Part shown: positions 1 to 64,000 of the stretch, piece by piece
How positions within the stretch are numbered: the first letter of the stretch is position 1
Layout: every line of letters begins with the position of its first letter
DNA from: a virus
Length of the DNA: 64,000 nucleotides
Direction: 5' to 3' (one strand)
IMG/VR virus record: IMGVR_UViG_3300006735_000013
Location: 95,579-159,578 of that record
Program-made: the position numbers and the translations under genes
The notes under the pieces: generated by a model
Seen by the model: the letters and a program-made list of their open reading frames with translations, nothing else
What the model was told of the DNA's origin: nothing
Databases searched by the model: none

Positions 1-17
1 CAAAGTGAAGTTTCCCG

Positions 18-515
18 TTAATTATCTCTGACATTGAATAAGCCCTCCCTTGCTCTCACACATGAAGCAGCAATCTCAAAACTTGACTCAACTTGACCAA
101 ATAACCACTTTGGCTCTTGCAAAGACAGTATTTCGTACATGTTTTCACCGTACTGAACAAAATCTCCTTCTCTTACAAACAAATCTTGATCCTCTGTTAG
201 CCTTCTCTTATGGAAAGCAACTGAGATCTTCTCTACTCTGTCAACACCAAGTGGCGTTGTTGTTGTGTTTTGTGATTCCCACTTCACCATTGCGTATACG
301 CGGATTGGATCAAGGAAGCTTTTATCTAATGCTTCACCATATAAGCTATGAAAATTGGTGTGTTCAAGACTTATAGGGTAATATATGATGGTTTGACCAA
401 TGACTCGCTCAATAACCTCATCATTTATCTGCTTTACAAAGTCCTTTTCCTTTTTTCCCGTAAATAGCGGTGGAGGTGGGCTATCCGGCTGTGACCATTT
501 ATTATCATCAGACAT
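18..515 (-). CDS. Putative neck/head-completion protein, gp14-like
   Basis: This 165-aa protein is the last gene read before the left edge. It has a proline-rich N-terminus (about residues 9-17). The compact domain contains a G-Q-T-I-I-Y-Y-P-I segment, an L-Y-G-E-A segment and a later G-D-F-V-Q-Y-G...Y-E-I strand pair. It ends with an aromatic/charged stretch holding a single Cys-Val-Arg-Ala-Arg motif. This layout resembles the small neck (gp14-type) proteins of T4-like phages as I remember them, but the match is pattern recognition only. The ATG at 515 follows a GGGGT-like ribosome site. It lies 5 bp after the 419-aa connector candidate, which supports a head-tail joining role. It could instead be another connector or tail-terminator protein. 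Confidence 0.5.
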   Translation of the reverse strand: MSDDNKWSQPDSPPPPLFTGKKEKDFVKQINDEVIERVIGQTIIYYPISLEHTNFHSLYGEALDKSFLDPIRVYAMVKWESQNTTTTPLGVDRVEKISVAFHKRRLTEDQDLFVREGDFVQYGENMYEILSLQEPKWLFGQVESSFEIAASCVRAREGLFNVRDN

Positions 516-520
516 TTATG

Positions 521-1780
521 TTACCCCACGTATATATGATACGGAATCTTTTGCATTGTTTTCTCTGCGTTCTCTAGTTTCTGAGCATCCTGCTCTGCTA
601 ACTTAACATATGTTAGCTCTGCAAGTGTTTCTTTTAGTTCTGTTCTCAGTTTTTCCTGCTCGTCTTTGCCCTCAGACAATAGCGCAGGACCGTTGAGAGT
701 TACGCTCTCGCCCGGTATTGGTACGGTTCCGAACTTAGACCTTACTTGACCCAAAGTCTCCTTACAGAGAGCCAATGCGAACCTTCTAATCCACTGCTTG
801 CCTATTGCGTTGATGCTAGTAAATGGTATGTTACCAATTGGCAGTGTGTTCATGTTGTTGACACCATCTCTCTTTGGATCTGTTCCAGACCAAGAGTCTT
901 CTGGTATCGAAAACTCTATCGACATTTGGCTTGGGCCGCCAGTATAGGGTATCGGGAAAATTCTTAGTTTATTTCCTTTTATCTCATAAGAATAATGTGA
1001 CATCCTTGTGTATATTGCATCTTCAAACGCCATAGCTTGTGCTTTGTTGTGCCAAGCAGGTACTAGCTGGAATGTAGAATCATCTGAAAACTGCCCATAA
1101 TTATGCAGGTTTCCAACAACGTTGAGTCCACCATAGTAACCAAAGAATCTCCACATTGCATGCGGCGTTTTATAGTATACCTTTTTGATTAATATCTTCT
1201 TGTTGCCAATAGATGCAGAGAATGCTGCATTCGTCGATAAGATGCTTTGCAAGTCATAGTCTTGGACACCTTCGGTGACGTTGAAGCTGGCAGAATATTG
1301 AACCGAATCTTTCAGGCCAACTTCTGCGCCAACACCTTCGGAAACTTGTCTTCCGATCCCATAATCAAATTTAGGATACTTTAGAGCAACATGAGTTCCC
1401 TCAAGCGATGAGCTAAGTGGGCTAGTTTGAATATTTCCTTTAGAATCAAAGCTTCCTGTTGTGTTTCCAAGTGTATTCGATAAGATATTGGTAGCTTGAT
1501 GAACGTTGACTAAGTAACAATATTCCAACACTGCTTCTTCATAGGCTGCATAAACATTTCCCTCTGTTAGCTCTATGTCTAGGACATCACCTCCAAGTTT
1601 CTTGTAGACATATGACACCTGGTCGACAGCGCCATTCAAAAACTCTGATGAATACAGGGCTACTGATGTATCGGAGTAGATCTTGTATGGTAAGGCTGCA
1701 TTAACATTTCCGGCCGTCCCAGTGATAGGCAAGATAACCGCTGATAACGTACTGGCCGGTGTAAGGGTAGGTAAAGACAT
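521..1780 (-). CDS. Putative head-tail connector/neck structural protein (gp13 position)
   Basis: A 419-aa soluble protein with no signal peptide or membrane segment. Near residues 75-105 it carries V-Y-A-A-Y-E-E-A-V-L-E-Y, an alpha-helical pattern reminiscent of HK97 gp6-type head-tail connector helices. The middle is rich in Ser/Gly/Asn/Thr beta-type sequence. The C-terminus (about 350-415) is a charged helix rich in Glu, Lys and Gln. It sits after the capsid and H1-like genes and just before the gp14-like gene, the expected place for neck genes in a T4-like head module. The ATG at 1780 is preceded by GAGGG. The function is inferred from position and fold-like pattern; no catalytic motif is visible. 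Confidence 0.5.
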   Translation of the reverse strand: MSLPTLTPASTLSAVILPITGTAGNVNAALPYKIYSDTSVALYSSEFLNGAVDQVSYVYKKLGGDVLDIELTEGNVYAAYEEAVLEYCYLVNVHQATNILSNTLGNTTGSFDSKGNIQTSPLSSSLEGTHVALKYPKFDYGIGRQVSEGVGAEVGLKDSVQYSASFNVTEGVQDYDLQSILSTNAAFSASIGNKKILIKKVYYKTPHAMWRFFGYYGGLNVVGNLHNYGQFSDDSTFQLVPAWHNKAQAMAFEDAIYTRMSHYSYEIKGNKLRIFPIPYTGGPSQMSIEFSIPEDSWSGTDPKRDGVNNMNTLPIGNIPFTSINAIGKQWIRRFALALCKETLGQVRSKFGTVPIPGESVTLNGPALLSEGKDEQEKLRTELKETLAELTYVKLAEQDAQKLENAEKTMQKIPYHIYVG

Positions 1781-1793
1781 TTAGTGTCCCTCG

Positions 1794-1801
1794 CTAAATA
1801 G
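1794..1801 (-). promoter_or_regulatory. CTATTTAG element before connector gene
   Basis: Read on the coding strand this is CTATTTAG, a near match to the ACTATTTAT element found in several other gene junctions of this window. Here it lies only about 14 bases upstream of the ATG at 1780 and just before the GAGGG ribosome site. A promoter here would leave almost no leader, which favours an mRNA-level role or coincidence. Confidence 0.25.
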
Positions 1802-1832
1802 AGTTATTCAATATAACTAGTATTTGAGGGAA

Positions 1833-2198
1833 CTAATCGGCGGAAGTCGTTTTTTTAGTTGCTCGCTTTCTGCGAGTTGTCGTCTTCTTTGTTGTGGCCT
1901 TTTTCGATGTTGTCTTTTTAGTAGTTCTAGTTTTAGTTGTTTTTGGTGTTTCAACTGTTGGCTCTTCAATCTGAATTGTTTGAAGTTGTGGTTCTGGTGC
2001 TGGCACTACAACCTCTTCGGCAGCTTCTGGTTCCGGTTCTTTGTTTGTGATAACTTCAACTGTTTCGTCTTCGGTTATCTCTTCCCCGGTATTCATATCG
2101 ATCTCGATGACGCCGCGTTTTCTTGCTAATGCTTCACGCTTGGTTGCGTATTTGCTAGCATATTTAGACATTGTCATTCTTTTCTTTCTTTTTCCCAT
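1833..2198 (-). CDS. Histone H1-like lysine/threonine-rich basic-tail protein
   Basis: This 121-aa protein has a strange three-part composition. A basic N-terminus (about 1-30) is rich in Lys/Arg/Ala. An acidic middle (about 31-80) is rich in Glu, Pro and Val. A C-terminal tail (about 84-121) is built almost only from Lys, Thr, Arg, Ser and Ala, including repeated T-K-K-T-T and K-K-A-T-T-K-K blocks. The tail resembles histone H1 C-termini and bacterial H1-like proteins, which bind DNA through charge without a fixed fold. It lies right after a terminator hairpin and a second, 38-aa AKP-rich gene, between capsid and neck genes. DNA condensation in the head is an inference. An alternative start is the Met at residue 8 or 10. 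Confidence 0.55.
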   Translation of the reverse strand: MGKRKKRMTMSKYASKYATKREALARKRGVIEIDMNTGEEITEDETVEVITNKEPEPEAAEEVVVPAPEPQLQTIQIEEPTVETPKTTKTRTTKKTTSKKATTKKTTTRRKRATKKTTSAD

Positions 2199-2213
2199 TG
2201 TTTTTCCTTTTCA

Positions 2214-2242
2214 AAATAAAAAGCCCCCCTTTGCAGGGGGGC
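2214..2242 (-). terminator. Rho-independent terminator
   Basis: On the minus strand a perfect 7-bp stem (GCCCCCC with GGGGGGC) and a 6-base loop are followed by TTTTTATTTT. It starts about 10 bases after the stop of the 38-aa H1-like gene and ends just before the ribosome site of the 121-aa H1-like gene, so it would end or attenuate the capsid-side transcript. Confidence 0.85.
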
Positions 2243-2251
2243 ATGAAGATT

Positions 2252-2368
2252 TTACTCTTCTTTGGCTTCTTTAGCCTTTGGTTTTTCAGCCTTTGGTTTT
2301 TCAGCCTTCTTGGGGGCTGCCTTTTTAGGGGCAGCTTTTGCTTTTGCTCTTCTTGCTCTAGATGACAT
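2252..2368 (-). CDS. Tiny H1-like AKP-repeat protein (38 aa)
   Basis: This short frame codes for 38 residues: an Arg/Ala/Lys start, then repeated A-A-P-K-K, A-E-K-P-K units and an acidic end K-E-A-K-E-E. It is almost entirely Ala, Lys, Pro, Glu and Arg, the composition of a histone H1 tail. The ATG at 2368 follows AAGGAG, and the TAA is followed about 10 bases later by a strong terminator. It begins 14 bp after the stop of the 196-aa virion-protein gene. A good ribosome site, terminator, repeats and a second basic-tail gene next door all argue that it is real. It may help bind or neutralise packaged DNA, which is an inference. Confidence 0.6.
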   Translation of the reverse strand: MSSRARRAKAKAAPKKAAPKKAEKPKAEKPKAKEAKEE

Positions 2369-2381
2369 GGTTCATTTCTCC

Positions 2382-2972
2382 TTACAGATCTGCAGGAACC
2401 GCAGCTCCATATATGGTAATAAGTAATTTTCCAGCTGTTAAAGTAGCAGCGGTATCATTTTCACCCTGACAAACATAAAGAAATTTATCAGCTACTGCAT
2501 TGTTATCATACAAAACTGATGTGTCTACACCTACGGTGTTTGCGATGCCTGTGATGGCTGCAGTTTGAGTGTCGGCTTGAGTTCCGCCAGCGGCGGTAGG
2601 CTTGCCTACACCATCAACACCAAACTCAAGGTCAATTGTGGTTGTGCCGCCGACGAGAGCTTCTAAAACTTGAACTCTCAGTTCATTGACCACTCCAACT
2701 TTTGCTACTGTTAATTGCCCTATACTAGAGACTGTATCAATAACTCCCATCGCAGCCGTATCACCGTTGCCGCCGCCGTTACCTGATGTGCTAATTGCCG
2801 CCTTAGATGTGCCAAGGTCTAATGCAATTTCTGTGATTATCTGATGACCTTCTCTTTTTTGTGTTGTTGACACAATAGCGTCCTTAATTCCTGCGCCGGC
2901 ACCCAGATCAACCGATTGTCCTTTCTTGTCCAAAGAGAACAGTCTCTTTCTACCTAATCTTCTGCTACCCAT
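2382..2972 (-). CDS. Probable small virion protein, capsid decoration candidate
   Basis: A 196-aa protein with a basic N-terminus (GSRRLGRKRLFSLDKKGQ), a Gly/Asn/Ser-rich linker around residues 63-72, then hydrophobic, beta-prone sequence rich in Ala, Thr, Val and Gly. It has one Cys near the end and no membrane segment. It is the first gene after the major capsid protein and its terminator, with a strong AAGGAGG site before the ATG at 2972, which suggests high expression. Position and composition fit a head decoration or other abundant virion protein. No family is recognised with certainty. Confidence 0.5.
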   Translation of the reverse strand: MGSRRLGRKRLFSLDKKGQSVDLGAGAGIKDAIVSTTQKREGHQIITEIALDLGTSKAAISTSGNGGGNGDTAAMGVIDTVSSIGQLTVAKVGVVNELRVQVLEALVGGTTTIDLEFGVDGVGKPTAAGGTQADTQTAAITGIANTVGVDTSVLYDNNAVADKFLYVCQGENDTAATLTAGKLLITIYGAAVPADL

Positions 2973-3097
2973 AATTATTTCCTCCTTATTATGTGGTTAA
3001 CGTTAACGCTTATCATCCACGAAACATAGCCAGCCACCTCGGCTATATCTCTTCAAGGGCCAGTGGCGTTACGACCCAGGAGGAATCAAAGTCACTA

Positions 3098-3106
3098 ATA
3101 AATAGC
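3098..3106 (-). promoter_or_regulatory. GCTATTTAT element after capsid terminator
   Basis: The coding-strand sequence GCTATTTAT matches the recurrent ACTATTTAT element. It lies immediately downstream of the terminator that follows the major capsid gene and about 126 bases upstream of the 196-aa virion-protein gene. This is the copy whose position best fits a promoter restarting transcription after a terminator. Confidence 0.4.
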
Positions 3107-3109
3107 TTT

Positions 3110-3148
3110 CAGAAAAAAGAAAAGCCCCACCAAGTTAATGATGGGGCT
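3110..3148 (-). terminator. Rho-independent terminator after major capsid gene
   Basis: On the minus strand a stem of AGCCCCA paired with TGGGGCT, with a loop of about 12 bases, is followed by TTTCTTTTTT. It lies about 30 bases after the TAG of the major capsid gene. Confidence 0.8.
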
Positions 3149-3176
3149 GAATCTTTTTGTTATCGGACTTTAGCTA

Positions 3177-4988
3177 CTAGCTAGAGCCTTCCTCACCTAA
3201 GAGGCCGCGGACGACAACAAGACCGTACATATCAGGTCGTACCATCTTCTTAGCGTAACGGGTCATGACACCCTTACGTGGCACGAAGTCTTCCGTACCA
3301 AAGATGGTTGGTGTTACCTGCAATGGTACGTAAGGAGCGTAGACAAATCCGCTTTCGAGGAATGAACTACCCTTACGGCCAACGAGGAGTACGTTACGCA
3401 AGAAATATGGATCAACGTAAACGTCGAACTTCTTGCTCAAGCTACCAGCCTTGACAGCACCGATGGTGCCGCGGTCCGTATCAGCAGTTACGCTTGCGCG
3501 GAAACCGCTTGTGAACTCAAGGATGTTGGCAACTTCTGGTGAACAAACAACAAAGTTTGCACCACCGCGAAGTGTCTTTCTGTGGATCTGAGCGCTAACG
3601 TCATTGATAGTCTCGATGAGTGTCTCATACCACTCACTGACTGTACCAGTGAAATCAGGAGCTGCGGCTGAAGCGCCAAGCTCATTACCGTTGCTGTCAA
3701 CAAAAAGACCAGGAGCACGACTCCAGTAACGAGTACCAGCGGTTGCACCGTCGATCAATTCGTGAAGAAGTTCACGGTCAATTTCAAGAGCGATCTGCTC
3801 AGAAAGAATACCAGTCAACTCAACCTCAGCGTCAAGGTTGTGATAAGCATTGAGGTCTTGACCCAATTCTGGGGACCACTTTGCCTTCAACTTCTTGGTC
3901 TGAGCTGTAACAGCGATACTGTCAACCTTGATGTCGATCTCAGCGATAGTGTTCTTAGCTACACCAGAACCTTGATTTCCGGTACCTGTATCCGGCTCTT
4001 CAAGGGCCCATGCGTCTCCACCAACAACAGAACCAAGTCCGTTCCCAGCTTGTAATTGATCCTTAAGTGGCACAGTCATGACTGAAGCCTGTGCTGCGAT
4101 CGTCGCGGCGCCGGCGTCATGAATAACAACAACAAGGTGATTTACACCACTAACGGTTTCAACTCTTGTAAGTCTCCTGACAAGTGAGCCATTATCAGTT
4201 GGCAAGGTGCTGAAGTCGATTGCTGCCAATCGACCCAAATCAACTTGAGTATTTGCGCCGCCGGCTGGACCGCCAAAGGCCACGTCCGAGGTCGCTGGGC
4301 CGCCAATTGAACCAGTTGACATAATAACAGAAACTGTACCGCCTGCTGCGAGAATATCCGGGTCGAATCTGATCGCCTTCTTCTGTGCCTGAGTCAATGA
4401 TGAAACTGTTGCACTAGTAACTGCTTCTCCACCTAGTCGGTTGAGCACAGTACCGGAAAGGGCGACGAAGCCGCCGGCCGCGCCAATTGTAGTCGAACCA
4501 GTTGCAGATGTCTGAGAGATACCTGCTTCATAGTGTCCACCAGGGCCTGAAGCGTCTGGTGAGCCGGCAAGATCAACACCGCCAGTCAACTGGCGAGCGA
4601 CAACGTTGCCACCATATATTGAAGCGCCTTTTGCTGCCCCTCCGCGGGCTGATTCGTGTGTAAAGTCAAGGAAGAAGATGAGGCCAGATGGCAAGCTCAT
4701 CGGCTGAACCGAGACAAGATCGTTTGCAATCAATCCACCGAATACACGGCGAACGATTGGGAATGCAACTGCTGCGAAGCCTTCGACATCGCCAGCAGCC
4801 ATAGAAGAAGCCTCACGCAGAAGCTCCTTGGCCTGGTTTTCAAGTAGGACGGCCATCCCCTGCTTTTGTTGTCCTTCGTTGAGTCCGTCGAGAAGACCTG
4901 TCTGCTGCCACTTGTTAAGTAGAGCTTCGCCTTCCTTCTGAACATTACGCTGAACAACACCTTCAGTTAGTCTTTGTAATACAGACAT
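3177..4988 (-). CDS. 23: Major capsid protein, gp23-type
   Basis: A 603-aa homologue of T4 gp23, the hexamer-forming shell protein with an HK97-type fold. The hallmark follows the propeptide at about residues 74-108: a V-R-R-V-F...L-I-A-N-D-L-V-S-V-Q-P-M stretch then a P-S-G-L-I-F segment. The C-terminal half keeps the K-L-K-A-K-W-S-P-E-L-G-Q-D-L...LDAE...E-I-D-R-E helix region. Residues 1-59 are a charged helical propeptide; L-R-E at 57-59 before Ala fits the gp21-type cleavage rule (hydrophobic-X-Glu), though D-V-E at 67-69 is another option. It is longer than T4 gp23 (521 aa), mainly through a Gly/Ser/Ala-rich stretch at about residues 125-345. A strong GGAGG precedes ATG 4988; a terminator follows. 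Confidence 0.95.
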   Translation of the reverse strand: MSVLQRLTEGVVQRNVQKEGEALLNKWQQTGLLDGLNEGQQKQGMAVLLENQAKELLREASSMAAGDVEGFAAVAFPIVRRVFGGLIANDLVSVQPMSLPSGLIFFLDFTHESARGGAAKGASIYGGNVVARQLTGGVDLAGSPDASGPGGHYEAGISQTSATGSTTIGAAGGFVALSGTVLNRLGGEAVTSATVSSLTQAQKKAIRFDPDILAAGGTVSVIMSTGSIGGPATSDVAFGGPAGGANTQVDLGRLAAIDFSTLPTDNGSLVRRLTRVETVSGVNHLVVVIHDAGAATIAAQASVMTVPLKDQLQAGNGLGSVVGGDAWALEEPDTGTGNQGSGVAKNTIAEIDIKVDSIAVTAQTKKLKAKWSPELGQDLNAYHNLDAEVELTGILSEQIALEIDRELLHELIDGATAGTRYWSRAPGLFVDSNGNELGASAAAPDFTGTVSEWYETLIETINDVSAQIHRKTLRGGANFVVCSPEVANILEFTSGFRASVTADTDRGTIGAVKAGSLSKKFDVYVDPYFLRNVLLVGRKGSSFLESGFVYAPYVPLQVTPTIFGTEDFVPRKGVMTRYAKKMVRPDMYGLVVVRGLLGEEGSS

Positions 4989-5012
4989 TGTATTATTCCT
5001 CCAAAAATGTTT

Positions 5013-6326
5013 TTATTTCTTTATTCCTGCTAATTTTTGCATTCTACTATACAAAGGATTAGCGGCCTTCTGTTTTTGCTCATTACGAGCGCCTACAAGT
5101 AGTGTTGAACGTCTCGAAACTGCTTCGCTAAGAGTTCCCGACTTCTTCTCTGCAGGTGAAGATGTCACTGTCTCTTGGAGCGTCTCAAAGACTATCCTTG
5201 CTTCTTGTACAGTCGTGGCTTTTGAAATAGACTCGACAATTTTCTCTTTTTGTCGCTCATTCAGGGAGGTATTCTCTAAAGCACGGTTAATATACAGCAG
5301 CTTTGCGTTAGAAACATTTGTGGTTTCCAACTTTTCTTGCAAAGTTTCAAATGCTGTAATATATTTATCGTTCTGCGCCTCTAATTTAGTGGCAGCAGAA
5401 GCTAAAGTCTTGTTTTCTTTCTGTAAAGCTGCTACTGTTTTACGCAGCTCTTCGTTTTCTTCTTTTACTTCGCTATCTTGTTCACGCGCAAGGAGCATTT
5501 GCTCATACTCGCGCATAATAGATTCTGGTGTTCCGGCCCATCCGGACTTTTGTGGCTCAAAGTCGACTCTTACAGCCTCATCTATGGCCCAGTCCTCGTC
5601 TAACTCCATCTCTTCAAACATCTCATCCTCTTCGAGGTAGTTTTCACCAATACCAGTATACTCATCCTCTTCTGCTACTTCCATCTCTTCAAGCGCATCG
5701 TCTTCGTCTTCATAGAGAAAGTCGCGAATCGCTTCTGCAAGCTGGTCTTGTGTAATATCGACGTCTACATCTGCGTCAAAATCAGGAGTATCTTGTATAT
5801 CTATGCCAATATCGTCGTCAAAATCGAAGTCGTCTTCAAAATCATCTTCGAAATCATCTTCGAAATCATCCTCAAAATCGTCTTCATCAGTTATATCAAT
5901 ACCTATTTCATCATCAGAAAATTCATCATCGCCGGCAAATACCCCGCCTTGTTCACTTGGAAGCTCCTGTCTTATGCTGTCAAGCTTAATATCCACAATC
6001 TCGTCGTCTGGATCATCTAAGTCAGGGTCGAAGCCGTCTGGTATAGACCCTATCAAACTATCTGCAAACTCTTGTGTTGCGTCTCCCTCTTCAGCAGTTG
6101 GGTCGCCAGCCATGGGATCTGCACCCATACCAGGATCCATTGCCATCGGGTCTTCTTCCATACCCATTCCTAGATCAGCAAAGGGATCCTCTTGCTCTAA
6201 GAGCTTGCCGACCGCTTCCTTTACTTCGTTTGAGTACTTCTCTATCACGAGGTTTTCCGCGTTCTTTAGGGCAGCTTCCTTGAGAGCCTTAGCATCGATA
6301 ATTGCTTTCTCTAGTAGACTTGACAT
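5013..6326 (-). CDS. 22: Prohead core scaffold protein, gp22-like
   Basis: A 437-aa, very acidic protein just upstream of the capsid gene, where T4 gene 22 lies. The N-terminal helix (1-45) is followed by a Met/Pro/Asp/Gly segment and a long acidic region (about 75-250). This includes a tandem run of five E-D-D-F units near residues 150-170. A long coiled coil of Glu/Lys/Asn/Leu heptads (about 265-360) and a basic C-terminus with S-R-M-Q-K-L-A-G-I-K-K follow. Acidic scaffold cores with a short basic end that contacts the shell are typical of T4-like prohead cores. It is longer than T4 gp22 (269 aa). The ATG at 6326 follows AGGAG. Confidence 0.75.
   Translation of the reverse strand: MSSLLEKAIIDAKALKEAALKNAENLVIEKYSNEVKEAVGKLLEQEDPFADLGMGMEEDPMAMDPGMGADPMAGDPTAEEGDATQEFADSLIGSIPDGFDPDLDDPDDEIVDIKLDSIRQELPSEQGGVFAGDDEFSDDEIGIDITDEDDFEDDFEDDFEDDFEDDFDFDDDIGIDIQDTPDFDADVDVDITQDQLAEAIRDFLYEDEDDALEEMEVAEEDEYTGIGENYLEEDEMFEEMELDEDWAIDEAVRVDFEPQKSGWAGTPESIMREYEQMLLAREQDSEVKEENEELRKTVAALQKENKTLASAATKLEAQNDKYITAFETLQEKLETTNVSNAKLLYINRALENTSLNERQKEKIVESISKATTVQEARIVFETLQETVTSSPAEKKSGTLSEAVSRRSTLLVGARNEQKQKAANPLYSRMQKLAGIKK
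5812..5884 (-). repeat. Tandem 12-bp coding repeat (EDDF) in scaffold gene
   Basis: Successive near-identical 12-base units encode E-D-D-F five times in a row, followed by a degenerate D-F-D-D-D. The units differ by single bases at codon third positions. This looks like recent slippage-type expansion within the acidic scaffold region. Confidence 0.75.
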
Positions 6327-6380
6327 TCTTTTAAACTCCTAAAATAATTTGTTCTCTTGCAAATAAGAAAACTTTCTCTA

Positions 6381-6390
6381 GATAAATAGT
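6381..6390 (-). promoter_or_regulatory. ACTATTTATC element before scaffold gene
   Basis: In the 104-base gap between the 126-aa gene and the scaffold gene, the coding strand reads ACTATTTATC about 55-64 bases upstream of the ATG at 6326. It is the same element as in several other gaps, and the spacing here would allow a promoter. Nothing else is recognisable in this AT-rich gap. Confidence 0.4.
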
Positions 6391-6430
6391 ATTTTATTTT
6401 GGTAAAGGGATGGAAAAAATTTTGAGGTGG

Positions 6431-6811
6431 TTAGAAGGTGGAAAGTAGGAGCCAAACCTTTTCGGTATCATCTGCGTTGGTACCATTATGAGTAACCCTA
6501 ACTTTGTCTGCTCCGGCCACTTCGAAAATTCTTGTATGACCATCTGCAACTACAATTGTTGACTCGTCTGATACCTCAACAAGCTCTGACCATATGCCGG
6601 CGCCGTGATAATATACTTCGACCTTGGTTACCGAGGCAGCGGTACCGCAAACAATATGCAAGAACCTTTGGTTTTCTGTAAAATATGCAGTTGTACTTAT
6701 AGCGTGTGCAGTGCTGCTTGCACCGTTAACATTCTTTGGTCTTCTGGTTCTACCCCAGCTGCTATGTCTGTGAAATTCTGATGCTGGTGGTGTGTTGCTA
6801 AATCCTGCCAT
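6431..6811 (-). CDS. Hypothetical small beta-rich virion-type protein
   Basis: I do not recognise this 126-aa protein. The N-terminus is polar with several His, Arg and Pro residues. From about residue 40 it alternates beta-strand-like stretches (F-L-H-I-V-C-G, K-V-E-V-Y-Y-H-G, S-T-I-V-V-A-D-G) and ends in V-W-L-L-L-S-T-F. No membrane segment or catalytic motif is seen. It sits between the bS21 gene and the scaffold gene inside the head operon, so a small structural or assembly role is plausible. Confidence 0.55.
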   Translation of the reverse strand: MAGFSNTPPASEFHRHSSWGRTRRPKNVNGASSTAHAISTTAYFTENQRFLHIVCGTAASVTKVEVYYHGAGIWSELVEVSDESTIVVADGHTRIFEVAGADKVRVTHNGTNADDTEKVWLLLSTF

Positions 6812-6823
6812 TATAATGCTCCG

Positions 6824-7063
6824 TCACTTATATTCGTTTTCTAAACGCTTTTTTTCTTTTGCGTTTGCTATTTTAATTAGTCTCATCTTTTCTAATTTCT
6901 TTTTTCTTCTCTTCACTGAACGCTTGGTGTAGTGTCTGCGTTCGCGAACCTCTTCCAGAATGCCACATTTCTTTACTTTTCTAGTAAACTTTTTTATCAT
7001 TCTTTCGACCTGGCTTTGGTCTGTAATTTTTATTTCTGCATGAACTGGTGTTCTACGTCCCAT
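6824..7063 (-). CDS. rpsU: Ribosomal protein bS21, phage-encoded
   Basis: A 79-aa, strongly basic protein matching the bS21 family. An acidic/polar start leads to the family core from about residue 17: V-E-R-M-I-K-K-F-T-R-K-V-K-K-C-G-I-L-E-E-V-R-E-R-R-H-Y, then K-R-S-V-K-R-R-K-K-K and a Lys/Arg-rich helical tail. bS21 binds the 30S platform near the 16S rRNA 3' end and affects initiation. Phage copies are known from marine and large phages and are thought to exchange into host ribosomes. It ends with TGA, showing TGA works as a stop in this genome. The ATG at 7063 follows AGGAAG. Placement between protease-side and scaffold genes implies late expression. Confidence 0.88.
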   Translation of the reverse strand: MGRRTPVHAEIKITDQSQVERMIKKFTRKVKKCGILEEVRERRHYTKRSVKRRKKKLEKMRLIKIANAKEKKRLENEYK

Positions 7064-7073
7064 TTTACTTCCT

Positions 7074-7496
7074 TTATTTTAGTTGATCCCATCTCTGTCC
7101 TGCTAAACTAAACAAACCGCTGATATCCACCCCTGCGTCGCTAGGAGCTCTACCAGCAAGTGGCCCTTGGGGCGAGGCGGCGCTACCTGGTTTCCCGGCT
7201 GAAGTCAGAGGCTCAGTGCCTTCAAAAATCTTTGCCATTTTATCATTACCAATTGCATCGAGCATCTTTCTTTTGGTTTCAAGCATGCGCTTCCGTTGCT
7301 CTTCTTGCTTTTCTTCTTTTATTTGTTGTTGTATTTCTGGTCTTGGCTGGTGAGGTGTTGCAGTTTCAACCATCAAATTTTGAGCCTTAGTTATTCCAAA
7401 GGCGACTTCTGCTATAATTTCGGACAAGACACCTTCTTCAAATAATGTTTCTTTGACGCACTCTTTTATTAGGGCTTTTAGTTCTGATTTCTTCAT
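7074..7496 (-). CDS. Hypothetical protein in prohead gene cluster
   Basis: A 140-aa protein of unknown function. It starts with a helical K-K-S-E-L-K-A-L-I-K-E-C-V-K-E segment followed by E-E-G-V-L-S-E-I-I-A-E-V, an N-terminal pattern I associate with small proteins of marine T4-like phages. A Gln/Glu/Lys-rich coiled stretch (about 55-90) and a Gly/Ala/Pro/Ser-rich tail ending W-D-Q-L-K follow. It lies between the prohead protease and bS21 genes, with an AGGAA site before ATG 7496 and an end-to-start junction with the protease. The position resembles that of the small T4 prohead-core genes 67 and 68, but homology is not shown. Confidence 0.6.
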   Translation of the reverse strand: MKKSELKALIKECVKETLFEEGVLSEIIAEVAFGITKAQNLMVETATPHQPRPEIQQQIKEEKQEEQRKRMLETKRKMLDAIGNDKMAKIFEGTEPLTSAGKPGSAASPQGPLAGRAPSDAGVDISGLFSLAGQRWDQLK

Positions 7497-8102
7497 TTAT
7501 TCCTCAAACTTATATAGGATATTGTTCAAAGAGCGATTGATCTTGTCACCCCGAGTAAATATATTTGGCCTCTCTCTTGCTTCTTTCAATTTCATGAAGG
7601 CGCCTGGAGTGGAAGGGTCAGAAACCATATCAAAACATATAAGCTGAAAATCGTCTTGGACTTCCGATATTCCGTCCTTCTCTTTCAAGGAGCCTAGGCC
7701 GCGTGAAGAAATGCCAAGCTGTACTCCAGAGTCGACAAGCGACCTAAGTATAAGTCCAGAGGGCGTGTTTAGTACTTTAATTTTTCCATAACATTTTGGG
7801 CCATCCATCCAGATTGCTGTAACAAGGTGAGATGCGTTAACAAGATTTATAATTGAAGATTCTGGGTGGTCTAGTTCTCCCAGGGCCCTGTTTTCTGCCA
7901 CCAGCTTGTTATAGGTTCTTATCTCTCTTTCCAGTATTCTTCTTGGATAAGAGCGCCCATTTCCATTCTTTACCTCTGCTTCCTGCATTAGTCCAGAGAG
8001 AATGCAGCCACCTTCCGCAACAAACTTCTTTTCAGCCTCTGTTAGAAGGTCTTGGCAGATTCCTCCATCGCAGAGTTCATAATACTCTCTTATAAGCTTC
8101 AT
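7497..8102 (-). CDS. 21: Prohead core protease, gp21-type
   Basis: A 201-aa serine protease of the T4 gp21/herpesvirus-protease-like class that cleaves scaffold and capsid propeptides during head maturation. Visible motifs are N-G-N-G-R-S-Y-P at 46-53, G-E-L-D-H-P-E-S-S with the likely catalytic His79, N-A-S-H at 89-92, and G-I-S-S-R-G-L-G with the likely nucleophile at Ser132 or Ser133. A late D-P-S-T-P-G-A-F-M segment also fits. Length matches T4 gp21 (212 aa). The ATG at 8102 follows AGAGG. It lies between portal-side genes and scaffold as expected. It would act inside the prohead. Confidence 0.92.
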   Translation of the reverse strand: MKLIREYYELCDGGICQDLLTEAEKKFVAEGGCILSGLMQEAEVKNGNGRSYPRRILEREIRTYNKLVAENRALGELDHPESSIINLVNASHLVTAIWMDGPKCYGKIKVLNTPSGLILRSLVDSGVQLGISSRGLGSLKEKDGISEVQDDFQLICFDMVSDPSTPGAFMKLKEARERPNIFTRGDKINRSLNNILYKFEE

Positions 8103-8139
8103 ATTTACCTCTACTATAAGCGGGGGTCACCCGCGTCAG

Positions 8140-8205
8140 CTAAGCTCCCTTACAGCAATTTGCAACAGGGCGTAAGAACCATCTAATATTGTTTATGTTA
8201 TTCAT
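8140..8205 (-). CDS. Possible 21-aa micro-ORF
   Basis: In the gap between the 98-aa membrane protein and the protease, an ATG at 8205 follows GAGGAG with normal spacing. It opens a 21-codon frame ending in TAG, encoding M-N-N-I-N-N-I-R-W-F-L-R-P-V-A-N-C-C-K-G-A. The ribosome site is as good as those of its neighbours, which is the main argument for translation. The product may be a leader peptide or a short functional peptide. A GCGGG-TGACC-CCCGC hairpin follows at about 8118-8132 with no U-run. Confidence 0.35.
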   Translation of the reverse strand: MNNINNIRWFLRPVANCCKGA

Positions 8206-8214
8206 TGTAACTCC

Positions 8215-8511
8215 TCAGTTATAATCTATCTTGATTCCATGGTCATCAAAAACGGCGTCAAAGACGTAACTAACTAACGAGCCAAGACAACCAAGAAATA
8301 ACCCTGTAACAAAAGAATAATCAAAAGTAAATAGTGTGGTAAAAGCGTTTACAGACCACAAAAATAATCCAACCCAAAAGCCGGTGCACATAGAACAAGA
8401 GAAGAGTTGCCCAAACCATCCGGATGTGGGCCTTATCTTTTCGAATATTTTACCGTAGACTAAAATTTGTGTCATACCAGCAGCAATAAGACTAAAATAG
8501 AGTAAGTGCAC
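8215..8511 (-). CDS. Small membrane protein with CxxC motif (DUF1360-like)
   Basis: A 98-aa protein with about three hydrophobic segments: residues 3-20, a segment following the C-S-M-C-T-G-F-W motif (about 39-55), and about 65-88. The C-S-M-C...G-F-W pattern before a hydrophobic stretch resembles DUF1360-type small phage/bacterial membrane proteins. Function is unknown. It starts with GTG at 8511, five bases after AAGGGG, overlapping the stop of the upstream gene (TAGTG). It ends in TGA inside the ribosome site of the 21-aa micro-ORF. Confidence 0.6.
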   Translation of the reverse strand: MHLLYFSLIAAGMTQILVYGKIFEKIRPTSGWFGQLFSCSMCTGFWVGLFLWSVNAFTTLFTFDYSFVTGLFLGCLGSLVSYVFDAVFDDHGIKIDYN

Positions 8512-9056
8512 TATTCCCCTTTTTCTTTTCGCTCTCTTACGAGAGAGTAATTGTACATAAACCCATATGGGCCGCGGGTGAAACCGTGTGATCCTTTCCG
8601 ATCGGAATGAGGCACGTCACCTAATTCTGTGGAATCTTCCGCGGAAGGGGTAAGTAGTGCTGTCAGCCTATCATCTTCAATTTTGCCTGTCTTCTTGAAA
8701 AATGGCTTTTCTTGGTTTAGATATTCACTAATGACATATAAGCATGCTTGGATAGAGTCCACACCTGGAACCTTTGATTCTGGGATTTTGCCCTCTAGGG
8801 ATCCGTGCACATTTCCCCCCCTAACAGATGAAACGTCAATGACGCCATGGCGCGAAAGGTACTGAAACATCCTATCTTGAGATTGATATGCTTTATCGCT
8901 CATGCCTTCTTTTGGGAACGACACGCACTTTTTCGCTTCGACTGAAAGGAATATGTCTATATCTTCGTGGTCGAAGATCAAGATATTTCCGTCCAACGTT
9001 CTTCTAGCTTTTAGGGAGATTCTGGGATCTCTTTCAATATCAACTGTTATTGTCAT
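8511..9056 (-). CDS. Hypothetical protein between portal and protease genes
   Basis: A 181-aa soluble protein that I do not recognise. The N-terminal 40 residues are beta-prone (T-I-T-V-D-I-E-R...I-L-I-F-D-H-E-D-I-D-I-F). A Gly-rich turn (R-G-G-N-V-H-G-S) lies around residue 80. The C-terminus is polar with a G-F-T-R-G-P-Y-G-F-M-Y-N-Y segment. Its ATG at 9056 overlaps the 3' end of the 279-aa gene by 17 bases. A conserved place in the head operon suggests an assembly role, but nothing is diagnostic. Confidence 0.6.
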   Translation of the reverse strand: MTITVDIERDPRISLKARRTLDGNILIFDHEDIDIFLSVEAKKCVSFPKEGMSDKAYQSQDRMFQYLSRHGVIDVSSVRGGNVHGSLEGKIPESKVPGVDSIQACLYVISEYLNQEKPFFKKTGKIEDDRLTALLTPSAEDSTELGDVPHSDRKGSHGFTRGPYGFMYNYSLVRERKEKGE

Positions 9057-9876
9057 CTTCTGATATCTCTTCTAGTAGGTCTTGCGTTTTAAGTACAACC
9101 TCAATCAGATCGAGATCCACTTCCTTTTCTTTGTACGATTCAAGTATAGAGTATACCTTATCTATTTTGATTTTTAAATCATTATCGCTTATAATATCTT
9201 CATCACTTTTACACTCTAAAAGTTGATCTTTGAGTGTGCTAACTTCTTCATTTAGGTAATACTTTAGCTCTATGCCATTGTCAGAAAAAGAAGATATATA
9301 TTTTTGCAGAAGGCTTCTCTGGTTTTCGCTCAGTTTGCTTGAATATTCTTCGTTAAATTTACTTACAAACGTACCATAAATAATATTATCCATGGGCTGT
9401 TGCTCTTCTTTGATTGCTTCACAAGACTCAGACATTTGCTCTATGATATTCTCTTCTAATAGGACTCTGTCTTTTACTGGAAGTGTTTCTTGAAATATAG
9501 AATAAACAGTGGCTATATTCTTATAGTTTGGCACAAAGGTGTTATAGAGATCTTTAGAGAGCGTTTTGTTTATCTTGTTTATAAGTGCTGACTGTTCTCG
9601 GAAGATGTTCTTCTTATCTAGGACTTGATAATTTTTCTTTGCCTCAACAACAATCTTTTCTGCTAGACGCTTCTCTATATCCCTTGTTTCGTAAACGCTT
9701 TTGTACAAGCCAAGCTCTTTGTTCAACTCGGTTCCTTTTGCAAAGTGCTCCTTCATAATTGATACAATCTTCATTTGTTTGTTTTTATTGTTCTTTACAA
9801 TACATTTAGTCAACTCTCGGACGAGGGCTTCATAAACAAATGCTGTATTTCTCTTTTTATTGTGTTTTAGTCTCAT
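9040..9876 (-). CDS. Hypothetical helical protein downstream of portal gene
   Basis: About 278 aa, nearly all helical and rich in Lys, Glu, Asn and Ile. The start, R-L-K-H-N-K-K-R-N-T-A-F-V-Y-E-A-L-V-R-E-L-T-K, is a pattern I associate with proteins encoded next to the portal gene in marine T4-like phages, where the function is unknown. The start is ambiguous: a GTG at 9879 is followed at once by ATG at 9876, and AAGGA lies about nine bases upstream of the ATG. The gene overlaps the portal gene's 3' end and the next gene's start. A structural or chaperone role is possible. Confidence 0.6.
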   Translation of the reverse strand: MRLKHNKKRNTAFVYEALVRELTKCIVKNNKNKQMKIVSIMKEHFAKGTELNKELGLYKSVYETRDIEKRLAEKIVVEAKKNYQVLDKKNIFREQSALINKINKTLSKDLYNTFVPNYKNIATVYSIFQETLPVKDRVLLEENIIEQMSESCEAIKEEQQPMDNIIYGTFVSKFNEEYSSKLSENQRSLLQKYISSFSDNGIELKYYLNEEVSTLKDQLLECKSDEDIISDNDLKIKIDKVYSILESYKEKEVDLDLIEVVLKTQDLLEEISEDDNNS

Positions 9877-11914
9877 CACTATCTTTCCTTGAATCTTTGT
9901 CTAGGTTTTCAAACAAAACTTTTAACTCTTCTTGGTTTTTTAGAAGCTTCTCTTCCTCCTCCCTAGAATAAATAGTCAACTTACTCTCATAAACGCCAGT
10001 ACCTCTAACTAAGCTAGATAATTCTGAGGCGCCTGGAAAGTTTTTTCTCTTTGTTCCAAACTCTGGATTTGCCGCTCTGGCCATATTCTTCCTTCTAGGG
10101 CCAGAGGATTCTCTTCTGTCTCCCCCGGACCAATTCATTCGGGGCTCGTACCATCCATGAGATTTCTCAGTGGTTGTTTTTACTTTACCACCATCCCTTT
10201 TCATTCTGTGGCCTTTGTCATCTCTCTTGCCAGGGGGCGCCGCCAATAAGTCCCCTTCCTCTGGGCCGGCTGGTGTGTCGCCGCCGGCTGCGTCAGCTGC
10301 GGCGCCTACGTCACCTCCTCCGAGATCACCCAAACCACCTCCTTCGTCCGGAGCGGCGCCTATTTCTGGCTCTTGGCCAACGGTACCTGTGCCACCTGCA
10401 TCAGCGGCGCCGCCTAGATCGCCGCCTGGAGCAGTGGCTGCAGCTTGTTCTGCTTCTGCTGCAGTCTCTAGTGCTGCCTCAAACCTCCGATCATAGAACA
10501 TCTCTCGACGGTTCCTGATAAACTCTTCTTCCGATAAACCAAAAAGAGTCTTCGCGAGCCACTGTTTGGAGAAGAAGCCTTCCGTTGCAGAAGATGCTAT
10601 ATCAAATTTTGTTTTCCAGTGTTCAAGTTCTTGCATTTCTGCTATCTTCGAAGGGTTGTTGAGCTTCAGCTTGAAGCTAACCAAATCTTCCTCTCTGTAG
10701 CCTAGCGTGTACAAGTGTATTATTCCAATTTTTTCCAATTCAGATAAGACAGATCTTTGTAACCTTTGTACTGTTCTCGCAAACCTAATATCTTTTTGAG
10801 CCAAGGTCGTCTTATCCTCGGCGGCTTTTTCCGCGTCGGAAGTTAGATAAGATGCTGGAATCTTGAGTGCAGAGAACAGCTTGTCTCTCAAGTACTTTAC
10901 ATCGTCAATGTCGCCAGTATACTTTCCGCCGGCCAATGGTTCTATCTTTGTGCCACTCTGACCACCACGAACAGGAATAAAATAATCTTCTTCAACTGAA
11001 AGTGGGTTGTACCTCAAATCTACGCGTCCAGTGTCTGGGTCGACTACTTGATTCCTTTTCATCTGCGTCATCGCTTTCTGCATGTACTGTTCTATATCTT
11101 GTGGCGGTATGGCCCCGACGTCGATATAAAACACCCTTCTTTCTGGTGATCTGACTATTCTATATGCCATCATCGCATCTTCGATCAATGTCAGTTGGCG
11201 CCAGATGCGGCGTGAGGGTTCTAGGACCGATGTTCCATATGGGCTATACTTGTCGTTGCCAAGAACACGGAAGTGCCCTATTTGCCAATTTTCAAATGTC
11301 AAGCCGGCTGAGTTCCACTGATATTGTATGTAATTAGGGTTCTTCTTGTCTTCGCCTTCCAATCTTTCGACCTCTGCCGTAGGCAATCCGATGACACTAG
11401 TGATGCCAATAGACTGGTCTATATCTAGATATAGGAAATAATCCCCATACTTGCACATCGCGCGACACCAGGAGAAGAGGTTGTATTCTACGTTTATAAC
11501 GTCATAATATAGCGACTCAAGTAACAGCTTTATCTCTTCATTCTCACACTTTACGGAAAGTACCTTTTGGAGATCACTGTGTGTGGTCATTTCATCTGCA
11601 TAGATATCAAGGGCTGAGGCTATTTCTGGTGTGTACTCCATTTGGTCGAAGTCTACATACCTCTCAGCTCTTGCTTGGCTGGCCATGGCCTGGGCTTGTA
11701 AATTATCATAAGGGTTGTATGCTGTCTTTTTAAAATCTTTTCCCGAAGCTGACGTGAATTTACCAGAGTACTTGTCTAAGTCTATCCTTCGAAGTCTATG
11801 GTTTGTTTGAGTCCTATAATTGACGAGTGGGCCTGATAATAGCCTTGTTAACCTTCGAAACAATAAACTTTGGGAGTTACGAGGGTTATTTTTTATCTTC
11901 TTTTCTTTAGCCAT
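9857..11914 (-). CDS. 20: Portal protein, gp20-type
   Basis: A 685-aa homologue of T4 gp20, the dodecameric ring at one capsid vertex that starts head assembly and is the DNA channel and terminase dock. Diagnostic stretches are the E-I-A-S-A-L-D-I-Y-A-D-E-M segment near residue 105 and W-C-R-A-M-C-K-Y-G-D-Y-F near 150. An R-I-V-R-S-P-E-R-R-V-F-Y-I-D-V-G segment lies near 255-270, and A-S-Y-L-T near 355. It is longer than T4 gp20 (524 aa) because of a C-terminal extension (about 480-685). This has a Gly/Ala/Pro/Asp-rich linker, a basic patch and a charged end. The linker uses many GCC and GGC codons, unlike the AT-rich core. It follows the terminase gene by 3 bases. Confidence 0.93.
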   Translation of the reverse strand: MAKEKKIKNNPRNSQSLLFRRLTRLLSGPLVNYRTQTNHRLRRIDLDKYSGKFTSASGKDFKKTAYNPYDNLQAQAMASQARAERYVDFDQMEYTPEIASALDIYADEMTTHSDLQKVLSVKCENEEIKLLLESLYYDVINVEYNLFSWCRAMCKYGDYFLYLDIDQSIGITSVIGLPTAEVERLEGEDKKNPNYIQYQWNSAGLTFENWQIGHFRVLGNDKYSPYGTSVLEPSRRIWRQLTLIEDAMMAYRIVRSPERRVFYIDVGAIPPQDIEQYMQKAMTQMKRNQVVDPDTGRVDLRYNPLSVEEDYFIPVRGGQSGTKIEPLAGGKYTGDIDDVKYLRDKLFSALKIPASYLTSDAEKAAEDKTTLAQKDIRFARTVQRLQRSVLSELEKIGIIHLYTLGYREEDLVSFKLKLNNPSKIAEMQELEHWKTKFDIASSATEGFFSKQWLAKTLFGLSEEEFIRNRREMFYDRRFEAALETAAEAEQAAATAPGGDLGGAADAGGTGTVGQEPEIGAAPDEGGGLGDLGGGDVGAAADAAGGDTPAGPEEGDLLAAPPGKRDDKGHRMKRDGGKVKTTTEKSHGWYEPRMNWSGGDRRESSGPRRKNMARAANPEFGTKRKNFPGASELSSLVRGTGVYESKLTIYSREEEEKLLKNQEELKVLFENLDKDSRKDSDETKTQ
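9968..9977 (-). promoter_or_regulatory. GACTATTTAT element inside portal 3' end
   Basis: The coding strand reads GACTATTTAT about 90 bases upstream of the 279-aa gene. It is an exact match to the recurrent element, but here it lies within the portal coding sequence, so it may be chance. Confidence 0.25.
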
Positions 11915-11917
11915 TTT

Positions 11918-13504
11918 CTATCCCTTGAACAGCCATGGAAACTGCTCTAATGCACTGGAGTGCTTTTTCATGCTTTCTTGAAATTTCTTGTTATTTGTGC
12001 CTATCATTCCATTTATCCTAGTGTCTATATGGTTAGCCTTTCTTGTTATAGCGCCTAGAAAGGCCTTATTATATTCCATATCTTTTTTGTTAGTATCCAA
12101 CACCGTGTCCAGAACCCAGCACCCAACGGCGCAGGCCATTATTAAATCATCGTTGTAAGATCTCATAGCTTCGGCGCGACCGTGATTCCAAACAAAAGTT
12201 TTCATCTCGCTCAATAGTCGAGAAGAATATATCTTAATTAGATTGTTTCTTATAAATTCTTCCATCTTTGCTATAATCAACGGCCTAGTCTTAGAGGTCA
12301 TAGAGAAACCAGCTACAGCATTGCTCATATTTTCCGCTCGGTATTCTTCTACAAATTCGTGAGTTGATTTTATAGAAAAATAAAGATTGGGATATTGGCT
12401 TTCTCTCAACTTGTCTAGCACTGCGAAACCCACTGCATTATTTTCTACGACCAATAATGCGTTTCCATATTCTAACCCAATATCATATAAAATTTTAGAA
12501 AAAACATCTGGAGTGCATTTTCCTTTATATTCTGCTACAATCTCCATATTACTTGCCTTGAATACTAGGGCAGAAGAGTAGTCTTTTCCATCTCCGCGCG
12601 CGACATCAGCTGATATGAAGTATTCCTCGCCCTCTTCTCTACCCTGCCATATCCACAAGTTCCTATCAAAGCCTGTTTTGTACTTTGGTTCCGTACACAT
12701 ATTAAGATATGTCTCTAGGTCTTCCGGCGAGAATACAGTCTCTCCAGACATATTAAAGTTACACTCAAGCTCTTGAGCTATTTCGCGGCGCGACATGTTT
12801 CGAGTTTCTTTTTCAAACCATTCTTGGTCGCGGTCGGGATGTACGCCCCAAGGTAGAACCACTGGGTGGAAATCATTCGTACCCGAGTCGGCCTCAGTGT
12901 ATATCTTGTGAAACCAGTTACCGACGCCATTTGGAGTAGATAGTGCGATGCAGCGGCCGCCAGTAGATAATGTAGGGTACAGACCCATCCACAGCTCATC
13001 AAGACCTTCGACGTGTGCTGCTTCGTCAATAACAAGAAGAGATAGCGCCTCGGAGCGGCCGGCATCTCCGGAAGTGGAGCTTGCTTTTATTTGCGATCCA
13101 TTTGAGAGTACAAAGCTTGTTCTATTGTCTATGTCTACGTTAGATATTCTCAGCCACTCTGGTAAGTTTCTTATAATTGCTTTCACTTTCTTTACTAAAT
13201 TTGCCGCTGTATTGAATTTGGTGGCAATAACCAGGACATTCTTTTCTCTATGAAACATCATCAGCCAAGCTACATAAGCGGCTGTAATTGTAGATATTCC
13301 CAACTGTCGAGCCTTGAGAATCACATTGAAGCGATAGTCTTCAAAGTCTTCTAGTAAGTCTTTTTGAAAATTGTAAAGATGAAAAGGTATTAGACCGCGT
13401 TGAGGATGTGTTATTTTTGCATAGGTATTGATGAAATAATCGGGCGTCTTTCCACACTTGACTATCTCTTTCATTATTTCCTTCTTAGATAAGGAAAAAG
13501 ACAT
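11918..13504 (-). CDS. 17: Terminase large subunit, gp17-type
   Basis: A 528-aa ATP-driven DNA packaging motor and headful nuclease. The ATPase domain has Walker A-like K-A-R-Q-L-G-I-S-T at 64-72 and Walker B L-L-V-I-D-E-A-A-H at 156-164. A coupling-type S-T-P-N-G segment lies at 189-193. The RNase H-like nuclease domain begins near residue 296 with S-A-D-V-A-R-G-D-G-K-D-Y-S, Asp300 being the likely first catalytic residue. V-V-E-N-N-A-V-G follows near 355, and a late N-D-D-L-I-M-A motif supplies the last acidic residues. It is somewhat shorter than T4 gp17 (610 aa). Portal follows after 3 bases, as expected for a packaging pair. A small terminase is not recognised in the window. Confidence 0.95.
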   Translation of the reverse strand: MSFSLSKKEIMKEIVKCGKTPDYFINTYAKITHPQRGLIPFHLYNFQKDLLEDFEDYRFNVILKARQLGISTITAAYVAWLMMFHREKNVLVIATKFNTAANLVKKVKAIIRNLPEWLRISNVDIDNRTSFVLSNGSQIKASSTSGDAGRSEALSLLVIDEAAHVEGLDELWMGLYPTLSTGGRCIALSTPNGVGNWFHKIYTEADSGTNDFHPVVLPWGVHPDRDQEWFEKETRNMSRREIAQELECNFNMSGETVFSPEDLETYLNMCTEPKYKTGFDRNLWIWQGREEGEEYFISADVARGDGKDYSSALVFKASNMEIVAEYKGKCTPDVFSKILYDIGLEYGNALLVVENNAVGFAVLDKLRESQYPNLYFSIKSTHEFVEEYRAENMSNAVAGFSMTSKTRPLIIAKMEEFIRNNLIKIYSSRLLSEMKTFVWNHGRAEAMRSYNDDLIMACAVGCWVLDTVLDTNKKDMEYNKAFLGAITRKANHIDTRINGMIGTNNKKFQESMKKHSSALEQFPWLFKG

Positions 13505-13505
13505 A

Positions 13506-14021
13506 CTAGCTCTTTATTTTTTCGTTTGATGGACGTTTGCCGCCAAGCCCACTCAGTGCCACCATCTTTTCATATGCCGGATCTATTTCCCTTTCAGGCT
13601 CAACCGGGATTCCTCCGATCTTATAACATTTATGAACCTTAACGCTGCAGCGGATTCTAGAAATATATTCCACTAAGACATCCACTTCACTTGGGTCAGA
13701 AAGAGATAGGGATCCTTTTGTCACTTTTCCAAATTCTTTTTGTATAAAAGATTTTACCTTTTCCACCATTGACTCCATTTCAGATTCAAAGCCATTTGAG
13801 TGGACCTCTTTTAGTGGAATCTCGCTGTGATATTTGATATGTAGGCGATTGCCCGATACGTATGCACCGAAACCATCCATGATTCGATGATCCAAAAGGG
13901 GATTCCCCTCCTCCCTTCTTAGACCGATTTTTACTGGTTCACCTTTTTCGTCTTGGGCACCATCATAAGAATTAGCAATTACTTGCGAGATTCCATTAAT
14001 AATTTCTAAAGTTGTAGCCAT
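13506..14021 (-). CDS. Hypothetical protein upstream of terminase
   Basis: A 171-aa protein of unknown function ending 1 base before the terminase start. It opens with T-L-E-I-I-N-G-I-S-Q-V-I-A-N-S-Y-D-G and has a G-F-G-A-Y-V-S-G-N-R-L-H-I-K-Y strand pair near residues 50-65. A helical Glu/Lys segment (about 75-100) and a C-terminal segment with two Cys and a Pro/Glu turn follow. The position could suit a small terminase or packaging accessory protein, but no DNA-binding helix-turn-helix is evident, so the name is left open. Confidence 0.6.
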   Translation of the reverse strand: MATTLEIINGISQVIANSYDGAQDEKGEPVKIGLRREEGNPLLDHRIMDGFGAYVSGNRLHIKYHSEIPLKEVHSNGFESEMESMVEKVKSFIQKEFGKVTKGSLSLSDPSEVDVLVEYISRIRCSVKVHKCYKIGGIPVEPEREIDPAYEKMVALSGLGGKRPSNEKIKS

Positions 14022-14039
14022 TTGTTTTTTACCTCAAAT

Positions 14040-14048
14040 ATAAATAGT
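14040..14048 (-). promoter_or_regulatory. ACTATTTAT element in 42-base gap
   Basis: The gap between the zinc-ribbon gene and the 171-aa gene reads GACTATTTATATTTGAGG on the coding strand, placing the element directly before the GAGG ribosome site of ATG 14021. The same DNA read on the plus strand is an exact T4 late-promoter octamer, TATAAATA (14039-14046), but pointing against the genes. Confidence 0.35.
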
Positions 14049-14063
14049 CTATAATATAAGTAG

Positions 14064-14438
14064 TTACTTATTTGGTCTCCATCCAGTTTTCCACCTATCC
14101 TCGCGATCTTCGACATACTGTATATAACAATCAAAACAGCACCCAAACTTAAACATATAGATATCGTCGTCTGACCTGAATGAATACTTATCGCAAACTG
14201 GGCAGGAGCGATCTTGGTTAGTCTTGTTCTTTTTTTGTTTTATGGTAAATCCGGAAGCGGACAGCAATTGCTCTTTCTCTTGGCCGTCGGTTTTTGAATA
14301 AAATTTCTTTAGGTCTTCAAGGTACTTCTCTTCCTTTTCTGTAGACCAAGAACTCTTGGGGTTCTTTATAGCATCTAAGCCATATTTATCTTTTATGGCT
14401 TTCTCGTATTTTGCAATCTTGTCATAGTCTTTGTTCAT
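14064..14438 (-). CDS. Small zinc-ribbon-like protein
   Basis: I place the start at the ATG at 14438 (124 aa), because it forms an ATGA overlap with the stop of the upstream gene; a longer frame to 14504 gives an unlikely Trp/Cys-rich start. The N-terminal 60 residues are a charged Lys/Glu/Tyr helix region. The C-terminal part has C-P-V-C at 79-82 and C-C-F-D-C at 100-104, enough for one zinc site, then an acidic/aromatic end with two Trp. Function is unknown. It could bind nucleic acid or protein. Confidence 0.6.
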   Translation of the reverse strand: MNKDYDKIAKYEKAIKDKYGLDAIKNPKSSWSTEKEEKYLEDLKKFYSKTDGQEKEQLLSASGFTIKQKKNKTNQDRSCPVCDKYSFRSDDDIYMFKFGCCFDCYIQYVEDREDRWKTGWRPNK

Positions 14439-14920
14439 TTTATTGCAAAAAAGATAGCCACAACAGTCAGGGCGCCAGAGACAAAGCCGCCGGTGGCCCA
14501 CCAAACGCTGTAATCGTTTGGTCTTTTGAGGGCCGTGGACGTCAACCTCTCTATTTCGTGGTCTTTTATAATATTTATCTCTTTGTGTTTTTGTCGAAGT
14601 GAATCGATACTCGCAGTGAGGCGCCCAATGTCAAATTCATATTTTGCCTTCTGCTTTTCGAGCCGGTACATGATGTCTAATTCACACTCAGCTTTGGCTC
14701 GAGCTGGGGCTGTAATCAAGATTGCATTTGCGTCAATATCGTAACAAAACGCTGGTCCTGGATCCAAACCCAGCCTTCTCAACAGATCTACGTCTCCGTC
14801 ATCTACATAAGTAAATGAAGCTGGTGGCAGGATTAGGTCTCCTATTTGTGGATCGGCCGCTGCAGCCTGGGGATTTACCATGCAAAAGGCCAACAAAAGT
14901 GATAAAAACTTACTTAACAT
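14435..14920 (-). CDS. Exported coiled-coil protein with C-terminal TM anchor
   Basis: This 161-aa protein has a signal-peptide-like N-terminus (basic start, hydrophobic L-L-L-A-F core, A-A-A-A-D region near residue 22). A short domain with two separated Cys, a coiled coil of about residues 80-130 and a C-terminal hydrophobic segment (about 141-159) ending in Lys follow. Signal plus tail anchor suggests an envelope-spanning or periplasm-facing protein. It overlaps its upstream neighbour by 11 bases and the zinc-ribbon gene by ATGA. With two other membrane proteins upstream it may form a lysis-like set, but no endolysin lies nearby. Confidence 0.5.
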   Translation of the reverse strand: MLSKFLSLLLAFCMVNPQAAAADPQIGDLILPPASFTYVDDGDVDLLRRLGLDPGPAFCYDIDANAILITAPARAKAECELDIMYRLEKQKAKYEFDIGRLTASIDSLRQKHKEINIIKDHEIERLTSTALKRPNDYSVWWATGGFVSGALTVVAIFFAIK

Positions 14921-15335
14921 ATTTTATACCAAATTCCTCTTCTATTCTTTTTATAATTTCATCCGGCTTTTTTCTTGTCTTTATTATAACATCTTTTACT
15001 TTTTCTTTTTGCAATTCTGTTAGTTTTTTTTGCTTTTCTTTGAAGGCCTCATCTAGTGCAGATACTGTACTCTCATATTCTCTAATAAGGTCCTCCCTTT
15101 TTAGGATCTCATCTTTGTGTAGTCTGTTTATAGTTTCAACTTGTTTTTTGTAGGAGTCTTTTTTCGTGCTTAGGACTTCTATAATCGCGTCTGTGTTTCT
15201 CCTCGAAAAGAGGTAAACAATTATTGACCACAAAATTATTGCTGGAAAATACCAGTAGGTCTTTATCCAGGCCCAAAATTTAGAAAAAAGAGCCTTGACT
15301 GCTAGAATACTCACTGCTTTGGCCCGTGCCGCCAT
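14910..15335 (-). CDS. One-TM coiled-coil protein, inner-spanin-like
   Basis: With the ATG at 15335 this is 141 aa; a GTG at 15315 overlapping the holin-like gene's TGA (GTGA) is an alternative, and a longer frame reaches 15395. A basic/aromatic start leads into one strong hydrophobic segment (Y-F-P-A-I-I-L-W-S-I-I-V-Y-L-F), then R-R and a long Lys/Glu coiled coil to the end. One N-terminal TM plus an extended coiled coil is the shape of an Rz-type inner spanin. No nested outer-spanin lipoprotein is seen, so the name is a shape-based guess. Confidence 0.45.
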   Translation of the reverse strand: MAARAKAVSILAVKALFSKFWAWIKTYWYFPAIILWSIIVYLFSRRNTDAIIEVLSTKKDSYKKQVETINRLHKDEILKREDLIREYESTVSALDEAFKEKQKKLTELQKEKVKDVIIKTRKKPDEIIKRIEEEFGIKYVK

Positions 15336-15511
15336 TGAGTCGCGAGATCTACGAGGGCTTGGGAACCAATATAAGCTAGTGTCACTGCGACCCAATCACT
15401 ACTGGTAACCATCCCATACACACAAAGTCCTGTCGCCGTCAACCAGGCTAAAAATTTACGAGATATAAATCTCTCTGTATATTTATCTGTAAATGCTTTT
15501 ATTGCTGTCAT
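15311..15511 (-). CDS. Holin-like small membrane protein (66 aa)
   Basis: The start is set at ATG 15511 because AGGAGG lies eight bases upstream; a longer frame to 15583 adds an implausible His/Lys/Cys-rich leader. The 66-aa product has a charged N-terminus and two hydrophobic segments (L-A-W-L-T-A-T-G-L-C-V-Y-G-M-V and V-A-V-T-L-A-Y-I-G). A short hydrophilic tail R-H-G-P-K-Q follows. Size, two TMs and charged ends fit small holin-like phage proteins. It overlaps the C-terminus of neither neighbour in frame and begins 12 bases after the gp46 stop. Confidence 0.55.
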   Translation of the reverse strand: MTAIKAFTDKYTERFISRKFLAWLTATGLCVYGMVTSSDWVAVTLAYIGSQALVDLATQWRHGPKQ

Positions 15512-15522
15512 TATCAATCCTC

Positions 15523-18063
15523 CTATATGCTCACATGAGCAAAACCTTCTTTTCTTTCGATGTTTATCTGCATGTCGACACAATCCTTTAGGCTGTCTAA
15601 GTGTGAAATGAGGATCACCGTCTTAAAATACCCCTTTATCATGTCGAGAATTCGAACAAACCCTTCCATATTCTCTTCATCTAGTGCCGTGCCCGGCTCG
15701 TCTAATATAAATAGATCAGACTTCGGTAAATTTGAAACAGTCAAGAATGCTAAGCGGATGGCCATTGAGGCTATAGTTTTTTCAGCTCCTGAACCCATTT
15801 CCAAAGGTCTTGGTTCATGCTTTGCATGTTTGATAAATATGTCCAGCTTGTCTTCACTGTTCTGAATGAAAACTTCAAAGTCTACAATATTTGTAAGTAT
15901 CTTAGCTATTTCTTGATTTATATGAGGTAACCTTCGCTTGATTACCTCATATGACACACCATTAGGATGGCAACAAGTCATCAGCAGGTGGTAGGCTGCA
16001 AAGTTTTGTTCTAGATCTTTCTTTTCTTTTAGCTGAGATTTGGTATGTTTTAGTTTTTGTTCTAGCGATCCGTGTCTCTGGTGTAGTTTCATGATCTTGT
16101 TTTCACACCCTTCTATTGAAACCTCCTTCTCTCTAACTGCATTTTGCATCTGCTTTAGTTGAGAAAGTAATTGCTTCAAGTTTTCTATCGCTTCCTTATT
16201 CTGGTTGTATTCCTCGCTTTTATTCTTCAAGTTTTCGAGCTCGACTTGTTCCCGGAACAGCAGGGCGTCAGCTCGTTCAACAACAATCTTGGACGTAGCT
16301 ATTGCTGTAGCAATATCGCCCTTCTTTTGCACCAGCATATCGTATTTGTTTAAGTGATCTTCTACAATGCCGGGGTTCAAGTCTCTAATTTGTAGACCTA
16401 TGTTGTTGGTGGATACAGCATTCTCCTTCATCCTACTATCATATATCTGAATCAATTCACCAGCTTTGTGAGCATCCTTAATAAATTTACAAGATGGGTA
16501 TTTGCTACCACAGGGAACTTCAGACAACAGATCATGCCTCCTACTATACCTTGTTTTTTCATCTGAAAAGCCAGCCATCTCCTTTATCAGCTCACTCAAT
16601 TCACTTTTTTTATTATCTAAAATAATCTTCTTTTCCCTATAGGAAGATACCTCAAAACTATCCAAAAAGTCACTAATCTTTACAAATCTAACTTCATCTT
16701 CCTCTACTTGTCTCTGAGTTTTCAGCCTATTTGCATTGGCTTCTAGTATGATTCTTTCTTTTCTGTCAATTTCCTGCTGTGTCAACACCGGATCAATGAT
16801 CTCGGCCGGTACAGAGTCTATCTTTTCCGATAGTTGTTTTAAGCTTGTTGACAAATCTTGCAAATCTTCTCTCATGCACTTACATTCTGCCTTGTGTGTT
16901 TCAATGCCTAGTTCGCTTTTTGTGATGTCTAACTTGATCGATTTGATCTCTTTTTCAAAATCAGTGCCTTCGAGTCGTTTCAAGGCAACTTTTGTTGCTG
17001 CCGACTCCTCTTTTGCTATTTTGAATTTTTTATCAAAAATTTCCAAATCTAAAAACTTAGCTAAGAATTCTTTTCTCTTTGTTGATCCCTCATTGATGAA
17101 AGATAGAGAATCTATTTGGCTTGCCATTGAGGTAGCTAAAAAATCACCAAGTGTGCCGAAATACTTTCTAACATTTCTATCCGTATCCTGCCTTGATGTT
17201 CCGTTCAATTCCACAACAGTACCTGACATGTCTTTGCTATAAAATTCAAGATCAGTACTTGCTTCGAGTGTTTCTACACCTTTTAATCTTTTCTTATATT
17301 TTTCTGATGTTCTCTCTACCACATATTCTGTGTCATCTATTTTTATAGTTGCAGTGGCTTTACATAGAGGCATGTTCTGGTTTATGATATTTAGGTTTTT
17401 ACGAATAGATTTACTAGTTGAGTTATACATAGAATACAGAAGTGTGTCCACAATTGATGACTTTCCGGAATAATTCTTTCCAAAAATCCCCACAATGCCT
17501 TCCAGTTTGGTAAAATCAATAGAGTTGCCCAAACCATAATTGAAAAGGCTATCCCACTCTAGACTCTGTAGGGACCAATGGACGTTCCTCATCACATCCT
17601 CGTCCTCTTCAATACGCGTGTTATATTTCTTATTTAGATCGTATACCTTTTTCATTACCTCATCTGTAACGTCAAACTCCTTTAGGTATTCTGACATTAG
17701 ATCTTCTTGGGTCTTGAGGTCTCTCAGGTCCTGTTTTTTGATTCCTTCTGGTGCTTCAACTGTTATTTGCTTGCCGGCGGCGCGGTTCAAGTAAGTTACC
17801 GACTCCGGGTTGTAGCGGTATTTTACTACATCGACGGCTTTTCTAACTTTATCAAGAGTAACATTCTCGTTCGAGACTATACGCAAACGTGCACCAGAGG
17901 GCGGTTTTGCTCTAGGTAAGTTTCCTGATTTTGTTAGCTCTAAAGTGACAAAGGGTTTGGGGTTCTCAAAAGTGATAAGTCTATTGGTAAACTTGTCCTT
18001 ACTTTCAATATCCCACAATAAGTAACCCTTATCTAATGATTCGCCGAAGTTTTGCTGGACTGT
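15523..18063 (-). CDS. 46: gp47 C-terminal part fused to gp46 (Rad50/SbcC-like ATPase)
   Basis: The frame is open from the TGA at 18064-18066 to the stop at 15523. The first TTG that could start it is at 18018, giving 831 aa. Counting from that TTG, residues 1-145 look like the capping domain of a gp47/Mre11 nuclease. From about 146 it is gp46: Walker A G-I-F-G-K-N-Y-S-G-K-S-S at 177-188, long coiled-coil arms, and a C-G-S-K-Y-P-S-C apex resembling a zinc hook. The ABC signature is G-S-G-A-E-K-T-I-A-S-M, and Walker B is L-F-I-L-D-E-P-G-T-A-L-D-E near the C-terminus. In T4, gp46-gp47 resect DNA ends for recombination-dependent replication. The 15 codons before the TTG (T-V-Q-Q-N-F-G-E-S-L...) still match the nuclease family, so TTG is probably not the true start. 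Confidence 0.85.
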   Translation of the reverse strand, partial: TVQQNFGESLDKGYLLWDIESKDKFTNRLITFENPKPFVTLELTKSGNLPRAKPPSGARLRIVSNENVTLDKVRKAVDVVKYRYNPESVTYLNRAAGKQITVEAPEGIKKQDLRDLKTQEDLMSEYLKEFDVTDEVMKKVYDLNKKYNTRIEEDEDVMRNVHWSLQSLEWDSLFNYGLGNSIDFTKLEGIVGIFGKNYSGKSSIVDTLLYSMYNSTSKSIRKNLNIINQNMPLCKATATIKIDDTEYVVERTSEKYKKRLKGVETLEASTDLEFYSKDMSGTVVELNGTSRQDTDRNVRKYFGTLGDFLATSMASQIDSLSFINEGSTKRKEFLAKFLDLEIFDKKFKIAKEESAATKVALKRLEGTDFEKEIKSIKLDITKSELGIETHKAECKCMREDLQDLSTSLKQLSEKIDSVPAEIIDPVLTQQEIDRKERIILEANANRLKTQRQVEEDEVRFVKISDFLDSFEVSSYREKKIILDNKKSELSELIKEMAGFSDEKTRYSRRHDLLSEVPCGSKYPSCKFIKDAHKAGELIQIYDSRMKENAVSTNNIGLQIRDLNPGIVEDHLNKYDMLVQKKGDIATAIATSKIVVERADALLFREQVELENLKNKSEEYNQNKEAIENLKQLLSQLKQMQNAVREKEVSIEGCENKIMKLHQRHGSLEQKLKHTKSQLKEKKDLEQNFAAYHLLMTCCHPNGVSYEVIKRRLPHINQEIAKILTNIVDFEVFIQNSEDKLDIFIKHAKHEPRPLEMGSGAEKTIASMAIRLAFLTVSNLPKSDLFILDEPGTALDEENMEGFVRILDMIKGYFKTVILISHLDSLKDCVDMQINIERKEGFAHVSI

Positions 18064-18660
18064 TCAACCTGCATACCAAACTCTGCCTTCGGCGTCAAGT
18101 TGCTGGGTCTTGTGTATATCGCCAAGGAAAGCGAAGTCAAAACTATCAAAAATGCTAATATCATGATCCCCTCCGAGGGTCCAATTTTGGTCAGTCTTAG
18201 ACTTGTCTATGGACCCGTGATATAGTGCTATATTAATTATATCCTTATTTGTAGGTTTTACCCAGTTTTCTTCGTCAAATACTGACAGGACATTTAGACA
18301 GAAATTCTTATCTATGTTAGTCTCGCCAGCATTTCTAAGCAGTATAAGGTTAGGATTACTAATCGCCCTAACAATTGGCGATATTGCATCCTGTCTGCTA
18401 TCATTCCTCAAATTGCCGTCATGGTTTCCCAAGATAATATATGTGGGTGCAATAGCCGCCAGATTCACAAAGAATTCGCGACAAAGGTCAACAAATTCTG
18501 GTGAAATTTGAGTTTTAGTGTGGGCGATATCGCCGCAATGAATGATATAGTCTACTTTCTCTTCTTTTATTGATTTGTATAGTTGCTTGAATACTTCTCT
18601 ATATTCAAAGTGATATTTTAGATTCCGGATATGGGTGTCCGCAATATGAGCAAATCTCAT
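18064..18660 (-). CDS. 47: gp47 (Mre11/SbcD-like) nuclease, N-terminal part ending at in-frame TGA
   Basis: This 198-aa frame holds the calcineurin-like metallophosphoesterase core of an Mre11-type nuclease. D-T-H lies at 8-10 and H-C-G-D near 41-44. G-N-H-D is at 78-81, L-Y-H-G-S near 168 and G-D-I-H-K-T-Q near 181. It stops at TGA right after V-W-Y-A-G, where the family normally continues with Ser or Cys and then a hydrophobic-Gln-X-X-F-G-E segment. That segment follows in the same frame beyond the TGA. So this is the first part of a gp47-gp46 fusion, cut by a nonsense codon. ATG 18660 follows GGAGG, and a sigma-70-like promoter lies just upstream. All metal-binding residues lie in this fragment, but the capping domain does not. 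Confidence 0.85.
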   Translation of the reverse strand: MRFAHIADTHIRNLKYHFEYREVFKQLYKSIKEEKVDYIIHCGDIAHTKTQISPEFVDLCREFFVNLAAIAPTYIILGNHDGNLRNDSRQDAISPIVRAISNPNLILLRNAGETNIDKNFCLNVLSVFDEENWVKPTNKDIINIALYHGSIDKSKTDQNWTLGGDHDISIFDSFDFAFLGDIHKTQQLDAEGRVWYAG

Positions 18661-18689
18661 TTATCCTCCGATAATTATGTTCTGGATAT

Positions 18690-18718
18690 AGTATAGCAGT
18701 GATTGCTGAGGGTGTCAA
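18690..18718 (-). promoter_or_regulatory. Sigma-70-type promoter for gp47-gp46
   Basis: On the minus strand TTGACA (18718-18713) is followed by a 17-base spacer and TATACT (18695-18690): a perfect -35 box, ideal spacing and a good -10 box. It lies between the 56-aa gene and gp47, overlapping neither start, and would begin transcription near 18683, about 23 bases before ATG 18660 with its GGAGG site. This allows early transcription by host RNA polymerase, independent of gp55. Confidence 0.75.
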
Positions 18719-18889
18719 CTAAATTCTTTTTAGTCCTAACTCTTCCAGTTCTACCGGTGAGAGTTTTTCTAGAATGATTTCAAACGCCATCTTTTCTGAT
18801 TCGGTAAGAGCTTCGAGGTCACCTGTTTCTGCAAGGTGGTCCATCTCTTCTTTGATGATTTCTTTTAGTCTTCTTTTTGTAATTTGCAT
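18719..18889 (-). CDS. Small helical charged protein (56 aa)
   Basis: A 56-codon frame with ATG 18889 ten bases or so after AGGAG, ending in TAG. The product starts M-Q-I-T-K-R-R-L-K-E-I-I-K-E-E-M and continues as an amphipathic Glu/Leu/Lys helix ending L-G-L-K-R-I. The start resembles that of other short proteins in marine T4-like phages and the 140-aa protein at 7074-7496 of this window. Function is unknown. It lies between primase and gp47, and its stop abuts the -35 box of the gp47 promoter. Confidence 0.6.
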   Translation of the reverse strand: MQITKRRLKEIIKEEMDHLAETGDLEALTESEKMAFEIILEKLSPVELEELGLKRI

Positions 18890-18898
18890 TTTAGGCTC

Positions 18899-19816
18899 CT
18901 AAAAATCAAGTTTATAATGTAAATAGTCTAAATCTGTTATAAAGTCTGCATTTTGTTTTCGAGATAAGAACTCAGTTCTCGGCATCTCAGCCAGGTCAGC
19001 ATATGGCTTTACCGGGATGCTCTTACTAGCTATCCCGTATTCTCTGAGCTTCTTTGCTATCCCAAGCTCTTTTACTTTTGCATCTTCGTCTAAAGCAAGG
19101 TACACTTCGCTTTTGTTGCGACAAATTTTTTGAAACAATTTATGGTTCTCTCGCAGGCTAGATCCAAGAATCGGAATACAATTCTTATGTCGTATTGCAT
19201 CAAATGCGCCTTCGACAATTATTATATCATCTTCCCAATCAATATTTATATCATTAAAAACGAGATCTTTGCTTGCTCTTGGGTTTTTGTATTTCATCCA
19301 GTCATCTGTATACGAGCGAGCTACAAAATAATTCAGTTGGCCTTTTCTATTGAAAGACGGTATTATAATACGACCTTCGTATTCGCCAAAATCACAAAAG
19401 CCAATTTTCCACCTGAGAATATCCAAGTCTGTAATGTCTCTGGAATATAAGTACTTCAAAGCTTTCTGCTTTTCACCAGTCTTAGGTCCGGTTAGCGTCT
19501 TGAACTCATCTGGTAGAGAAACTATCTGATCTGGTGAGGTTTCCTGCTCATTGAATATAAATTCGTATTGTGCAAGGTCGATATCCTCTGCCAGGGAGGA
19601 CCACTGAGCATAATAATCTGGTGCATATTTGCTTATAAGATACGATATTTTGTTGCCGGAAAAGCCACAAACCCAGCACTTAAAGGCATTTTTCTCAATA
19701 TTTACAGACAGTTTTAGCTTTTCGTGCTCACACTTTGGGCATCGAAACAGCATCTCGCCGCCGGAAAGCCAATGCCGACCTAGAGCCCTACTAAGAATTT
19801 CCCTCTTCTCTGACAA
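18899..19816 (-). CDS. 61: DNA primase, gp61/DnaG type
   Basis: A 305-aa primase that lays RNA primers for lagging-strand synthesis. The zinc-binding domain has C-P-K-C (26-29) and C-W-V-C (47-50). The Toprim domain has I-I-I-V-E-G-A-F-D-A-I with Glu202 and L-A-L-D-E-D with Asp243/Asp245. The size is close to T4 gp61 (342 aa). The start is TTG at 19816, supported by GGGAG seven bases upstream and by lack of an ATG before the zinc finger. It overlaps the RuvC-like gene by 26 bases, suggesting translational coupling. The partner helicase gp41 is not in the window. It is placed among structural genes, with RuvC and J-domain genes upstream. Confidence 0.88.
   Translation of the reverse strand: MSEKREILSRALGRHWLSGGEMLFRCPKCEHEKLKLSVNIEKNAFKCWVCGFSGNKISYLISKYAPDYYAQWSSLAEDIDLAQYEFIFNEQETSPDQIVSLPDEFKTLTGPKTGEKQKALKYLYSRDITDLDILRWKIGFCDFGEYEGRIIIPSFNRKGQLNYFVARSYTDDWMKYKNPRASKDLVFNDINIDWEDDIIIVEGAFDAIRHKNCIPILGSSLRENHKLFQKICRNKSEVYLALDEDAKVKELGIAKKLREYGIASKSIPVKPYADLAEMPRTEFLSRKQNADFITDLDYLHYKLDF
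18919..18927 (-). promoter_or_regulatory. ACTATTTAC element in primase 3' end
   Basis: The coding strand reads GACTATTTACATT within the last codons of the primase gene, about 30-38 bases upstream of the 56-aa gene. It differs from the recurrent ACTATTTAT element by one base. Confidence 0.25.
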
Positions 19817-20345
19817 CGCTGTCTCCCGCTAAAGCTACAATAATACTATCGCACATATCTAAAACCCCTGGTTTTGGGTTTCCATGCTTTGTATATTGTA
19901 TCTCAATGCTGGGGTACTTGTCAATAACAAATTCTAAAACTTTTTGCTTTGCGTTATCCCCTCGCTTGATTGACACTCCGGCGCGCTTACGTGCTGAGGT
20001 AGCAGCGATCATTTGTGGTTCTATTTGAAAAATATCTGCACACAACCATGATACTATGCCATTAAATCGCGACAAAGTCGAGAGGGTCTGCGCAGAAGAG
20101 AAGCCTGATCTAAACGAATGCAGTGATTGTTCTATGAATATAGAGTCAAGATGGTGCCGGTCCTGAATATCTTGGAGTTTGTCACGTATGTGGCGCGCCT
20201 TATGGTATATCGATGAAAAGTGCCTCTTGTTTCTGGTGTCCCAGAAAGAAGTTTCCACTATTTTGCCATCCTGCAGCACTGTTGCGCCGGTGATAGATGT
20301 TGATATGTCAAGCCCTAGCGTTACGCATTTCTTTGAGTTTTTCAA
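19791..20345 (-). CDS. ruvC: RuvC-like Holliday junction resolvase
   Basis: A 184-aa RNase H-fold nuclease. L-G-L-D-I-S-T-S-I-T-G supplies Asp13 and I-F-I-E-Q-S supplies Glu72. L-D-M-C-D-S-I-I-V-A supplies Asp163 and Asp166, which completes the RuvC acidic tetrad. RuvC cleaves four-way junctions; in a T4-like phage it would trim branched DNA before packaging, a job done in T4 by the unrelated gp49. The start is a TTG at 20345 inside the end of the J-domain gene; no in-frame ATG precedes Asp13. It overlaps the primase gene downstream and so belongs to one translationally coupled replication/recombination set. Confidence 0.82.
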   Translation of the reverse strand: MKNSKKCVTLGLDISTSITGATVLQDGKIVETSFWDTRNKRHFSSIYHKARHIRDKLQDIQDRHHLDSIFIEQSLHSFRSGFSSAQTLSTLSRFNGIVSWLCADIFQIEPQMIAATSARKRAGVSIKRGDNAKQKVLEFVIDKYPSIEIQYTKHGNPKPGVLDMCDSIIVALAGDSVVREEGNS

Positions 20346-20958
20346 TATATTTATCCATTACTATTTCTCTAACCTCCTCATCTCCATGATACCAATTCCA
20401 AACAGCAGAGTTCTTTATCTCATTTATCTTTTTCTCTAAAATGCTGTTTCTCTCTTTCATGAGCCCTATTTGCTTTTCGGTGGGCGGAGGTGGCTCAATT
20501 CCAAGCTCTTCTGCTACTTGCACTATACCATAGTAATCATTTTTTTCAAAGCTATCTCTTGCTTTTTCAAATAAAGCCTCTTTGTACTTTCTTTCAAACT
20601 CCGAAGAGGATAGTAGCTTATCTGGGTGTGTTTTGAGTGCTATTTTCCTAAATACTTGTTTTAGATTTTGATCTTTTTCTTCTTTTTCTATCTCGATTCT
20701 CTCTCCGTCATCAGTGGGCGGTTTAATTTCAACAGGAGGGGGTGACGGTTCTTTTTTGTTTTCTTCTTGTTTGTCTTCTTTTTTTTCTTGCTTGTTTTCT
20801 TTCTTTTTTTCTGGAGCAGGAGATGAATCTAATCGCGAACCTAGGGACTCACTAAATTCGGAAAAAGCATTTTGAAACATTGTTTCGGACTCTTCCAGAG
20901 TACTCTTCAGATATTTAGATCGTATAACGAGCAGCCTATATTTGCCCTGAGTGTCCAC
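20308..20958 (-). CDS. J-domain (DnaJ-like) protein
   Basis: A 216-aa protein with a low-complexity Lys/Glu/Gln region (about 50-70), a Pro-rich patch (71-82) and then a J-domain-like helix pair. The helix K-Q-V-F-R-K-I-A-L-K-T ends in the loop H-P-D at 111-113 that stimulates Hsp70 ATPase. After that comes G-I-V-Q-V-A-E-E-L-G-I-E, a coiled segment and a W-N-W motif. J-domain proteins recruit DnaK, so the phage may direct host chaperone to virion or replication proteins. The start is GTG at 20958, six bases after AGGAG; the nearby ATG is out of frame. It is the first gene of the RuvC-primase group, directly after a virion gene. Confidence 0.75.
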   Translation of the reverse strand: MDTQGKYRLLVIRSKYLKSTLEESETMFQNAFSEFSESLGSRLDSSPAPEKKKENKQEKKEDKQEENKKEPSPPPVEIKPPTDDGERIEIEKEEKDQNLKQVFRKIALKTHPDKLLSSSEFERKYKEALFEKARDSFEKNDYYGIVQVAEELGIEPPPPTEKQIGLMKERNSILEKKINEIKNSAVWNWYHGDEEVREIVMDKYIEKLKEMRNARA

Positions 20959-20967
20959 ATACTTCTC

Positions 20968-22167
20968 CTAAAAATCTATTCTCATCTTTATCATGAAGTC
21001 CCTGTTTGGCGTTTTCTTAATGGGGTTTGCAAGAGTGGCCACTGCAATCAAATTTTTGTTCTCGTCATATATACCAACCTTTGACACATAGGTTGTGCTA
21101 ACATATGGTGCATCGAAGTTTTCAAAATCAGAATTTGTTATATTTGCAATGTTTATACTTGGCTCAATGTATGATCTAGAATTCGAAGTTGATGTGTTGT
21201 TGCTTTTTGAAAGAAAAGTTGGGTTAGACGAGAATGAATAGGCGCCCTTTTCAGCAAAAGTAAACATTGTTAGTGTGGGTATTTTGTTTGTTCCCTTGAA
21301 ATTTATTTCATAACTGGAGGATAGTACACTTTGGCTTGTAACGGAAGTCCCAACAGTTGGCAGGCCGGTGCCAAAATTTATCCAAGTAGGGTCAGTAGAG
21401 CCCACTGACGTAAAGTGATCCTTATATCCTGATCCTTGGGCCCAAGCACCAGTTAGCAGCATCATTCCCTGCTCGTAAATAACATAGCCAGCAGTGGATC
21501 CAGTTAGGGATCCTGTTGTTTCTATTAGTAGACCGTCTTTATTTGTGTCTTTTACTTGTGCCACGAGTGTGCCAGTTACATAGTAGTTTAGCTCAATCGA
21601 CCCAGGGTCAAGCCTTGATCCATAAAATATCCCGGGGACACAAATCATATTTACTTTCTTTGTCCCTAGGTCACTGTAATCAAAAGATTGTATAAACTTG
21701 TCTCTACTATTAATTACGTTCTTTAGTGCTCTAATATATTTCTTGTTATCTGCAGCAATGGTCATAGCACCAACGTCGGCAAAGCCAATACTGCTAAATT
21801 CAACCCCCTCATCAACAAAGATTCTGCTCAAGCCGGCTTTCATTGGATAACTTTGGGTAACCTGTGCTCCAAGAGCGAACTGCGATTGATCGTCAAAGTT
21901 TCTAGTAGATATACTCCTGTTAGCATACCTAGTGGTATCCTTCTCTATAAATGAATAGACTAAGGAGTCGGCTGGTCTGTTTATATTTATCTCGTGAAGG
22001 CTTATCTCGCCATTTGAAATATGCTTTTCTTTATTGGAAAAGTCGCCGTTTTGAAGGATTTCTAAATTTTTATAGACAGAACCGCTGTGCACAGTAAACT
22101 TATAGGCAGGCTTAGCCACCAGGGTACTGTAAATCAAATCCTGCGGGCCAAACCGTTTATAAGACAT
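20968..22167 (-). CDS. Putative tail/virion protein, paralogue A
   Basis: A 399-aa Ser/Thr/Gly/Asn-rich protein without membrane segments or catalytic motifs. Its C-terminus (Y-V-S-K-V-G-I-Y-D-E-N-K-N-L-I-A-V-A-T-L...P-I-K-K...M-R-I-D-F) closely parallels that of the next upstream gene (355 aa), and a middle segment with Y-G/G-V-I-Y...L-T-G is also shared. The two are therefore ancient tandem duplicates. Placement after the giant fibre genes suggests a tail or fibre component, but the specific role is not known. The start is ATG 22167, two bases after the paralogue's stop. Confidence 0.55.
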   Translation of the reverse strand: MSYKRFGPQDLIYSTLVAKPAYKFTVHSGSVYKNLEILQNGDFSNKEKHISNGEISLHEININRPADSLVYSFIEKDTTRYANRSISTRNFDDQSQFALGAQVTQSYPMKAGLSRIFVDEGVEFSSIGFADVGAMTIAADNKKYIRALKNVINSRDKFIQSFDYSDLGTKKVNMICVPGIFYGSRLDPGSIELNYYVTGTLVAQVKDTNKDGLLIETTGSLTGSTAGYVIYEQGMMLLTGAWAQGSGYKDHFTSVGSTDPTWINFGTGLPTVGTSVTSQSVLSSSYEINFKGTNKIPTLTMFTFAEKGAYSFSSNPTFLSKSNNTSTSNSRSYIEPSINIANITNSDFENFDAPYVSTTYVSKVGIYDENKNLIAVATLANPIKKTPNRDFMIKMRIDF

Positions 22168-22168
22168 T

Positions 22169-23236
22169 TTAGTAGTCCAGTCTGACCCTCAAGGTCAATT
22201 CGTTGGTTGGATCCTTTCTAAGTGGTTCTGATAATTTAGCCACTGCCAGTAACTCATTGTCTGCAGAGTAAAGGCCAACAGTTGTGACATATGATCTAGG
22301 GGGATTCATGTTGTCGTTATTCTTAACTCGGACCGTACTTGAACTTAGGTAAGTTGGATTAGAGCTATAGTTGAATTCATTATGATTTGCTCTACAAAAA
22401 TAAATCGTAGAATTCAACTCTGTAGTGTTATTGAATGATATGTTGTGTATTCTTCTTGTCAGGCCAGTTGCAATCCTAGAAATGGTAGAGCCGGTTGCTA
22501 ACGAGTGGATATCGCCGCGCAAAGAGCCAGTCATCAAGACAGAGCCGGCTGCGGAGCCGGCCGGGCCCTGCATGACTGAGGAAGTTAATACTGCAACGCC
22601 GGCCTGATAATATATGAGGCCCAGCTTCTTTCCACTTTCCTTATCAGAAAGTATACCATATTCACCTGCTGGTGAATTTGTATAATACGTTGTTAGCGAT
22701 CCAGTATCGTTTATTGTAAGTCTAGATGCGTGACCCGATGATGCCGAGTAAGCTGAACCGGTTCCAAGTATCATAGAGAAGCTTCCCTTCTTTATCTCAT
22801 CCTTTACAAGAAGTCTTGAAAAATTTATGAAGAACGCGTCACTATGCTTCGTTCCGGATGACAAATCGCCATCAGCATCAAATTCCCTAACAGATCCGGA
22901 TGCGTTGAATCCTGCCAATATTTGAGCCATCTGGGAATATATATTCAATTTCTTTGTGTGATCTGTATTTGTAGAAGCTGTAGAATAAACTGCATTTGAT
23001 GAATATCCATATGATACATCAAAGATGTGATTAGCTGATGAGCTTAGATGTGGATAGTCATACACCGAATTGAACATTGCATGAGAAAACGTCTTTATGT
23101 TTTCTGTGCTAGCATTATCGGTCGCAGTATAGGTCGAATGAACCATTGACCCAGTTATTGGTATAACTTCGTGAAGCAAAGTTCTAGAAGATGTCCTATC
23201 TGCTTCTGAAAATGCTTTAAAAAATGTATTGGCCAT
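22169..23236 (-). CDS. Putative tail/virion protein, paralogue B
   Basis: A 355-aa protein rich in Ser, Thr and Asn, with beta-rich composition. The C-terminal signature Y-V-T-T-V-G-L-Y-S-A-D-N-E-L-L-A-V-A-K-L-S-E-P-L-R-K...R-V-R-L-D-Y aligns with the end of the adjacent 399-aa protein. The central E-Y-G-I-L-S...L-G-L-I-Y-Y-Q-A-G-V-A-V-L-T part matches too. ATG 23236 follows AGGAG. It is likely a structural protein of the tail/baseplate periphery. No known family name is certain. Confidence 0.55.
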   Translation of the reverse strand: MANTFFKAFSEADRTSSRTLLHEVIPITGSMVHSTYTATDNASTENIKTFSHAMFNSVYDYPHLSSSANHIFDVSYGYSSNAVYSTASTNTDHTKKLNIYSQMAQILAGFNASGSVREFDADGDLSSGTKHSDAFFINFSRLLVKDEIKKGSFSMILGTGSAYSASSGHASRLTINDTGSLTTYYTNSPAGEYGILSDKESGKKLGLIYYQAGVAVLTSSVMQGPAGSAAGSVLMTGSLRGDIHSLATGSTISRIATGLTRRIHNISFNNTTELNSTIYFCRANHNEFNYSSNPTYLSSSTVRVKNNDNMNPPRSYVTTVGLYSADNELLAVAKLSEPLRKDPTNELTLRVRLDY

Positions 23237-23250
23237 TACTGTCTCCTAAG

Positions 23251-24360
23251 TTATGATTTCTTTACTATTCTGATTGGGATATCTATTGAGTATCCAGTTG
23301 TCACACCGACAATATTTATAAGCGTGTCAATATATTTGTAGCTAGATATTTCAGTACCTGTTTTGATTACAACTGCTGATGTTCCAGTGTTTCCCAGTTC
23401 GTCAAAAAGAGCTGTAGATTGCCTTACAAAGTCTGACGACCTAGGATAAAACCTCAATATCGATCCCAAAGGTCCAGGAAACGCCTCTCCTATTTCCGAA
23501 GGCGTTGATATGCTCTGATTTGAGTCTATAATACCAACGCGGCCAGGCGGTGGCGCGTTACCTTCGCCCGCGGGGCCGCGGCCGCCATTCTTCTCTACAA
23601 GCATCCGCGGATCGCCGGGGCGGCCCTCGACAAAAGTGGTGCCATCGTTCATGGCAACATAGTAGGAAGCTATACCATCATCATCAACAAACTGATTTGG
23701 CTGAGCCCTCGTAGAAGTTGGTATTGCCCCGGGGTTTGGTGCATCATTTACTTGGTGTAATCTCAATAATCTATGATCCATTCTAATCAGAAATGCGGTT
23801 TCCATAAGGTCAGTATCTAGCAAGTGCTTGAATGACTGACCTCCTGCATCCGTGTTTATACCCTGGTCAATAGCTATATGATTTGTAGTATCTCCTGCCA
23901 GACCCGAATTGCTAACACCTCTGAGTATTCCTTGGTTAGCTTGGTCAAAAGGGGTTGCAGTTCCGTTTTGTTCAGTCCTAGTGTCAGCTAGTAATACATA
24001 GCCCGTATTAAAGCTCATCTTTCCGGCTGCGCCGTCGTGTTGTGCAGTGCCGTTGTTTAGTCTATTATTTGGTCTGAGAACCGGCATATATAGAATATTG
24101 TTTCTGCTGATTGTTATTAGCTTACTCTTCATCATAGAGGTATTGTTAGTGAATGCTTCAAGTACTGGAGTCTGCATTATCTCTAAATCATAAAATGCTG
24201 AGCCGCTAGTGTGGGCTCCGTTGAAAGAACCGTAATTTACTTCTTCATCTCCTAGGGCAAATTTTGTAATCTTAAAATTTCCTCTTGCCATTCGTTGCCG
24301 GCCGGCGTCTGTCAATACTGCGTCCAATATTATGTCGCCAGAATTGTCTAAAAATGCCAT
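23251..24360 (-). CDS. Putative virion protein with LTDxGRxxMARGxFK start
   Basis: A 369-aa protein opening with A-F-L-D-N-S-G-D-I-I-L-D-A-V-L-T-D-A-G-R-Q-R-M-A-R-G. This pattern recurs in structural proteins of marine T4-like phages as I recall. The same scheme (M-A-F-x-D...LT...G...ARG-x-FK) begins the 273-aa protein at 30767-31588, so the two share an N-terminal domain. The middle is polar with Pro/Gly loops (about 245-285, encoded by GC-rich codons). The end is beta-like. ATG 24360 follows AAGGAG. A tail or fibre assembly role is likely from context only. Confidence 0.6.
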   Translation of the reverse strand: MAFLDNSGDIILDAVLTDAGRQRMARGNFKITKFALGDEEVNYGSFNGAHTSGSAFYDLEIMQTPVLEAFTNNTSMMKSKLITISRNNILYMPVLRPNNRLNNGTAQHDGAAGKMSFNTGYVLLADTRTEQNGTATPFDQANQGILRGVSNSGLAGDTTNHIAIDQGINTDAGGQSFKHLLDTDLMETAFLIRMDHRLLRLHQVNDAPNPGAIPTSTRAQPNQFVDDDGIASYYVAMNDGTTFVEGRPGDPRMLVEKNGGRGPAGEGNAPPPGRVGIIDSNQSISTPSEIGEAFPGPLGSILRFYPRSSDFVRQSTALFDELGNTGTSAVVIKTGTEISSYKYIDTLINIVGVTTGYSIDIPIRIVKKS

Positions 24361-24393
24361 AAAAGATACTCCTTTTTATATTGAAAATCAATA

Positions 24394-24402
24394 ATAAATA
24401 GT
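24394..24402 (-). promoter_or_regulatory. ACTATTTAT element before 369-aa gene
   Basis: In the 70-base AT-rich gap between the 1049-aa and 369-aa genes the coding strand reads ACTATTTATTATTG, about 34-42 bases before ATG 24360, leaving room for a leader with the AAGGAG site. No terminator hairpin is visible in this gap. Confidence 0.4.
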
Positions 24403-24430
24403 ATTTTGGAAACAATAATTCTTTTTTATT

Positions 24431-27400
24431 TTAATAGCCACGGTCACCTCCATTGGGGCCCCTATTCGAGTTTCGATTCGGAGGGCGCGCCGGAACCAAG
24501 GACTCTACTTGCGATGGTGCAGAGGTACTTCTGTTAGGAAAATTTCTATCTTTTGCTGTTTTTTCAATCGGCGTGTCAATTATAACCTTACCTTGAACAA
24601 AAGATATGTTTATGTCTATCTTCTTTCCTGTTGTTTTTGAAGTACACCTAATTTTATATTTTTTGTTCCATATAGAGTCCTTCCCTTCTTTGGTGCCTAA
24701 AGAGAGCATCTCTTCCAATGGGGCAGATCTCTGAAAGTCTTTTTCTGATGTCTCATCTCTCAGACCAAGTTCTTTTCTAATCCTTTTTAGTTCAGAGATC
24801 TCCTCTGCTTCTTCTCTTTCTTTTATTTCTTCTAGTTTCTTTGAAAAATTTATAACGCGCTGGTCAAAACTTGGAGAAATCTTTAACATTTTCTCAAAAG
24901 ACAATTTGTATTCCTTCTTTTTCTTTTTCATTTCATATTCTTCAACTTCCATAAATATTCCATTCTGATAGCTGACCATTCGAACTTTAAAAACCGATGT
25001 TGGATTCGAAAGACCACCATCATCGTATGTCCTGAAACAATAATAATAATACTTGTTAGGCAAAATATCCAAATTTACATGAGCAGTTTTGCCTGTTGCT
25101 GGAACCTGCAAAACAATTGCGTCAGCGTCTGAAAAGTCAGAATATGCTTCCGGTTCAAAATCTATTCTTATTATTTCAAAGCCATTTGGCAATGAATCTG
25201 ATTTGTATAAAATGTTGCCACCTGGTGGAATGGTCTGGCGTCGATACATGTCCCTTACGTAGGTCTCATCTTCCGGGAAGATTTTTACTGGTGGCACAAA
25301 CATCTCTCCATAATTTGATTGCAAAAGCAGCGCGTGTACGTTGTCCATTCCTTGGTACGGCAAAAAATCAACTTGAGGAAAAATAGGGGGTTTATCAGCT
25401 AAAGACACAGTTTTTTCAAAATATGGTGCATAGATGATTGATGGTACCATCCCGGTGACTGCGCCGACGGTAAAGGCGCCGGGGTTTGGGGCCGGCCCTT
25501 GAGCGTTTAGCTCGTTTGTGGCGCGGTTTTTCCAAGAATACCTTGTCACATTTGGTTCGGATGTGTACTGATACACGGAACCTAATACTAGGTTTATTGT
25601 AAAAATCTTATACTTATACTTTCGATCGGGTATAACTTGTGAATCAATAAAATTAATATCTTGGATCTCGTCACTGTCCATCAGGAAAAATTGCTGAATC
25701 TTTCTGTCTATCTCTTGCCCTTGTTCATTTACGTCTACTCGGTACTTCTCAATTTTATATCCTAAGACTTCAGCATAAGCTTTAGATCCATGTATGATAT
25801 CAGTATAGTGCCTATACAGCTGATTTGTAGATATGTGTTGTTCCATTTTTCTTAGAAATATCTGACTTGTTATTGTCTCTTCAAGCTTTAATAAATCTTC
25901 CCTATCCCACCCGCTATAATATAGTGGGTACGTCTGGAGATTCCTGGGCCAGGAAAAATCTCTTTCTGCAATATTTGCGACATTTTCCAATATTTCATCA
26001 AAATATAGTACAACTGGTTCTGTTATATTGGTAACAGCCTTATCATTTATCGTAGCCTGTAAAGACTGCTCAGCGTCTGCAGAAATAAACTCATCGTCCA
26101 GAACCTTTGTAAATTTCCTATATCCGAGTCTGGAGCGTATTACGGCCGGTGCTTGCAAGGGGGCTGCTGCCCTTACAGCTACGGGATTATCCACCTCCAC
26201 CGCTACATTTTCCAGCATCTCTAACAATATCAGATCCATCTTATTCTGCTGAAGGATAGAATTGATTGGTTGCCCTTGTCGAGTTTTTATCGAAATCTCA
26301 ACAAAATTAGTAAGACTTCCTCTGATAACTTCGTTTATCTCTTCTAATTTTTCAACTTTGTCGCTTGGGAATTTATGGATGTTTACACTTGTAAATTCAT
26401 TCACATTAGAAAGTTCGTCAAAGTTTCTTATTGTCCTTTGCGCGAAATCCACTTGGCCGGCCGGGAGAACTTCTGAAATTGCTTCATTTTCGTCTATTAT
26501 TTTTTCTAACTGCTTTGATTGATAAAAATCGTAAACACTGGGTATTTCCATCTCATCTTCTATATCTTGAAAGATTTCTTGACTTTGAACCATTACTGAT
26601 ATATTCGCGACATCTGTAGGCTTAACTATCAGTCTATCTGCCTCTGTTTCTAAAAATGCTGCGGGGGAATCAAAAACAAAATCATAATATTCTGTATTAT
26701 ACGAAATGTTTGGGACAGAATATTGTAACCTCTTGAGAGGGTTCTGCGAAAAAAAGTCAGGACCAATGTGAGCAAAGCCTGGTGAAGATGAACCTTCTAG
26801 AAACATGTCTTGAAACGCATTGTATGTATTGTCTTGGGGCCAATTTGCAGACCTTAGTTCAGTATCTATTACATTTTTTCTAAACTTAAAAGGAAGTATT
26901 TCAAGTGAAAAGTATTTTCCAGAATTATAGGGCAGCTTTCTATAAGAGAAATTATATGCCGGGTCTATTATTTGACTTTGAAACTGTATCGCCCTGTAGG
27001 GGTCCAAGGGGGCCATGAAATCTACGGCCGGCTGTACTTCGGGGATCCTAGGGTTCGTGATCACTGGACTATACATAGATTCTGACTCTCCGTCAAATAT
27101 CCAAAAGTTACCCATAGAAATTCTAAAATTATCCATCTGTGACTGATTTAGTTGAATGGTATTTTTTTGTTGAGACCATATGTAATAGTTGCTCATCTTG
27201 AACATTTCTTCAAAAATTGCTAAGGGAAACCTCATAAAATAGTTATTTTCGTCTATTGTTGTCAGATCTCTTGTTGCTGCAATATAATCAATCATCGCGG
27301 GAGGAACAACTACTTCTTCTGCATTTTCAGCATCTGGTACCTCTTCTTGTTCTTCTGCTTCGTTTGCTCCAAAATCAAAATTTTGACCCGGGGGCGCTAG

Positions 27401-27580
27401 TAGGGCATCGACTGCAAATGGATTTCGAGGTATTGGTGGAACTTCTGTAACTGCAGTCCTGACTTCTTCCTCCGGCACACAAACACCTTGCTCATTTCTG
27501 ACATACCCCTCTTGACAAGGATTCCTTCTTTCTTCTTGATCTGGTCTGACTTGATCTCTACATGGATTTCGAAGTGTCAT
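24431..27580 (-). CDS. Large virion protein, probable tail/fibre component (1049 aa)
   Basis: The protein begins with a duplicated R-N-P-C motif (R-N-P-C-R-D...R-R-N-P-C-Q-E-G-Y) and one more Cys soon after, an unusual Cys-rich start. A Pro/Glu-rich stretch follows. The central part is mixed alpha/beta. Residues about 800-880 look like a fibronectin-III-type strand set (I-I-R-I-D-F-E-P...N-K-Y-Y-Y-Y-C-F-R-T-Y-D-D-G-G-L-S-N-P). The last 180 residues include a Lys/Glu coiled coil, a short beta domain and a Gly/Asn/Arg-rich disordered end. No enzymatic motif is seen. It lies between other fibre-region genes and follows the 1056-aa gene by 15 bases; GAGG precedes ATG 27580. Confidence 0.55.
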   Translation of the reverse strand: MTLRNPCRDQVRPDQEERRNPCQEGYVRNEQGVCVPEEEVRTAVTEVPPIPRNPFAVDALLAPPGQNFDFGANEAEEQEEVPDAENAEEVVVPPAMIDYIAATRDLTTIDENNYFMRFPLAIFEEMFKMSNYYIWSQQKNTIQLNQSQMDNFRISMGNFWIFDGESESMYSPVITNPRIPEVQPAVDFMAPLDPYRAIQFQSQIIDPAYNFSYRKLPYNSGKYFSLEILPFKFRKNVIDTELRSANWPQDNTYNAFQDMFLEGSSSPGFAHIGPDFFSQNPLKRLQYSVPNISYNTEYYDFVFDSPAAFLETEADRLIVKPTDVANISVMVQSQEIFQDIEDEMEIPSVYDFYQSKQLEKIIDENEAISEVLPAGQVDFAQRTIRNFDELSNVNEFTSVNIHKFPSDKVEKLEEINEVIRGSLTNFVEISIKTRQGQPINSILQQNKMDLILLEMLENVAVEVDNPVAVRAAAPLQAPAVIRSRLGYRKFTKVLDDEFISADAEQSLQATINDKAVTNITEPVVLYFDEILENVANIAERDFSWPRNLQTYPLYYSGWDREDLLKLEETITSQIFLRKMEQHISTNQLYRHYTDIIHGSKAYAEVLGYKIEKYRVDVNEQGQEIDRKIQQFFLMDSDEIQDINFIDSQVIPDRKYKYKIFTINLVLGSVYQYTSEPNVTRYSWKNRATNELNAQGPAPNPGAFTVGAVTGMVPSIIYAPYFEKTVSLADKPPIFPQVDFLPYQGMDNVHALLLQSNYGEMFVPPVKIFPEDETYVRDMYRRQTIPPGGNILYKSDSLPNGFEIIRIDFEPEAYSDFSDADAIVLQVPATGKTAHVNLDILPNKYYYYCFRTYDDGGLSNPTSVFKVRMVSYQNGIFMEVEEYEMKKKKKEYKLSFEKMLKISPSFDQRVINFSKKLEEIKEREEAEEISELKRIRKELGLRDETSEKDFQRSAPLEEMLSLGTKEGKDSIWNKKYKIRCTSKTTGKKIDINISFVQGKVIIDTPIEKTAKDRNFPNRSTSAPSQVESLVPARPPNRNSNRGPNGGDRGY

Positions 27581-27595
27581 GGTGCTTCCTCATTA

Positions 27596-30500
27596 TTAGT
27601 ATTTGCCTCTACCTGCAGGCTTGCCTGCTTCTTGTTTGTTTATTCCCGGTGACGGGGTAGCTTTTTGAGACTCTGGTGTCTGAGTTTGCGAATTATCATT
27701 GAATTGCACATTGTTTACCAAAACCGCGTCTGCATACTGTGAATTACTTTTCTTATGTATGACTATTCCATAAGATACTTCTTCATCCAGAATTTCAAAG
27801 GAAGTAAAAGGGTCTACCTTTTCTTTCAGAGAGTCTTCGTAGGATTCTGATGAATTAGATCTTTCTGTTTTTGAATCCGTATTTGACATAACTTTGCTTT
27901 TGTAAGTTTCCTTTGTCTCTTCTCTTGAATTATTTAGTAGGTCATAGTTTGACATTGATTCTTTTACCACGCTATATAATCCTCCTAATGCTTTTTTTGA
28001 AAAAAACAAATCTTTATAATTTTTTTCAACTTCCTCCTCAAACATGGTCGAATTATCTGATTGAAGAATTGATGCTAAAATTGATTCCTGCACCTCTTTA
28101 CCTATGAATTTCTGGGCGCGCCCTTCCTTATCTGACTCTTTTTCTACCGGTTCTGTTGCTTCTGATACCAGAGATCTAAATGTGGTGTTTTTATAACTTG
28201 ATAACAAGTTATCTATTTTCTTGTATTCGTTTGAAATGTGCTCCTCCCCCTCAACACTAAGTGCTCCGCCAAACTTAGATTTATTTATAGCGGCTGATAC
28301 TTCTGCAAATGACTCATTATTCTTTTTAGAAGATAAACTATTATTTATGGTTGCTATTTGAGAAAAAGAAAAATTGATTCCAGACCTTGTAGATCTTGAA
28401 ATAGAATCTGCTCTATTGATCGCAAAGAAATGGGCGCCGGCGGTGATATTGCTGGCTAGGTTTGATGTTGGTAAATCAACAGACATGAAGACGGAATTTT
28501 TACTCACAGCTTTCGCAATTACGTTTGTTGAGCCATTAAGGTGAATAATACTCTTAGGTGTGCGCGAAGAGCTTGAAACTGGTTTTAGGTTGCTTCCCAA
28601 AGAAGTAACTTGTGAAATATCTATTCCGGTTTTTTTCAAAATACTTTCAAACCTGCTTTCAAGTTTTTTGCATAAAGATAAGAAAAATTCCAAAAATTGC
28701 AAGGTTGCATTTTGAGCTAATAGAGATTCTTTTATTTGCTGCTTTTGTGCCTCCGTAAAGGCAGGATTTGCAGTCAACAAAAAATAAGAATCAAAATAGG
28801 AGTTCACCACACTGTCGCTCCTACTTCTCAAAGCTGTGGACCTTCTTATAAACTCCGCAGTGAATCGGTCAGTTGAGTGATTGTAGTTCCCTAATGTCCT
28901 GGTTGTTTCTTGTGAGTTATCTAGAGTGCTACCGTTATAGTAAGAAGATTGCGCTACATCCAGATAGGGCCTACTGGCTTCTTGTACATAAGACTCATAT
29001 TCTTTTATGGACACCCTTAGTCTTTGCAGCGCGCGACGCATATATATAAGAATGCCGTCGCCAATTTTTAGATCTACTTTGTATTCATAGTTTCCAAAAG
29101 AATGCCTTTCAAATAAGTCATAATCTTTAAAGAAAAAAACTTTCCTAAGCGTACTTGGTGATGGCGAGCGCTCTGATATTTCACAAAAGTTATTTTCAGA
29201 TCTTAATATTACTGAGCCATCTCTAGTAGAACCTTGGTTCGGGCGCGCGGGACTAGTAGATGTTATCATTTTTTTTATAATCTCATCTTCTCCTAGAGAC
29301 TCATAATCCGGAGTAGACACAACGTTGTTACCTTTTGGTAGATTAGACACCCTTTCTCTAAGAATATCTATATTGTATATCTTGCTAAGATTTACAAACT
29401 CCCTTAGCAACTGCTGGCTTTTTTGTATCGTTGGGCGCGCTGAAGGGTTTGGGTTGTCTATGTTATTTACTGAGTGCCTTTCCGCTATATGGCCATATTC
29501 AGAATTATACCTCAAGAGGTTATTTAGATCTAGTGCAAACAAGTTTCCATGATATGGGCGGCCGCCTTGAATATTTATCCAAGATAAATCTTTTGGAGAT
29601 AAATTTGTAAAAGAGTGGACAATATTTAGTTTACCCTTTCTTAGAGAAGCAACAGAAAGATCTTTTAGTCTTTTGTTTTTTTCTCTATTTGAAATATTCG
29701 GTGAGGTTGATATTATTGTTCCGTATTGAGATCTCAGTGCCGACAGTATATTATCCCCTAACGACAACATTCCATAGTCTTCTGCTTCGAAGCTAGAGTC
29801 ATTCCCGAATCCATTATAAGAATTATTTTGTGTTAGCAATTCACCATTTGCGTTGAGTGCAACATCCGTTAGGACTTTTGCTACAACTTTATTATTTGGT
29901 ATCTCCCTAACCGACAAAGTTTCCCTATTCGACATGTCTCCTGCTGCAGGGCCGGCCATGTACCCAACATAACCATTTGGGCCGCGGCGGCCGTCTACAT
30001 CTGGATGATAATGCACTGGGCCACTGTACATGCGGCCGTCCGGCAAGGAAAACACTTTTCTCGTGCGGGGTACAACCATTCCGAAATTAGATTGGGCTGA
30101 TTTTATTAAGCACTTCTCTAAAACTAATTCGCCGCCGATCTGAGATAGGCCTGAATCCTTTGGGTGAATTCCGAAATCCTCTTGTAAGGCCTTGACATCA
30201 ATTTGTGCGAAAGCCATTATATTTACCTCATCTGGGCGTTGAGGACTTCTGCCAGGGCCGGATGGTGGTGGAAAAATATCTTCAGATAATTTTATTGATA
30301 TTTCAAAATAAACGTTATGACTATCAGATAAGGAACCCGGGGCGTCAATCACAGACTCTCGGTGCATTTGAGACAGCGGATCTTGGTTTGTAAAGTGTCC
30401 TTGCAAAATTTGATTTAGATTCACTTTCTCGTAACCATAGAGTCTGTAGATATTTTCGACCTCCTCTTGGCCGGAACGCGGTCCAAGGGCCCGTTCCCAC

Positions 30501-30766
30501 TGCTGTATTGGGGCCCGGGCTCCGGAAGACAGGTCTCTAACTCGAGTTCGAGGATAGTAAAATCTTGACATCACAGCTTTGCCTAATTTAGGTGCTGCAA
30601 TAAAATAAAAGTTTATATACTGGTATAGATCACTCGATCCAAACCACCCTGAATAATTTAGATTTGATGGCCTTTGCAGAGAGCATGACATCTTCATCTC
30701 TTCTAATGAAACCACAACCCTATTTATAGAAAATATTGGAAGCAAATCTAGATCAGATACTCTCAT
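27596..30766 (-). CDS. Large virion protein (1056 aa), tail region
   Basis: A large, polar protein without signal peptide or clear membrane helix. The first 280 residues contain aromatic/Pro-rich loops and the stretch G-R-M-Y-S-G-P-V-H-Y-H-P-D followed by G-Y-M-A-G-P, which looks like a compact conserved surface loop. The centre (about 540-720) has basic helices (R-R-A-L-Q-R-L-R) and coiled segments. The C-terminal 300 residues are Ser/Asn/Glu/Lys-rich with coiled-coil potential. It abuts the 273-aa gene (1-base gap) and shares its transcription unit. A structural tail or fibre-network role is inferred from context; I do not recognise a family. Confidence 0.55.
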   Translation of the reverse strand: MRVSDLDLLPIFSINRVVVSLEEMKMSCSLQRPSNLNYSGWFGSSDLYQYINFYFIAAPKLGKAVMSRFYYPRTRVRDLSSGARAPIQQWERALGPRSGQEEVENIYRLYGYEKVNLNQILQGHFTNQDPLSQMHRESVIDAPGSLSDSHNVYFEISIKLSEDIFPPPSGPGRSPQRPDEVNIMAFAQIDVKALQEDFGIHPKDSGLSQIGGELVLEKCLIKSAQSNFGMVVPRTRKVFSLPDGRMYSGPVHYHPDVDGRRGPNGYVGYMAGPAAGDMSNRETLSVREIPNNKVVAKVLTDVALNANGELLTQNNSYNGFGNDSSFEAEDYGMLSLGDNILSALRSQYGTIISTSPNISNREKNKRLKDLSVASLRKGKLNIVHSFTNLSPKDLSWINIQGGRPYHGNLFALDLNNLLRYNSEYGHIAERHSVNNIDNPNPSARPTIQKSQQLLREFVNLSKIYNIDILRERVSNLPKGNNVVSTPDYESLGEDEIIKKMITSTSPARPNQGSTRDGSVILRSENNFCEISERSPSPSTLRKVFFFKDYDLFERHSFGNYEYKVDLKIGDGILIYMRRALQRLRVSIKEYESYVQEASRPYLDVAQSSYYNGSTLDNSQETTRTLGNYNHSTDRFTAEFIRRSTALRSRSDSVVNSYFDSYFLLTANPAFTEAQKQQIKESLLAQNATLQFLEFFLSLCKKLESRFESILKKTGIDISQVTSLGSNLKPVSSSSRTPKSIIHLNGSTNVIAKAVSKNSVFMSVDLPTSNLASNITAGAHFFAINRADSISRSTRSGINFSFSQIATINNSLSSKKNNESFAEVSAAINKSKFGGALSVEGEEHISNEYKKIDNLLSSYKNTTFRSLVSEATEPVEKESDKEGRAQKFIGKEVQESILASILQSDNSTMFEEEVEKNYKDLFFSKKALGGLYSVVKESMSNYDLLNNSREETKETYKSKVMSNTDSKTERSNSSESYEDSLKEKVDPFTSFEILDEEVSYGIVIHKKSNSQYADAVLVNNVQFNDNSQTQTPESQKATPSPGINKQEAGKPAGRGKY

Positions 30767-31588
30767 TTATTGCTTTCTCCGAAACCTTGAGTCCCTAATA
30801 TCAGAGACTGGCTTTTCTTCTACTTGTTCATCTACTTTTATCTCAAAAAACTTTTCTACCTCTTCTTCATCCAGCATTCTTACGAGTTTATCATCTTCAT
30901 CTATTTCAAAAATTTCTATTTCAAAATTTCTCAGATTATCTAAAACGCCTCTCTCCTCCAAGTCTATCACTATATCGTCTTTTTTTATTATTACTTTTGA
31001 CTTATCCAAAAACTCAACTTCATCGGCTACCAAGTCCATATAATATTGGTATTCTAGTATCTCTGGTGGTACTTCTTTTTGTTCTGATCGATCAATGAGC
31101 AGCCCATATGAAGATGTGAAATTTAGTTGTGGAATATTCAACAAGACACCTTTCGCATTGAGGGTATCGCTAGAGCTACTAAGAGAGTTTTTAATAACAT
31201 TTGCTGAAAAATTAGGATTTTCTTGTGAGTTTATTTTTGAGTTGTACAATGGGTATTTACAAATCTTGTCAGCTAACAAAGGATCCTGGTTTCTACTCAT
31301 TTGCATAAACGTAGTGATTGAGCCTGTTTCTATCATATCTTGCTGAAAGTCGTATCTCGTTTCGACGCCAGCAACCAAATATTGAGTTCTTATTCTTGGG
31401 CACTCGTCGACTCTTTGCGTTGCTCTGTTTTGTGTTTCGGTGAATCCCGCTTTTTCAGAATTGTACAAAATTCCATCATCAAAGAACCTATAATATGCTG
31501 GCTTGAATCCACCTCTAGCTAACAAGTTCTTACCAAACTGTGTAAGTTTTATGTCTATTACATCTTGTTTTTTATCAAAAAAAGCCAT
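30767..31588 (-). CDS. Putative virion protein sharing the 369-aa protein's N-terminal domain
   Basis: 273 aa. Residues 1-45 (M-A-F-F-D-K-K-Q-D-V-I-D-I-K-L-T-Q-F-G...L-L-A-R-G-G-F-K) parallel the start of the 369-aa protein at 23251-24360. They lead into a Y-Y-R-F-F-D-D-G-I-L-Y segment. The C-terminal 90 residues are strongly acidic (repeated Asp/Glu with E-V-E-K-F-F-E-I) and end in R-R-K-Q. It lies directly between the 3472-aa and 1056-aa genes. It is likely a small adaptor or tail component; nothing enzymatic is seen. Confidence 0.6.
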   Translation of the reverse strand: MAFFDKKQDVIDIKLTQFGKNLLARGGFKPAYYRFFDDGILYNSEKAGFTETQNRATQRVDECPRIRTQYLVAGVETRYDFQQDMIETGSITTFMQMSRNQDPLLADKICKYPLYNSKINSQENPNFSANVIKNSLSSSSDTLNAKGVLLNIPQLNFTSSYGLLIDRSEQKEVPPEILEYQYYMDLVADEVEFLDKSKVIIKKDDIVIDLEERGVLDNLRNFEIEIFEIDEDDKLVRMLDEEEVEKFFEIKVDEQVEEKPVSDIRDSRFRRKQ

Positions 31589-31605
31589 TCTATTTTTCTC
31601 TTCTT

Positions 31606-34600
31606 CTATTGCTTTTTGAAGTTAAAGCTGTCAATTTTAGTCTCAAGTTTAATTAGCTCGACAAAAGAAAAGTAGTCATACGGCCAGTTATATTGTACGC
31701 TCATGGTACCATCTTGTTGCAAGCCGGCGGTTCCAGCGGGTAAAGTATCGTCAGTAAAAGACTCCTTACTGTTCTTCACATACTCAAGTTTCTCTACATT
31801 AGAAACTCTTGGATCTATTGACGCTTTTCTTATCTCTTCTAAGTTTGTCTTGCCTCTTTGTTTTACTTTAAAGACTAACCATCTAGTTTTATTTTTATCA
31901 CCAAAAGGTGAAAAAAGATCCCGTGGACTGTCGACAGGGCTTAGATTTTGACCAGAGACGTCAATTGTCTCTAAGTAATGGCTTACATACGATACATCGC
32001 CATGAACCCGTAGACGGCCGGGAACTCGCTTATTTGTCTGGGAGTATCTTGGAGATGCGGTGCTATTAGCTGATACTGGGTACATGTTTTGCCAAATATT
32101 TGCAAGATCTTGCCTGTCAAAAGAGGCATGAAACTGAAAAAAGTACATCATAAAAGGCTCCAAATCATGGTGCACCTGAAATTCTCTCGAAGTGTTTACG
32201 AAATCAAATTCTGGCGGGAGAATAAATTCCTCCATCATCAGTAACTGATACTCTATTGCATCTACTGGACAGTCACTTTGAGGTTCTTTTGTTTTTCTAT
32301 CTATTGTTTTTGTAAACCTTTGATAGTCTCTTATCGATTGTATCTCTTCTGAATCTGATAACGGCTTTGTCGCCATCTCTTGTTTCACTATTTGTATATT
32401 ATTGACGGCCTGATCATAAAACTGTTGATTAAATTTTACAAAGTCTACCTTATTATCTTCATCTTCTCTTATCACATAAGGTATTGCAACAATCGCCTCT
32501 TTTACGACTTTTTTATTTTCTACGCTACCAATACGTGATCTGTAGTTCTTAGCCTTTTTCAGCACTGCGGTAGACTGTTCTTCCTCTGCATTGAATCCTA
32601 GCTTAGATGCCAGCCCAGGGGAGCCGGCGGATCCGGTGACGTCTTCAACTCTTAAAAAATACCCCTTCTGTGAGTTAGGGTTTATAGCAGATCCATTTTG
32701 GTGCCACATACCCACAGAGCAAGTCAAAAAATTACCAATAGTAGCTGAGGCGTTTGAGCGACCTCTCTCATAGTAGCTATCCCAGTATTTCTCCTTCCAC
32801 GGTGAGCCACTGGTTTGTGTTACCTGACCTGTCGCTAAATCGATGGCGCTAGCTGTCACAAAACTAAAATCTAATACTGGTGTTTCCCACTTTGTTTGTA
32901 TTGCCCACCTTGAAAGCTTCTTGTTTTGGTTTATGTCAAACCGGTTTGCAGCCTTCCCTCTCTGCTTGGAATCCTCTATTGTTTCTACATTATCAGTCCT
33001 CAAACTAACACACAGGCCCAAATTTAAAGATGCGCTCAGGCTCATGGCATGCACATAGTTTGTATTCGTGCTTTTATTGGTTGGATCTTTATGAAAATTA
33101 TAATATTCAAATGTACTATCTTGAATAATATCTTTTGCTTCATACTTTTTAGTTTCGCTTGGAGTAAAACTTATCTCAACATATGGATCTGCGTTAGGAT
33201 CTAAGTATGGCGGCACATAAGGCATAAAGCCGTGCTCTGATTTAGAGGTTGAAACTGATGATGTCCAAAGACTAGCTGGTGGCTCTGTACCATTCGAGAA
33301 AGGGGTTGTAGGCGAGCTTGCGCTTATCAGAGTACCATTCCACTGATAAGTTACGCCTCCTTGCTTCCATGGCTCAAAGGACCAACGAAAGCTTGATCCG
33401 GTTGCACCGATATTATTCATCTCTAACTTAACTGTCGCGTCAGTCTTAGTTATTTGCCAAAGATAACCTACACCGCCTGTGCCCCCAGTTGCATTCAAGA
33501 CTGAGCCGCTCAGGTCTATAGAAGAACTAAACGCTGTTGCTAAGTTTTTCCCAACATCGATAGAAAATGAGCTCAGATCGACATACATCTGTTTAGCAGT
33601 AGACGCTAGCGTTGGAGTATAAGTTGCACTGTTGTAAAAAGTAATATCGCCGCCGCTCGATCCAGAAACTGAATTAACATTCCAAGATATACTTGGCAAA
33701 ACATTGTTTGCGTTTTCTGCGACTATACTTTTTATCTGAGCGGCGTCAGCTTCCCAGTCGCGGAAAGCAAACTCAACTGAGGCTCTTGTTCCCGGTGTGT
33801 TAGCGGTGTAGTTTGTGACCTGGACACCGTCGCCACTATCGTCTACTGGAGGGCCAAAGGCTGAGTGGCGATCATACATTGTCGTATCAACATTTGTGAC
33901 CCTGACTTTCATCTTATAAGTCGTTCCTGAAACAAATGTTTCATCTACAGGCTTTGACATAATTGTTGTGAGATGACCGTCTTCAACAAAAAAGTTTACT
34001 GATTCTGCTGCAAAGTTTTGCATGGCCAACGTATAAGGTAGCAATTGCCTAGAAAGGGCTTCCCTAGTATTGTTGAGTCTAAGTCCCAACCTCTGAGACA
34101 TGTCTGCATTGTTAAGGCCTCCAAAAGTTGTTGGCCTCTCAATAATTTTATGCCATTGATCGTTTCCGTATACCAAACTCGCGCTTGGGTGAGGCTCATT
34201 GTCATAGACTGTTTCTCCGTATAGATTGACAGGATTTAACATATCCTCAAATTCTACTCTAGATGTTGTGTAGCTCTTGATTCTAGGTATACCAGTATCG
34301 CCGTCGGCTGTATCATTTATTATAGAGCCTGTAAAATTTGATGTACTGCTAATGTTTAGAGACTTGAAGTCTTGAATTGCTACACCTAAAGATGCACTAG
34401 ATTCAAATTGTGTTATAACACTTGAATAGTCCGTAAAAAATATTGGATAGTCTACGGCCAGGCCGGCTTTGATGGAGTTGAAAAGTATACCAGGACCGAA
34501 CAAAGGCTTTGTAACTTGATATCTTGAAGCGTTTGCTCTAAGTTTTGCAAATCTATAGACTTGATTTGCTTTTAGATCTTGAGGGATTCTACCAATTCTA

Positions 34601-37600
34601 GCAGAATCTACAACTGAATCACTTAGATATAATTTGTTGAACAGTCTAGTGATTTCTGTGGCGCGCTCAGCTGGATAGAATCCCTCATATGGCAAAAATT
34701 TCATTGCAGCTTTGCACCTAAAATTTATTCTAGCATGCTGAATATTGTTTTTAGGGTCTTGAGGGTCCCCTGCTACCTCTTCATCATAAGTGGAAAAGTA
34801 TTTCAAGAATTCAGAATTGGAATAGCTTTTAAAGAATTGGCCGCCGACAGAAACATCTGCAGAAGACTGACTATTTGATGTGCCTGTCATAATTAAGAAG
34901 TCCGCTCCGATTGCTGGATATTCTCTCTCGCCTGATAAGATTTGCTCTGTAAATTCACTAATCCGGAATTCTGGTACTAGGGAGTGATCTTTTGACGTCT
35001 GTCTAATTTCCTCAGCATACTGATCATAAGAATCGTAGAACGGACCAAGGGTGGCGTCAGCTGCTTCCCATTTTGCCTCTCCTGCTAAGAATATTGTTTC
35101 CTCATTGACAAATTGTGGTATTCTTCTATTGTATACTGTTGAGAATGGCGGCGTGCCATAAAGATTGTTGTACCCTAAAGGAAAAGTACTGAAATCATTC
35201 TGTAAAATACCTTCTCCAGAGGATCCCTGGGCTACGTATGCATTCGGAAAGGCAGCAGTTCTTGAACTAAAAAGGCTTAAAAAGTTAGCTCCAAGATTGA
35301 AAAAAGAATTGTGAATATTTACTGGTTTTTTTGAAAAGTCCGTTCTCGCATCTAGCGGCCAAGTAGAAGAAGTTATATGACGATAAGACTCTAAATTATC
35401 TGCTCCGAAAGCACCAGCTGCTGATCCAGACTGAACAGTGCCTATGTTTATAATATCGTACTTTCCATAATGTGCTAGTCTGCTACTATCAGAATCTGTA
35501 TAGTCAACAGAGGTGGGGAAAGCTTTTAATCTCGCTGTGGTGACTAGATAATCTTTGCTGTAATTTACACTTCCAGAAAATAGTATGTCTCTTGCTGTCC
35601 TCAAAGAATCCCACGGATGGTAGTCAAACAACTCTCTTTTTCTTGTCTGACTTAGGAACATATTTTCTTCTCTAGGATAGATTGTTTCAGTATAGCAAAG
35701 CTCAACCTGCTTTCCTAGATCTAAATTATCTCCTTCGAGTTCTTCTGGTGAGGACACTGGGTTTTGTGATTCTAATGATGAAAATATGTTATCTGCAAAT
35801 GAAAAGAAACTGTGTTTCTTATCTAAAACGTGGCCCATATCTCTTAGTAACTCTTTATTTGAAAATGTTACAAAATCATTCTGTAAGGTTTCTGAACTTA
35901 TGAAAATAGAACTATTATCAATTCTTTTATCTCTGTAATATTGGTTTGTGGTAAACCAGTTTGATTCCCTATTATTTTGGTAAAGAAGTTGCCCCTCAAC
36001 GCTTGACGTAGTAAAGTACTGAGGCCTTCTAAAGTCTAGACCTGGTACCCATTCACCTGCTCTGTTTATCTGATCAGCTTCTCCTGGTCCGTGAATTACC
36101 ATTCTTATAGGAGAAAAATTTGTAGTAACGGGAGACTCTTTATAATTTTTTACTAGTCTAGACTTAGTCTGTGCAAGGACTAGTCTGTCATCACGGGCTC
36201 TTTCATACGCATCTGATAAGCCTCCTATTAGAGAGGCCCCAATGTTCATGCTTGGAGTTGTAACTGTAGTGGATATTGAGCCAGTTCCTACCAGGGGGAT
36301 ACCCAAGTAAACTCTGGATATTGTATTCGTCCTTCTATGTAAGCGCGCTATAGGATGTTGAGCGGTCCTTAGTTGTTTCCATGATGGCCAGCCATATGGA
36401 CCTTGCCTGTTCAAGATTGCAGAGTTTAGTGTTGCTGCTACGCCATGGCGTGTATCAGATTGGTTTAGCCAGGTTTCTTGCGTTTGCGAGTCGCCCGGGA
36501 CGACGAGGAGATCCGGACCATCAACAAAGTCCTGATTAATATAGTTGTTATCCGTGCTTATAGAGTTGAAAGTTATGGTGAGCGCGGAGCCTAGAGTGTT
36601 ACTTTGCGCATCTAATTGTTCATGAATATTTGTATTCAATCCAACGAAATCAACAGGAATAAAATCATCGAATGTAGTTGCAGAGACTACGCCATCTGCC
36701 GGTATGGGCGTCTCGACTCCAAAAGTTCGTCCGTATTTATGAGAAACTGTACCAGAGGATATCTCAGTATGCGCGCTTCCGTAGACACTTGCGCTAAGGA
36801 ACTGTATAGATTCACTGCTTTTGTAGTGGTTTGTTCCGGCGTTTTTGCCACCAGCGAACAATGCAGGAGCAGCCACGTTAGACAAATTGCTAGTTATTGT
36901 TGTGTTACCAGCGGTACCACCTGTTAGCTGCGTAAGAATGACCTGTATATTTGTGGCACTAACTGCATTGTATTCTGCTTTTATTTTTCCAAAATGGGCA
37001 CTTGGAAAACCGAGTTCTCTATCAATTTGATCTGCAAGACTCTGGGCACTAGTGGCGCCGGGTGAAAGTCCCGAAGTTGGTGCGCTAATTACTGTTGAAG
37101 ATGTTATTGATCCTGTTGACGCAAAATAAGTAACTTCTGTCCCATCAAAAGAAGTTAGGGTTATTTTCTCCCCATTAGATGGGGCAGTGTTAGCGTCTGT
37201 AAACGTTATGATTGCCGTAGCTGCAGTGGCGCCAAAAGGAATACTTGAAGATATTGCAAAATTATGCTGATGTCCGAAGCCTGCATTTTTCTTAACAAAA
37301 TCAAATTTAGTATTCATAGCACTTGCAGTTATCCAAGAATAACTAAAATCATTCTGTGGAATTGGATGCTGTACAAAAAAGTTATCTTGCTTTGTCTTTT
37401 GTGAGTATGTTCCCGTTACATAAAGGTTGTTTCTATTTGTCATGTGCACAGAAGCCTGTGTTGCAGACCCTGAACGATATCCGCGCTTTTCTGTCTTCTC
37501 TGAATGTAACTTATTTAGAGGGTCTCTTACTGAAAGATTTCTATAGTTTATTGTATTATATATCGAAAACTCTCCCGTCTCCTTATCCCTGCCATACGCT

Positions 37601-40600
37601 CCCTGAGTTTCTGGCCCTCCAGGAGAGGAGAAAGTATTAACTATAACATGCTCGTTTCTAGCTCTAATTGGAGTCTTGTAATCTGGTAAACCAGATATGT
37701 AATTACTAGATACTGGTAAAATACTAAAACTGGATGTCTCCGCCAGATGCCTATTGTTGGCGCTGCGGCCGGCTGTCATAACAATATCATAATCGTGGCT
37801 ATAGTTGCCAAGTGCATTTGGAAGAGATCCTGTTGTTGATTTTATATTCTGAAATATATATGCAGAATTGATGCCCGTGCCTCTTTCGTACAGTGAACGA
37901 GCCCCAGAAGCTTGCTCTATGGTCATCTTGTTAGTTGACAAAGTGATTTTATATGCTTCTGGGCGATCAATATCCGGCGTGTTGATTAACACTCTTCTAT
38001 GTGGCATGCCACCGTTGTGAATTCTAGAGAACGTCGATTGTATTGACGGTACATTATCATCATGATTATTAGTTATCTTTAGCTTATCTTTGAACAAGCC
38101 AGTATTTGGCGAAGGCGCTGATGAACTGTACATGCTAAATGGCAACAACATATCGGAGTCTGCGTCTAAATAGCTTACTGTTTCTGTTACGTTTGTCTTT
38201 GCAGAATAAACCTTTTCGGCTTGTGGAGATAGAACATCATCGCAAACCTTAAATTCGTATATATCAGATTTGTTAATAACTATACTCTTGCCAGTGTTTA
38301 CAAGCTTGTAAAGCTCCTTGTTCTTGTTTGCATTTCTGTTCGAACCTATCTCTATTGTCTTTATATTATCGCCAGTAAATCGATATGGACGTGAGAGTCT
38401 TCTAAGTGCGTAAGTGGAGCCACTAACATCAGTTACTGATATTCTTCTCAGATCTTCCCTCTTTGCATCTAGGTCTGTGGATACCTTATGATCGTCCTCT
38501 CTATCCGCCCTCTCTTTCCACCATAAACAGTTGTCAGACTGGCTGTCTGACAATGGGGCATGCCCATGCTCCCAATCATATAAAAGTTCGTTTACGCCAA
38601 GGATTTGGCCACTTATTTTAGGGTCTTTATATTCTAACTGAGGTGACTGGTGCTTGTATTTGTTTCTCTCAAACGTATGGCTTTCAACCGTGTCCTCTAA
38701 GCCGACGTGCATAGCCGAAGTAGCCGGTTGTAACTGCTCTAACATTTTCCCTAAAGCTGAATCTATCCACTTATAGTATTCTATAAACCTCTCAAGAGAT
38801 ATATCATTTTCAACTTTTGAGAAAAATTTGTCTCTAAGTTTCTCTAAAGACTTATACTCTTGCCTGTATTTATATACTGGTTCACCTATTATTTCATTAT
38901 AAGCAGAGACTCCAGCTATCATATTCAACATTTCTCTTGAAATTGCCTGATACATACTTTTTTCAAAAGTGTAAAGGTAGGTTATTGGCCTACTTTCAAG
39001 CTCAAAAGATTCTATTTCTCTGCTTTTTATTTCCACTTTAGATCTGGAATAAAGATTATCGATTGGTATGTGTCTTATACTGTCTGGGAACTCTACCTGT
39101 GTGATAGTTTCTTGATTTTGTAAGTTGTAAGTTACCCCTGGGTACTTATATCCTAGTGCTCCGTACGAAACTATATCCCTTACTGACCCACTTGAATGAT
39201 CGTAAACCAAAGTTGTATTTGCATCCAGATTGTCAACTTCTTCAAATTGCCAATGCAAAACTAGAGAATCACTGCTGTCAATATTGTCTCCTTGGTTTGA
39301 TTTTCTGTTTTCTAGCGGATTCAGGCGGCCGAGGTTTTCAGCATTTTGAGCATGAAGTTGTAATTCTGAGTCATTTATATAATCATCCCAATAACTAAAT
39401 GATATTATCTTGCAGTCACTGCTATTAATAAGCGATCCAGTAACTCCCTGCCTATTTGCACCAAGGAATACGCTCTTGTTTCCTGATAGGATGTTTTGAA
39501 AATTGGTCGAACTAATTGAAGAAGATAGATGAAAGCTTGATATTTTAAGATCCTGCTCATATTGGTACCCAACAAATTCAACCTTATATTTCTTATCAGA
39601 TGTGAGCTTGTTGTTCACATTATAAAATGACGCGTCAGTATCTTCCGAAAATCTTATCGATAAAAACCAAGGCTTATTGGTAAAGACTTCCCTAAAATAA
39701 TCTGTGGTTATTTCAGTAAAAACCCCTGATGATGATGATAAGTTAAATTTTGCGCCGTTGTTCGTTTTCTTTGACTTCACTGCGGTGACAACTAAGCCGG
39801 AATTGTTGTTTGCCGTAATTTCCAAAACATTTCCCGTAACCTCGTTCATGCCAAAAATAGAAGTTGTTAGATCGGTACTATTATCACTTGTTAGAGCAGG
39901 CATAAAGGCCTTGCACTCCATAGTAAAAGCAGCTGGAGTAGCCTTTCCTCCAATATAGTTCCTCTCTTCTGATGTACTAGCAGTTTGATGTAGCGTTACA
40001 TTTCTATTCGAACCTGTAAAAGATAACAGTTGAGCACCGTAGGCCTCGTATATCGGTTCATCTTTTATTTCTTTTTCAATGTTTTGTGCATAAACATTTG
40101 GTATTACTAGTTTTTCGTCTACCCCAAAACATCTTATAAGGTTTCTAAAAGATTCATAAGTGCCTTTTGTTTTATAAATCTTTGGAAGATTTATGTGTAT
40201 TGCGTTTAATATTCTGTTCTTTACCGCTTCTGCTTTTGAGTGTATAAAGTGGTGTGACAGTCCGTTATTTTTGTCAACAAGATCAAATTTTAGATTATAG
40301 AAAAACTCATTTATATCAGTCTTATTAGTTACGGGACTCTCTTCAACAGAAAAATTTCTGCTTATAAGGTTTTGCACTGAAAAATTCTCTTCCGACTGCA
40401 GCAGGCCATAAGATAGATCAAAGTCACCTGAACATCCCAGAAGAGTACTAAAATTTTCAGAGTGATTTGCTGACCCCTTTGAGTAAACGAAATCTTTATA
40501 TTGTGTGAAGCCTATTCTAGGCACGCCATCTATCATCATTCTAATAGAGTCAAATTTTTCAGCGATGGTCTGAAGCAGAATAGAGAAATTGCTGTCTAGA

Positions 40601-42024
40601 TTACTCGAACCCTCTTTTGTCTCATAAGCCCATTGGGGCACTGTCTTGAAAATCGAGCTATTATTTCTCTTGTCGTAAGCTTTTCCTATCTCTATTAGTT
40701 CTGATAGTTTTGAGGTTACCAAGCTAGATTTTGAGTTTAGTATAGGATCCCCAACTTCAGATTGTGTTGTTACTGAAGCCTTTGTTATTGCTGATGACGC
40801 ATTCCTATTTGATGAGGCGTATCCAACAAATTCACCGTTGTTAAGTCTTCCTGAATAATCTAGCACTACCTTATCTTGGCTGGTGATGCCTGTTATACCT
40901 TCGTTGAATTTATAAGAAACCCCTAAGACACTATCGATTGTCTCTGTGTCTGTGGCGCCGTTTACCGAGAAATCATAATAATTACCTATCTCTTCTGCCG
41001 TTCTTTTGGTTTTCCAAAACCTAAAACTATCAACAGATCCACTAAATTGGCCATAGCCCAAGCCGCCAGTGGAATTCTTTTGAGCGCGTAATGCGCCGAT
41101 GGCACCATTAAAGTAACCTGTCACTGCGCCGAAAGAGGGCGCGCTGACCGTTGTTGTGCTATTATATATACCATCAATATAGAAATCTAAGAGAAGATTT
41201 GATCCAGTGTGAAAGGTCGATATTGCATAGTGATGAAAGTTTCCATCCGCGACGGCTGCAGAAGTAACTCCGCTGCCTATCTGCTGCCTGTCGGCGCCGG
41301 CGGTACCAGACATACAAGTAACATAAAATGGTGAGCCCGCGCTAGAACTCAGTTCTACTAAAAACCTGCCATAGGATGAGTTCCCTTCTGCAAAGTCTAT
41401 GGTGTGAGAATCAAAGACGACTTCTGTTTGTGTATTTGCATCTGAAACAAATGCATCTTTTTTCATCCAAAATTCTACAGTGTTTCCTTTAGACGCATCT
41501 ATTTTAAGATTACTACCTCTTTGGGTTGAGGAATCAAACACGCTACCTATGTAGGGTCCTCCAGAAAACTTTATATATTGTGGGTTGTTTGATAATCCAT
41601 ATCTTCCAGAAGTGGCAGCAGTGGTACCCCAGCCAGAAGCTGCAATGTCAACATATCCAGTTGTTTTTGGATATTCATGCTGCAATATTGCCAGGTCAAT
41701 CGCGCTAGCGCTCAGAGACCAGTTGATTTTTTCTAGCGCTGAGCCGTCGTAAGGGTATGAATCAGAAATGTATGAGAAAGCAGACTCATAATATTTCTCT
41801 GCGCTGCCGTAGACTGCCCAGGTTGAAGGGTCTCGGACATCTACAGAAGGTATAACCCTTTCCAATAGCTTTCTATAGGCCTCTGGGAATCCGTTTGAGC
41901 TTAGAGTGCTGTTTCTTTGGTCTGCATCTGCTGATGACAGCGCAGCTCTTTCGTTTCCTTGAAACGTTTTCGCTCTAATTGCTTCTTCTATGGAGTTAGG
42001 GAGATCATTATCTTTTCTTTTCAT
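31606..42024 (-). CDS. Giant virion protein with LamG-like domains (3472 aa)
   Basis: At 10.4 kb this is the second largest gene here. After a charged start, G-S-A-E-K-Y-Y-E-S-A-F-S-Y-I near 73-86 leads to a concanavalin/LamG-like jelly roll (about 145-365: N-T-V-E-F-W-M, D-G-N-F-H-H-Y-A-I, F-Y-I-D-G-I-Y, S-V-D-S-F-R-F-W). A second, weaker LamG-like region lies at about 660-910 (F-T-M-E-C, W-F-L-S-I-R-F, I-I-S-F-S-Y-W-D-D). Around 1595-1735 is a beta domain also found in the neighbouring 616-aa protein. The remainder is Ser/Thr/Asn-rich, with Gly/Ser beta stretches at about 2650-2920. LamG domains often bind glycans, so host adsorption is plausible. Start ATG 42024 overlaps the previous stop (ATGA). 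Confidence 0.65.
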   Translation of the reverse strand: MKRKDNDLPNSIEEAIRAKTFQGNERAALSSADADQRNSTLSSNGFPEAYRKLLERVIPSVDVRDPSTWAVYGSAEKYYESAFSYISDSYPYDGSALEKINWSLSASAIDLAILQHEYPKTTGYVDIAASGWGTTAATSGRYGLSNNPQYIKFSGGPYIGSVFDSSTQRGSNLKIDASKGNTVEFWMKKDAFVSDANTQTEVVFDSHTIDFAEGNSSYGRFLVELSSSAGSPFYVTCMSGTAGADRQQIGSGVTSAAVADGNFHHYAISTFHTGSNLLLDFYIDGIYNSTTTVSAPSFGAVTGYFNGAIGALRAQKNSTGGLGYGQFSGSVDSFRFWKTKRTAEEIGNYYDFSVNGATDTETIDSVLGVSYKFNEGITGITSQDKVVLDYSGRLNNGEFVGYASSNRNASSAITKASVTTQSEVGDPILNSKSSLVTSKLSELIEIGKAYDKRNNSSIFKTVPQWAYETKEGSSNLDSNFSILLQTIAEKFDSIRMMIDGVPRIGFTQYKDFVYSKGSANHSENFSTLLGCSGDFDLSYGLLQSEENFSVQNLISRNFSVEESPVTNKTDINEFFYNLKFDLVDKNNGLSHHFIHSKAEAVKNRILNAIHINLPKIYKTKGTYESFRNLIRCFGVDEKLVIPNVYAQNIEKEIKDEPIYEAYGAQLLSFTGSNRNVTLHQTASTSEERNYIGGKATPAAFTMECKAFMPALTSDNSTDLTTSIFGMNEVTGNVLEITANNNSGLVVTAVKSKKTNNGAKFNLSSSSGVFTEITTDYFREVFTNKPWFLSIRFSEDTDASFYNVNNKLTSDKKYKVEFVGYQYEQDLKISSFHLSSSISSTNFQNILSGNKSVFLGANRQGVTGSLINSSDCKIISFSYWDDYINDSELQLHAQNAENLGRLNPLENRKSNQGDNIDSSDSLVLHWQFEEVDNLDANTTLVYDHSSGSVRDIVSYGALGYKYPGVTYNLQNQETITQVEFPDSIRHIPIDNLYSRSKVEIKSREIESFELESRPITYLYTFEKSMYQAISREMLNMIAGVSAYNEIIGEPVYKYRQEYKSLEKLRDKFFSKVENDISLERFIEYYKWIDSALGKMLEQLQPATSAMHVGLEDTVESHTFERNKYKHQSPQLEYKDPKISGQILGVNELLYDWEHGHAPLSDSQSDNCLWWKERADREDDHKVSTDLDAKREDLRRISVTDVSGSTYALRRLSRPYRFTGDNIKTIEIGSNRNANKNKELYKLVNTGKSIVINKSDIYEFKVCDDVLSPQAEKVYSAKTNVTETVSYLDADSDMLLPFSMYSSSAPSPNTGLFKDKLKITNNHDDNVPSIQSTFSRIHNGGMPHRRVLINTPDIDRPEAYKITLSTNKMTIEQASGARSLYERGTGINSAYIFQNIKSTTGSLPNALGNYSHDYDIVMTAGRSANNRHLAETSSFSILPVSSNYISGLPDYKTPIRARNEHVIVNTFSSPGGPETQGAYGRDKETGEFSIYNTINYRNLSVRDPLNKLHSEKTEKRGYRSGSATQASVHMTNRNNLYVTGTYSQKTKQDNFFVQHPIPQNDFSYSWITASAMNTKFDFVKKNAGFGHQHNFAISSSIPFGATAATAIITFTDANTAPSNGEKITLTSFDGTEVTYFASTGSITSSTVISAPTSGLSPGATSAQSLADQIDRELGFPSAHFGKIKAEYNAVSATNIQVILTQLTGGTAGNTTITSNLSNVAAPALFAGGKNAGTNHYKSSESIQFLSASVYGSAHTEISSGTVSHKYGRTFGVETPIPADGVVSATTFDDFIPVDFVGLNTNIHEQLDAQSNTLGSALTITFNSISTDNNYINQDFVDGPDLLVVPGDSQTQETWLNQSDTRHGVAATLNSAILNRQGPYGWPSWKQLRTAQHPIARLHRRTNTISRVYLGIPLVGTGSISTTVTTPSMNIGASLIGGLSDAYERARDDRLVLAQTKSRLVKNYKESPVTTNFSPIRMVIHGPGEADQINRAGEWVPGLDFRRPQYFTTSSVEGQLLYQNNRESNWFTTNQYYRDKRIDNSSIFISSETLQNDFVTFSNKELLRDMGHVLDKKHSFFSFADNIFSSLESQNPVSSPEELEGDNLDLGKQVELCYTETIYPREENMFLSQTRKRELFDYHPWDSLRTARDILFSGSVNYSKDYLVTTARLKAFPTSVDYTDSDSSRLAHYGKYDIINIGTVQSGSAAGAFGADNLESYRHITSSTWPLDARTDFSKKPVNIHNSFFNLGANFLSLFSSRTAAFPNAYVAQGSSGEGILQNDFSTFPLGYNNLYGTPPFSTVYNRRIPQFVNEETIFLAGEAKWEAADATLGPFYDSYDQYAEEIRQTSKDHSLVPEFRISEFTEQILSGEREYPAIGADFLIMTGTSNSQSSADVSVGGQFFKSYSNSEFLKYFSTYDEEVAGDPQDPKNNIQHARINFRCKAAMKFLPYEGFYPAERATEITRLFNKLYLSDSVVDSARIGRIPQDLKANQVYRFAKLRANASRYQVTKPLFGPGILFNSIKAGLAVDYPIFFTDYSSVITQFESSASLGVAIQDFKSLNISSTSNFTGSIINDTADGDTGIPRIKSYTTSRVEFEDMLNPVNLYGETVYDNEPHPSASLVYGNDQWHKIIERPTTFGGLNNADMSQRLGLRLNNTREALSRQLLPYTLAMQNFAAESVNFFVEDGHLTTIMSKPVDETFVSGTTYKMKVRVTNVDTTMYDRHSAFGPPVDDSGDGVQVTNYTANTPGTRASVEFAFRDWEADAAQIKSIVAENANNVLPSISWNVNSVSGSSGGDITFYNSATYTPTLASTAKQMYVDLSSFSIDVGKNLATAFSSSIDLSGSVLNATGGTGGVGYLWQITKTDATVKLEMNNIGATGSSFRWSFEPWKQGGVTYQWNGTLISASSPTTPFSNGTEPPASLWTSSVSTSKSEHGFMPYVPPYLDPNADPYVEISFTPSETKKYEAKDIIQDSTFEYYNFHKDPTNKSTNTNYVHAMSLSASLNLGLCVSLRTDNVETIEDSKQRGKAANRFDINQNKKLSRWAIQTKWETPVLDFSFVTASAIDLATGQVTQTSGSPWKEKYWDSYYERGRSNASATIGNFLTCSVGMWHQNGSAINPNSQKGYFLRVEDVTGSAGSPGLASKLGFNAEEEQSTAVLKKAKNYRSRIGSVENKKVVKEAIVAIPYVIREDEDNKVDFVKFNQQFYDQAVNNIQIVKQEMATKPLSDSEEIQSIRDYQRFTKTIDRKTKEPQSDCPVDAIEYQLLMMEEFILPPEFDFVNTSREFQVHHDLEPFMMYFFQFHASFDRQDLANIWQNMYPVSANSTASPRYSQTNKRVPGRLRVHGDVSYVSHYLETIDVSGQNLSPVDSPRDLFSPFGDKNKTRWLVFKVKQRGKTNLEEIRKASIDPRVSNVEKLEYVKNSKESFTDDTLPAGTAGLQQDGTMSVQYNWPYDYFSFVELIKLETKIDSFNFKKQ

Positions 42025-43871
42025 GGGTCTACTCTAAATTTGAACTTTTCCTGCTGCTCTGTATAATTAGAGCCGTCTTTTGAAACAAAAGATATTTCAT
42101 ATGCATTATTGGGCTCAAGTATGCTCATATCTAAATCAAAGTGAGAGCCACTAACATCATATGATAAAGAAGAATAACTAGGTACGCTTCCTGTTGAATA
42201 CGATATTACATCAAAATTATCTGAAACTTTAGTTATTTTGTAATAAAGATCCCTTATCGTGTTTACGGGCGCTGTGCTGCGGGCTTTCGTATATACAGTT
42301 GGTTGCCAGTTTTTGTTCCTAGTGTACACTCTAAGCGTTGCCTTCTCGCTCTGTAAGTAGGTATCCTTTAGATTGGTTATCGATAACTTGTAGCTGGGAG
42401 TTTCATAATGATTGTCTGGACTCTCAGTGTGGACTGTAAACCCCGAACCTGTTGCTAGCGTAGAATCCAGATGACTTGTTGAAGAGGACCATACATCGTA
42501 TAAGTAACTGGCTGTTCCAGCATAAGCAAATTGCGCCTTATATACCCCCTTGCTTTCGCGGCTGGCAGTTATAAACTGTAAGGGGGCATCTGATACACCT
42601 CCTGCGCTAGGTGAGAGTGATTCTGCTCTCAAGAAAGTGCTTCCCAATTCATCTTTGTGATAAAGACTAGCAACAATTGTTGTATTACTTCCTGTGGGTA
42701 TATCAGATAGCTGTCCCCTAACTCGATTATAAAAATAAATACTATTCAAGTTGTCAGCAGCAGGCGCCAAAGAACTAGACTTAAGTATATAGCCTCTGTC
42801 ATCTCTTATCGAACCATCCCACTGAGCTTCAATTTTAGGCTTTAGAAAGAATTCATGAGAACTTCTAGAATAAAACTTTTTAGTATAATAAGAGTGTTCG
42901 CGTGAGCCATCTTCATATGTGTGGTCAAGCTTTAGTAACACTCCGTAATTTGGCATTCCGGTGCCACCATCAAAGCTGTTGTAAGTTATTCTTGCTGGCG
43001 GAGCAGAAGTGGAAACAACCGTGTTTCCATGTAAACCAGCAACTGATTGGGTGAGAGACAAATATGCTCCTTCGAGCGTTGTCTGCAATGTACCTGAAAA
43101 ATCTCCAGATATTGAATCTTTTAGTGCACTTATTGTTCCCTCTTTTGAGCCGCTCAATTTTAAGAAAACTGATTGGCCCAAAGAATATCCCGAAGACGTT
43201 ATAAAGGTGTAGGTCACTTCTTCCCCTTCATGCGATCTTAGTTTGATTATATCATTTTCATTCAAATTACTTACTAGGTTTATGCTACCAGTAGCACGGA
43301 GGGCAGCATCATTATTATATTTTACCCACTCCTCAACTAAGCCTGTTATATCAATATTGACATCTTCGGTACCCTGTTTTAAAAATTGGTTATATTCAAG
43401 AGGTATCACACTTGAGGTAACAAAGTCGCTGCTTACAAAGTCCGAACCTGTACTGTGCCATGCAATTCCAGTAGAAGCTGAAAGCCAGTTGCTGGATTCA
43501 AGATCTAGATAGTTTTCCATGTCGAGGCCGTCACCTTCATTCCAAGATCTTGCCAAAAGGTGCACAGACAATTGGTAGTCTTCTGGTGTTGTCTGTCCGT
43601 GTGAAACGTTATGTACTCGAAGCTTATAGTTTACAGATCCTGATTGAGGCAGGACATCGATGGACCTATCTGTTGCTATCTCACTGACTGGAAACTGCAT
43701 CAGGACGCGGGTCTTTTCAACTGAGCTGCTGGCAGCTTGACCATATATTGAAAATATCTCTAAGATATCAGACGCGCCCATGTTGGCCTTTGTAGATCTG
43801 GCAGATAAATTCTCCCTATATGCAGTTGAGATTGTGTTATCTTTTTCTGAATTATATCTTTTAATACTCAT
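42021..43871 (-). CDS. Virion protein with DNRLRE-like N-terminal domain
   Basis: The start is chosen at ATG 43871 (616 aa), which overlaps the gp6 stop (TAATG), rather than a longer frame to 43919. The N-terminal 170 residues (L-E-I-F...R-V-L-M-Q-F-P-V-S-E-I, Y-K-L-R-V-H-N-V, L-S-V-H-L-L-A-R-S-W-N-E-G-D-G) resemble a DNRLRE-type beta sandwich seen in surface and fibre proteins. About residues 195-310 form a beta domain shared with the adjacent giant protein. The C-terminal part has repeated Ig-like strand patterns. It lies directly after gp6 and before the 3472-aa gene, so it may attach fibres to the baseplate. No enzyme motif is seen. Confidence 0.6.
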   Translation of the reverse strand: MSIKRYNSEKDNTISTAYRENLSARSTKANMGASDILEIFSIYGQAASSSVEKTRVLMQFPVSEIATDRSIDVLPQSGSVNYKLRVHNVSHGQTTPEDYQLSVHLLARSWNEGDGLDMENYLDLESSNWLSASTGIAWHSTGSDFVSSDFVTSSVIPLEYNQFLKQGTEDVNIDITGLVEEWVKYNNDAALRATGSINLVSNLNENDIIKLRSHEGEEVTYTFITSSGYSLGQSVFLKLSGSKEGTISALKDSISGDFSGTLQTTLEGAYLSLTQSVAGLHGNTVVSTSAPPARITYNSFDGGTGMPNYGVLLKLDHTYEDGSREHSYYTKKFYSRSSHEFFLKPKIEAQWDGSIRDDRGYILKSSSLAPAADNLNSIYFYNRVRGQLSDIPTGSNTTIVASLYHKDELGSTFLRAESLSPSAGGVSDAPLQFITASRESKGVYKAQFAYAGTASYLYDVWSSSTSHLDSTLATGSGFTVHTESPDNHYETPSYKLSITNLKDTYLQSEKATLRVYTRNKNWQPTVYTKARSTAPVNTIRDLYYKITKVSDNFDVISYSTGSVPSYSSLSYDVSGSHFDLDMSILEPNNAYEISFVSKDGSNYTEQQEKFKFRVDP

Positions 43872-45691
43872 TATGCTAAAATCGTTCCTTTGATATCGTC
43901 GATAAACTTTACTTCCCATATACTATTTTGCGGTATATAGATGTAGCTGTTGTCAGGTGCAGTGTTTTCTCTAATTTCATAAAAATAGTCAGTGTAATTA
44001 TTGCCGGTCAAAGAGGTAACCACGATTCCGTCTCTTGGGGATAGTCTGTCTACTTCAGGAATGTTTTGTACAATTCTCATTATCTCTGTTATATAAAGTG
44101 GTTCGCCAATTTCGGGTGGCACTGCTGAAAGTTCGTCAAATAATCTTTTCTTTATGTCTTCTATAGCCGTCTGTTGATTGACACCGGTCTGAAGACTGAG
44201 TCTGAACTCTATTCCAAGATTTATAATATTTGCATCAAATAGGTCAATACTGTCAGATATCATTCGTACAGAGTTTATCCATGTTTTTGTGTTTTGCTTT
44301 AGTAAAGATGAAGGTTTCTGCATCTTTCCGTCGGCGCCCTCGGCGATAAGGTAAGCGTTCAGATTCCTTCTAAGGTCGTTATCATCTCTAACTACTGACG
44401 CTCTTTTTATCGCCCCATATATTGCAGGCATACTATAGATAGCGGACACATAATCTTGTCGAGTGACCGCCCTCCCTTGAGCACCGAAGGTGCCTAAGTA
44501 CCTTCTTTTCAATTCCTCTGTATTGGGAATTGAAATATTCCCATTGATAGGTTCTTCGTTAGAGACCTGAACATTTTGTCTTATAAAATTGACTTTTGCT
44601 GAATCTAAATTCTGCTCATTCTTGAAAGACATGATAGGGTTCACAATCTGGTTAACTGTTCCGGCTGCAGCATTCGAATTTAAAGAAGTGTTACTCCTGT
44701 AGGTTATAGTCAAGGTTGTATTCTGTGGTGAGATCCCAAGACGATCAGAAGACGCCAACCTAGTTGGGTCAAGAGAAGGTGAGGAAATGTATGTTTTTCC
44801 TGATAACTTCACTGCCACTTTAGATGGGTCTGCAACTGAATTTGTCTTTAGGTCTGCATCTGAGCCGTGGCCGAATACGAGATAGTTCCTATTTAGACCC
44901 TTTTCTAAGACAAACCTTCTTGGTACTGGTTTTGCTTTTAATATTGAAGAGACCATGGGGTCTCTATTTTCAGGGTCTCGAATTGGGCGATAAATAACAT
45001 TTTGACTAAGATTATCAACTTGAAAGTATAAGTTACCTTCACTGTCTTCTACCTTTATCACTTCGGTCATAGTGGAGTCAGGTATTTCTATCTTTACAAA
45101 CCTTCGATGGGCCCCGACCTCAACAGTATGTGTACGCTCTTCGCCAGAAATAACAGGGATTCTTGCTTTTAGGATATAGTATTCTGGTCTGAATCCATCT
45201 GCTGTGAAATTATAGGCTGAGATTCTAGAATTGCTCTCATTTAGTGTTACATCATTTATCTGTGTGTACGTTGTTCCGCCCTGAGATCTATAAGTAGATC
45301 CTGCTTTTAGATTTATCTCATATGCAGTCTCTAGGCCAGGACCTATTGCGCTGGCCGGCTGAAGGACTGTGATGTCAACCTCTCCCACTCCGACCGGGTT
45401 TAGTTCCGGTGTTCCCCCATACGCCTGAATGTGTTGTATCAATATCTGAGGGTCTTTTGTAAAGTACGGTATTGCCTCATTGGCATTGTGATCCATATAA
45501 TAATGTAACTGATCTCCTATATAAGAGACCAAGTCTAACATCAGAGATCCAAATGATGACTTCTTGAAATCTTTGTAGGTGTCAGGATAGTATCTCTTTA
45601 CATTATCCATCAACTGTTCTCTTATTTCATTGAACGCAGTTTTTGTATAATCGACAGGTTGGACGTTTTTTGTCCTGTTGGTAGTAGTCAT
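43871..45691 (-). CDS. 6: Baseplate wedge protein, gp6/gpJ-type
   Basis: This 606-aa protein belongs to the T4 gp6 / P2 gpJ wedge family. The N-terminus shows the family pattern: F-N-E-I-R-E-Q-L...Y-P-D-T-Y-K-D-F-K-K-S-S-F-G-S-L-M-L-D-L-V-S-Y-I-G-D-Q-L-H-Y-Y-M-D...N-E-A. The C-terminal half includes N-T-E-E-L-K-R-R...G-R-A-V-T-R-Q-D-Y-V-S-A-I-Y (the T-x-x-D-Y signature) and a final helix/strand domain. gp6 forms the baseplate inner ring with gp25 and gp53 and couples baseplate opening to sheath contraction. It follows gp25 by 3 bases, the usual pair, with GGAGG before ATG 45691. Confidence 0.9.
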   Translation of the reverse strand: MTTTNRTKNVQPVDYTKTAFNEIREQLMDNVKRYYPDTYKDFKKSSFGSLMLDLVSYIGDQLHYYMDHNANEAIPYFTKDPQILIQHIQAYGGTPELNPVGVGEVDITVLQPASAIGPGLETAYEINLKAGSTYRSQGGTTYTQINDVTLNESNSRISAYNFTADGFRPEYYILKARIPVISGEERTHTVEVGAHRRFVKIEIPDSTMTEVIKVEDSEGNLYFQVDNLSQNVIYRPIRDPENRDPMVSSILKAKPVPRRFVLEKGLNRNYLVFGHGSDADLKTNSVADPSKVAVKLSGKTYISSPSLDPTRLASSDRLGISPQNTTLTITYRSNTSLNSNAAAGTVNQIVNPIMSFKNEQNLDSAKVNFIRQNVQVSNEEPINGNISIPNTEELKRRYLGTFGAQGRAVTRQDYVSAIYSMPAIYGAIKRASVVRDDNDLRRNLNAYLIAEGADGKMQKPSSLLKQNTKTWINSVRMISDSIDLFDANIINLGIEFRLSLQTGVNQQTAIEDIKKRLFDELSAVPPEIGEPLYITEIMRIVQNIPEVDRLSPRDGIVVTSLTGNNYTDYFYEIRENTAPDNSYIYIPQNSIWEVKFIDDIKGTILA

Positions 45692-45694
45692 GGC

Positions 45695-46162
45695 TTATTC
45701 GAATCCTCCCATCTTTGCGATTTCACTATTAAGGTCGCCTATGTACACTTCACTTGGTTCAACTTTTGTCAGGTTTATCTCCAATGTGTCTGTTGCATTT
45801 AAGTTTCTTATGGTATATGATATCCTCAATACAGTTGATAGATTGTCTTGATCATTTTCAGTACTCACAAATTCTGCAGACCCTAGACTCACTATAGGTA
45901 AATACTTCTTTAGCTGCTCTGCTATTTTATATCGAATATTTGATAACTCTTCTGATCCATAAGTTTCAAACAAGTATGTTGGCAACCCGATTCCTAAGTC
46001 TGGTCTATTTGGCCACTCGCCCTGCACTGTTTTGAGCAAAAACACAAAATCTTGTTTTATCGATTCTTGCACATTAGCAACTGATGCGTAGGGCCCGAAA
46101 GTGTCATCAATTCGCAGCGGCCATTTAGGTTGCAGCTGATTTGGTACGTTGTATATCGCCAT
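45695..46162 (-). CDS. 25: Baseplate wedge protein, gp25-type
   Basis: A 155-aa gp25/GpW-like (lysozyme-like family name) wedge protein. It shows F-G-P-Y-A...V-Q-E-S-I-K-Q-D-F-V-F-L-L-K-T-V-Q-G-E-W then P-D-L-G-I-G-L-P-T-Y-L-F-E, matching the family's T-x-x-G-E and G-x-G-L-x-x-x-L-F-E motifs. In contractile tails gp25 initiates sheath polymerisation and sits with gp6 in the wedge. Size agrees with T4 gp25 (132 aa). GAGG precedes ATG 46162, and a short gap with an ACTATTTA element separates it from the giant gene upstream. Confidence 0.9.
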   Translation of the reverse strand: MAIYNVPNQLQPKWPLRIDDTFGPYASVANVQESIKQDFVFLLKTVQGEWPNRPDLGIGLPTYLFETYGSEELSNIRYKIAEQLKKYLPIVSLGSAEFVSTENDQDNLSTVLRISYTIRNLNATDTLEINLTKVEPSEVYIGDLNSEIAKMGGFE

Positions 46163-46178
46163 ATTATAAACCTCAAAC

Positions 46179-46187
46179 TTAAATAGT
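46179..46187 (-). promoter_or_regulatory. ACTATTTAA element before gp25
   Basis: The coding strand of the 54-base gap before gp25 reads GTACTATTTAAGTTTGAGG, so the element directly precedes the GAGG ribosome site, the same arrangement as at 14040-14048. Confidence 0.35.
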
Positions 46188-46216
46188 ACTGTGAATCATA
46201 ATTTCTTTCGCTGATG

Positions 46217-49200
46217 TTATTCTTCAGGGGTTGGCATGTCTCCAAATGGCTTAGGTTCCTCGTTGCTGTTGGGGCACTCTGGGGCATTTTGGATTTGCTC
46301 CTTTGAATATGGGGTCTCTCCGCAGCCGGAAAGCTCCCTCTGACGGATGTCTCCCGGCAATTCTTGGAAAGATAACGCCAAGGCTGTCAATGGGCTTAGC
46401 GGATGTCCATAGCGGCCGAAATTCCAAGGCTTTGCTTCTTCTGTTTCCCAGAGTGGTTCTTCGTCTTCCCTACAAGGTATATCAAAAACAAATGCGCCGT
46501 CAACAAGGGCAATGGGGCCCTTATACATATAACCTAAAAAGTGCTTCATTGTCCTCTTCATTGGTGTTGTGCTGGGGCCGTTGATCACGTCAAATAATTT
46601 ACCTATAGAATACGCCAGATCGCCGCCGAAAGCGGAAACAAGTGGTGCATATCTGCCCGTCTTGAGACCGTCTGGAATCTTGTCTAGTCCTGCGGTAAGC
46701 TGCTCCACCTCACCTTTATACTTCTTATTCCACTCTGGACTCCACTGCACTGCTGACCATTTCAACTTGTCAATATCGCAATTATCCCAGTGTAATTTCA
46801 TCTCTTTATAAGCAGGATCTACTGCAGAGGCCATGCCTCTAAACAATATCGCTGGAAACAGCAATATCATTTCCAGTAGCCTATCCCAGAAGTCCTCAAT
46901 AATCTCGCCAAAAAGATTAGGAAAGTCGAAGCACTTCATCTCCGCGGCGTTGGATGTTGCATTATTTGTTGCAAAATTATATAAATCAGATTGACTCAGC
47001 GAATCTAAAATCTGCAAGCGCTCTGATGAATTCATTCCTGTAGCGGCCATTAAAAATGCCAGTGCGCGTTTGGGAGATTGCATAACTGTTCTCATATCTC
47101 CATAGCCTGCGAGCATAGAGGTAACAAACGCAGTGGAAACTGCCTGATACCTTTTTATTGGATATATATAATTGAATACCTGTTTAGAATCATTATTGTT
47201 TATAAGCTCCTGGGTCATCCAGTTTTTCCTTCTATTGAAATCAAACTCAAAAGTATTCCAATTTATACAAGTAAAATCACTAGACCCAAATTCACTAAGA
47301 GTCTCATCATAACTTGATACTGGGGATGTTAGATACCTTGACTTTTCTTCATCTCCCAGAAACATCAAGAAGCTTCTATATTCTTCAGAAATTTTCTGTA
47401 TTGGGCCGGATTGATTAACAAAGTTTCTGTATTGCTGCTCCGTCAAATCACCATCACCATCTTGACCTAAATAGGAGTTTGCCACAAGTCTAGATACTTG
47501 CTTCACTTCACTTCTACGATAAAGGCCGCTGAGGGTTTGACCATCAAAGCCAGAGAGATCAAGTAAGGCTGATCTTATAAAATTTTCGGATATACCCGAA
47601 TGCCTAGTAAACGCCGCTCTATATTGATCAGCGTGCCTTGTTATTATGGATTCCTGGCGCTGGCCTGGTCGAAGATATGAAAGTTTTTGATGCTCTAGCA
47701 TTTCAGAATTTAGGTGAATCGCCGACATAACATTTCTATATACGTCTTCATAATATACCTCCTCTGTACCTTGTGATAAATTCACTCCCAACTGCCTTTG
47801 AGAGTAATTTGATAGAAAGCTGTTTCGATCTTGCTGTTCTAACACTAATTCGCTGAAAGTATAAAAGTCTAACTTTGAAAGAAACTTCGAAATATTACCG
47901 GAATCGATATCTTCAATATCTAAATCTGACCTCATTCTCTCAACTGTAGAGGCATCTGGTCTTAGTGAATTGTTGTATATAAAATCTATCCACTGCTCTA
48001 AACTATAAAGACCTTCGTCAGTGGTTGGGCGCTGCAAGGTTTTTGCAAAGTTTGGGCGGCCTGAAACTGCCAAAAGATACAATATCTCTGCAGAAGTATA
48101 TGCAGCTGAAGTCTCTAACACCATCTTCATGAAACTATGCAGATAATATAAGCGGTAGCTAGAGGACAAAAAGTGCTCATTTTGCATAGTATATTCGGAC
48201 TCTACGCAAAAAGATGTTGAGTATACTGACTTATAATAAAGCTTTGTGATTACATTATATACACTTTCAAATGCAGAGATCGCAAGATCTTTTGGTATAG
48301 CGCGAATCTGCTCTTGTGTCTGAGCATCTATGCTGCTTAATATAAAAGCGTCAGATATTGCATAAGGAGCTCTATCTTCGTCTCCCGGGGTGAGTGGGAT
48401 AGTTGATTGAACGAGTCTTCCAGCATTAAATTCAGACGCAAATTTTGTAAAATCAAACACCGAGAGCGGGTTACCGCGGTCGAGTGATGTATTACTTACA
48501 GTTACATAAGATACTAAACTTGAAATAAACAGACTAAGGTCTTCTAAAGATATACGGCCGTCATTTATATATAAAGATGATCCCGCCTCTTTTGTGAAAA
48601 AAGTTTCCATCTTGTTGTAGTTGACATTATTGTAGCCCGGGCCGTCAATCTGAATTCCTACCGGGCGATCAGTTGTTATGAAGTCAGGATCATATTGATC
48701 TCCCAAGATGTGTAAATATTTTACTACTCCCCTGTAGTCGTCATCTCTAGCTACATCATCGCGTGGTATGGCAATATCTTCAACGTCCCTTTCACCTGGG
48801 AATATAGTGCAGAAACCAGGCTGCTTCCATGGTGATTCATAATAATAATAACTGGGTTCGAGTATTCCGTCACGGTCAATTTCTTCCTGAGTTTTACTTA
48901 CTCGGGTGCGGAAGCCATCTAGCTCATTGCCGCCAGGCCACTGGGCGTTGTCAGATACTCTCCAGTATAGTTCCGCCCTTTTTTGAGGCAGCGGATTCAT
49001 TGTCCAAATTGTATACGGTGTCAATTTTCTGTATTCTTGGCGGCGATGATGGCGGCCTCCGTTGCGGGCGATGTTTGAACCCCACTGAAACTTATCCGAA
49101 TAACTTAAGCATAATGGTATATTTTGCTGCCATGGAGATCGGTTATAGTCTGTCAAATTTGCTCTCATGTAGGAATTTGTTCCCAGTGGGCCGCCCAATA

Positions 49201-52200
49201 TATCACGAATTGCTGAGGCAGGCTGAACATCATTTCCAGTAGTATATTTCCTAGAAGTATGGCCCCATAAAGAATCTGATCTTCTACTGTTAGTATAATC
49301 CTCTATAACATTGCCCAAAGAAAAAGACATTTTGTGAAAGCCGGCAAAACTAAAAACATCAACGTCTTCATAAAAAAAGTGAAAAGATCTTAGATGGTTT
49401 CTCTTGATATACTTGCCATTTTCTTCGTAGCGCGTGAAATTTGCAACTGTTGGCACACGAGAATCAATTCCTGATGGATAGAATAAGACACCAGTACCAT
49501 CCATATTTTCTTGTGGTGTCCTATACTGTGATTTTGCCAACAGTTTGCCGCGGTCGGCGAAGAGTCTATCTAATTCGTCGTCACTATTGAAGGTCGGCGA
49601 GCTTGTTTCATTCTCGAATATTCTTGAATAAATTCGCTCGATTGAACAAAATTGATTGTTTATATCTGGATTTGCTGGATTTGCAACATAGATCTCTTCA
49701 TTAGCGCGATGATCTCTTATAAAGTCTGTTGTTAGATCTGGAAATTCTTCATATCCTGGATACTCTCTAATATTTTCAATTTTTAGTGCTAAGTTTCTTG
49801 CTTCGTCAAAGGGCATATTGTCGGCAAACCTTTGTGCGATATCTTCTGATACATCCCTGTGTGTTTGATCGACAAATGCTACATATTCAGACATGATCCC
49901 GTTTAAGGCAGCATTTAGCTTTTCAGTGTTTTCTTGCACCGCGTGAGCAAAGCCCAGGCCGTCGGCGTTGGGGGCGCGGTCGGGTGTCAGGATATCGTGT
50001 ATATTTCTTATGTATTCAGGCGGAACGATTCGGCAATAAGCTTCTTTTGGAGTGACACTACCCTCATCAAACACCTGAGTTAACAACACTCTAATCGGAA
50101 TTTTATAAAAATTAGCTGGTAGTAAGTTATCTTGTTCAACTGACAGACCTTCTTCTGTTCTTTCTGGAGTCTGGTGGAGCAAGATTTTAGATTTTTCTCT
50201 TGCTGCAGAAAAATCTATAGGCGCCACTGCAAGGTCTCGGCCGTAAAACTTAGATCTTGTTACATCTGTAGTATTTATTGTTGGCGCTGTCCAATAAGAA
50301 GTATTGCTGTAATTAGTCTGTCTATCTATTCCCATTGGGCGGGCCAGAAATGGTGCTGCACGGCCGTCGATGTCCCTGCTATAGAGAATCCTGCCGGTCT
50401 GTGTTAGTTTGACATCGCCAGTGCCATATTCTAGCCAGGCGTTGTTCCGCGTGGCAAAAGCCACGCCGTCATTGATAGGGGAGGCGGCCTCGCCATATAG
50501 ACGTTGAATTTGATTCATTGCTGAAGAGAAACTGCCCATCAATTCTTCTGATGGGGAAAAATTCATAACAGAAGGGTCTTGCGTTTCCCCTATAGAAAAT
50601 GATCCGTTCATCCCTATTATCAGAGAAGCTGTATCTGCAAAAGTAAATACCGTTTCTTTCCATACCTCTTCTGTGTATAATGGGCCCTCATCGTCAGAGT
50701 ATATTTGTTTTATACGATCGTATATTTGTTCTGTCCTTATTTTTCCAATTGGATTAGTATAAACTCTTTGTGGTGCAAAATTATCATTAGGATCTCTGAC
50801 ATGTTCTAAAGAATCACCGGGACCAGATTCATAATCCCCGTCTAAGTCACGGCCGAAAGTGTGACCCCTGAGTAGTGAGATATCGTGCACAGAACCTACA
50901 GATGCTCTAATAAGCGTATTTGCTGTACTGTCTTTAAACGTCTCTACGTTTACAGAATTATCAAACTTAGAACCTCTATACCTTCTGTAGTCATGGTTAT
51001 TATCTCTTGAAACCAGATCTATGAATCCGGGATTGGCCTCTAATAGCTCCATATCACCATCATTGATATCATTTACTAAATGAAGATATTCCTCGCCATT
51101 CGCTGGTAATATGTAATACTTAGTATCTCTTTGCGTACGCTCAACATATGGGAAAAAATCAACGAATGGCTGTGTTACATCGCGATTTCTCACTGCGTCT
51201 CCTTCGATATAGTCAGACGACACTAGGCCGTCGATGATCAAACCACCATCGGGAGAAGAGCTGACATCATAAGCATGTAGGCCGTTGTAATAATAGGCGT
51301 GTTCATCCCTGATTGTATCGATTGGTTCAGTTACGAAATCTTTTGTAAAGTTTATAATCCTTCTTTCTTTTCTTATGAATCTCGTGGGTGTCCTTCGAAT
51401 AGAATCTGGAAAGCTATTAGCTGCAGGATAGGGAGTGTATCTTCTATCATCAGTATCCCTACCTTCTTCGTATACCATGCAGCCTAGCAAGTGGCTGATG
51501 AGTTTTTCCATATCTCCGCCGCCTGTTATTGAACGAATTCCATCAATGAAGTCCCTTACATGGTATACTTCAAAAAGGGCCGAAACGTCGTCTGTGCTTT
51601 CCGCTGTTGTTCCGCTTGATGAACCCGGTAAATCGGCCTGAAACAGGTCATAGTCGTTGAGATCTGGAAATCTAAGGTTTGTAAATCTGGAAAAAGAATC
51701 CCTTAAATTCAACCTCTCTATATTCCTGTTTCTTCTTTCTACTCTTGTCAGATGCTCATCTGGTGAGTTAGCAATATCGGCGTCAATAAAATTGAGTATT
51801 ATTTCCCTACTTGGCAAAATTATTGATTCCATTCTGGCTAGGGGGCCCCTCACTTCTAGAAGGTGCTCAATATGAAAAAAGTTCTTTTTTCCCTCTAAGA
51901 ATTCATTATTAGCACGTTCGCTATAAAGTGGATGTTGCCAGTAAAAATCTTGCGGCACTTGATCTAAAACAATGTCTCTGTCTCGCACTCTGTTACCCTC
52001 AATGTCTACCACTTCGTTGGAGACTGGGTCTACTCTGTATCTTATTTCGTTTAGGTTACCCGGAGAAACTATGCGAGATACATTTGTTTGCGGAACAAAG
52101 TTCATTATAAACCAATTATAATAATCGACTCCTCTTTGATTATCGAAAATTCTCTTGCAAGAATCTTGTACCTGGTACACCTGTGTCATAACCAAGTTTC

Positions 52201-55200
52201 TCAATGCTGATTTTGATTGCTGTATGCCTGTCACTCTCTCTGCTATGTCTTTCCATTTCCCATCTAGTATTTGTGAGCTTTCTAATTCTTGAAAGATAAA
52301 CTCATATACAAAATCTTGAAAGAATGGCTCGTCGGCAATGGATTCTATGTCCCAAACAGAATATGCTATAGATCCCTTGAGCAACAATTCCACCAAACAT
52401 ACACGAACAAAACCAACAAGAGCAACATTTTGAATTGCTTTTTCGATTGGGCCCAAATCATCAATATCTAAGTTTTCTGGATTGTTTTCCGGTTTTGACA
52501 TCTCTTTTCTTATTTGGTCATTCAACTCATCTGTCACCATTTTTTCGAATGATAGAATACCAAATTGGGATACATTGTATTTATTCTTGTAGCAGCCCTC
52601 TTCTTGTGAAAAATATAACTCTCCGTTCACTCTTCTTTTTAGTTCTGGGTAGTAATTTTCTTCATCAAACATTCTAGAATTCTCTAGAGAAAAGAATATT
52701 TGCTCAAAAATACCTTCTGAAAACTGTAATGTTCCTTCCCTATAAAAATATCTTTTTATAAAGCTTTCTGGGTCTGAATTCCAGTTATTTATACCTAAGA
52801 GGTCTTCTCTTTCTCCGTCTTCTAAGTTTTCTAAATCTTGCCTTGTGTCATATATAGAATTTGCAGAATCTTTGATACTATTCCAAAACTTTCTGGTAAA
52901 AAGTTCTCGCCTAGTATAAGACCCTGGAGATATATCTGAGATCGCCTCTTCGTATATTTGTCTTTCTTCTTCTTGTTCCGGAGTTATACTCGATTCATCT
53001 AGGCCCGGGCCAGGAATTGTATCGCAATATTCGAAAGTTTTTGGGCCGCGGAAAAGAGGACTATCCTGTATTCTAATGGTATACGGGTCGAAGGCGCTAG
53101 TATTTGATTCTTCTGGACTCTTGAATTCCAGCATTTCGACATTCGATGAAATTGGTCCTAAATTAGCTGATAACTTTAGAGTTTGAGTCTCTCTCCCCGT
53201 GCTCGCCTCTTCTATCAGCTGCCTTGATGATCTTGTTCTTTCGATTTCGTTTTCATAAGATAGTGTCATTACTTGTCTTATGATATCTAAATAGCCATCG
53301 TAGTTTATTGTAGTGGATATACTTTCAAGATGTGTTTGCAATTCTCCCTGAAGTTCGCCCAACCTATCTGATATCAGTTCCAGTAGTATATTTTCGCGCG
53401 CGTTTGGAATATCACTTTGTTTTGCTATCTTATATCTGTACACAAATCTAAAGTCTTTTAGTGGTGAATTATCTCCGTCTATTTCTATGTTTCTGTTTCT
53501 TCTTGAATAGTCTTGTATATTGTTAGTATTGAATCTGTATGAGTCTTGACTGACGCCGATTGGCTTTAAGGCCAAGGCAAATATGTTTCCATAGCTGCCT
53601 CTATTATCGTATTCTATTTTCTCACCATTATTTGGATAGTCTTGTGGAATAGAGCCATTTGGCACAAAAGCAAATCCGGAGTATGCTTGCATGACTTTTA
53701 TTCCAGTATCTCTGTACTCAGCGGTCTCGTAGACTTGATACAATACATGAAGTTGTTCGGTTAGATTTCTTACATTGTTGTCCCTGTCAGCTAACATCGA
53801 AAATAATTTAAGATTTTCTGCAATGGTTTCCACAATTATTGACGCTTCTTCATTGTATTCTCTATCGGAAGGTATAGGTAACCTTGAGCTTTTCAAAAAC
53901 AATGCTGGCGAGTATGCTGTTAGAGAGCTGATATAGCCCTTTTTAGCTGTGTCAAAAATGTCTTTTGCAGAGTTTGACATCTGTTTCATCAAGACAGGCG
54001 GAAGGCCATTCATTATAGAATCTGGATTTGAAAAATTCACAATATCTGGCATTGCTGCAGACAAACCACCACGCATCAAAGCTTCGATGGCTGTGGCTTC
54101 AGACATCATGTTTTTGTTTGCCATGTCAAGAGCATGCTCTATTTCCTCATCTGTTGCGTTATTAGCTAACATCTGCCGTCTTATTTGGTCTAAATAACTT
54201 GATGTATCTTCGCAACTTGAAGAGCCAATAACTCTAGTTACTTGAGACAACTGCTGACACATTGACTCTGGAATATAAAAAGAGATTGTTTCAAAAAAAC
54301 TTCTTAGTGTTTCTTCTGCGTTTATTTCTCTTATTCCCGCTTTCTTTGCCAGTTTCAAAAGAAGGTTCATGGTTGGGTCATCTATGGGGCCGCCTTGCAG
54401 AATTCTGCACAATTCCTCACCTGTAAGTATTTTTCCCATATCATCTATGAATTCAGGTGCTTTTTCAATACTCTCTTCGCTTAGAAATAGATCAGTCAAA
54501 GCGTTCGTAAATGCCTTTTGCATTAATGGTGATGCGGCTGCAGCCTGGCCGAATAATTCGTCCCTTAAATGCTCTCCACAAATTGGAACTTTCAAAAATT
54601 GAAGCAACATCTTTACAAAAGAACATAATATTCTATTTAATATCTGTTCCCATTGGTCCATCAAGAAACCTATCAAACCCTTATACCACCCAAAAATAGA
54701 AAAATCCGGAGTGCCTGGTAATGAGAATTTTGGTATGTCGAATCTTACTGCTGGTATTTTTGTGCACTTTAGGTAGTCACACAATAATTTTCCTGGAGAA
54801 AAGTGATACACAAAGTCCATCAATAATTCTCTATAACTGGTGCACTCAGGGCCGAAGAGATCCAGGGCTTCATCTGTTCCAAAATCAGCTTCCAAGAACT
54901 GAGATGTGAAGTTTTCCGTTTGACCCTTCCACCAACCCTTTGCCGTATCGGTGGCGCCATTTACCGTTGCTTCATAATATCTATAGATAGGGTTGTGTTT
55001 TTCGGGCTCTATCGCCTTGATTTTTGGTGTATATTTTATTATAAATGCCAAACCTTTCTTACCGAACCCTAAGCCGCTAGCGCAAACAGAAAGACCATCC
55101 AAAGCCCAATCTGTCGCATGCGAAGCAGCACTACCGAGGGGCTTGCCTAAAGTGTCTTGAAAGCTTTCTAAAAATCTTTGATCTGAGCCTCTCATGGCTT

Positions 55201-57691
55201 CTGATTGTGCTAGGTATGCTAATGTTCTTGGCCTCTTGAGGGCGACACTATTTTCTAGAATACTCTTAGCTTTTTGACTTTTTATTAACTTTCCTGCCGC
55301 AATGATTTTGTTTATTGTCAATCCAGTGCCATTTTTATGTGCTTCAAAATTGATCTGTATAGAGTCTGCTCCCCCAAAAACACCTGTTATAGAAGTGCTG
55401 GCTTCTGTCGCCGAAGTGTCCCCAAAAAGGCCATTCGCGTAGTCGGCGCCTTTCGATTCTCCAAAATTATAATTCGGTATTTGCGCTACTATTACTTTTT
55501 TCAAATCCTCGACCGCGGTCTTCAAGTGGTCTACTTCTGCTTGACCAGCAAAGGCCGGCTTAAATCTAATTTTTGATGTATCACAATTTTCAGAAGCCTC
55601 TTTCAAGTTTCGGGCTGCAGCCAGAACATCTTCTTTGAAAAATTTAAAATCTTTGTTCACCTGCATCGATGAAAGACTTGGGTTTTCTATTCCAGTTGCA
55701 TCGTTTGCTGAGAAAGGAATGTTGTGACCACCTGAAGTACCAAACCTAGCTGCGCCTTCTGCAAGGGTTGCAAGGAACCCTTGTTGCCCTGTGTTGAACC
55801 TCAATTGGGTGTTACCTATGACTCCAAGCTCTACAGTTGCCTCTGATGCTTTTTGTTCGTTACTGTAATTTTCTATGGCCGCCTCTCGAAAAGATCTAAC
55901 AATTTCTCTTCTATTTCTTGAGGCTAAAGCCATATATTCATTATATCTATTTTCTAGTTCCGAATCTGACAGGGGGCCATTCTCGCAATCTGTCCCAAGC
56001 TCGCTGTCGAGGTTTGAGGTTTCATGACTAGAGTTTAGTGCACTTTCTGCTGGCGTGCCGGCCGGCTCCACTGATTCTTCGAATTCAACGCCCGGGCTTA
56101 TAAGGCGGAGTTTTTCTCTGTTAATAGTAAACCTCGCCCTATAAACATCACCTGGTCTGAGTGAAGGAGTGACGAATTCTACAAACTTAATAATTGGATC
56201 TGACTGCTGGTCTATCAGTTGATTTGAGGTGTTTTCCATATATTCTATGCGATTATAGATCTCCGCGGATCCTAGTGGGTCTAGGGGACCATAATCCTCA
56301 CCATAAACAGTGAGATCCAAATTGTTGTTTTCAGCAATTGTTTTAGTTGTCAATACAAATACGGATGATTCGCCATAAGTCTGATCATGGCTTGGACTAC
56401 GTGAAACTAGGTCTGTTTTATATGTCTGATTATATCTTTGATCGTTCGAATCTAAGAACCACAAATCCGGTTTATTATAGAATCTAAGTATATCCGTGAG
56501 GGCCCTGTCCTCGATTTCCCTAATGGCAGATATGTAATTATCGTCTGTCTGCTTAGGGGGCAAATTAACCGGACTTATTGTATAATCTGTTGGCATAAAG
56601 TAACCAATTCTCTTGGTGTCGACAACAAAAGGATCAGGATCGATGAATGGGTCAGGTTCGACAGATCTTCTAGAAAAGCTTGAAAAGTCTTGCTCTGACA
56701 ACATTGCTACGTCTGCTGGGCGGCCCTCCTGTTTTGGTATTGCGCGTAGGGCAGAATACAACAAGCTTTCTGATTCCTTGGACACCAATTGGTATTTTAC
56801 ACCAACAAACAAGGTAGGTTTAGTTTCGTATCCTGGTACCTCTTGTTTATTGGGAGATAATATATCTTCTATGTTTGATACTTGATTTTGATAATTTTTG
56901 TAATATTGGTCTCCAGGTATGGCTCTTCCGGTTGGAATATAAGCTAGAAGACTTCTCTTTGGCTCTAGAATCTCTTCTGAATCTTCTGGTTTTTGGATAA
57001 AATTTCCACTTAAAAAAGAGTCGTAGACGCCCAACAACACTAAATCGTATGCTCCATCTTGCTCTGCCGTGGCGCGACGATCATGGTAGTAAGTAGAGTT
57101 TCCTGCCTTTGTTCTGGGTTTCCAGCCGTGCAATACTGCTAGGGTTGCCTCGCCCAACATACCAAATTCTTTAGCCCAAAGACCTTGAAGTATTTCTGTC
57201 TGAGTTGATACAAAGCTATTATTAGTATAATCTGCCGCATATCCCCCTTCCACATTCGATATTGTTGGTGAGAAAAAACCGCCCCCTTCTAGTAGATATG
57301 GATCAGTAGTTCTGTTTAGCTTTTGAGCTAATCCATATTGCGGGTCGATTGGAGTCTGCAGTGATATTTTTGAAAATAGGTAACTTATTATATAAAATTG
57401 ATTATCTTGCTGATACTTGATCAAATACCTTTGCATGTTTCGGTCAAAAGTGGCAGCTTCCAGGTCCGAAATTTTTTCTGCAGATGTACAATCAAACCAG
57501 CCCGAGGGGGATTCAAGCGAGGGATTGTTATCACCTTCATGTATGAGTGTAGAATAATCTACGATTGCTCCAAGGGCTTTCTTGACGACAAGTATGTCTT
57601 TCCCTATTTGGCCAAGCTTTCTTGGCCCAAAATCTACCTGATTATCTTTTTCATTATCTATTAACTGGATCTTGTAAGTTCTAATCTTCAC
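46217..57691 (-). CDS. Giant virion protein (3824 aa), baseplate/tail region
   Basis: At 11.5 kb this is the largest gene here. I recognise no family. The N-terminus (K-I-R-T-Y-K-I-Q-L-I-D...V-K-K-A-L-G-A-I) is alpha/beta. Most of the protein is polar and Asn/Asp/Arg/Tyr-rich. Two hydrophobic stretches stand out, near residue 1000 (G-W-Y-K-G-L-I-G-F-L-M...L-L-Q-F-L-K-V-P-I) and near 3600 (M-I-L-L-F-P-A-I-L-F-R-G-M). They could be amphipathic or membrane-inserting helices. The C-terminus is Pro/Glu/Cys-rich. It sits between the spike-like gene and gp25, the place where T4 keeps wedge and hub genes, so a baseplate-linked role is likely. A TATAAATA octamer lies 27 bases before ATG 57691. Confidence 0.6.
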   Translation of the reverse strand: MKIRTYKIQLIDNEKDNQVDFGPRKLGQIGKDILVVKKALGAIVDYSTLIHEGDNNPSLESPSGWFDCTSAEKISDLEAATFDRNMQRYLIKYQQDNQFYIISYLFSKISLQTPIDPQYGLAQKLNRTTDPYLLEGGGFFSPTISNVEGGYAADYTNNSFVSTQTEILQGLWAKEFGMLGEATLAVLHGWKPRTKAGNSTYYHDRRATAEQDGAYDLVLLGVYDSFLSGNFIQKPEDSEEILEPKRSLLAYIPTGRAIPGDQYYKNYQNQVSNIEDILSPNKQEVPGYETKPTLFVGVKYQLVSKESESLLYSALRAIPKQEGRPADVAMLSEQDFSSFSRRSVEPDPFIDPDPFVVDTKRIGYFMPTDYTISPVNLPPKQTDDNYISAIREIEDRALTDILRFYNKPDLWFLDSNDQRYNQTYKTDLVSRSPSHDQTYGESSVFVLTTKTIAENNNLDLTVYGEDYGPLDPLGSAEIYNRIEYMENTSNQLIDQQSDPIIKFVEFVTPSLRPGDVYRARFTINREKLRLISPGVEFEESVEPAGTPAESALNSSHETSNLDSELGTDCENGPLSDSELENRYNEYMALASRNRREIVRSFREAAIENYSNEQKASEATVELGVIGNTQLRFNTGQQGFLATLAEGAARFGTSGGHNIPFSANDATGIENPSLSSMQVNKDFKFFKEDVLAAARNLKEASENCDTSKIRFKPAFAGQAEVDHLKTAVEDLKKVIVAQIPNYNFGESKGADYANGLFGDTSATEASTSITGVFGGADSIQINFEAHKNGTGLTINKIIAAGKLIKSQKAKSILENSVALKRPRTLAYLAQSEAMRGSDQRFLESFQDTLGKPLGSAASHATDWALDGLSVCASGLGFGKKGLAFIIKYTPKIKAIEPEKHNPIYRYYEATVNGATDTAKGWWKGQTENFTSQFLEADFGTDEALDLFGPECTSYRELLMDFVYHFSPGKLLCDYLKCTKIPAVRFDIPKFSLPGTPDFSIFGWYKGLIGFLMDQWEQILNRILCSFVKMLLQFLKVPICGEHLRDELFGQAAAASPLMQKAFTNALTDLFLSEESIEKAPEFIDDMGKILTGEELCRILQGGPIDDPTMNLLLKLAKKAGIREINAEETLRSFFETISFYIPESMCQQLSQVTRVIGSSSCEDTSSYLDQIRRQMLANNATDEEIEHALDMANKNMMSEATAIEALMRGGLSAAMPDIVNFSNPDSIMNGLPPVLMKQMSNSAKDIFDTAKKGYISSLTAYSPALFLKSSRLPIPSDREYNEEASIIVETIAENLKLFSMLADRDNNVRNLTEQLHVLYQVYETAEYRDTGIKVMQAYSGFAFVPNGSIPQDYPNNGEKIEYDNRGSYGNIFALALKPIGVSQDSYRFNTNNIQDYSRRNRNIEIDGDNSPLKDFRFVYRYKIAKQSDIPNARENILLELISDRLGELQGELQTHLESISTTINYDGYLDIIRQVMTLSYENEIERTRSSRQLIEEASTGRETQTLKLSANLGPISSNVEMLEFKSPEESNTSAFDPYTIRIQDSPLFRGPKTFEYCDTIPGPGLDESSITPEQEEERQIYEEAISDISPGSYTRRELFTRKFWNSIKDSANSIYDTRQDLENLEDGEREDLLGINNWNSDPESFIKRYFYREGTLQFSEGIFEQIFFSLENSRMFDEENYYPELKRRVNGELYFSQEEGCYKNKYNVSQFGILSFEKMVTDELNDQIRKEMSKPENNPENLDIDDLGPIEKAIQNVALVGFVRVCLVELLLKGSIAYSVWDIESIADEPFFQDFVYEFIFQELESSQILDGKWKDIAERVTGIQQSKSALRNLVMTQVYQVQDSCKRIFDNQRGVDYYNWFIMNFVPQTNVSRIVSPGNLNEIRYRVDPVSNEVVDIEGNRVRDRDIVLDQVPQDFYWQHPLYSERANNEFLEGKKNFFHIEHLLEVRGPLARMESIILPSREIILNFIDADIANSPDEHLTRVERRNRNIERLNLRDSFSRFTNLRFPDLNDYDLFQADLPGSSSGTTAESTDDVSALFEVYHVRDFIDGIRSITGGGDMEKLISHLLGCMVYEEGRDTDDRRYTPYPAANSFPDSIRRTPTRFIRKERRIINFTKDFVTEPIDTIRDEHAYYYNGLHAYDVSSSPDGGLIIDGLVSSDYIEGDAVRNRDVTQPFVDFFPYVERTQRDTKYYILPANGEEYLHLVNDINDGDMELLEANPGFIDLVSRDNNHDYRRYRGSKFDNSVNVETFKDSTANTLIRASVGSVHDISLLRGHTFGRDLDGDYESGPGDSLEHVRDPNDNFAPQRVYTNPIGKIRTEQIYDRIKQIYSDDEGPLYTEEVWKETVFTFADTASLIIGMNGSFSIGETQDPSVMNFSPSEELMGSFSSAMNQIQRLYGEAASPINDGVAFATRNNAWLEYGTGDVKLTQTGRILYSRDIDGRAAPFLARPMGIDRQTNYSNTSYWTAPTINTTDVTRSKFYGRDLAVAPIDFSAAREKSKILLHQTPERTEEGLSVEQDNLLPANFYKIPIRVLLTQVFDEGSVTPKEAYCRIVPPEYIRNIHDILTPDRAPNADGLGFAHAVQENTEKLNAALNGIMSEYVAFVDQTHRDVSEDIAQRFADNMPFDEARNLALKIENIREYPGYEEFPDLTTDFIRDHRANEEIYVANPANPDINNQFCSIERIYSRIFENETSSPTFNSDDELDRLFADRGKLLAKSQYRTPQENMDGTGVLFYPSGIDSRVPTVANFTRYEENGKYIKRNHLRSFHFFYEDVDVFSFAGFHKMSFSLGNVIEDYTNSRRSDSLWGHTSRKYTTGNDVQPASAIRDILGGPLGTNSYMRANLTDYNRSPWQQNIPLCLSYSDKFQWGSNIARNGGRHHRRQEYRKLTPYTIWTMNPLPQKRAELYWRVSDNAQWPGGNELDGFRTRVSKTQEEIDRDGILEPSYYYYESPWKQPGFCTIFPGERDVEDIAIPRDDVARDDDYRGVVKYLHILGDQYDPDFITTDRPVGIQIDGPGYNNVNYNKMETFFTKEAGSSLYINDGRISLEDLSLFISSLVSYVTVSNTSLDRGNPLSVFDFTKFASEFNAGRLVQSTIPLTPGDEDRAPYAISDAFILSSIDAQTQEQIRAIPKDLAISAFESVYNVITKLYYKSVYSTSFCVESEYTMQNEHFLSSSYRLYYLHSFMKMVLETSAAYTSAEILYLLAVSGRPNFAKTLQRPTTDEGLYSLEQWIDFIYNNSLRPDASTVERMRSDLDIEDIDSGNISKFLSKLDFYTFSELVLEQQDRNSFLSNYSQRQLGVNLSQGTEEVYYEDVYRNVMSAIHLNSEMLEHQKLSYLRPGQRQESIITRHADQYRAAFTRHSGISENFIRSALLDLSGFDGQTLSGLYRRSEVKQVSRLVANSYLGQDGDGDLTEQQYRNFVNQSGPIQKISEEYRSFLMFLGDEEKSRYLTSPVSSYDETLSEFGSSDFTCINWNTFEFDFNRRKNWMTQELINNNDSKQVFNYIYPIKRYQAVSTAFVTSMLAGYGDMRTVMQSPKRALAFLMAATGMNSSERLQILDSLSQSDLYNFATNNATSNAAEMKCFDFPNLFGEIIEDFWDRLLEMILLFPAILFRGMASAVDPAYKEMKLHWDNCDIDKLKWSAVQWSPEWNKKYKGEVEQLTAGLDKIPDGLKTGRYAPLVSAFGGDLAYSIGKLFDVINGPSTTPMKRTMKHFLGYMYKGPIALVDGAFVFDIPCREDEEPLWETEEAKPWNFGRYGHPLSPLTALALSFQELPGDIRQRELSGCGETPYSKEQIQNAPECPNSNEEPKPFGDMPTPEE

Positions 57692-57695
57692 TACT

Positions 57696-59147
57696 CTAAT
57701 TCACCGTATTATGTTTACTATTTATATAGATTTCACTACTTGGGTCTAAGTAACTAGAGTTGATATTGAAATTATTTAGCTCCTGTTTTACAGAATCAAA
57801 TCTTGTCTTAACGAGAGTTTGTATTTGCGTCACTAGCTCCGCGACCTCTCTAAATGGATTGCCTGCTGTTATACCACCAGGTATGGGCATGAATTCAAAC
57901 GATTTAGCCACATGACTATTTAATTTAGATTGAAATGTCACATATGCATCGAGGGACTGGTTTAGGTCACTTATTCTTTTCATTATTGACTTTAGGCACC
58001 TTTCTAAATTGTCTCCCAAAGGGATGGGCTGTTGATATAGCCTGTTGCCTTCTCTATCTATTCCGTTTTGCGCAATCAAGTGAATTCCATGGTTTCGCTT
58101 TATTGAGTTTCCTTGAGAATTGTGCTGCTCAAAGGGGCCACCAGTAACTATCTTTATATCCTGTCTTGCATGCAATCTTACTTTATCAGCTTTCAGTATT
58201 ATTCCACTAGTCGGCGCGACCTTTGGAGATGGTCGCCTAGATGAAGTTAGAGCTTTTGAGATCTTAAAGTTTTCATCAACTGCGGTCATTTGACTTACAT
58301 AAATGCGCGCAGCGTCCATGACCATCCCCGGATGAGAGCCACCTTCCAACGGATAATCAGCTATCTCTGGTGGGTAACTAGTATTGAAACTTGGGCCCAA
58401 GACTATACTGTCACCAGAAATTGATTCCTCCAAAGGGAATGGCGCCATTCTCCCGGCGACAATATCGATTGCACCTGCACCCATATGATCCGAAAATCCT
58501 GAGTTGTAGTTTCTCTCTAGGATGCTTTTTGTGTATACTTGGCTTTGTTGCGGCGCGTGGTCTCGACCAAGCATAATCATTGTATTGTTCATGCCCCTTA
58601 TAATATTGTCTCCTGGTCGGACGAAAGGTTCTGGGTTTGGCTCTTCTAATTCTTCCTCTCCTACGCCATCTATTTCGTCCCCTAGGCCAAACCATGTAGA
58701 GGACCACGGAACATGATTGCGAGGGCGCCCTTTGACCATATGACTTTTTGTTTCTTCTTCTTCTGAAGTTTGTTTTATATTTTTCTCTTCTTCTTCTGAC
58801 AGCGCTTTTGGGTCCACCCTCACTTGAGCTGAAAGGTTCGATAGTCCCTCCGTTGTTGTTCTATTTTCTCCCGAAATGTTACTATTGTAATCATAGCTAC
58901 TATCTTCCTTTGTGGGGATTCCAGCCTGTCGATCTAGGGCCCTCTTGGACGTCTGGCCTGTTTTGTTTGCTGCGGCTTTATAATACCGGGTGCGCGCTCC
59001 GGATTCGGCTGCAGAAGGGTCTGCAGCAGAAAATTGCTCTGTTATTTTCTCTCCATCAATCTCAACTGTGTAAGTTGAGACATACCTTCCGTCAGGTTGG
59101 CGGACAGTTGAATATCGTGGTGGTCTTGTCACTACTCCTTTAGGCAT
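57696..59147 (-). CDS. Putative baseplate spike/hub-associated protein
   Basis: I use ATG 59147 (483 aa), which follows AGGAG; the longer frame would start from a TTG at 59174. The N-terminal 150 residues are polar. Then come M-I-M-L-G-R-D-H-A-P, S-D-H-M-G-A-G-A-I-D-I-V-A-G-R-M-A-P-F-P (about 205-240) and S-G-I-I-L-K-A-D-K-V-R-L-H-A-R-Q-D-I-K-I-V-T-G-G (about 320-345). The last stretch has the regular hydrophobic alternation of gp5/VgrG-type spike beta-helices. The C-terminal 100 residues are a coiled coil. Similar proteins occur beside baseplate genes of marine T4-like phages in my recollection. Spike or hub membership is inferred, not proven. Confidence 0.5.
   Translation of the reverse strand: MPKGVVTRPPRYSTVRQPDGRYVSTYTVEIDGEKITEQFSAADPSAAESGARTRYYKAAANKTGQTSKRALDRQAGIPTKEDSSYDYNSNISGENRTTTEGLSNLSAQVRVDPKALSEEEEKNIKQTSEEEETKSHMVKGRPRNHVPWSSTWFGLGDEIDGVGEEELEEPNPEPFVRPGDNIIRGMNNTMIMLGRDHAPQQSQVYTKSILERNYNSGFSDHMGAGAIDIVAGRMAPFPLEESISGDSIVLGPSFNTSYPPEIADYPLEGGSHPGMVMDAARIYVSQMTAVDENFKISKALTSSRRPSPKVAPTSGIILKADKVRLHARQDIKIVTGGPFEQHNSQGNSIKRNHGIHLIAQNGIDREGNRLYQQPIPLGDNLERCLKSIMKRISDLNQSLDAYVTFQSKLNSHVAKSFEFMPIPGGITAGNPFREVAELVTQIQTLVKTRFDSVKQELNNFNINSSYLDPSSEIYINSKHNTVN
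57719..57726 (-). promoter_or_regulatory. T4-type late promoter octamer
   Basis: Exact TATAAATA on the coding strand, 27 bases upstream of ATG 57691 of the 3824-aa gene and inside the last codons of the preceding gene. This is the T4 gp55-dependent late promoter consensus, in the right orientation and distance. AT-rich coding DNA also produces this octamer by chance (for example 28282-28289), so support is moderate. Confidence 0.45.
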
Positions 59148-59160
59148 TTTATATACTCTC

Positions 59161-59787
59161 CTACCTCTTGTCAACTGATGTTATCAGTCCATATGAAAAA
59201 TCATAATTATATGGAAATTTAACTTTTATTGAACTGGCCAGGGTTGGCTCAGTTGTGTCAGACCCTTCAGACTGGATATAATAGGCTTTTGGGAATCTAG
59301 ATATTTGTTTGATTATTTTGTCAAGTTTTGCATCTTGCTCATCATTAGCCTGTTTCTTAAATTGATCAGCAACAGCAGATAACCTAGTGGTGGCAAGTGC
59401 TCGATTTTTATTGATGTCACTCATCAACTTGAAATAGTCATCACTATCTTCAGGCTGAGGTAAACAGGAGCAAATTTCTGGAACGTAGATTATTGCTTCT
59501 ATTATCTTTGTCTTTTTTGGCTGCGGGGCTTTTGAAGCTTTCTTTTTTTTCCAGCCCATGCAAAATTCGACAAAAACGTTGTTGTATTTTTTTTCAAATT
59601 CTTCATAGGTTATCATTGTTTTGTAAAGTATTATTCCGCGGAAGTCCGTTGTTTGATATGGTGAATCTGGCGCCCGATAGCTTGCCAGCATAGCATCTAC
59701 ATTTTCACTCTTGTTGCCCGTCGCGGGCTTGGGGTCTGGCTTTTTTTCCTGCGGCTTAGGCTTGAGGAGGTTATCAAACGTCTTCAT
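59161..59787 (-). CDS. Hypothetical protein in baseplate-side cluster
   Basis: A 208-aa protein with a disordered Lys/Pro-rich start (1-25). A domain with G-I-I-L-Y-K-T-M-I-T-Y-E-E-F-E-K-K-Y and V-F-V-E-F-C-M-G-W-K-K-K-K follows, then I-I-Y-V-P-E-I-C-S-C-L-P-Q-P. The last 80 residues contain a long helix followed by K-V-K-F-P-Y-N-Y-D-F-S-Y-G. It overlaps the 99-aa gene by 14 bases and precedes the spike-like gene. It could be an assembly or hub component; no family is recognised. Confidence 0.55.
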   Translation of the reverse strand: MKTFDNLLKPKPQEKKPDPKPATGNKSENVDAMLASYRAPDSPYQTTDFRGIILYKTMITYEEFEKKYNNVFVEFCMGWKKKKASKAPQPKKTKIIEAIIYVPEICSCLPQPEDSDDYFKLMSDINKNRALATTRLSAVADQFKKQANDEQDAKLDKIIKQISRFPKAYYIQSEGSDTTEPTLASSIKVKFPYNYDFSYGLITSVDKR

Positions 59788-60073
59788 CAGCAGACTCCTT
59801 TATCATGTCAAAAATATCTTGCTTGTCTTCCTCTGTGATGTTTTGATTTTCTTTTGCTTTTTTCTGCACTAGTGCTGCTAGCTTGACAAGCTGCTCGTTT
59901 GACCTCTGTAGCGTCTCTAGATATTTTGCCGCGACTAGGCCAACCTCGCGATGTCGATCATCGCTGATTTGCATATATTTCATCAAACCCATGAGTAAAG
60001 CTTTTGTCGCGGCGCGGTCTTCGTTGATGTTACTTTTTGCTTGATCTATAAAATCTTCTACTTTCTTTGACAT
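59774..60073 (-). CDS. Hypothetical helical protein (99 aa)
   Basis: An all-helical, charged small protein: K-V-E-D-F-I-D-Q-A-K...K-A-L-L-M-G-L-M-K-Y-M, then a long Glu/Gln/Lys/Leu coiled-coil-like helix and an acidic end. No Cys, no TM. It follows the late sigma factor gene by 27 bases and overlaps the 208-aa gene. The coding strand reads AGTATTTAT just before its ATG, too close to act as its promoter. Function unknown. Confidence 0.55.
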   Translation of the reverse strand: MSKKVEDFIDQAKSNINEDRAATKALLMGLMKYMQISDDRHREVGLVAAKYLETLQRSNEQLVKLAALVQKKAKENQNITEEDKQDIFDMIKESADEDV

Positions 60074-60100
60074 ATAATAAATACTTTTTACCTGAAATAT

Positions 60101-60820
60101 TTACTCTTTATCCCACTTGGTTTTAAAATTTCTATATCTCTCTCTTATCTTATTGAGGTTGTTCACGACTTGCTTTGTGTTTAGCCCTGTAAGTTCTCTT
60201 AGATAAAGGTAGACTGCTTTTTTATTGAAAATTTCGATATCGTCAATATTATGCAATAATATCCTAACCGCATCCAAAACAGATTTCTCGTTTTTCTTTA
60301 GAGAGCCCGTGTCCCATTTTTCTACATTTTCTAAAAGATTGTTCCAAAATTCTGTCTCTATCCTTTGAGCTATATAACCATCACTAGGGTCTGTTGTTCC
60401 TAATATGTCTGCTCCGCCATTTTCAACTAGATTTTCAAACGAAACTTCTTTTTTTATTTTTTTAGAATTCTGTTTTACTTTGTGAATAAACCAGTTTTTT
60501 GTAACTACTGAAAAATATGAGAAGGCCTTCGATCCTTTGTCTGGGTCGTACTTGTTCAATATGGTTGTTAGCCAAACTTTGCAATCATCTCTGAGTTGGT
60601 CTATGTTCGGTAGAATATTGAATTTGTAAGTAAAGATTATTTTATTTACCATCTCGTTGAATGCTGGCTGGATGAGATCTTCATAAAGTTTTGATCTTGT
60701 TTTATAGCAATTTGTTTTGCAGTAATCAATTATTGCGTTTTCATGAACCTTTGTGAAGTACAGGTTCTTGGTGCGCCGTCGGCGGCGGCGTGGCTTGGAA
60801 ATGGAGGCTTTGTTAGTCAT
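60101..60820 (-). CDS. 55: Late-transcription sigma factor, gp55-like
   Basis: I place the start at ATG 60820 (239 aa) because GGAGG lies six bases upstream; a longer frame to 60838 lacks this. A basic patch of eight Arg/Lys is followed by N-L-Y-F-T-K-V-H-E-N-A-I. Then comes a sigma-2-like helix region (W-L-T-T-I-L-N-K-Y-D-P-D-K-G-S-K-A-F-S-Y-F-S-V-V-T-K-N-W-F-I-H). A C-terminal helical region with L-N-T-K-Q-V-V-N-N-L-N-K-I-R-E-R-Y-R follows. T4 gp55 (185 aa) directs host RNA polymerase to TATAAATA late promoters together with gp33 and the gp45 clamp; neither partner is recognised here with certainty. It would switch on the virion genes in this window. Confidence 0.8.
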   Translation of the reverse strand: MTNKASISKPRRRRRRTKNLYFTKVHENAIIDYCKTNCYKTRSKLYEDLIQPAFNEMVNKIIFTYKFNILPNIDQLRDDCKVWLTTILNKYDPDKGSKAFSYFSVVTKNWFIHKVKQNSKKIKKEVSFENLVENGGADILGTTDPSDGYIAQRIETEFWNNLLENVEKWDTGSLKKNEKSVLDAVRILLHNIDDIEIFNKKAVYLYLRELTGLNTKQVVNNLNKIRERYRNFKTKWDKE

Positions 60821-61106
60821 TAGGCGCCTCCACGTCATCCGGGGGGGTCAGAACAATATAATCAAATTCTTGTACTTTTTCAATTAGATCTGAACCGTGA
60901 GAAATCAGAGATTTTAAAGTTTCATCTCCATAAAACATCTCCATTTCATGAACAGACCTTACGTGATTCACGTACTCGTTAACTATAATAGATAAACTTT
61001 CCGCTTCCTCTTCTTTTACTCTCACTATATTTATGAGCCATCTAGAATATAAAAGAAGAAGTATGTTTGCAGACACACTCAAAACTAAAAAAATTGTTTC
61101 TATCAT
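60813..61106 (-). CDS. One-TM membrane protein
   Basis: A 97-aa protein with one N-terminal hydrophobic helix (about residues 3-27: I-F-L-V-L-S-V-S-A-N-I-L-L-L-L-Y), then a charged helical cytoplasmic or periplasmic domain and an acidic Pro/Asp end. Function unknown. Its start overlaps the FmdB-like gene (ATGA-type) and its end carries the GGAGG ribosome site of gp55, so the two are co-translated. Confidence 0.55.
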   Translation of the reverse strand: MIETIFLVLSVSANILLLLYSRWLINIVRVKEEEAESLSIIVNEYVNHVRSVHEMEMFYGDETLKSLISHGSDLIEKVQEFDYIVLTPPDDVEAPND

Positions 61107-61360
61107 TTTTTATATTCGTCCATTATCATCTCTTTTTTTTGCTGTTTTAGTTCTTTTTTTGCGTCTGAAATAAATTCGTCGACAACTTTTCCTGTTTTTT
61201 GCTTATCTTTTTGAATAACCTTGTTTATTGAAAAACTGGGTACTTTTACTAGCGTTTCTATTCTCTTGCAAAGAACGCAGTGCCTTTGTTCGTGGAACAT
61301 CCCATGATTGATTTCAAAACTTTCCCTACAGGCTGTACATTCATATACGTATCTGGGCAT
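61103..61360 (-). CDS. FmdB-like zinc-ribbon protein
   Basis: An 85-aa protein beginning M-P-R-Y-V-Y-E-C-T-A-C-R-E-S-F-E. Cys8/Cys11 and Cys28/Cys31 form a four-Cys zinc ribbon of the FmdB/CxxC_CxxC type. A Lys/Gln/Glu-rich helical tail follows. Such small zinc ribbons occur in many T4-like marine phages and may bind RNA polymerase or nucleic acid, but no role is proven. It lies two genes before gp55, which makes a transcription link attractive yet unproven. Confidence 0.7.
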   Translation of the reverse strand: MPRYVYECTACRESFEINHGMFHEQRHCVLCKRIETLVKVPSFSINKVIQKDKQKTGKVVDEFISDAKKELKQQKKEMIMDEYKK

Positions 61361-61567
61361 CTAGTCTGAGCCAGTTGTAGTGTTCATTTCTGGTTCAAAC
61401 ACTTCACCGTCTATCTTGAAGTTTGGCGGGTTTGTAACAGTCAGGCATTTATCTTCGTTACATTCGAATTCAAAAGACTGTAGTGTTGGCACTATGTCGC
61501 TCTGCTCCAACAAACTCTTTTGTAAGGCCATCATGATGGCGCCCATGGCTTGATTAGATAGTTTCAT
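61361..61567 (-). CDS. Conserved small protein (68 aa) near gp55
   Basis: The start is ATG 61567, preceded by AAGGAG and overlapping the epimerase stop (ATGA); a longer frame to 61597 adds ten residues without a good site. The product opens M-K-L-S-N-Q-A-M-G-A-I-M-M-A-L-Q-K-S-L-L-E-Q-S-D-I-V, an amphipathic helix. A small C-N-E-D-K-C region, then V-T-N-P-P-N-F-K-I and an acidic end follow. I recall similar small proteins in marine T4-like phages. A gp33-like coactivator is possible by position but not supported by motif. Confidence 0.6.
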   Translation of the reverse strand: MKLSNQAMGAIMMALQKSLLEQSDIVPTLQSFEFECNEDKCLTVTNPPNFKIDGEVFEPEMNTTTGSD

Positions 61568-62439
61568 TTTTTCTCCTTTTTTAGTGCAGTAAAACACTTT
61601 TTTATTCCTTTTTTCACACTTATCTTAGCACTCCAGCCAAATTTTTTAAACGATTTAGTTTTAGCTTTTGTTATCATCACTTCGCCCGGGCGCGGATCTT
61701 CATAAATAAATTCCAAATCCGGAAATACTTTTGTCACAATCTTCTTCATTTCATTCAAAGATATGTTTGTACCTGTCCCTACATCAAAGACTTGGCCGCG
61801 GATATCATCAATATTGTCAATACAAAAAATATTAGCAGAAACCACATCTTCGACATGCGCCATATCTCTCCTCTGTAATCCATCACCGGTGATAAAGGGG
61901 ACTTTTTCATCTCTTATATATTGCATCCAATTAGCAACCGCGGTCGCGTATGGGCCATCGGCCTTCTGATCTGCAGAATACACATTGAAATATCTTAAAG
62001 ACACTGTCTTTATATCATACAGCTCATTATACAGAACTGTTTCCATCTCCCCAACATATTTTGAGAGAGCATAGGGACTTGTTGGCCCGTTGCCATTTCC
62101 GACGACGGAAGAAGAACTTGAATATACAACCGGAATAGAAAAATGTTTTGCAAATTTTAGTATCTTAGAGGTTGAGAGTACATTATTTCTCATTACTTCT
62201 ACTGGGTTTTTTATACTATAACCAACTCTGGGGATGGCTGCTAGGTGAAATATAAACTCAGGTATGAATTCATAAAACTGCATCGGCATGCCGTCACAAA
62301 TATCCTCACCTGGTAGGTCTTTCCCAGCTATAGTGCAACCTTCCAGGTCTATACCCGCTACCTCATGCCCAAGAGCCTCTAATGCTGAAAATAGGTGACC
62401 ACCGATGTAGCCTTTATGTCCTGTTACTAAAATCCTCAT
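61564..62439 (-). CDS. NAD-dependent nucleotide-sugar epimerase/dehydratase
   Basis: A 291-aa extended short-chain dehydrogenase. The NAD-binding motif T-G-H-K-G-Y-I-G-G-H is at 6-15, and catalytic Y-x-x-x-K is at 123-127, preceded by the S-S-S-S-S-V stretch. R-R-D-M-A-H-V-E-D-V and D-V-G-T-G motifs of sugar-nucleotide epimerases (GalE/dTDP-glucose dehydratase-like) follow near 205-240. It would alter a UDP-, GDP- or dTDP-sugar; the substrate cannot be read. With FkbM methyltransferases upstream it suggests modification of a glycan on the virion or host surface. TGA stop overlaps the next ATG. Confidence 0.85.
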   Translation of the reverse strand: MRILVTGHKGYIGGHLFSALEALGHEVAGIDLEGCTIAGKDLPGEDICDGMPMQFYEFIPEFIFHLAAIPRVGYSIKNPVEVMRNNVLSTSKILKFAKHFSIPVVYSSSSSVVGNGNGPTSPYALSKYVGEMETVLYNELYDIKTVSLRYFNVYSADQKADGPYATAVANWMQYIRDEKVPFITGDGLQRRDMAHVEDVVSANIFCIDNIDDIRGQVFDVGTGTNISLNEMKKIVTKVFPDLEFIYEDPRPGEVMITKAKTKSFKKFGWSAKISVKKGIKKCFTALKKEKK

Positions 62440-62440
62440 T

Positions 62441-63016
62441 CTATATCCAATCTAAATTTATGTTTGTGATGTCTAAGGCTTCTATTTTTCTGCGGACTTC
62501 TGCCATTCCTGGCCGGCATGATGGTACTTTCTTTTCATGAGTCTCAACAAAAACAAACGGGATTGAAAGAATCGTTCCATTATCAATCATTTGGTTTAAA
62601 ATTTTGTGTTCCTCACCTTCAATGTCAATTTTCAGAACTTTTACTGGCTTATCTAAGTCTGATATAAATTCTGATAAGTTTATTATCTCTACTTCTTCAA
62701 AGGTTTCTTCATTTGCATTGTTTTTATCTCCTACCATTGAAGATCCAGTAGAATATTTCACATGATCTAGGCTTGCGGACTCATGAAAGAACAGTTTGCC
62801 AGTTCCGGAAGCGTCAGAAACTGCCTTTTTGATGCAAATTACTCTTTCATTTCCTCTAAATCTGTACTCAAGTACCCTGAAAGCGTACGGATTTGGTTCG
62901 AAAGCGTAAACTATTGCGCCCTTTTCAACAAAATAATTGGTGACATCTCCAACATTTGCGCCACAATCGATGACTATATCGTCCTTTTTAATGTTTATTT
63001 GCTCTAAACTACTCAT
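62441..63016 (-). CDS. FkbM-family methyltransferase (short)
   Basis: A 191-aa SAM-dependent methyltransferase. Motif I is D-I-V-I-D-C-G-A-N-V-G-D-V-T (12-25). F-E-P-N-P-Y-A follows near 40, and the FkbM signature V-L-K-I-D-I-E-G-E-E near 132 with a downstream F-V-E-T-H. The family O-methylates sugars or similar acceptors. It overlaps the upstream FkbM gene by 8 bases and precedes the epimerase gene by 1 base. The two FkbM proteins are only distantly alike, so this is not a recent duplication. Confidence 0.85.
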   Translation of the reverse strand: MSSLEQINIKKDDIVIDCGANVGDVTNYFVEKGAIVYAFEPNPYAFRVLEYRFRGNERVICIKKAVSDASGTGKLFFHESASLDHVKYSTGSSMVGDKNNANEETFEEVEIINLSEFISDLDKPVKVLKIDIEGEEHKILNQMIDNGTILSIPFVFVETHEKKVPSCRPGMAEVRRKIEALDITNINLDWI

Positions 63017-63893
63017 ATCTTGAAACCAAAATGGCCCTCACTGCCTTTCCACCATACACATTATCGTGTAAATTTGTTGTAATCCTGATTGCATCATCGT
63101 TATCCACTCCTGTATATATACTGCGAATCCAACCATCAGATGGCATCTCTAGGTCTGCAGTATAACCCAGCTCCTTGAAGGGCGCAGGATTTGAAACCGG
63201 TGTCGCGATTATCTTCTCTATTTTGAATCCTATTGATTCATATTTTTTTAGTACTTTTGCAAAATCATTATTTTCATTATATTCTTTTGCATGTACTTCT
63301 AACAAAAAGTGTGTTTGTCCTCTATTTTTCTTAAAGTATTCAAAGGCGCCTTCGAAGACGCTAACTTCGTGCCCCTCAATGTCCATCTTTATAAAGTTGG
63401 GATACCTCCTAGATGAACAAAAGCTTTCTAAGGAAAAGCAAGGTATCCGTTCCTCTCTAATACTATGCCTAGTTTTTGACACGCTATTGAGATTTGGTTG
63501 GTTAGCTATCCAAAATGGAGATTCGCCATCATGGTCTGTAATCACACAACGAGCGATCTCTACCTTTGCATCGTCATGGTAGTTGTTTAGCTTTATATTG
63601 TGCTCTAAGAATTTTAAATTATGGCTGTCTGGCTCTATTGCATAAACAAATCCGCTAGGGCCCACACCCCTAAGCATAAACATAGTTGCATACCCTATGT
63701 TTGAACCTAGATCTATGCAGGTCATACCCGGTTTCACAGTATTGATTAGGGTATTCATAAAAAGCTTCTCTCTCGCAAAAGAAAAATCTGTACCAGTAGT
63801 GTTAGCTGAATTGAGAACCCTGCCTATGCCTCCATCTTCAATGTCTACAGCCCAATCAAAGCCATCGACGGTTTTTTTCACAATCTTGCTCAT
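63009..63893 (-). CDS. FkbM-family methyltransferase (long)
   Basis: A 294-aa SAM-dependent methyltransferase. Motif I is M-T-C-I-D-L-G-S-N-I-G-Y-A-T near residue 57-70. A-I-E-P-D-S-H-N follows near 91, and the FkbM motif F-I-K-M-D-I-E-G-H-E-V near 168. An L-L-E-V-H segment follows. A C-terminal 80-residue extension beyond the core is polar with no known motif. It probably methylates a sugar or glycan made by the neighbouring genes. ATG 63893 lies 3 bases after the partial gene at the right edge. Confidence 0.85.
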   Translation of the reverse strand: MSKIVKKTVDGFDWAVDIEDGGIGRVLNSANTTGTDFSFAREKLFMNTLINTVKPGMTCIDLGSNIGYATMFMLRGVGPSGFVYAIEPDSHNLKFLEHNIKLNNYHDDAKVEIARCVITDHDGESPFWIANQPNLNSVSKTRHSIREERIPCFSLESFCSSRRYPNFIKMDIEGHEVSVFEGAFEYFKKNRGQTHFLLEVHAKEYNENNDFAKVLKKYESIGFKIEKIIATPVSNPAPFKELGYTADLEMPSDGWIRSIYTGVDNDDAIRITTNLHDNVYGGKAVRAILVSRYE

Positions 63894-63896
63894 AAC

Positions 63897-64000
63897 TTAT
63901 GTATATAGGTAGTCCTGGTTATATTCCCTTACATTGTCACTTCTTGTGGGGGTTTTCCAATCCTTATAAAGATAAGATAAATATTCATCTGCAGGGCCAG
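63897..64000 (-). CDS. 3' end of a possible LicD-like gene (partial)
   Basis: Only the last 33 codons are in the window, ending in TAA at 63897-63899. The visible end reads P-A-D-E-Y-L-S-Y-L-Y-K-D-W-K-T-P-T-R and then a polar tail. The Y-L...D-W-K-T-P pattern resembles the C-terminus of LicD/phosphocholine-transferase-like proteins, which would suit the glycan cluster. So little is visible that the family call is tentative; that a coding frame enters from the right is likely. Confidence 0.4.
   Translation of the reverse strand, partial: GPADEYLSYLYKDWKTPTRSDNVREYNQDYLYT

What the first reader, a model, noticed from the sequence alone, without database searches (positions are those of the whole stretch)
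46217..57691. Exceptionally long 3824-residue virion gene of unknown family
An 11.5-kb uninterrupted gene between spike-like and gp25 genes takes about 18 percent of the window. It is not obviously repetitive and has two hydrophobic stretches near residues 1000 and 3600. In T4 this position holds several separate wedge/hub genes, so it may be a fusion of several baseplate functions or a very long baseplate-tethered fibre.
Basis: partly seen in the sequence, partly recalled or inferred. Interest (0 to 1): 0.6.

Follow-up and report, generated by a model that had tools for sequence, protein, structure and literature searches.

The report
Giant conserved phage baseplate protein family
A single 3824-residue gene of an uncultivated, probably marine, T4-like virus belongs to a previously unnamed family of giant, cysteine-conserved proteins (2659-4693 residues) that always sit between the tail-spike gene and baseplate gene gp25, so it is real, probably part of the injection machine, and resembles no protein or structure searched here except for weak hits to unnamed viral models.

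Summary
The ORF is real: window 46217-57691, minus strand, GTG start, 3824 aa, no stops. It is not a one-off: 18 further complete single-ORF relatives (2659-4693 aa) were found in IMG/VR contigs, always after a spike-like gene and before gp25. No member matches Pfam or PHROGs; the tested ones match no NCBIfam model, PDB chain or cultured phage. Seventeen of 28 cysteines are conserved in at least 17 of 18 members; C950 and C1023 vanish together in two non-sister lineages, predicting a bonded or metal-sharing pair. AlphaFold models show helix-rich globular domains, not fibre repeats, and match no solved fold (N-module model weak). gp25, gp6, a gp53-like gene and a tape-measure candidate are separate genes, so 'fusion of T4 genes' and 'tape measure' are unsupported. 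Best reading: a new giant baseplate family, two conserved modules anchoring it near the spike and inner ring, with an exchangeable arm. Virion membership and function are inferred. Precedent for giant baseplate genes: cyanophage S-SM2 gp7, 4156 aa.

The parts
46217..57691 (-). Giant gene, 3824 aa, 434.7 kDa, pI 4.8 (residue r starts at 57691-3(r-1))
   Evidence: 18 other complete homologous ORFs
52082..57691 (-). Conserved N-module, residues 1-~1870, shared by all 18 members compared; contains conserved C68, C569, C950/C1023, C971, C976, C1038, C1095, C1145, C1160, C1556, C1700, C1765
   Evidence: conservation profile and Cys columns; block alignments
54458..54874 (-). Cys-rich hydrophobic hairpin region, residues ~940-1078: LLCDYLKC, Pro-rich turn, long helix; C950 and C1023 co-lost in L021 and L022
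52379..52435 (-).
   Evidence: conserved in the family
47402..52081 (-). Variable middle, residues ~1871-3430; 1551 aa here counted from 1880 to 3430, 153-185 aa in L020, L022, L019; 2295 aa in L026
46220..47401 (-). Conserved C-module, residues 3431-3824 (FRGxAxxxDPAYKEMxxHxxNC ... GRYGHPLSPLTALAL)
57696..59174 (-). Spike-like gene, 492 aa, immediately upstream; 322-514 aa in relatives; LysM at the N-terminus in L108
   Evidence: no library hit in the window copy
59161..59787 (-). 208-aa gene preceding the spike-like gene, conserved in position (168-268 aa); function unknown
60101..60838 (-). Late sigma factor-like gene; homologous to the sigma genes of immuto, Mel-JY01 and LR756508, marks the same operon
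   Evidence: phrog_234 E 8.6e-6; hhalign 98.6-99.5%
45695..46162 (-). gp25 baseplate wedge gene, 155 aa
   Evidence: PF04965, phrog_261/43
43871..45691 (-). gp6-like baseplate wedge gene, 606 aa
   Evidence: phrog_10646 E 1e-7; tblastn to immuto 'baseplate wedge protein' E 3e-50

Best explanation
It is the window's member of a new family of giant, single-chain baseplate proteins of uncultivated, probably marine, T4-like myoviruses. Shown: one ORF; fixed slot spike-giant-gp25; two conserved modules flanking a variable middle; strikingly conserved cysteines; no detectable relation to known families. Inferred, in order: (1) it is a late virion protein of the baseplate; (2) the N- and C-modules pack into a compact anchor at the hub/inner-ring interface, next to the spike and gp25 whose genes flank it, locked by disulfides or metal held by the conserved cysteines; (3) the middle is looped out of this anchor as an arm or rim that varies between phages and carries peripheral or host-facing functions; (4) it does by one chain, in another way, what T4 does with a set of peripheral wedge proteins, as a non-homologous replacement rather than a fusion of them.
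For: Fixed slot and single ORF in 19 complete members including the window's. N- and C-modules shared by all 18 members compared while the middle shrinks to 153-185 aa in three. The region joining the end of the N-module, a short middle and the C-module in relative L076 (897 aa) folds with mean pLDDT 77.9 and pTM 0.68, consistent with parts of the two conserved modules forming one body with the middle as an insertion. 17 of 28 Cys conserved in at least 17 of 18 members against 4.0% of all residues (hypergeometric p about 1e-17); neighbouring gp6 and spike have no conserved Cys. C950 and C1023 both lost in L021 and L022, which are not sisters on the tree. Same operon (sigma upstream, gp25-gp6 downstream) in immuto and Mel-JY01. 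T4-type portal and prohead protease in the same genome. A giant gene beside gp25-gp6 has a precedent: S-SM2 gp7, 4156 aa.
Against: No virion proteomics. No homolog of known function, so the baseplate role rests on neighbours alone. The N-module model is weak (pLDDT 62, pTM 0.38; residues 896-1047 below 50), so the anchor is only partly modelled. Conserved cysteines may simply be buried. Hydrophobic conserved stretches could mean membrane contact rather than packing.
Confidence: 0.55

Rival explanations
1. Fusion of T4 wedge/hub genes (gp7, gp10, gp53, gp27): the giant chain contains the T4 peripheral wedge domains joined end to end.
For: Size (434.7 kDa) is in the range of several T4 proteins together; the operon position is right; the gp7 slot of S-SM2 is itself a giant gene.
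Against: gp53-like, gp25 and gp6 are separate genes. No block matches S-SM2 gp6, gp7, gp8 or VrlC, or immuto/Mel genes, by HMM or hhalign. No PDB fold match. Another giant gene (3472 aa, 31606-42024) occupies the post-gp6 region where gp7-type genes lie.
Confidence: 0.12
2. Membrane-active tip protein: conserved hydrophobic, proline-broken helices (~960-1045, 1753-1771, 3600-3625) are released with the spike and insert in the host inner membrane to guide DNA.
For: Three conserved hydrophobic stretches lie in the most conserved blocks; the gene follows the spike gene directly; immuto's gene in the same slot (gp115) also reads as long helices, a hydrophobic stretch and a Pro-rich turn (by eye).
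Against: No sequence similarity to immuto gp115. Hydrophobicity is moderate (peak 1.91) with charged residues inside; size and variable middle do not suit an ejected pore.
Confidence: 0.15
3. Very long baseplate-tethered fibre or receptor-binding arm over its whole length.
For: The middle region evolves fast and changes length, as receptor-binding parts do.
Against: No repeats; models are helix-rich and globular, without beta-structural arrays; N- and C-modules are the conserved parts. A fibre-like role remains possible for the unmodelled middle only.
Confidence: 0.1
4. Tape measure protein setting the tail length.
For: Very long tail-module gene with hydrophobic stretches.
Against: Lies after the spike, not between tube/chaperone and hub; a 530-aa gene rich in Ala, Lys and Gly and free of Cys and Trp lies directly behind tube and gp26-like chaperone genes (L010:3674-5266). 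Conserved Cys, Pro and Trp and compact modelled domains are not tape-measure-like.
Confidence: 0.03

Closest known systems
Synechococcus phage S-SM2 gp7 (4156 aa) and VrlC (2519 aa), Kyanoviridae
   Same: Giant single baseplate/virion genes next to gp25-gp6 in a T4-like cyanophage
   Different: S-SM2 gp7 lies after gp6, not before gp25; no sequence similarity in any block
Flavobacterium phage immuto gp115 (371 aa) + gp114 (139 aa); Microcystis phage Mel-JY01 chitinase-like (343 aa) + 176 aa
   Same: Same operon slot: sigma - ... - spike - X - gp25 - gp6, with homologous sigma and gp6
   Different: X is small and unrelated in sequence to the giant
T4 baseplate wedge proteins gp7/gp8/gp10/gp11/gp53
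   Same: Expected place at the periphery of a gp25-gp6 inner ring; gp10 Cys555 is proposed to bond to one of the gp7 cysteines (PMC3004832)
   Different: No sequence or fold match; T4 uses separate chains
BFVD models A0A1B1IUZ9 (1491 aa), A0A516MAR9, A0A516M7H3 (viral, no names at hand)
   Same: Foldseek match to residues 1-1200, best E 6.3e-5, probability 1.00, suggesting shorter distant relatives
   Different: TM-score about 0.1, with a weak query model; identity of the proteins not known here; the weaker two are not significant

Membership tests
T4 gp7/gp10/gp53 wedge proteins | Sequence similarity to the family (Pfam, PHROGs, PDB chains) | tested here: not met
   whole members; three conserved regions against PDB; 95, 125
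T4 gp7/gp10/gp53 wedge proteins | Fold similarity to solved baseplate proteins | tested here: inconclusive
   No PDB match for either model; the N-module model is weak and the middle was not modelled
Fusion of baseplate functions | The fused functions should be missing elsewhere in the genome | tested here: not met
   gp25, gp6, gp53-like are separate genes; gp7, gp10 and gp27 could not be located either way
Tape measure protein | Encoded between tube/chaperone genes and hub; coil-like composition | tested here: not met
   Position after the spike; separate 530-aa candidate behind tube and gp26-like gene
Tail fibre / spike of repeats | Repeats or beta-structural arrays | tested here: not met
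   No internal similarity; helix-rich models; the middle 1871-3430 was not modelled
Peptidoglycan-binding domain at N-terminus (PF01471) | HMM match in residues 1-110 | tested here: not met
   Pattern looked similar by eye; no match in the A9 members or in the giant gene of the 8 records searched
Giant single-chain baseplate genes (kind, as S-SM2 gp7) | One intact ORF above 2500 aa in the gp25-gp6 neighbourhood | tested here: met
   19 complete members, 2659-4693 aa
Virion structural protein | Present in purified particles | not testable with these tools
   No proteomic data; host unknown

The most novel reading that the evidence does not exclude
A structurally new class of phage tail component: a chain of roughly 300-530 kDa whose conserved halves close into one disulfide- or metal-stapled anchor at the spike/gp25 interface, with an interchangeable 150-2300-residue arm inserted between them, replacing the T4 peripheral wedge set in a group of marine phages.
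Probability: 0.3. Interest if true: 0.65.

Novelty: new variant of a known kind. Interest (0 to 1): 0.45.

Why it matters
Contractile tails are thought to share a small conserved inner baseplate with variable outer parts. This family shows a lineage of uncultivated viruses that spends several percent of its genome (7.2% here) on one chain at that interface, with a conserved core, a variable insert and a cysteine pattern not seen in the neighbouring baseplate genes. It gives a searchable family where libraries now have none, and concrete predictions (bonded pair C950-C1023, insert looped out of the anchor) that one virion preparation could test.

Tried and rejected
PG_binding_1 at the N-terminus: looked right by eye, no HMM support. 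Late promoter TATAAATA just upstream of the GTG: present here, not in relatives, 9 in window against 4.5 expected; rejected. Homology to immuto/Mel genes in the same slot: none. Homology to S-SM2 gp6/gp7/gp8/VrlC: none. One 16-bit HMM hit of the C-module in LR756508 (L088:6450-6758) has only a 54-residue alignment and lies far from the baseplate operon; taken as chance. Cultured phages by tblastn with six queries: nothing above noise. Bacterial/archaeal genomes: none with the one profile tried. Literature searches gave T4 and A-1(L) baseplate context only; no paper on this family was found.

Full report
OBSERVATION. The frame 46217-57691 on the minus strand is open for 3824 codons from GTG to stop, 17.9% of the window. 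The window is the last 64 kb of a 159,578-base IMG/VR virus record. The start is right: the first residues VKIRTYKIQL align with the ATG starts of relatives, and the gene starts four bases after the stop of the spike-like gene. The predicted chain is 434.7 kDa, pI 4.8.

THE FAMILY. Pfam and PHROGs have no model for it, NCBIfam none for the two members tested, PDB sequences none for the three conserved regions searched, and cultured phages give no tblastn match above noise with this protein, its parts or distant relatives. IMG/VR contigs, however, hold relatives. Eighteen other complete members were read, each one intact ORF: 2659, 2861, 2990, 3064, 3117, 3167, 3195, 3320, 3368, 3408, 3606, 3844, 3903, 3980, 3992, 4299, 4403 and 4693 aa. 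Pairwise identity among the ten first aligned is 25-47%. Reference bacterial and archaeal genomes gave none with the one profile tried.

THE SLOT. In every complete member the gene before it is a spike-like gene of 322-514 aa and the gene after it is gp25-sized, followed by gp6 wherever the locus extends that far. Further upstream lie a 168-268-aa gene, a gene of about 100 aa and a late-sigma-like gene. The spike-like genes share a C-terminal tail (ending NTVN or similar in most) that abuts the giant's start; in L108 the spike-like gene begins with LysM. The records with a significant gp6 match are Flavobacterium phage immuto, Microcystis phage Mel-JY01, the uncultured LR756508 and, over a short stretch, Sinorhizobium phage Phosso. 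Immuto and Mel-JY01 keep the same operon order, with homologous sigma genes (hhalign 98.6-99.5%), but the giant's slot holds two small genes: 371+139 aa in immuto, 343+176 aa in Mel-JY01. Those genes show no sequence relation to the giant. The giant is therefore a lineage-specific occupant of a slot between spike and gp25.

ANATOMY. A conservation profile over 18 members shows residues 1-~1870 and ~3430-3824 shared by all. The region between is alignable only among the closer members; it counts 1551 aa here (1880-3430) but 153, 167 and 185 aa in L020, L022 and L019 and 2295 aa in L026. A second insertion site lies near 1320-1440, where some members with a short middle (L019, L060, L076, L077) carry several hundred extra residues. 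The size of the gene is thus a conserved core of about 2250 residues plus exchangeable inserts.

CYSTEINES. Of 28 cysteines, 17 are conserved in at least 17 of 18 members, 60.7% against 4.0% for all residues, 14.3% for Trp and 10.3% for Pro (hypergeometric p about 1e-17; this ignores relatedness and serves only as a measure of contrast). As controls, gp6 of this phage has no cysteine and the spike one, not conserved. C950 and C1023 are present in 16 of 18 and missing in the same two, L021 and L022; on a core-alignment tree these are not sisters, so two joint losses are implied. That is the signature of a bonded or metal-sharing pair. The other pairings could not be assigned.

STRUCTURE PREDICTION. 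Residues 1-1200 with 19 sequences gave mean pLDDT 62.3, pTM 0.38; much of 20-540, 675-830 and 1055-1140 is at 70-90, while most of 896-1052 is below 50. The L076 unit equivalent to window residues 1440-3795 with its short middle (897 aa, 28 rows) gave pLDDT 77.9 and pTM 0.68: helix bundles with a few sheets, one fairly confident body containing parts of both conserved modules. This suggests, without proving it, that the long middle of the window's protein is inserted in a compact unit. Neither model matches a solved structure. The N-module has one significant match among predicted viral structures, A0A1B1IUZ9 (1491 aa, E 6.3e-5, probability 1.00, low TM-score), unnamed in the tables at hand.

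WHAT IT IS NOT. Not a set of T4 wedge genes joined, as far as testable: gp25, gp6 and a gp53-like gene are separate, and no block relates to S-SM2 gp6/gp7/gp8/VrlC. Not a tape measure: a 530-aa candidate of fitting composition and position is elsewhere, and the giant lies after the spike. Not a repeat fibre. The virus is T4-like at the head (portal PF07230, prohead protease PF03420).

HOW IT PROBABLY WORKS. Shown: slot, single ORF, modules, cysteines. Inferred: late baseplate protein; the two conserved modules form the anchor near spike and gp25; the middle is looped out as a variable arm; conserved cysteines staple the anchor after release into the oxidising medium, or bind metal. T4 offers a parallel for covalent stapling in the baseplate: gp10 Cys555 may bond to one of eight gp7 cysteines (PMC3004832). 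Giant baseplate chains are not unheard of: S-SM2 gp7 is 4156 aa. Hence 'new variant of a known kind' rather than categorically new.

LIMITS.

Noticed in passing
window 31606-42024 (-): A second giant gene, 3472 aa, two genes after gp6, without Pfam or NCBIfam match; the position resembles that of the 4156-aa gp7 of cyanophage S-SM2, but no similarity was found by phmmer.
   Followed up: partly
L006:508-815 (record G000:C1:508-815, outside the window): The phage genome carries a tmRNA gene (tag ANDDVEIFEDYALAA) besides four tRNA genes (Pro, Gly, Lys, Arg).
   Followed up: no
L008:13499-15064, L007:14352-14777, L008:12641-12934 (same record): Phage-encoded GroEL-type chaperonin (PF00118, E 8.5e-61), Hsp20 (E 6e-11) and glutaredoxin (E 3e-7); possibly relevant to folding and thiol state of very large Cys-conserved proteins. 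A GroES-like reading at L009:9770-10096 has no Pfam match.
   Followed up: partly
L086:18021-19136 (Flavobacterium phage immuto gp115): Annotated 'DNA repair ATPase RecN' although it lies between spike-like and gp25 genes and has no Pfam match at E 0.001; probably a misannotated baseplate protein.
   Followed up: partly
window 57719-57726 (-): Exact T4-type late promoter octamer TATAAATA about 28 bases before the giant's start, not conserved in relatives (9 in the window, 4.5 expected).
   Followed up: yes
L009:1625-5059: The phage encodes a bacterial-type DNA polymerase III alpha subunit (PF07733, E 1e-50), unusual for a T4-like virus.
   Followed up: no
G000:C1:20388-20516 (-): PG_binding_1 match (26 bits with its neighbours) in another long open frame of the record (1175 residues), a possible cell-wall-binding virion protein.
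   Followed up: no
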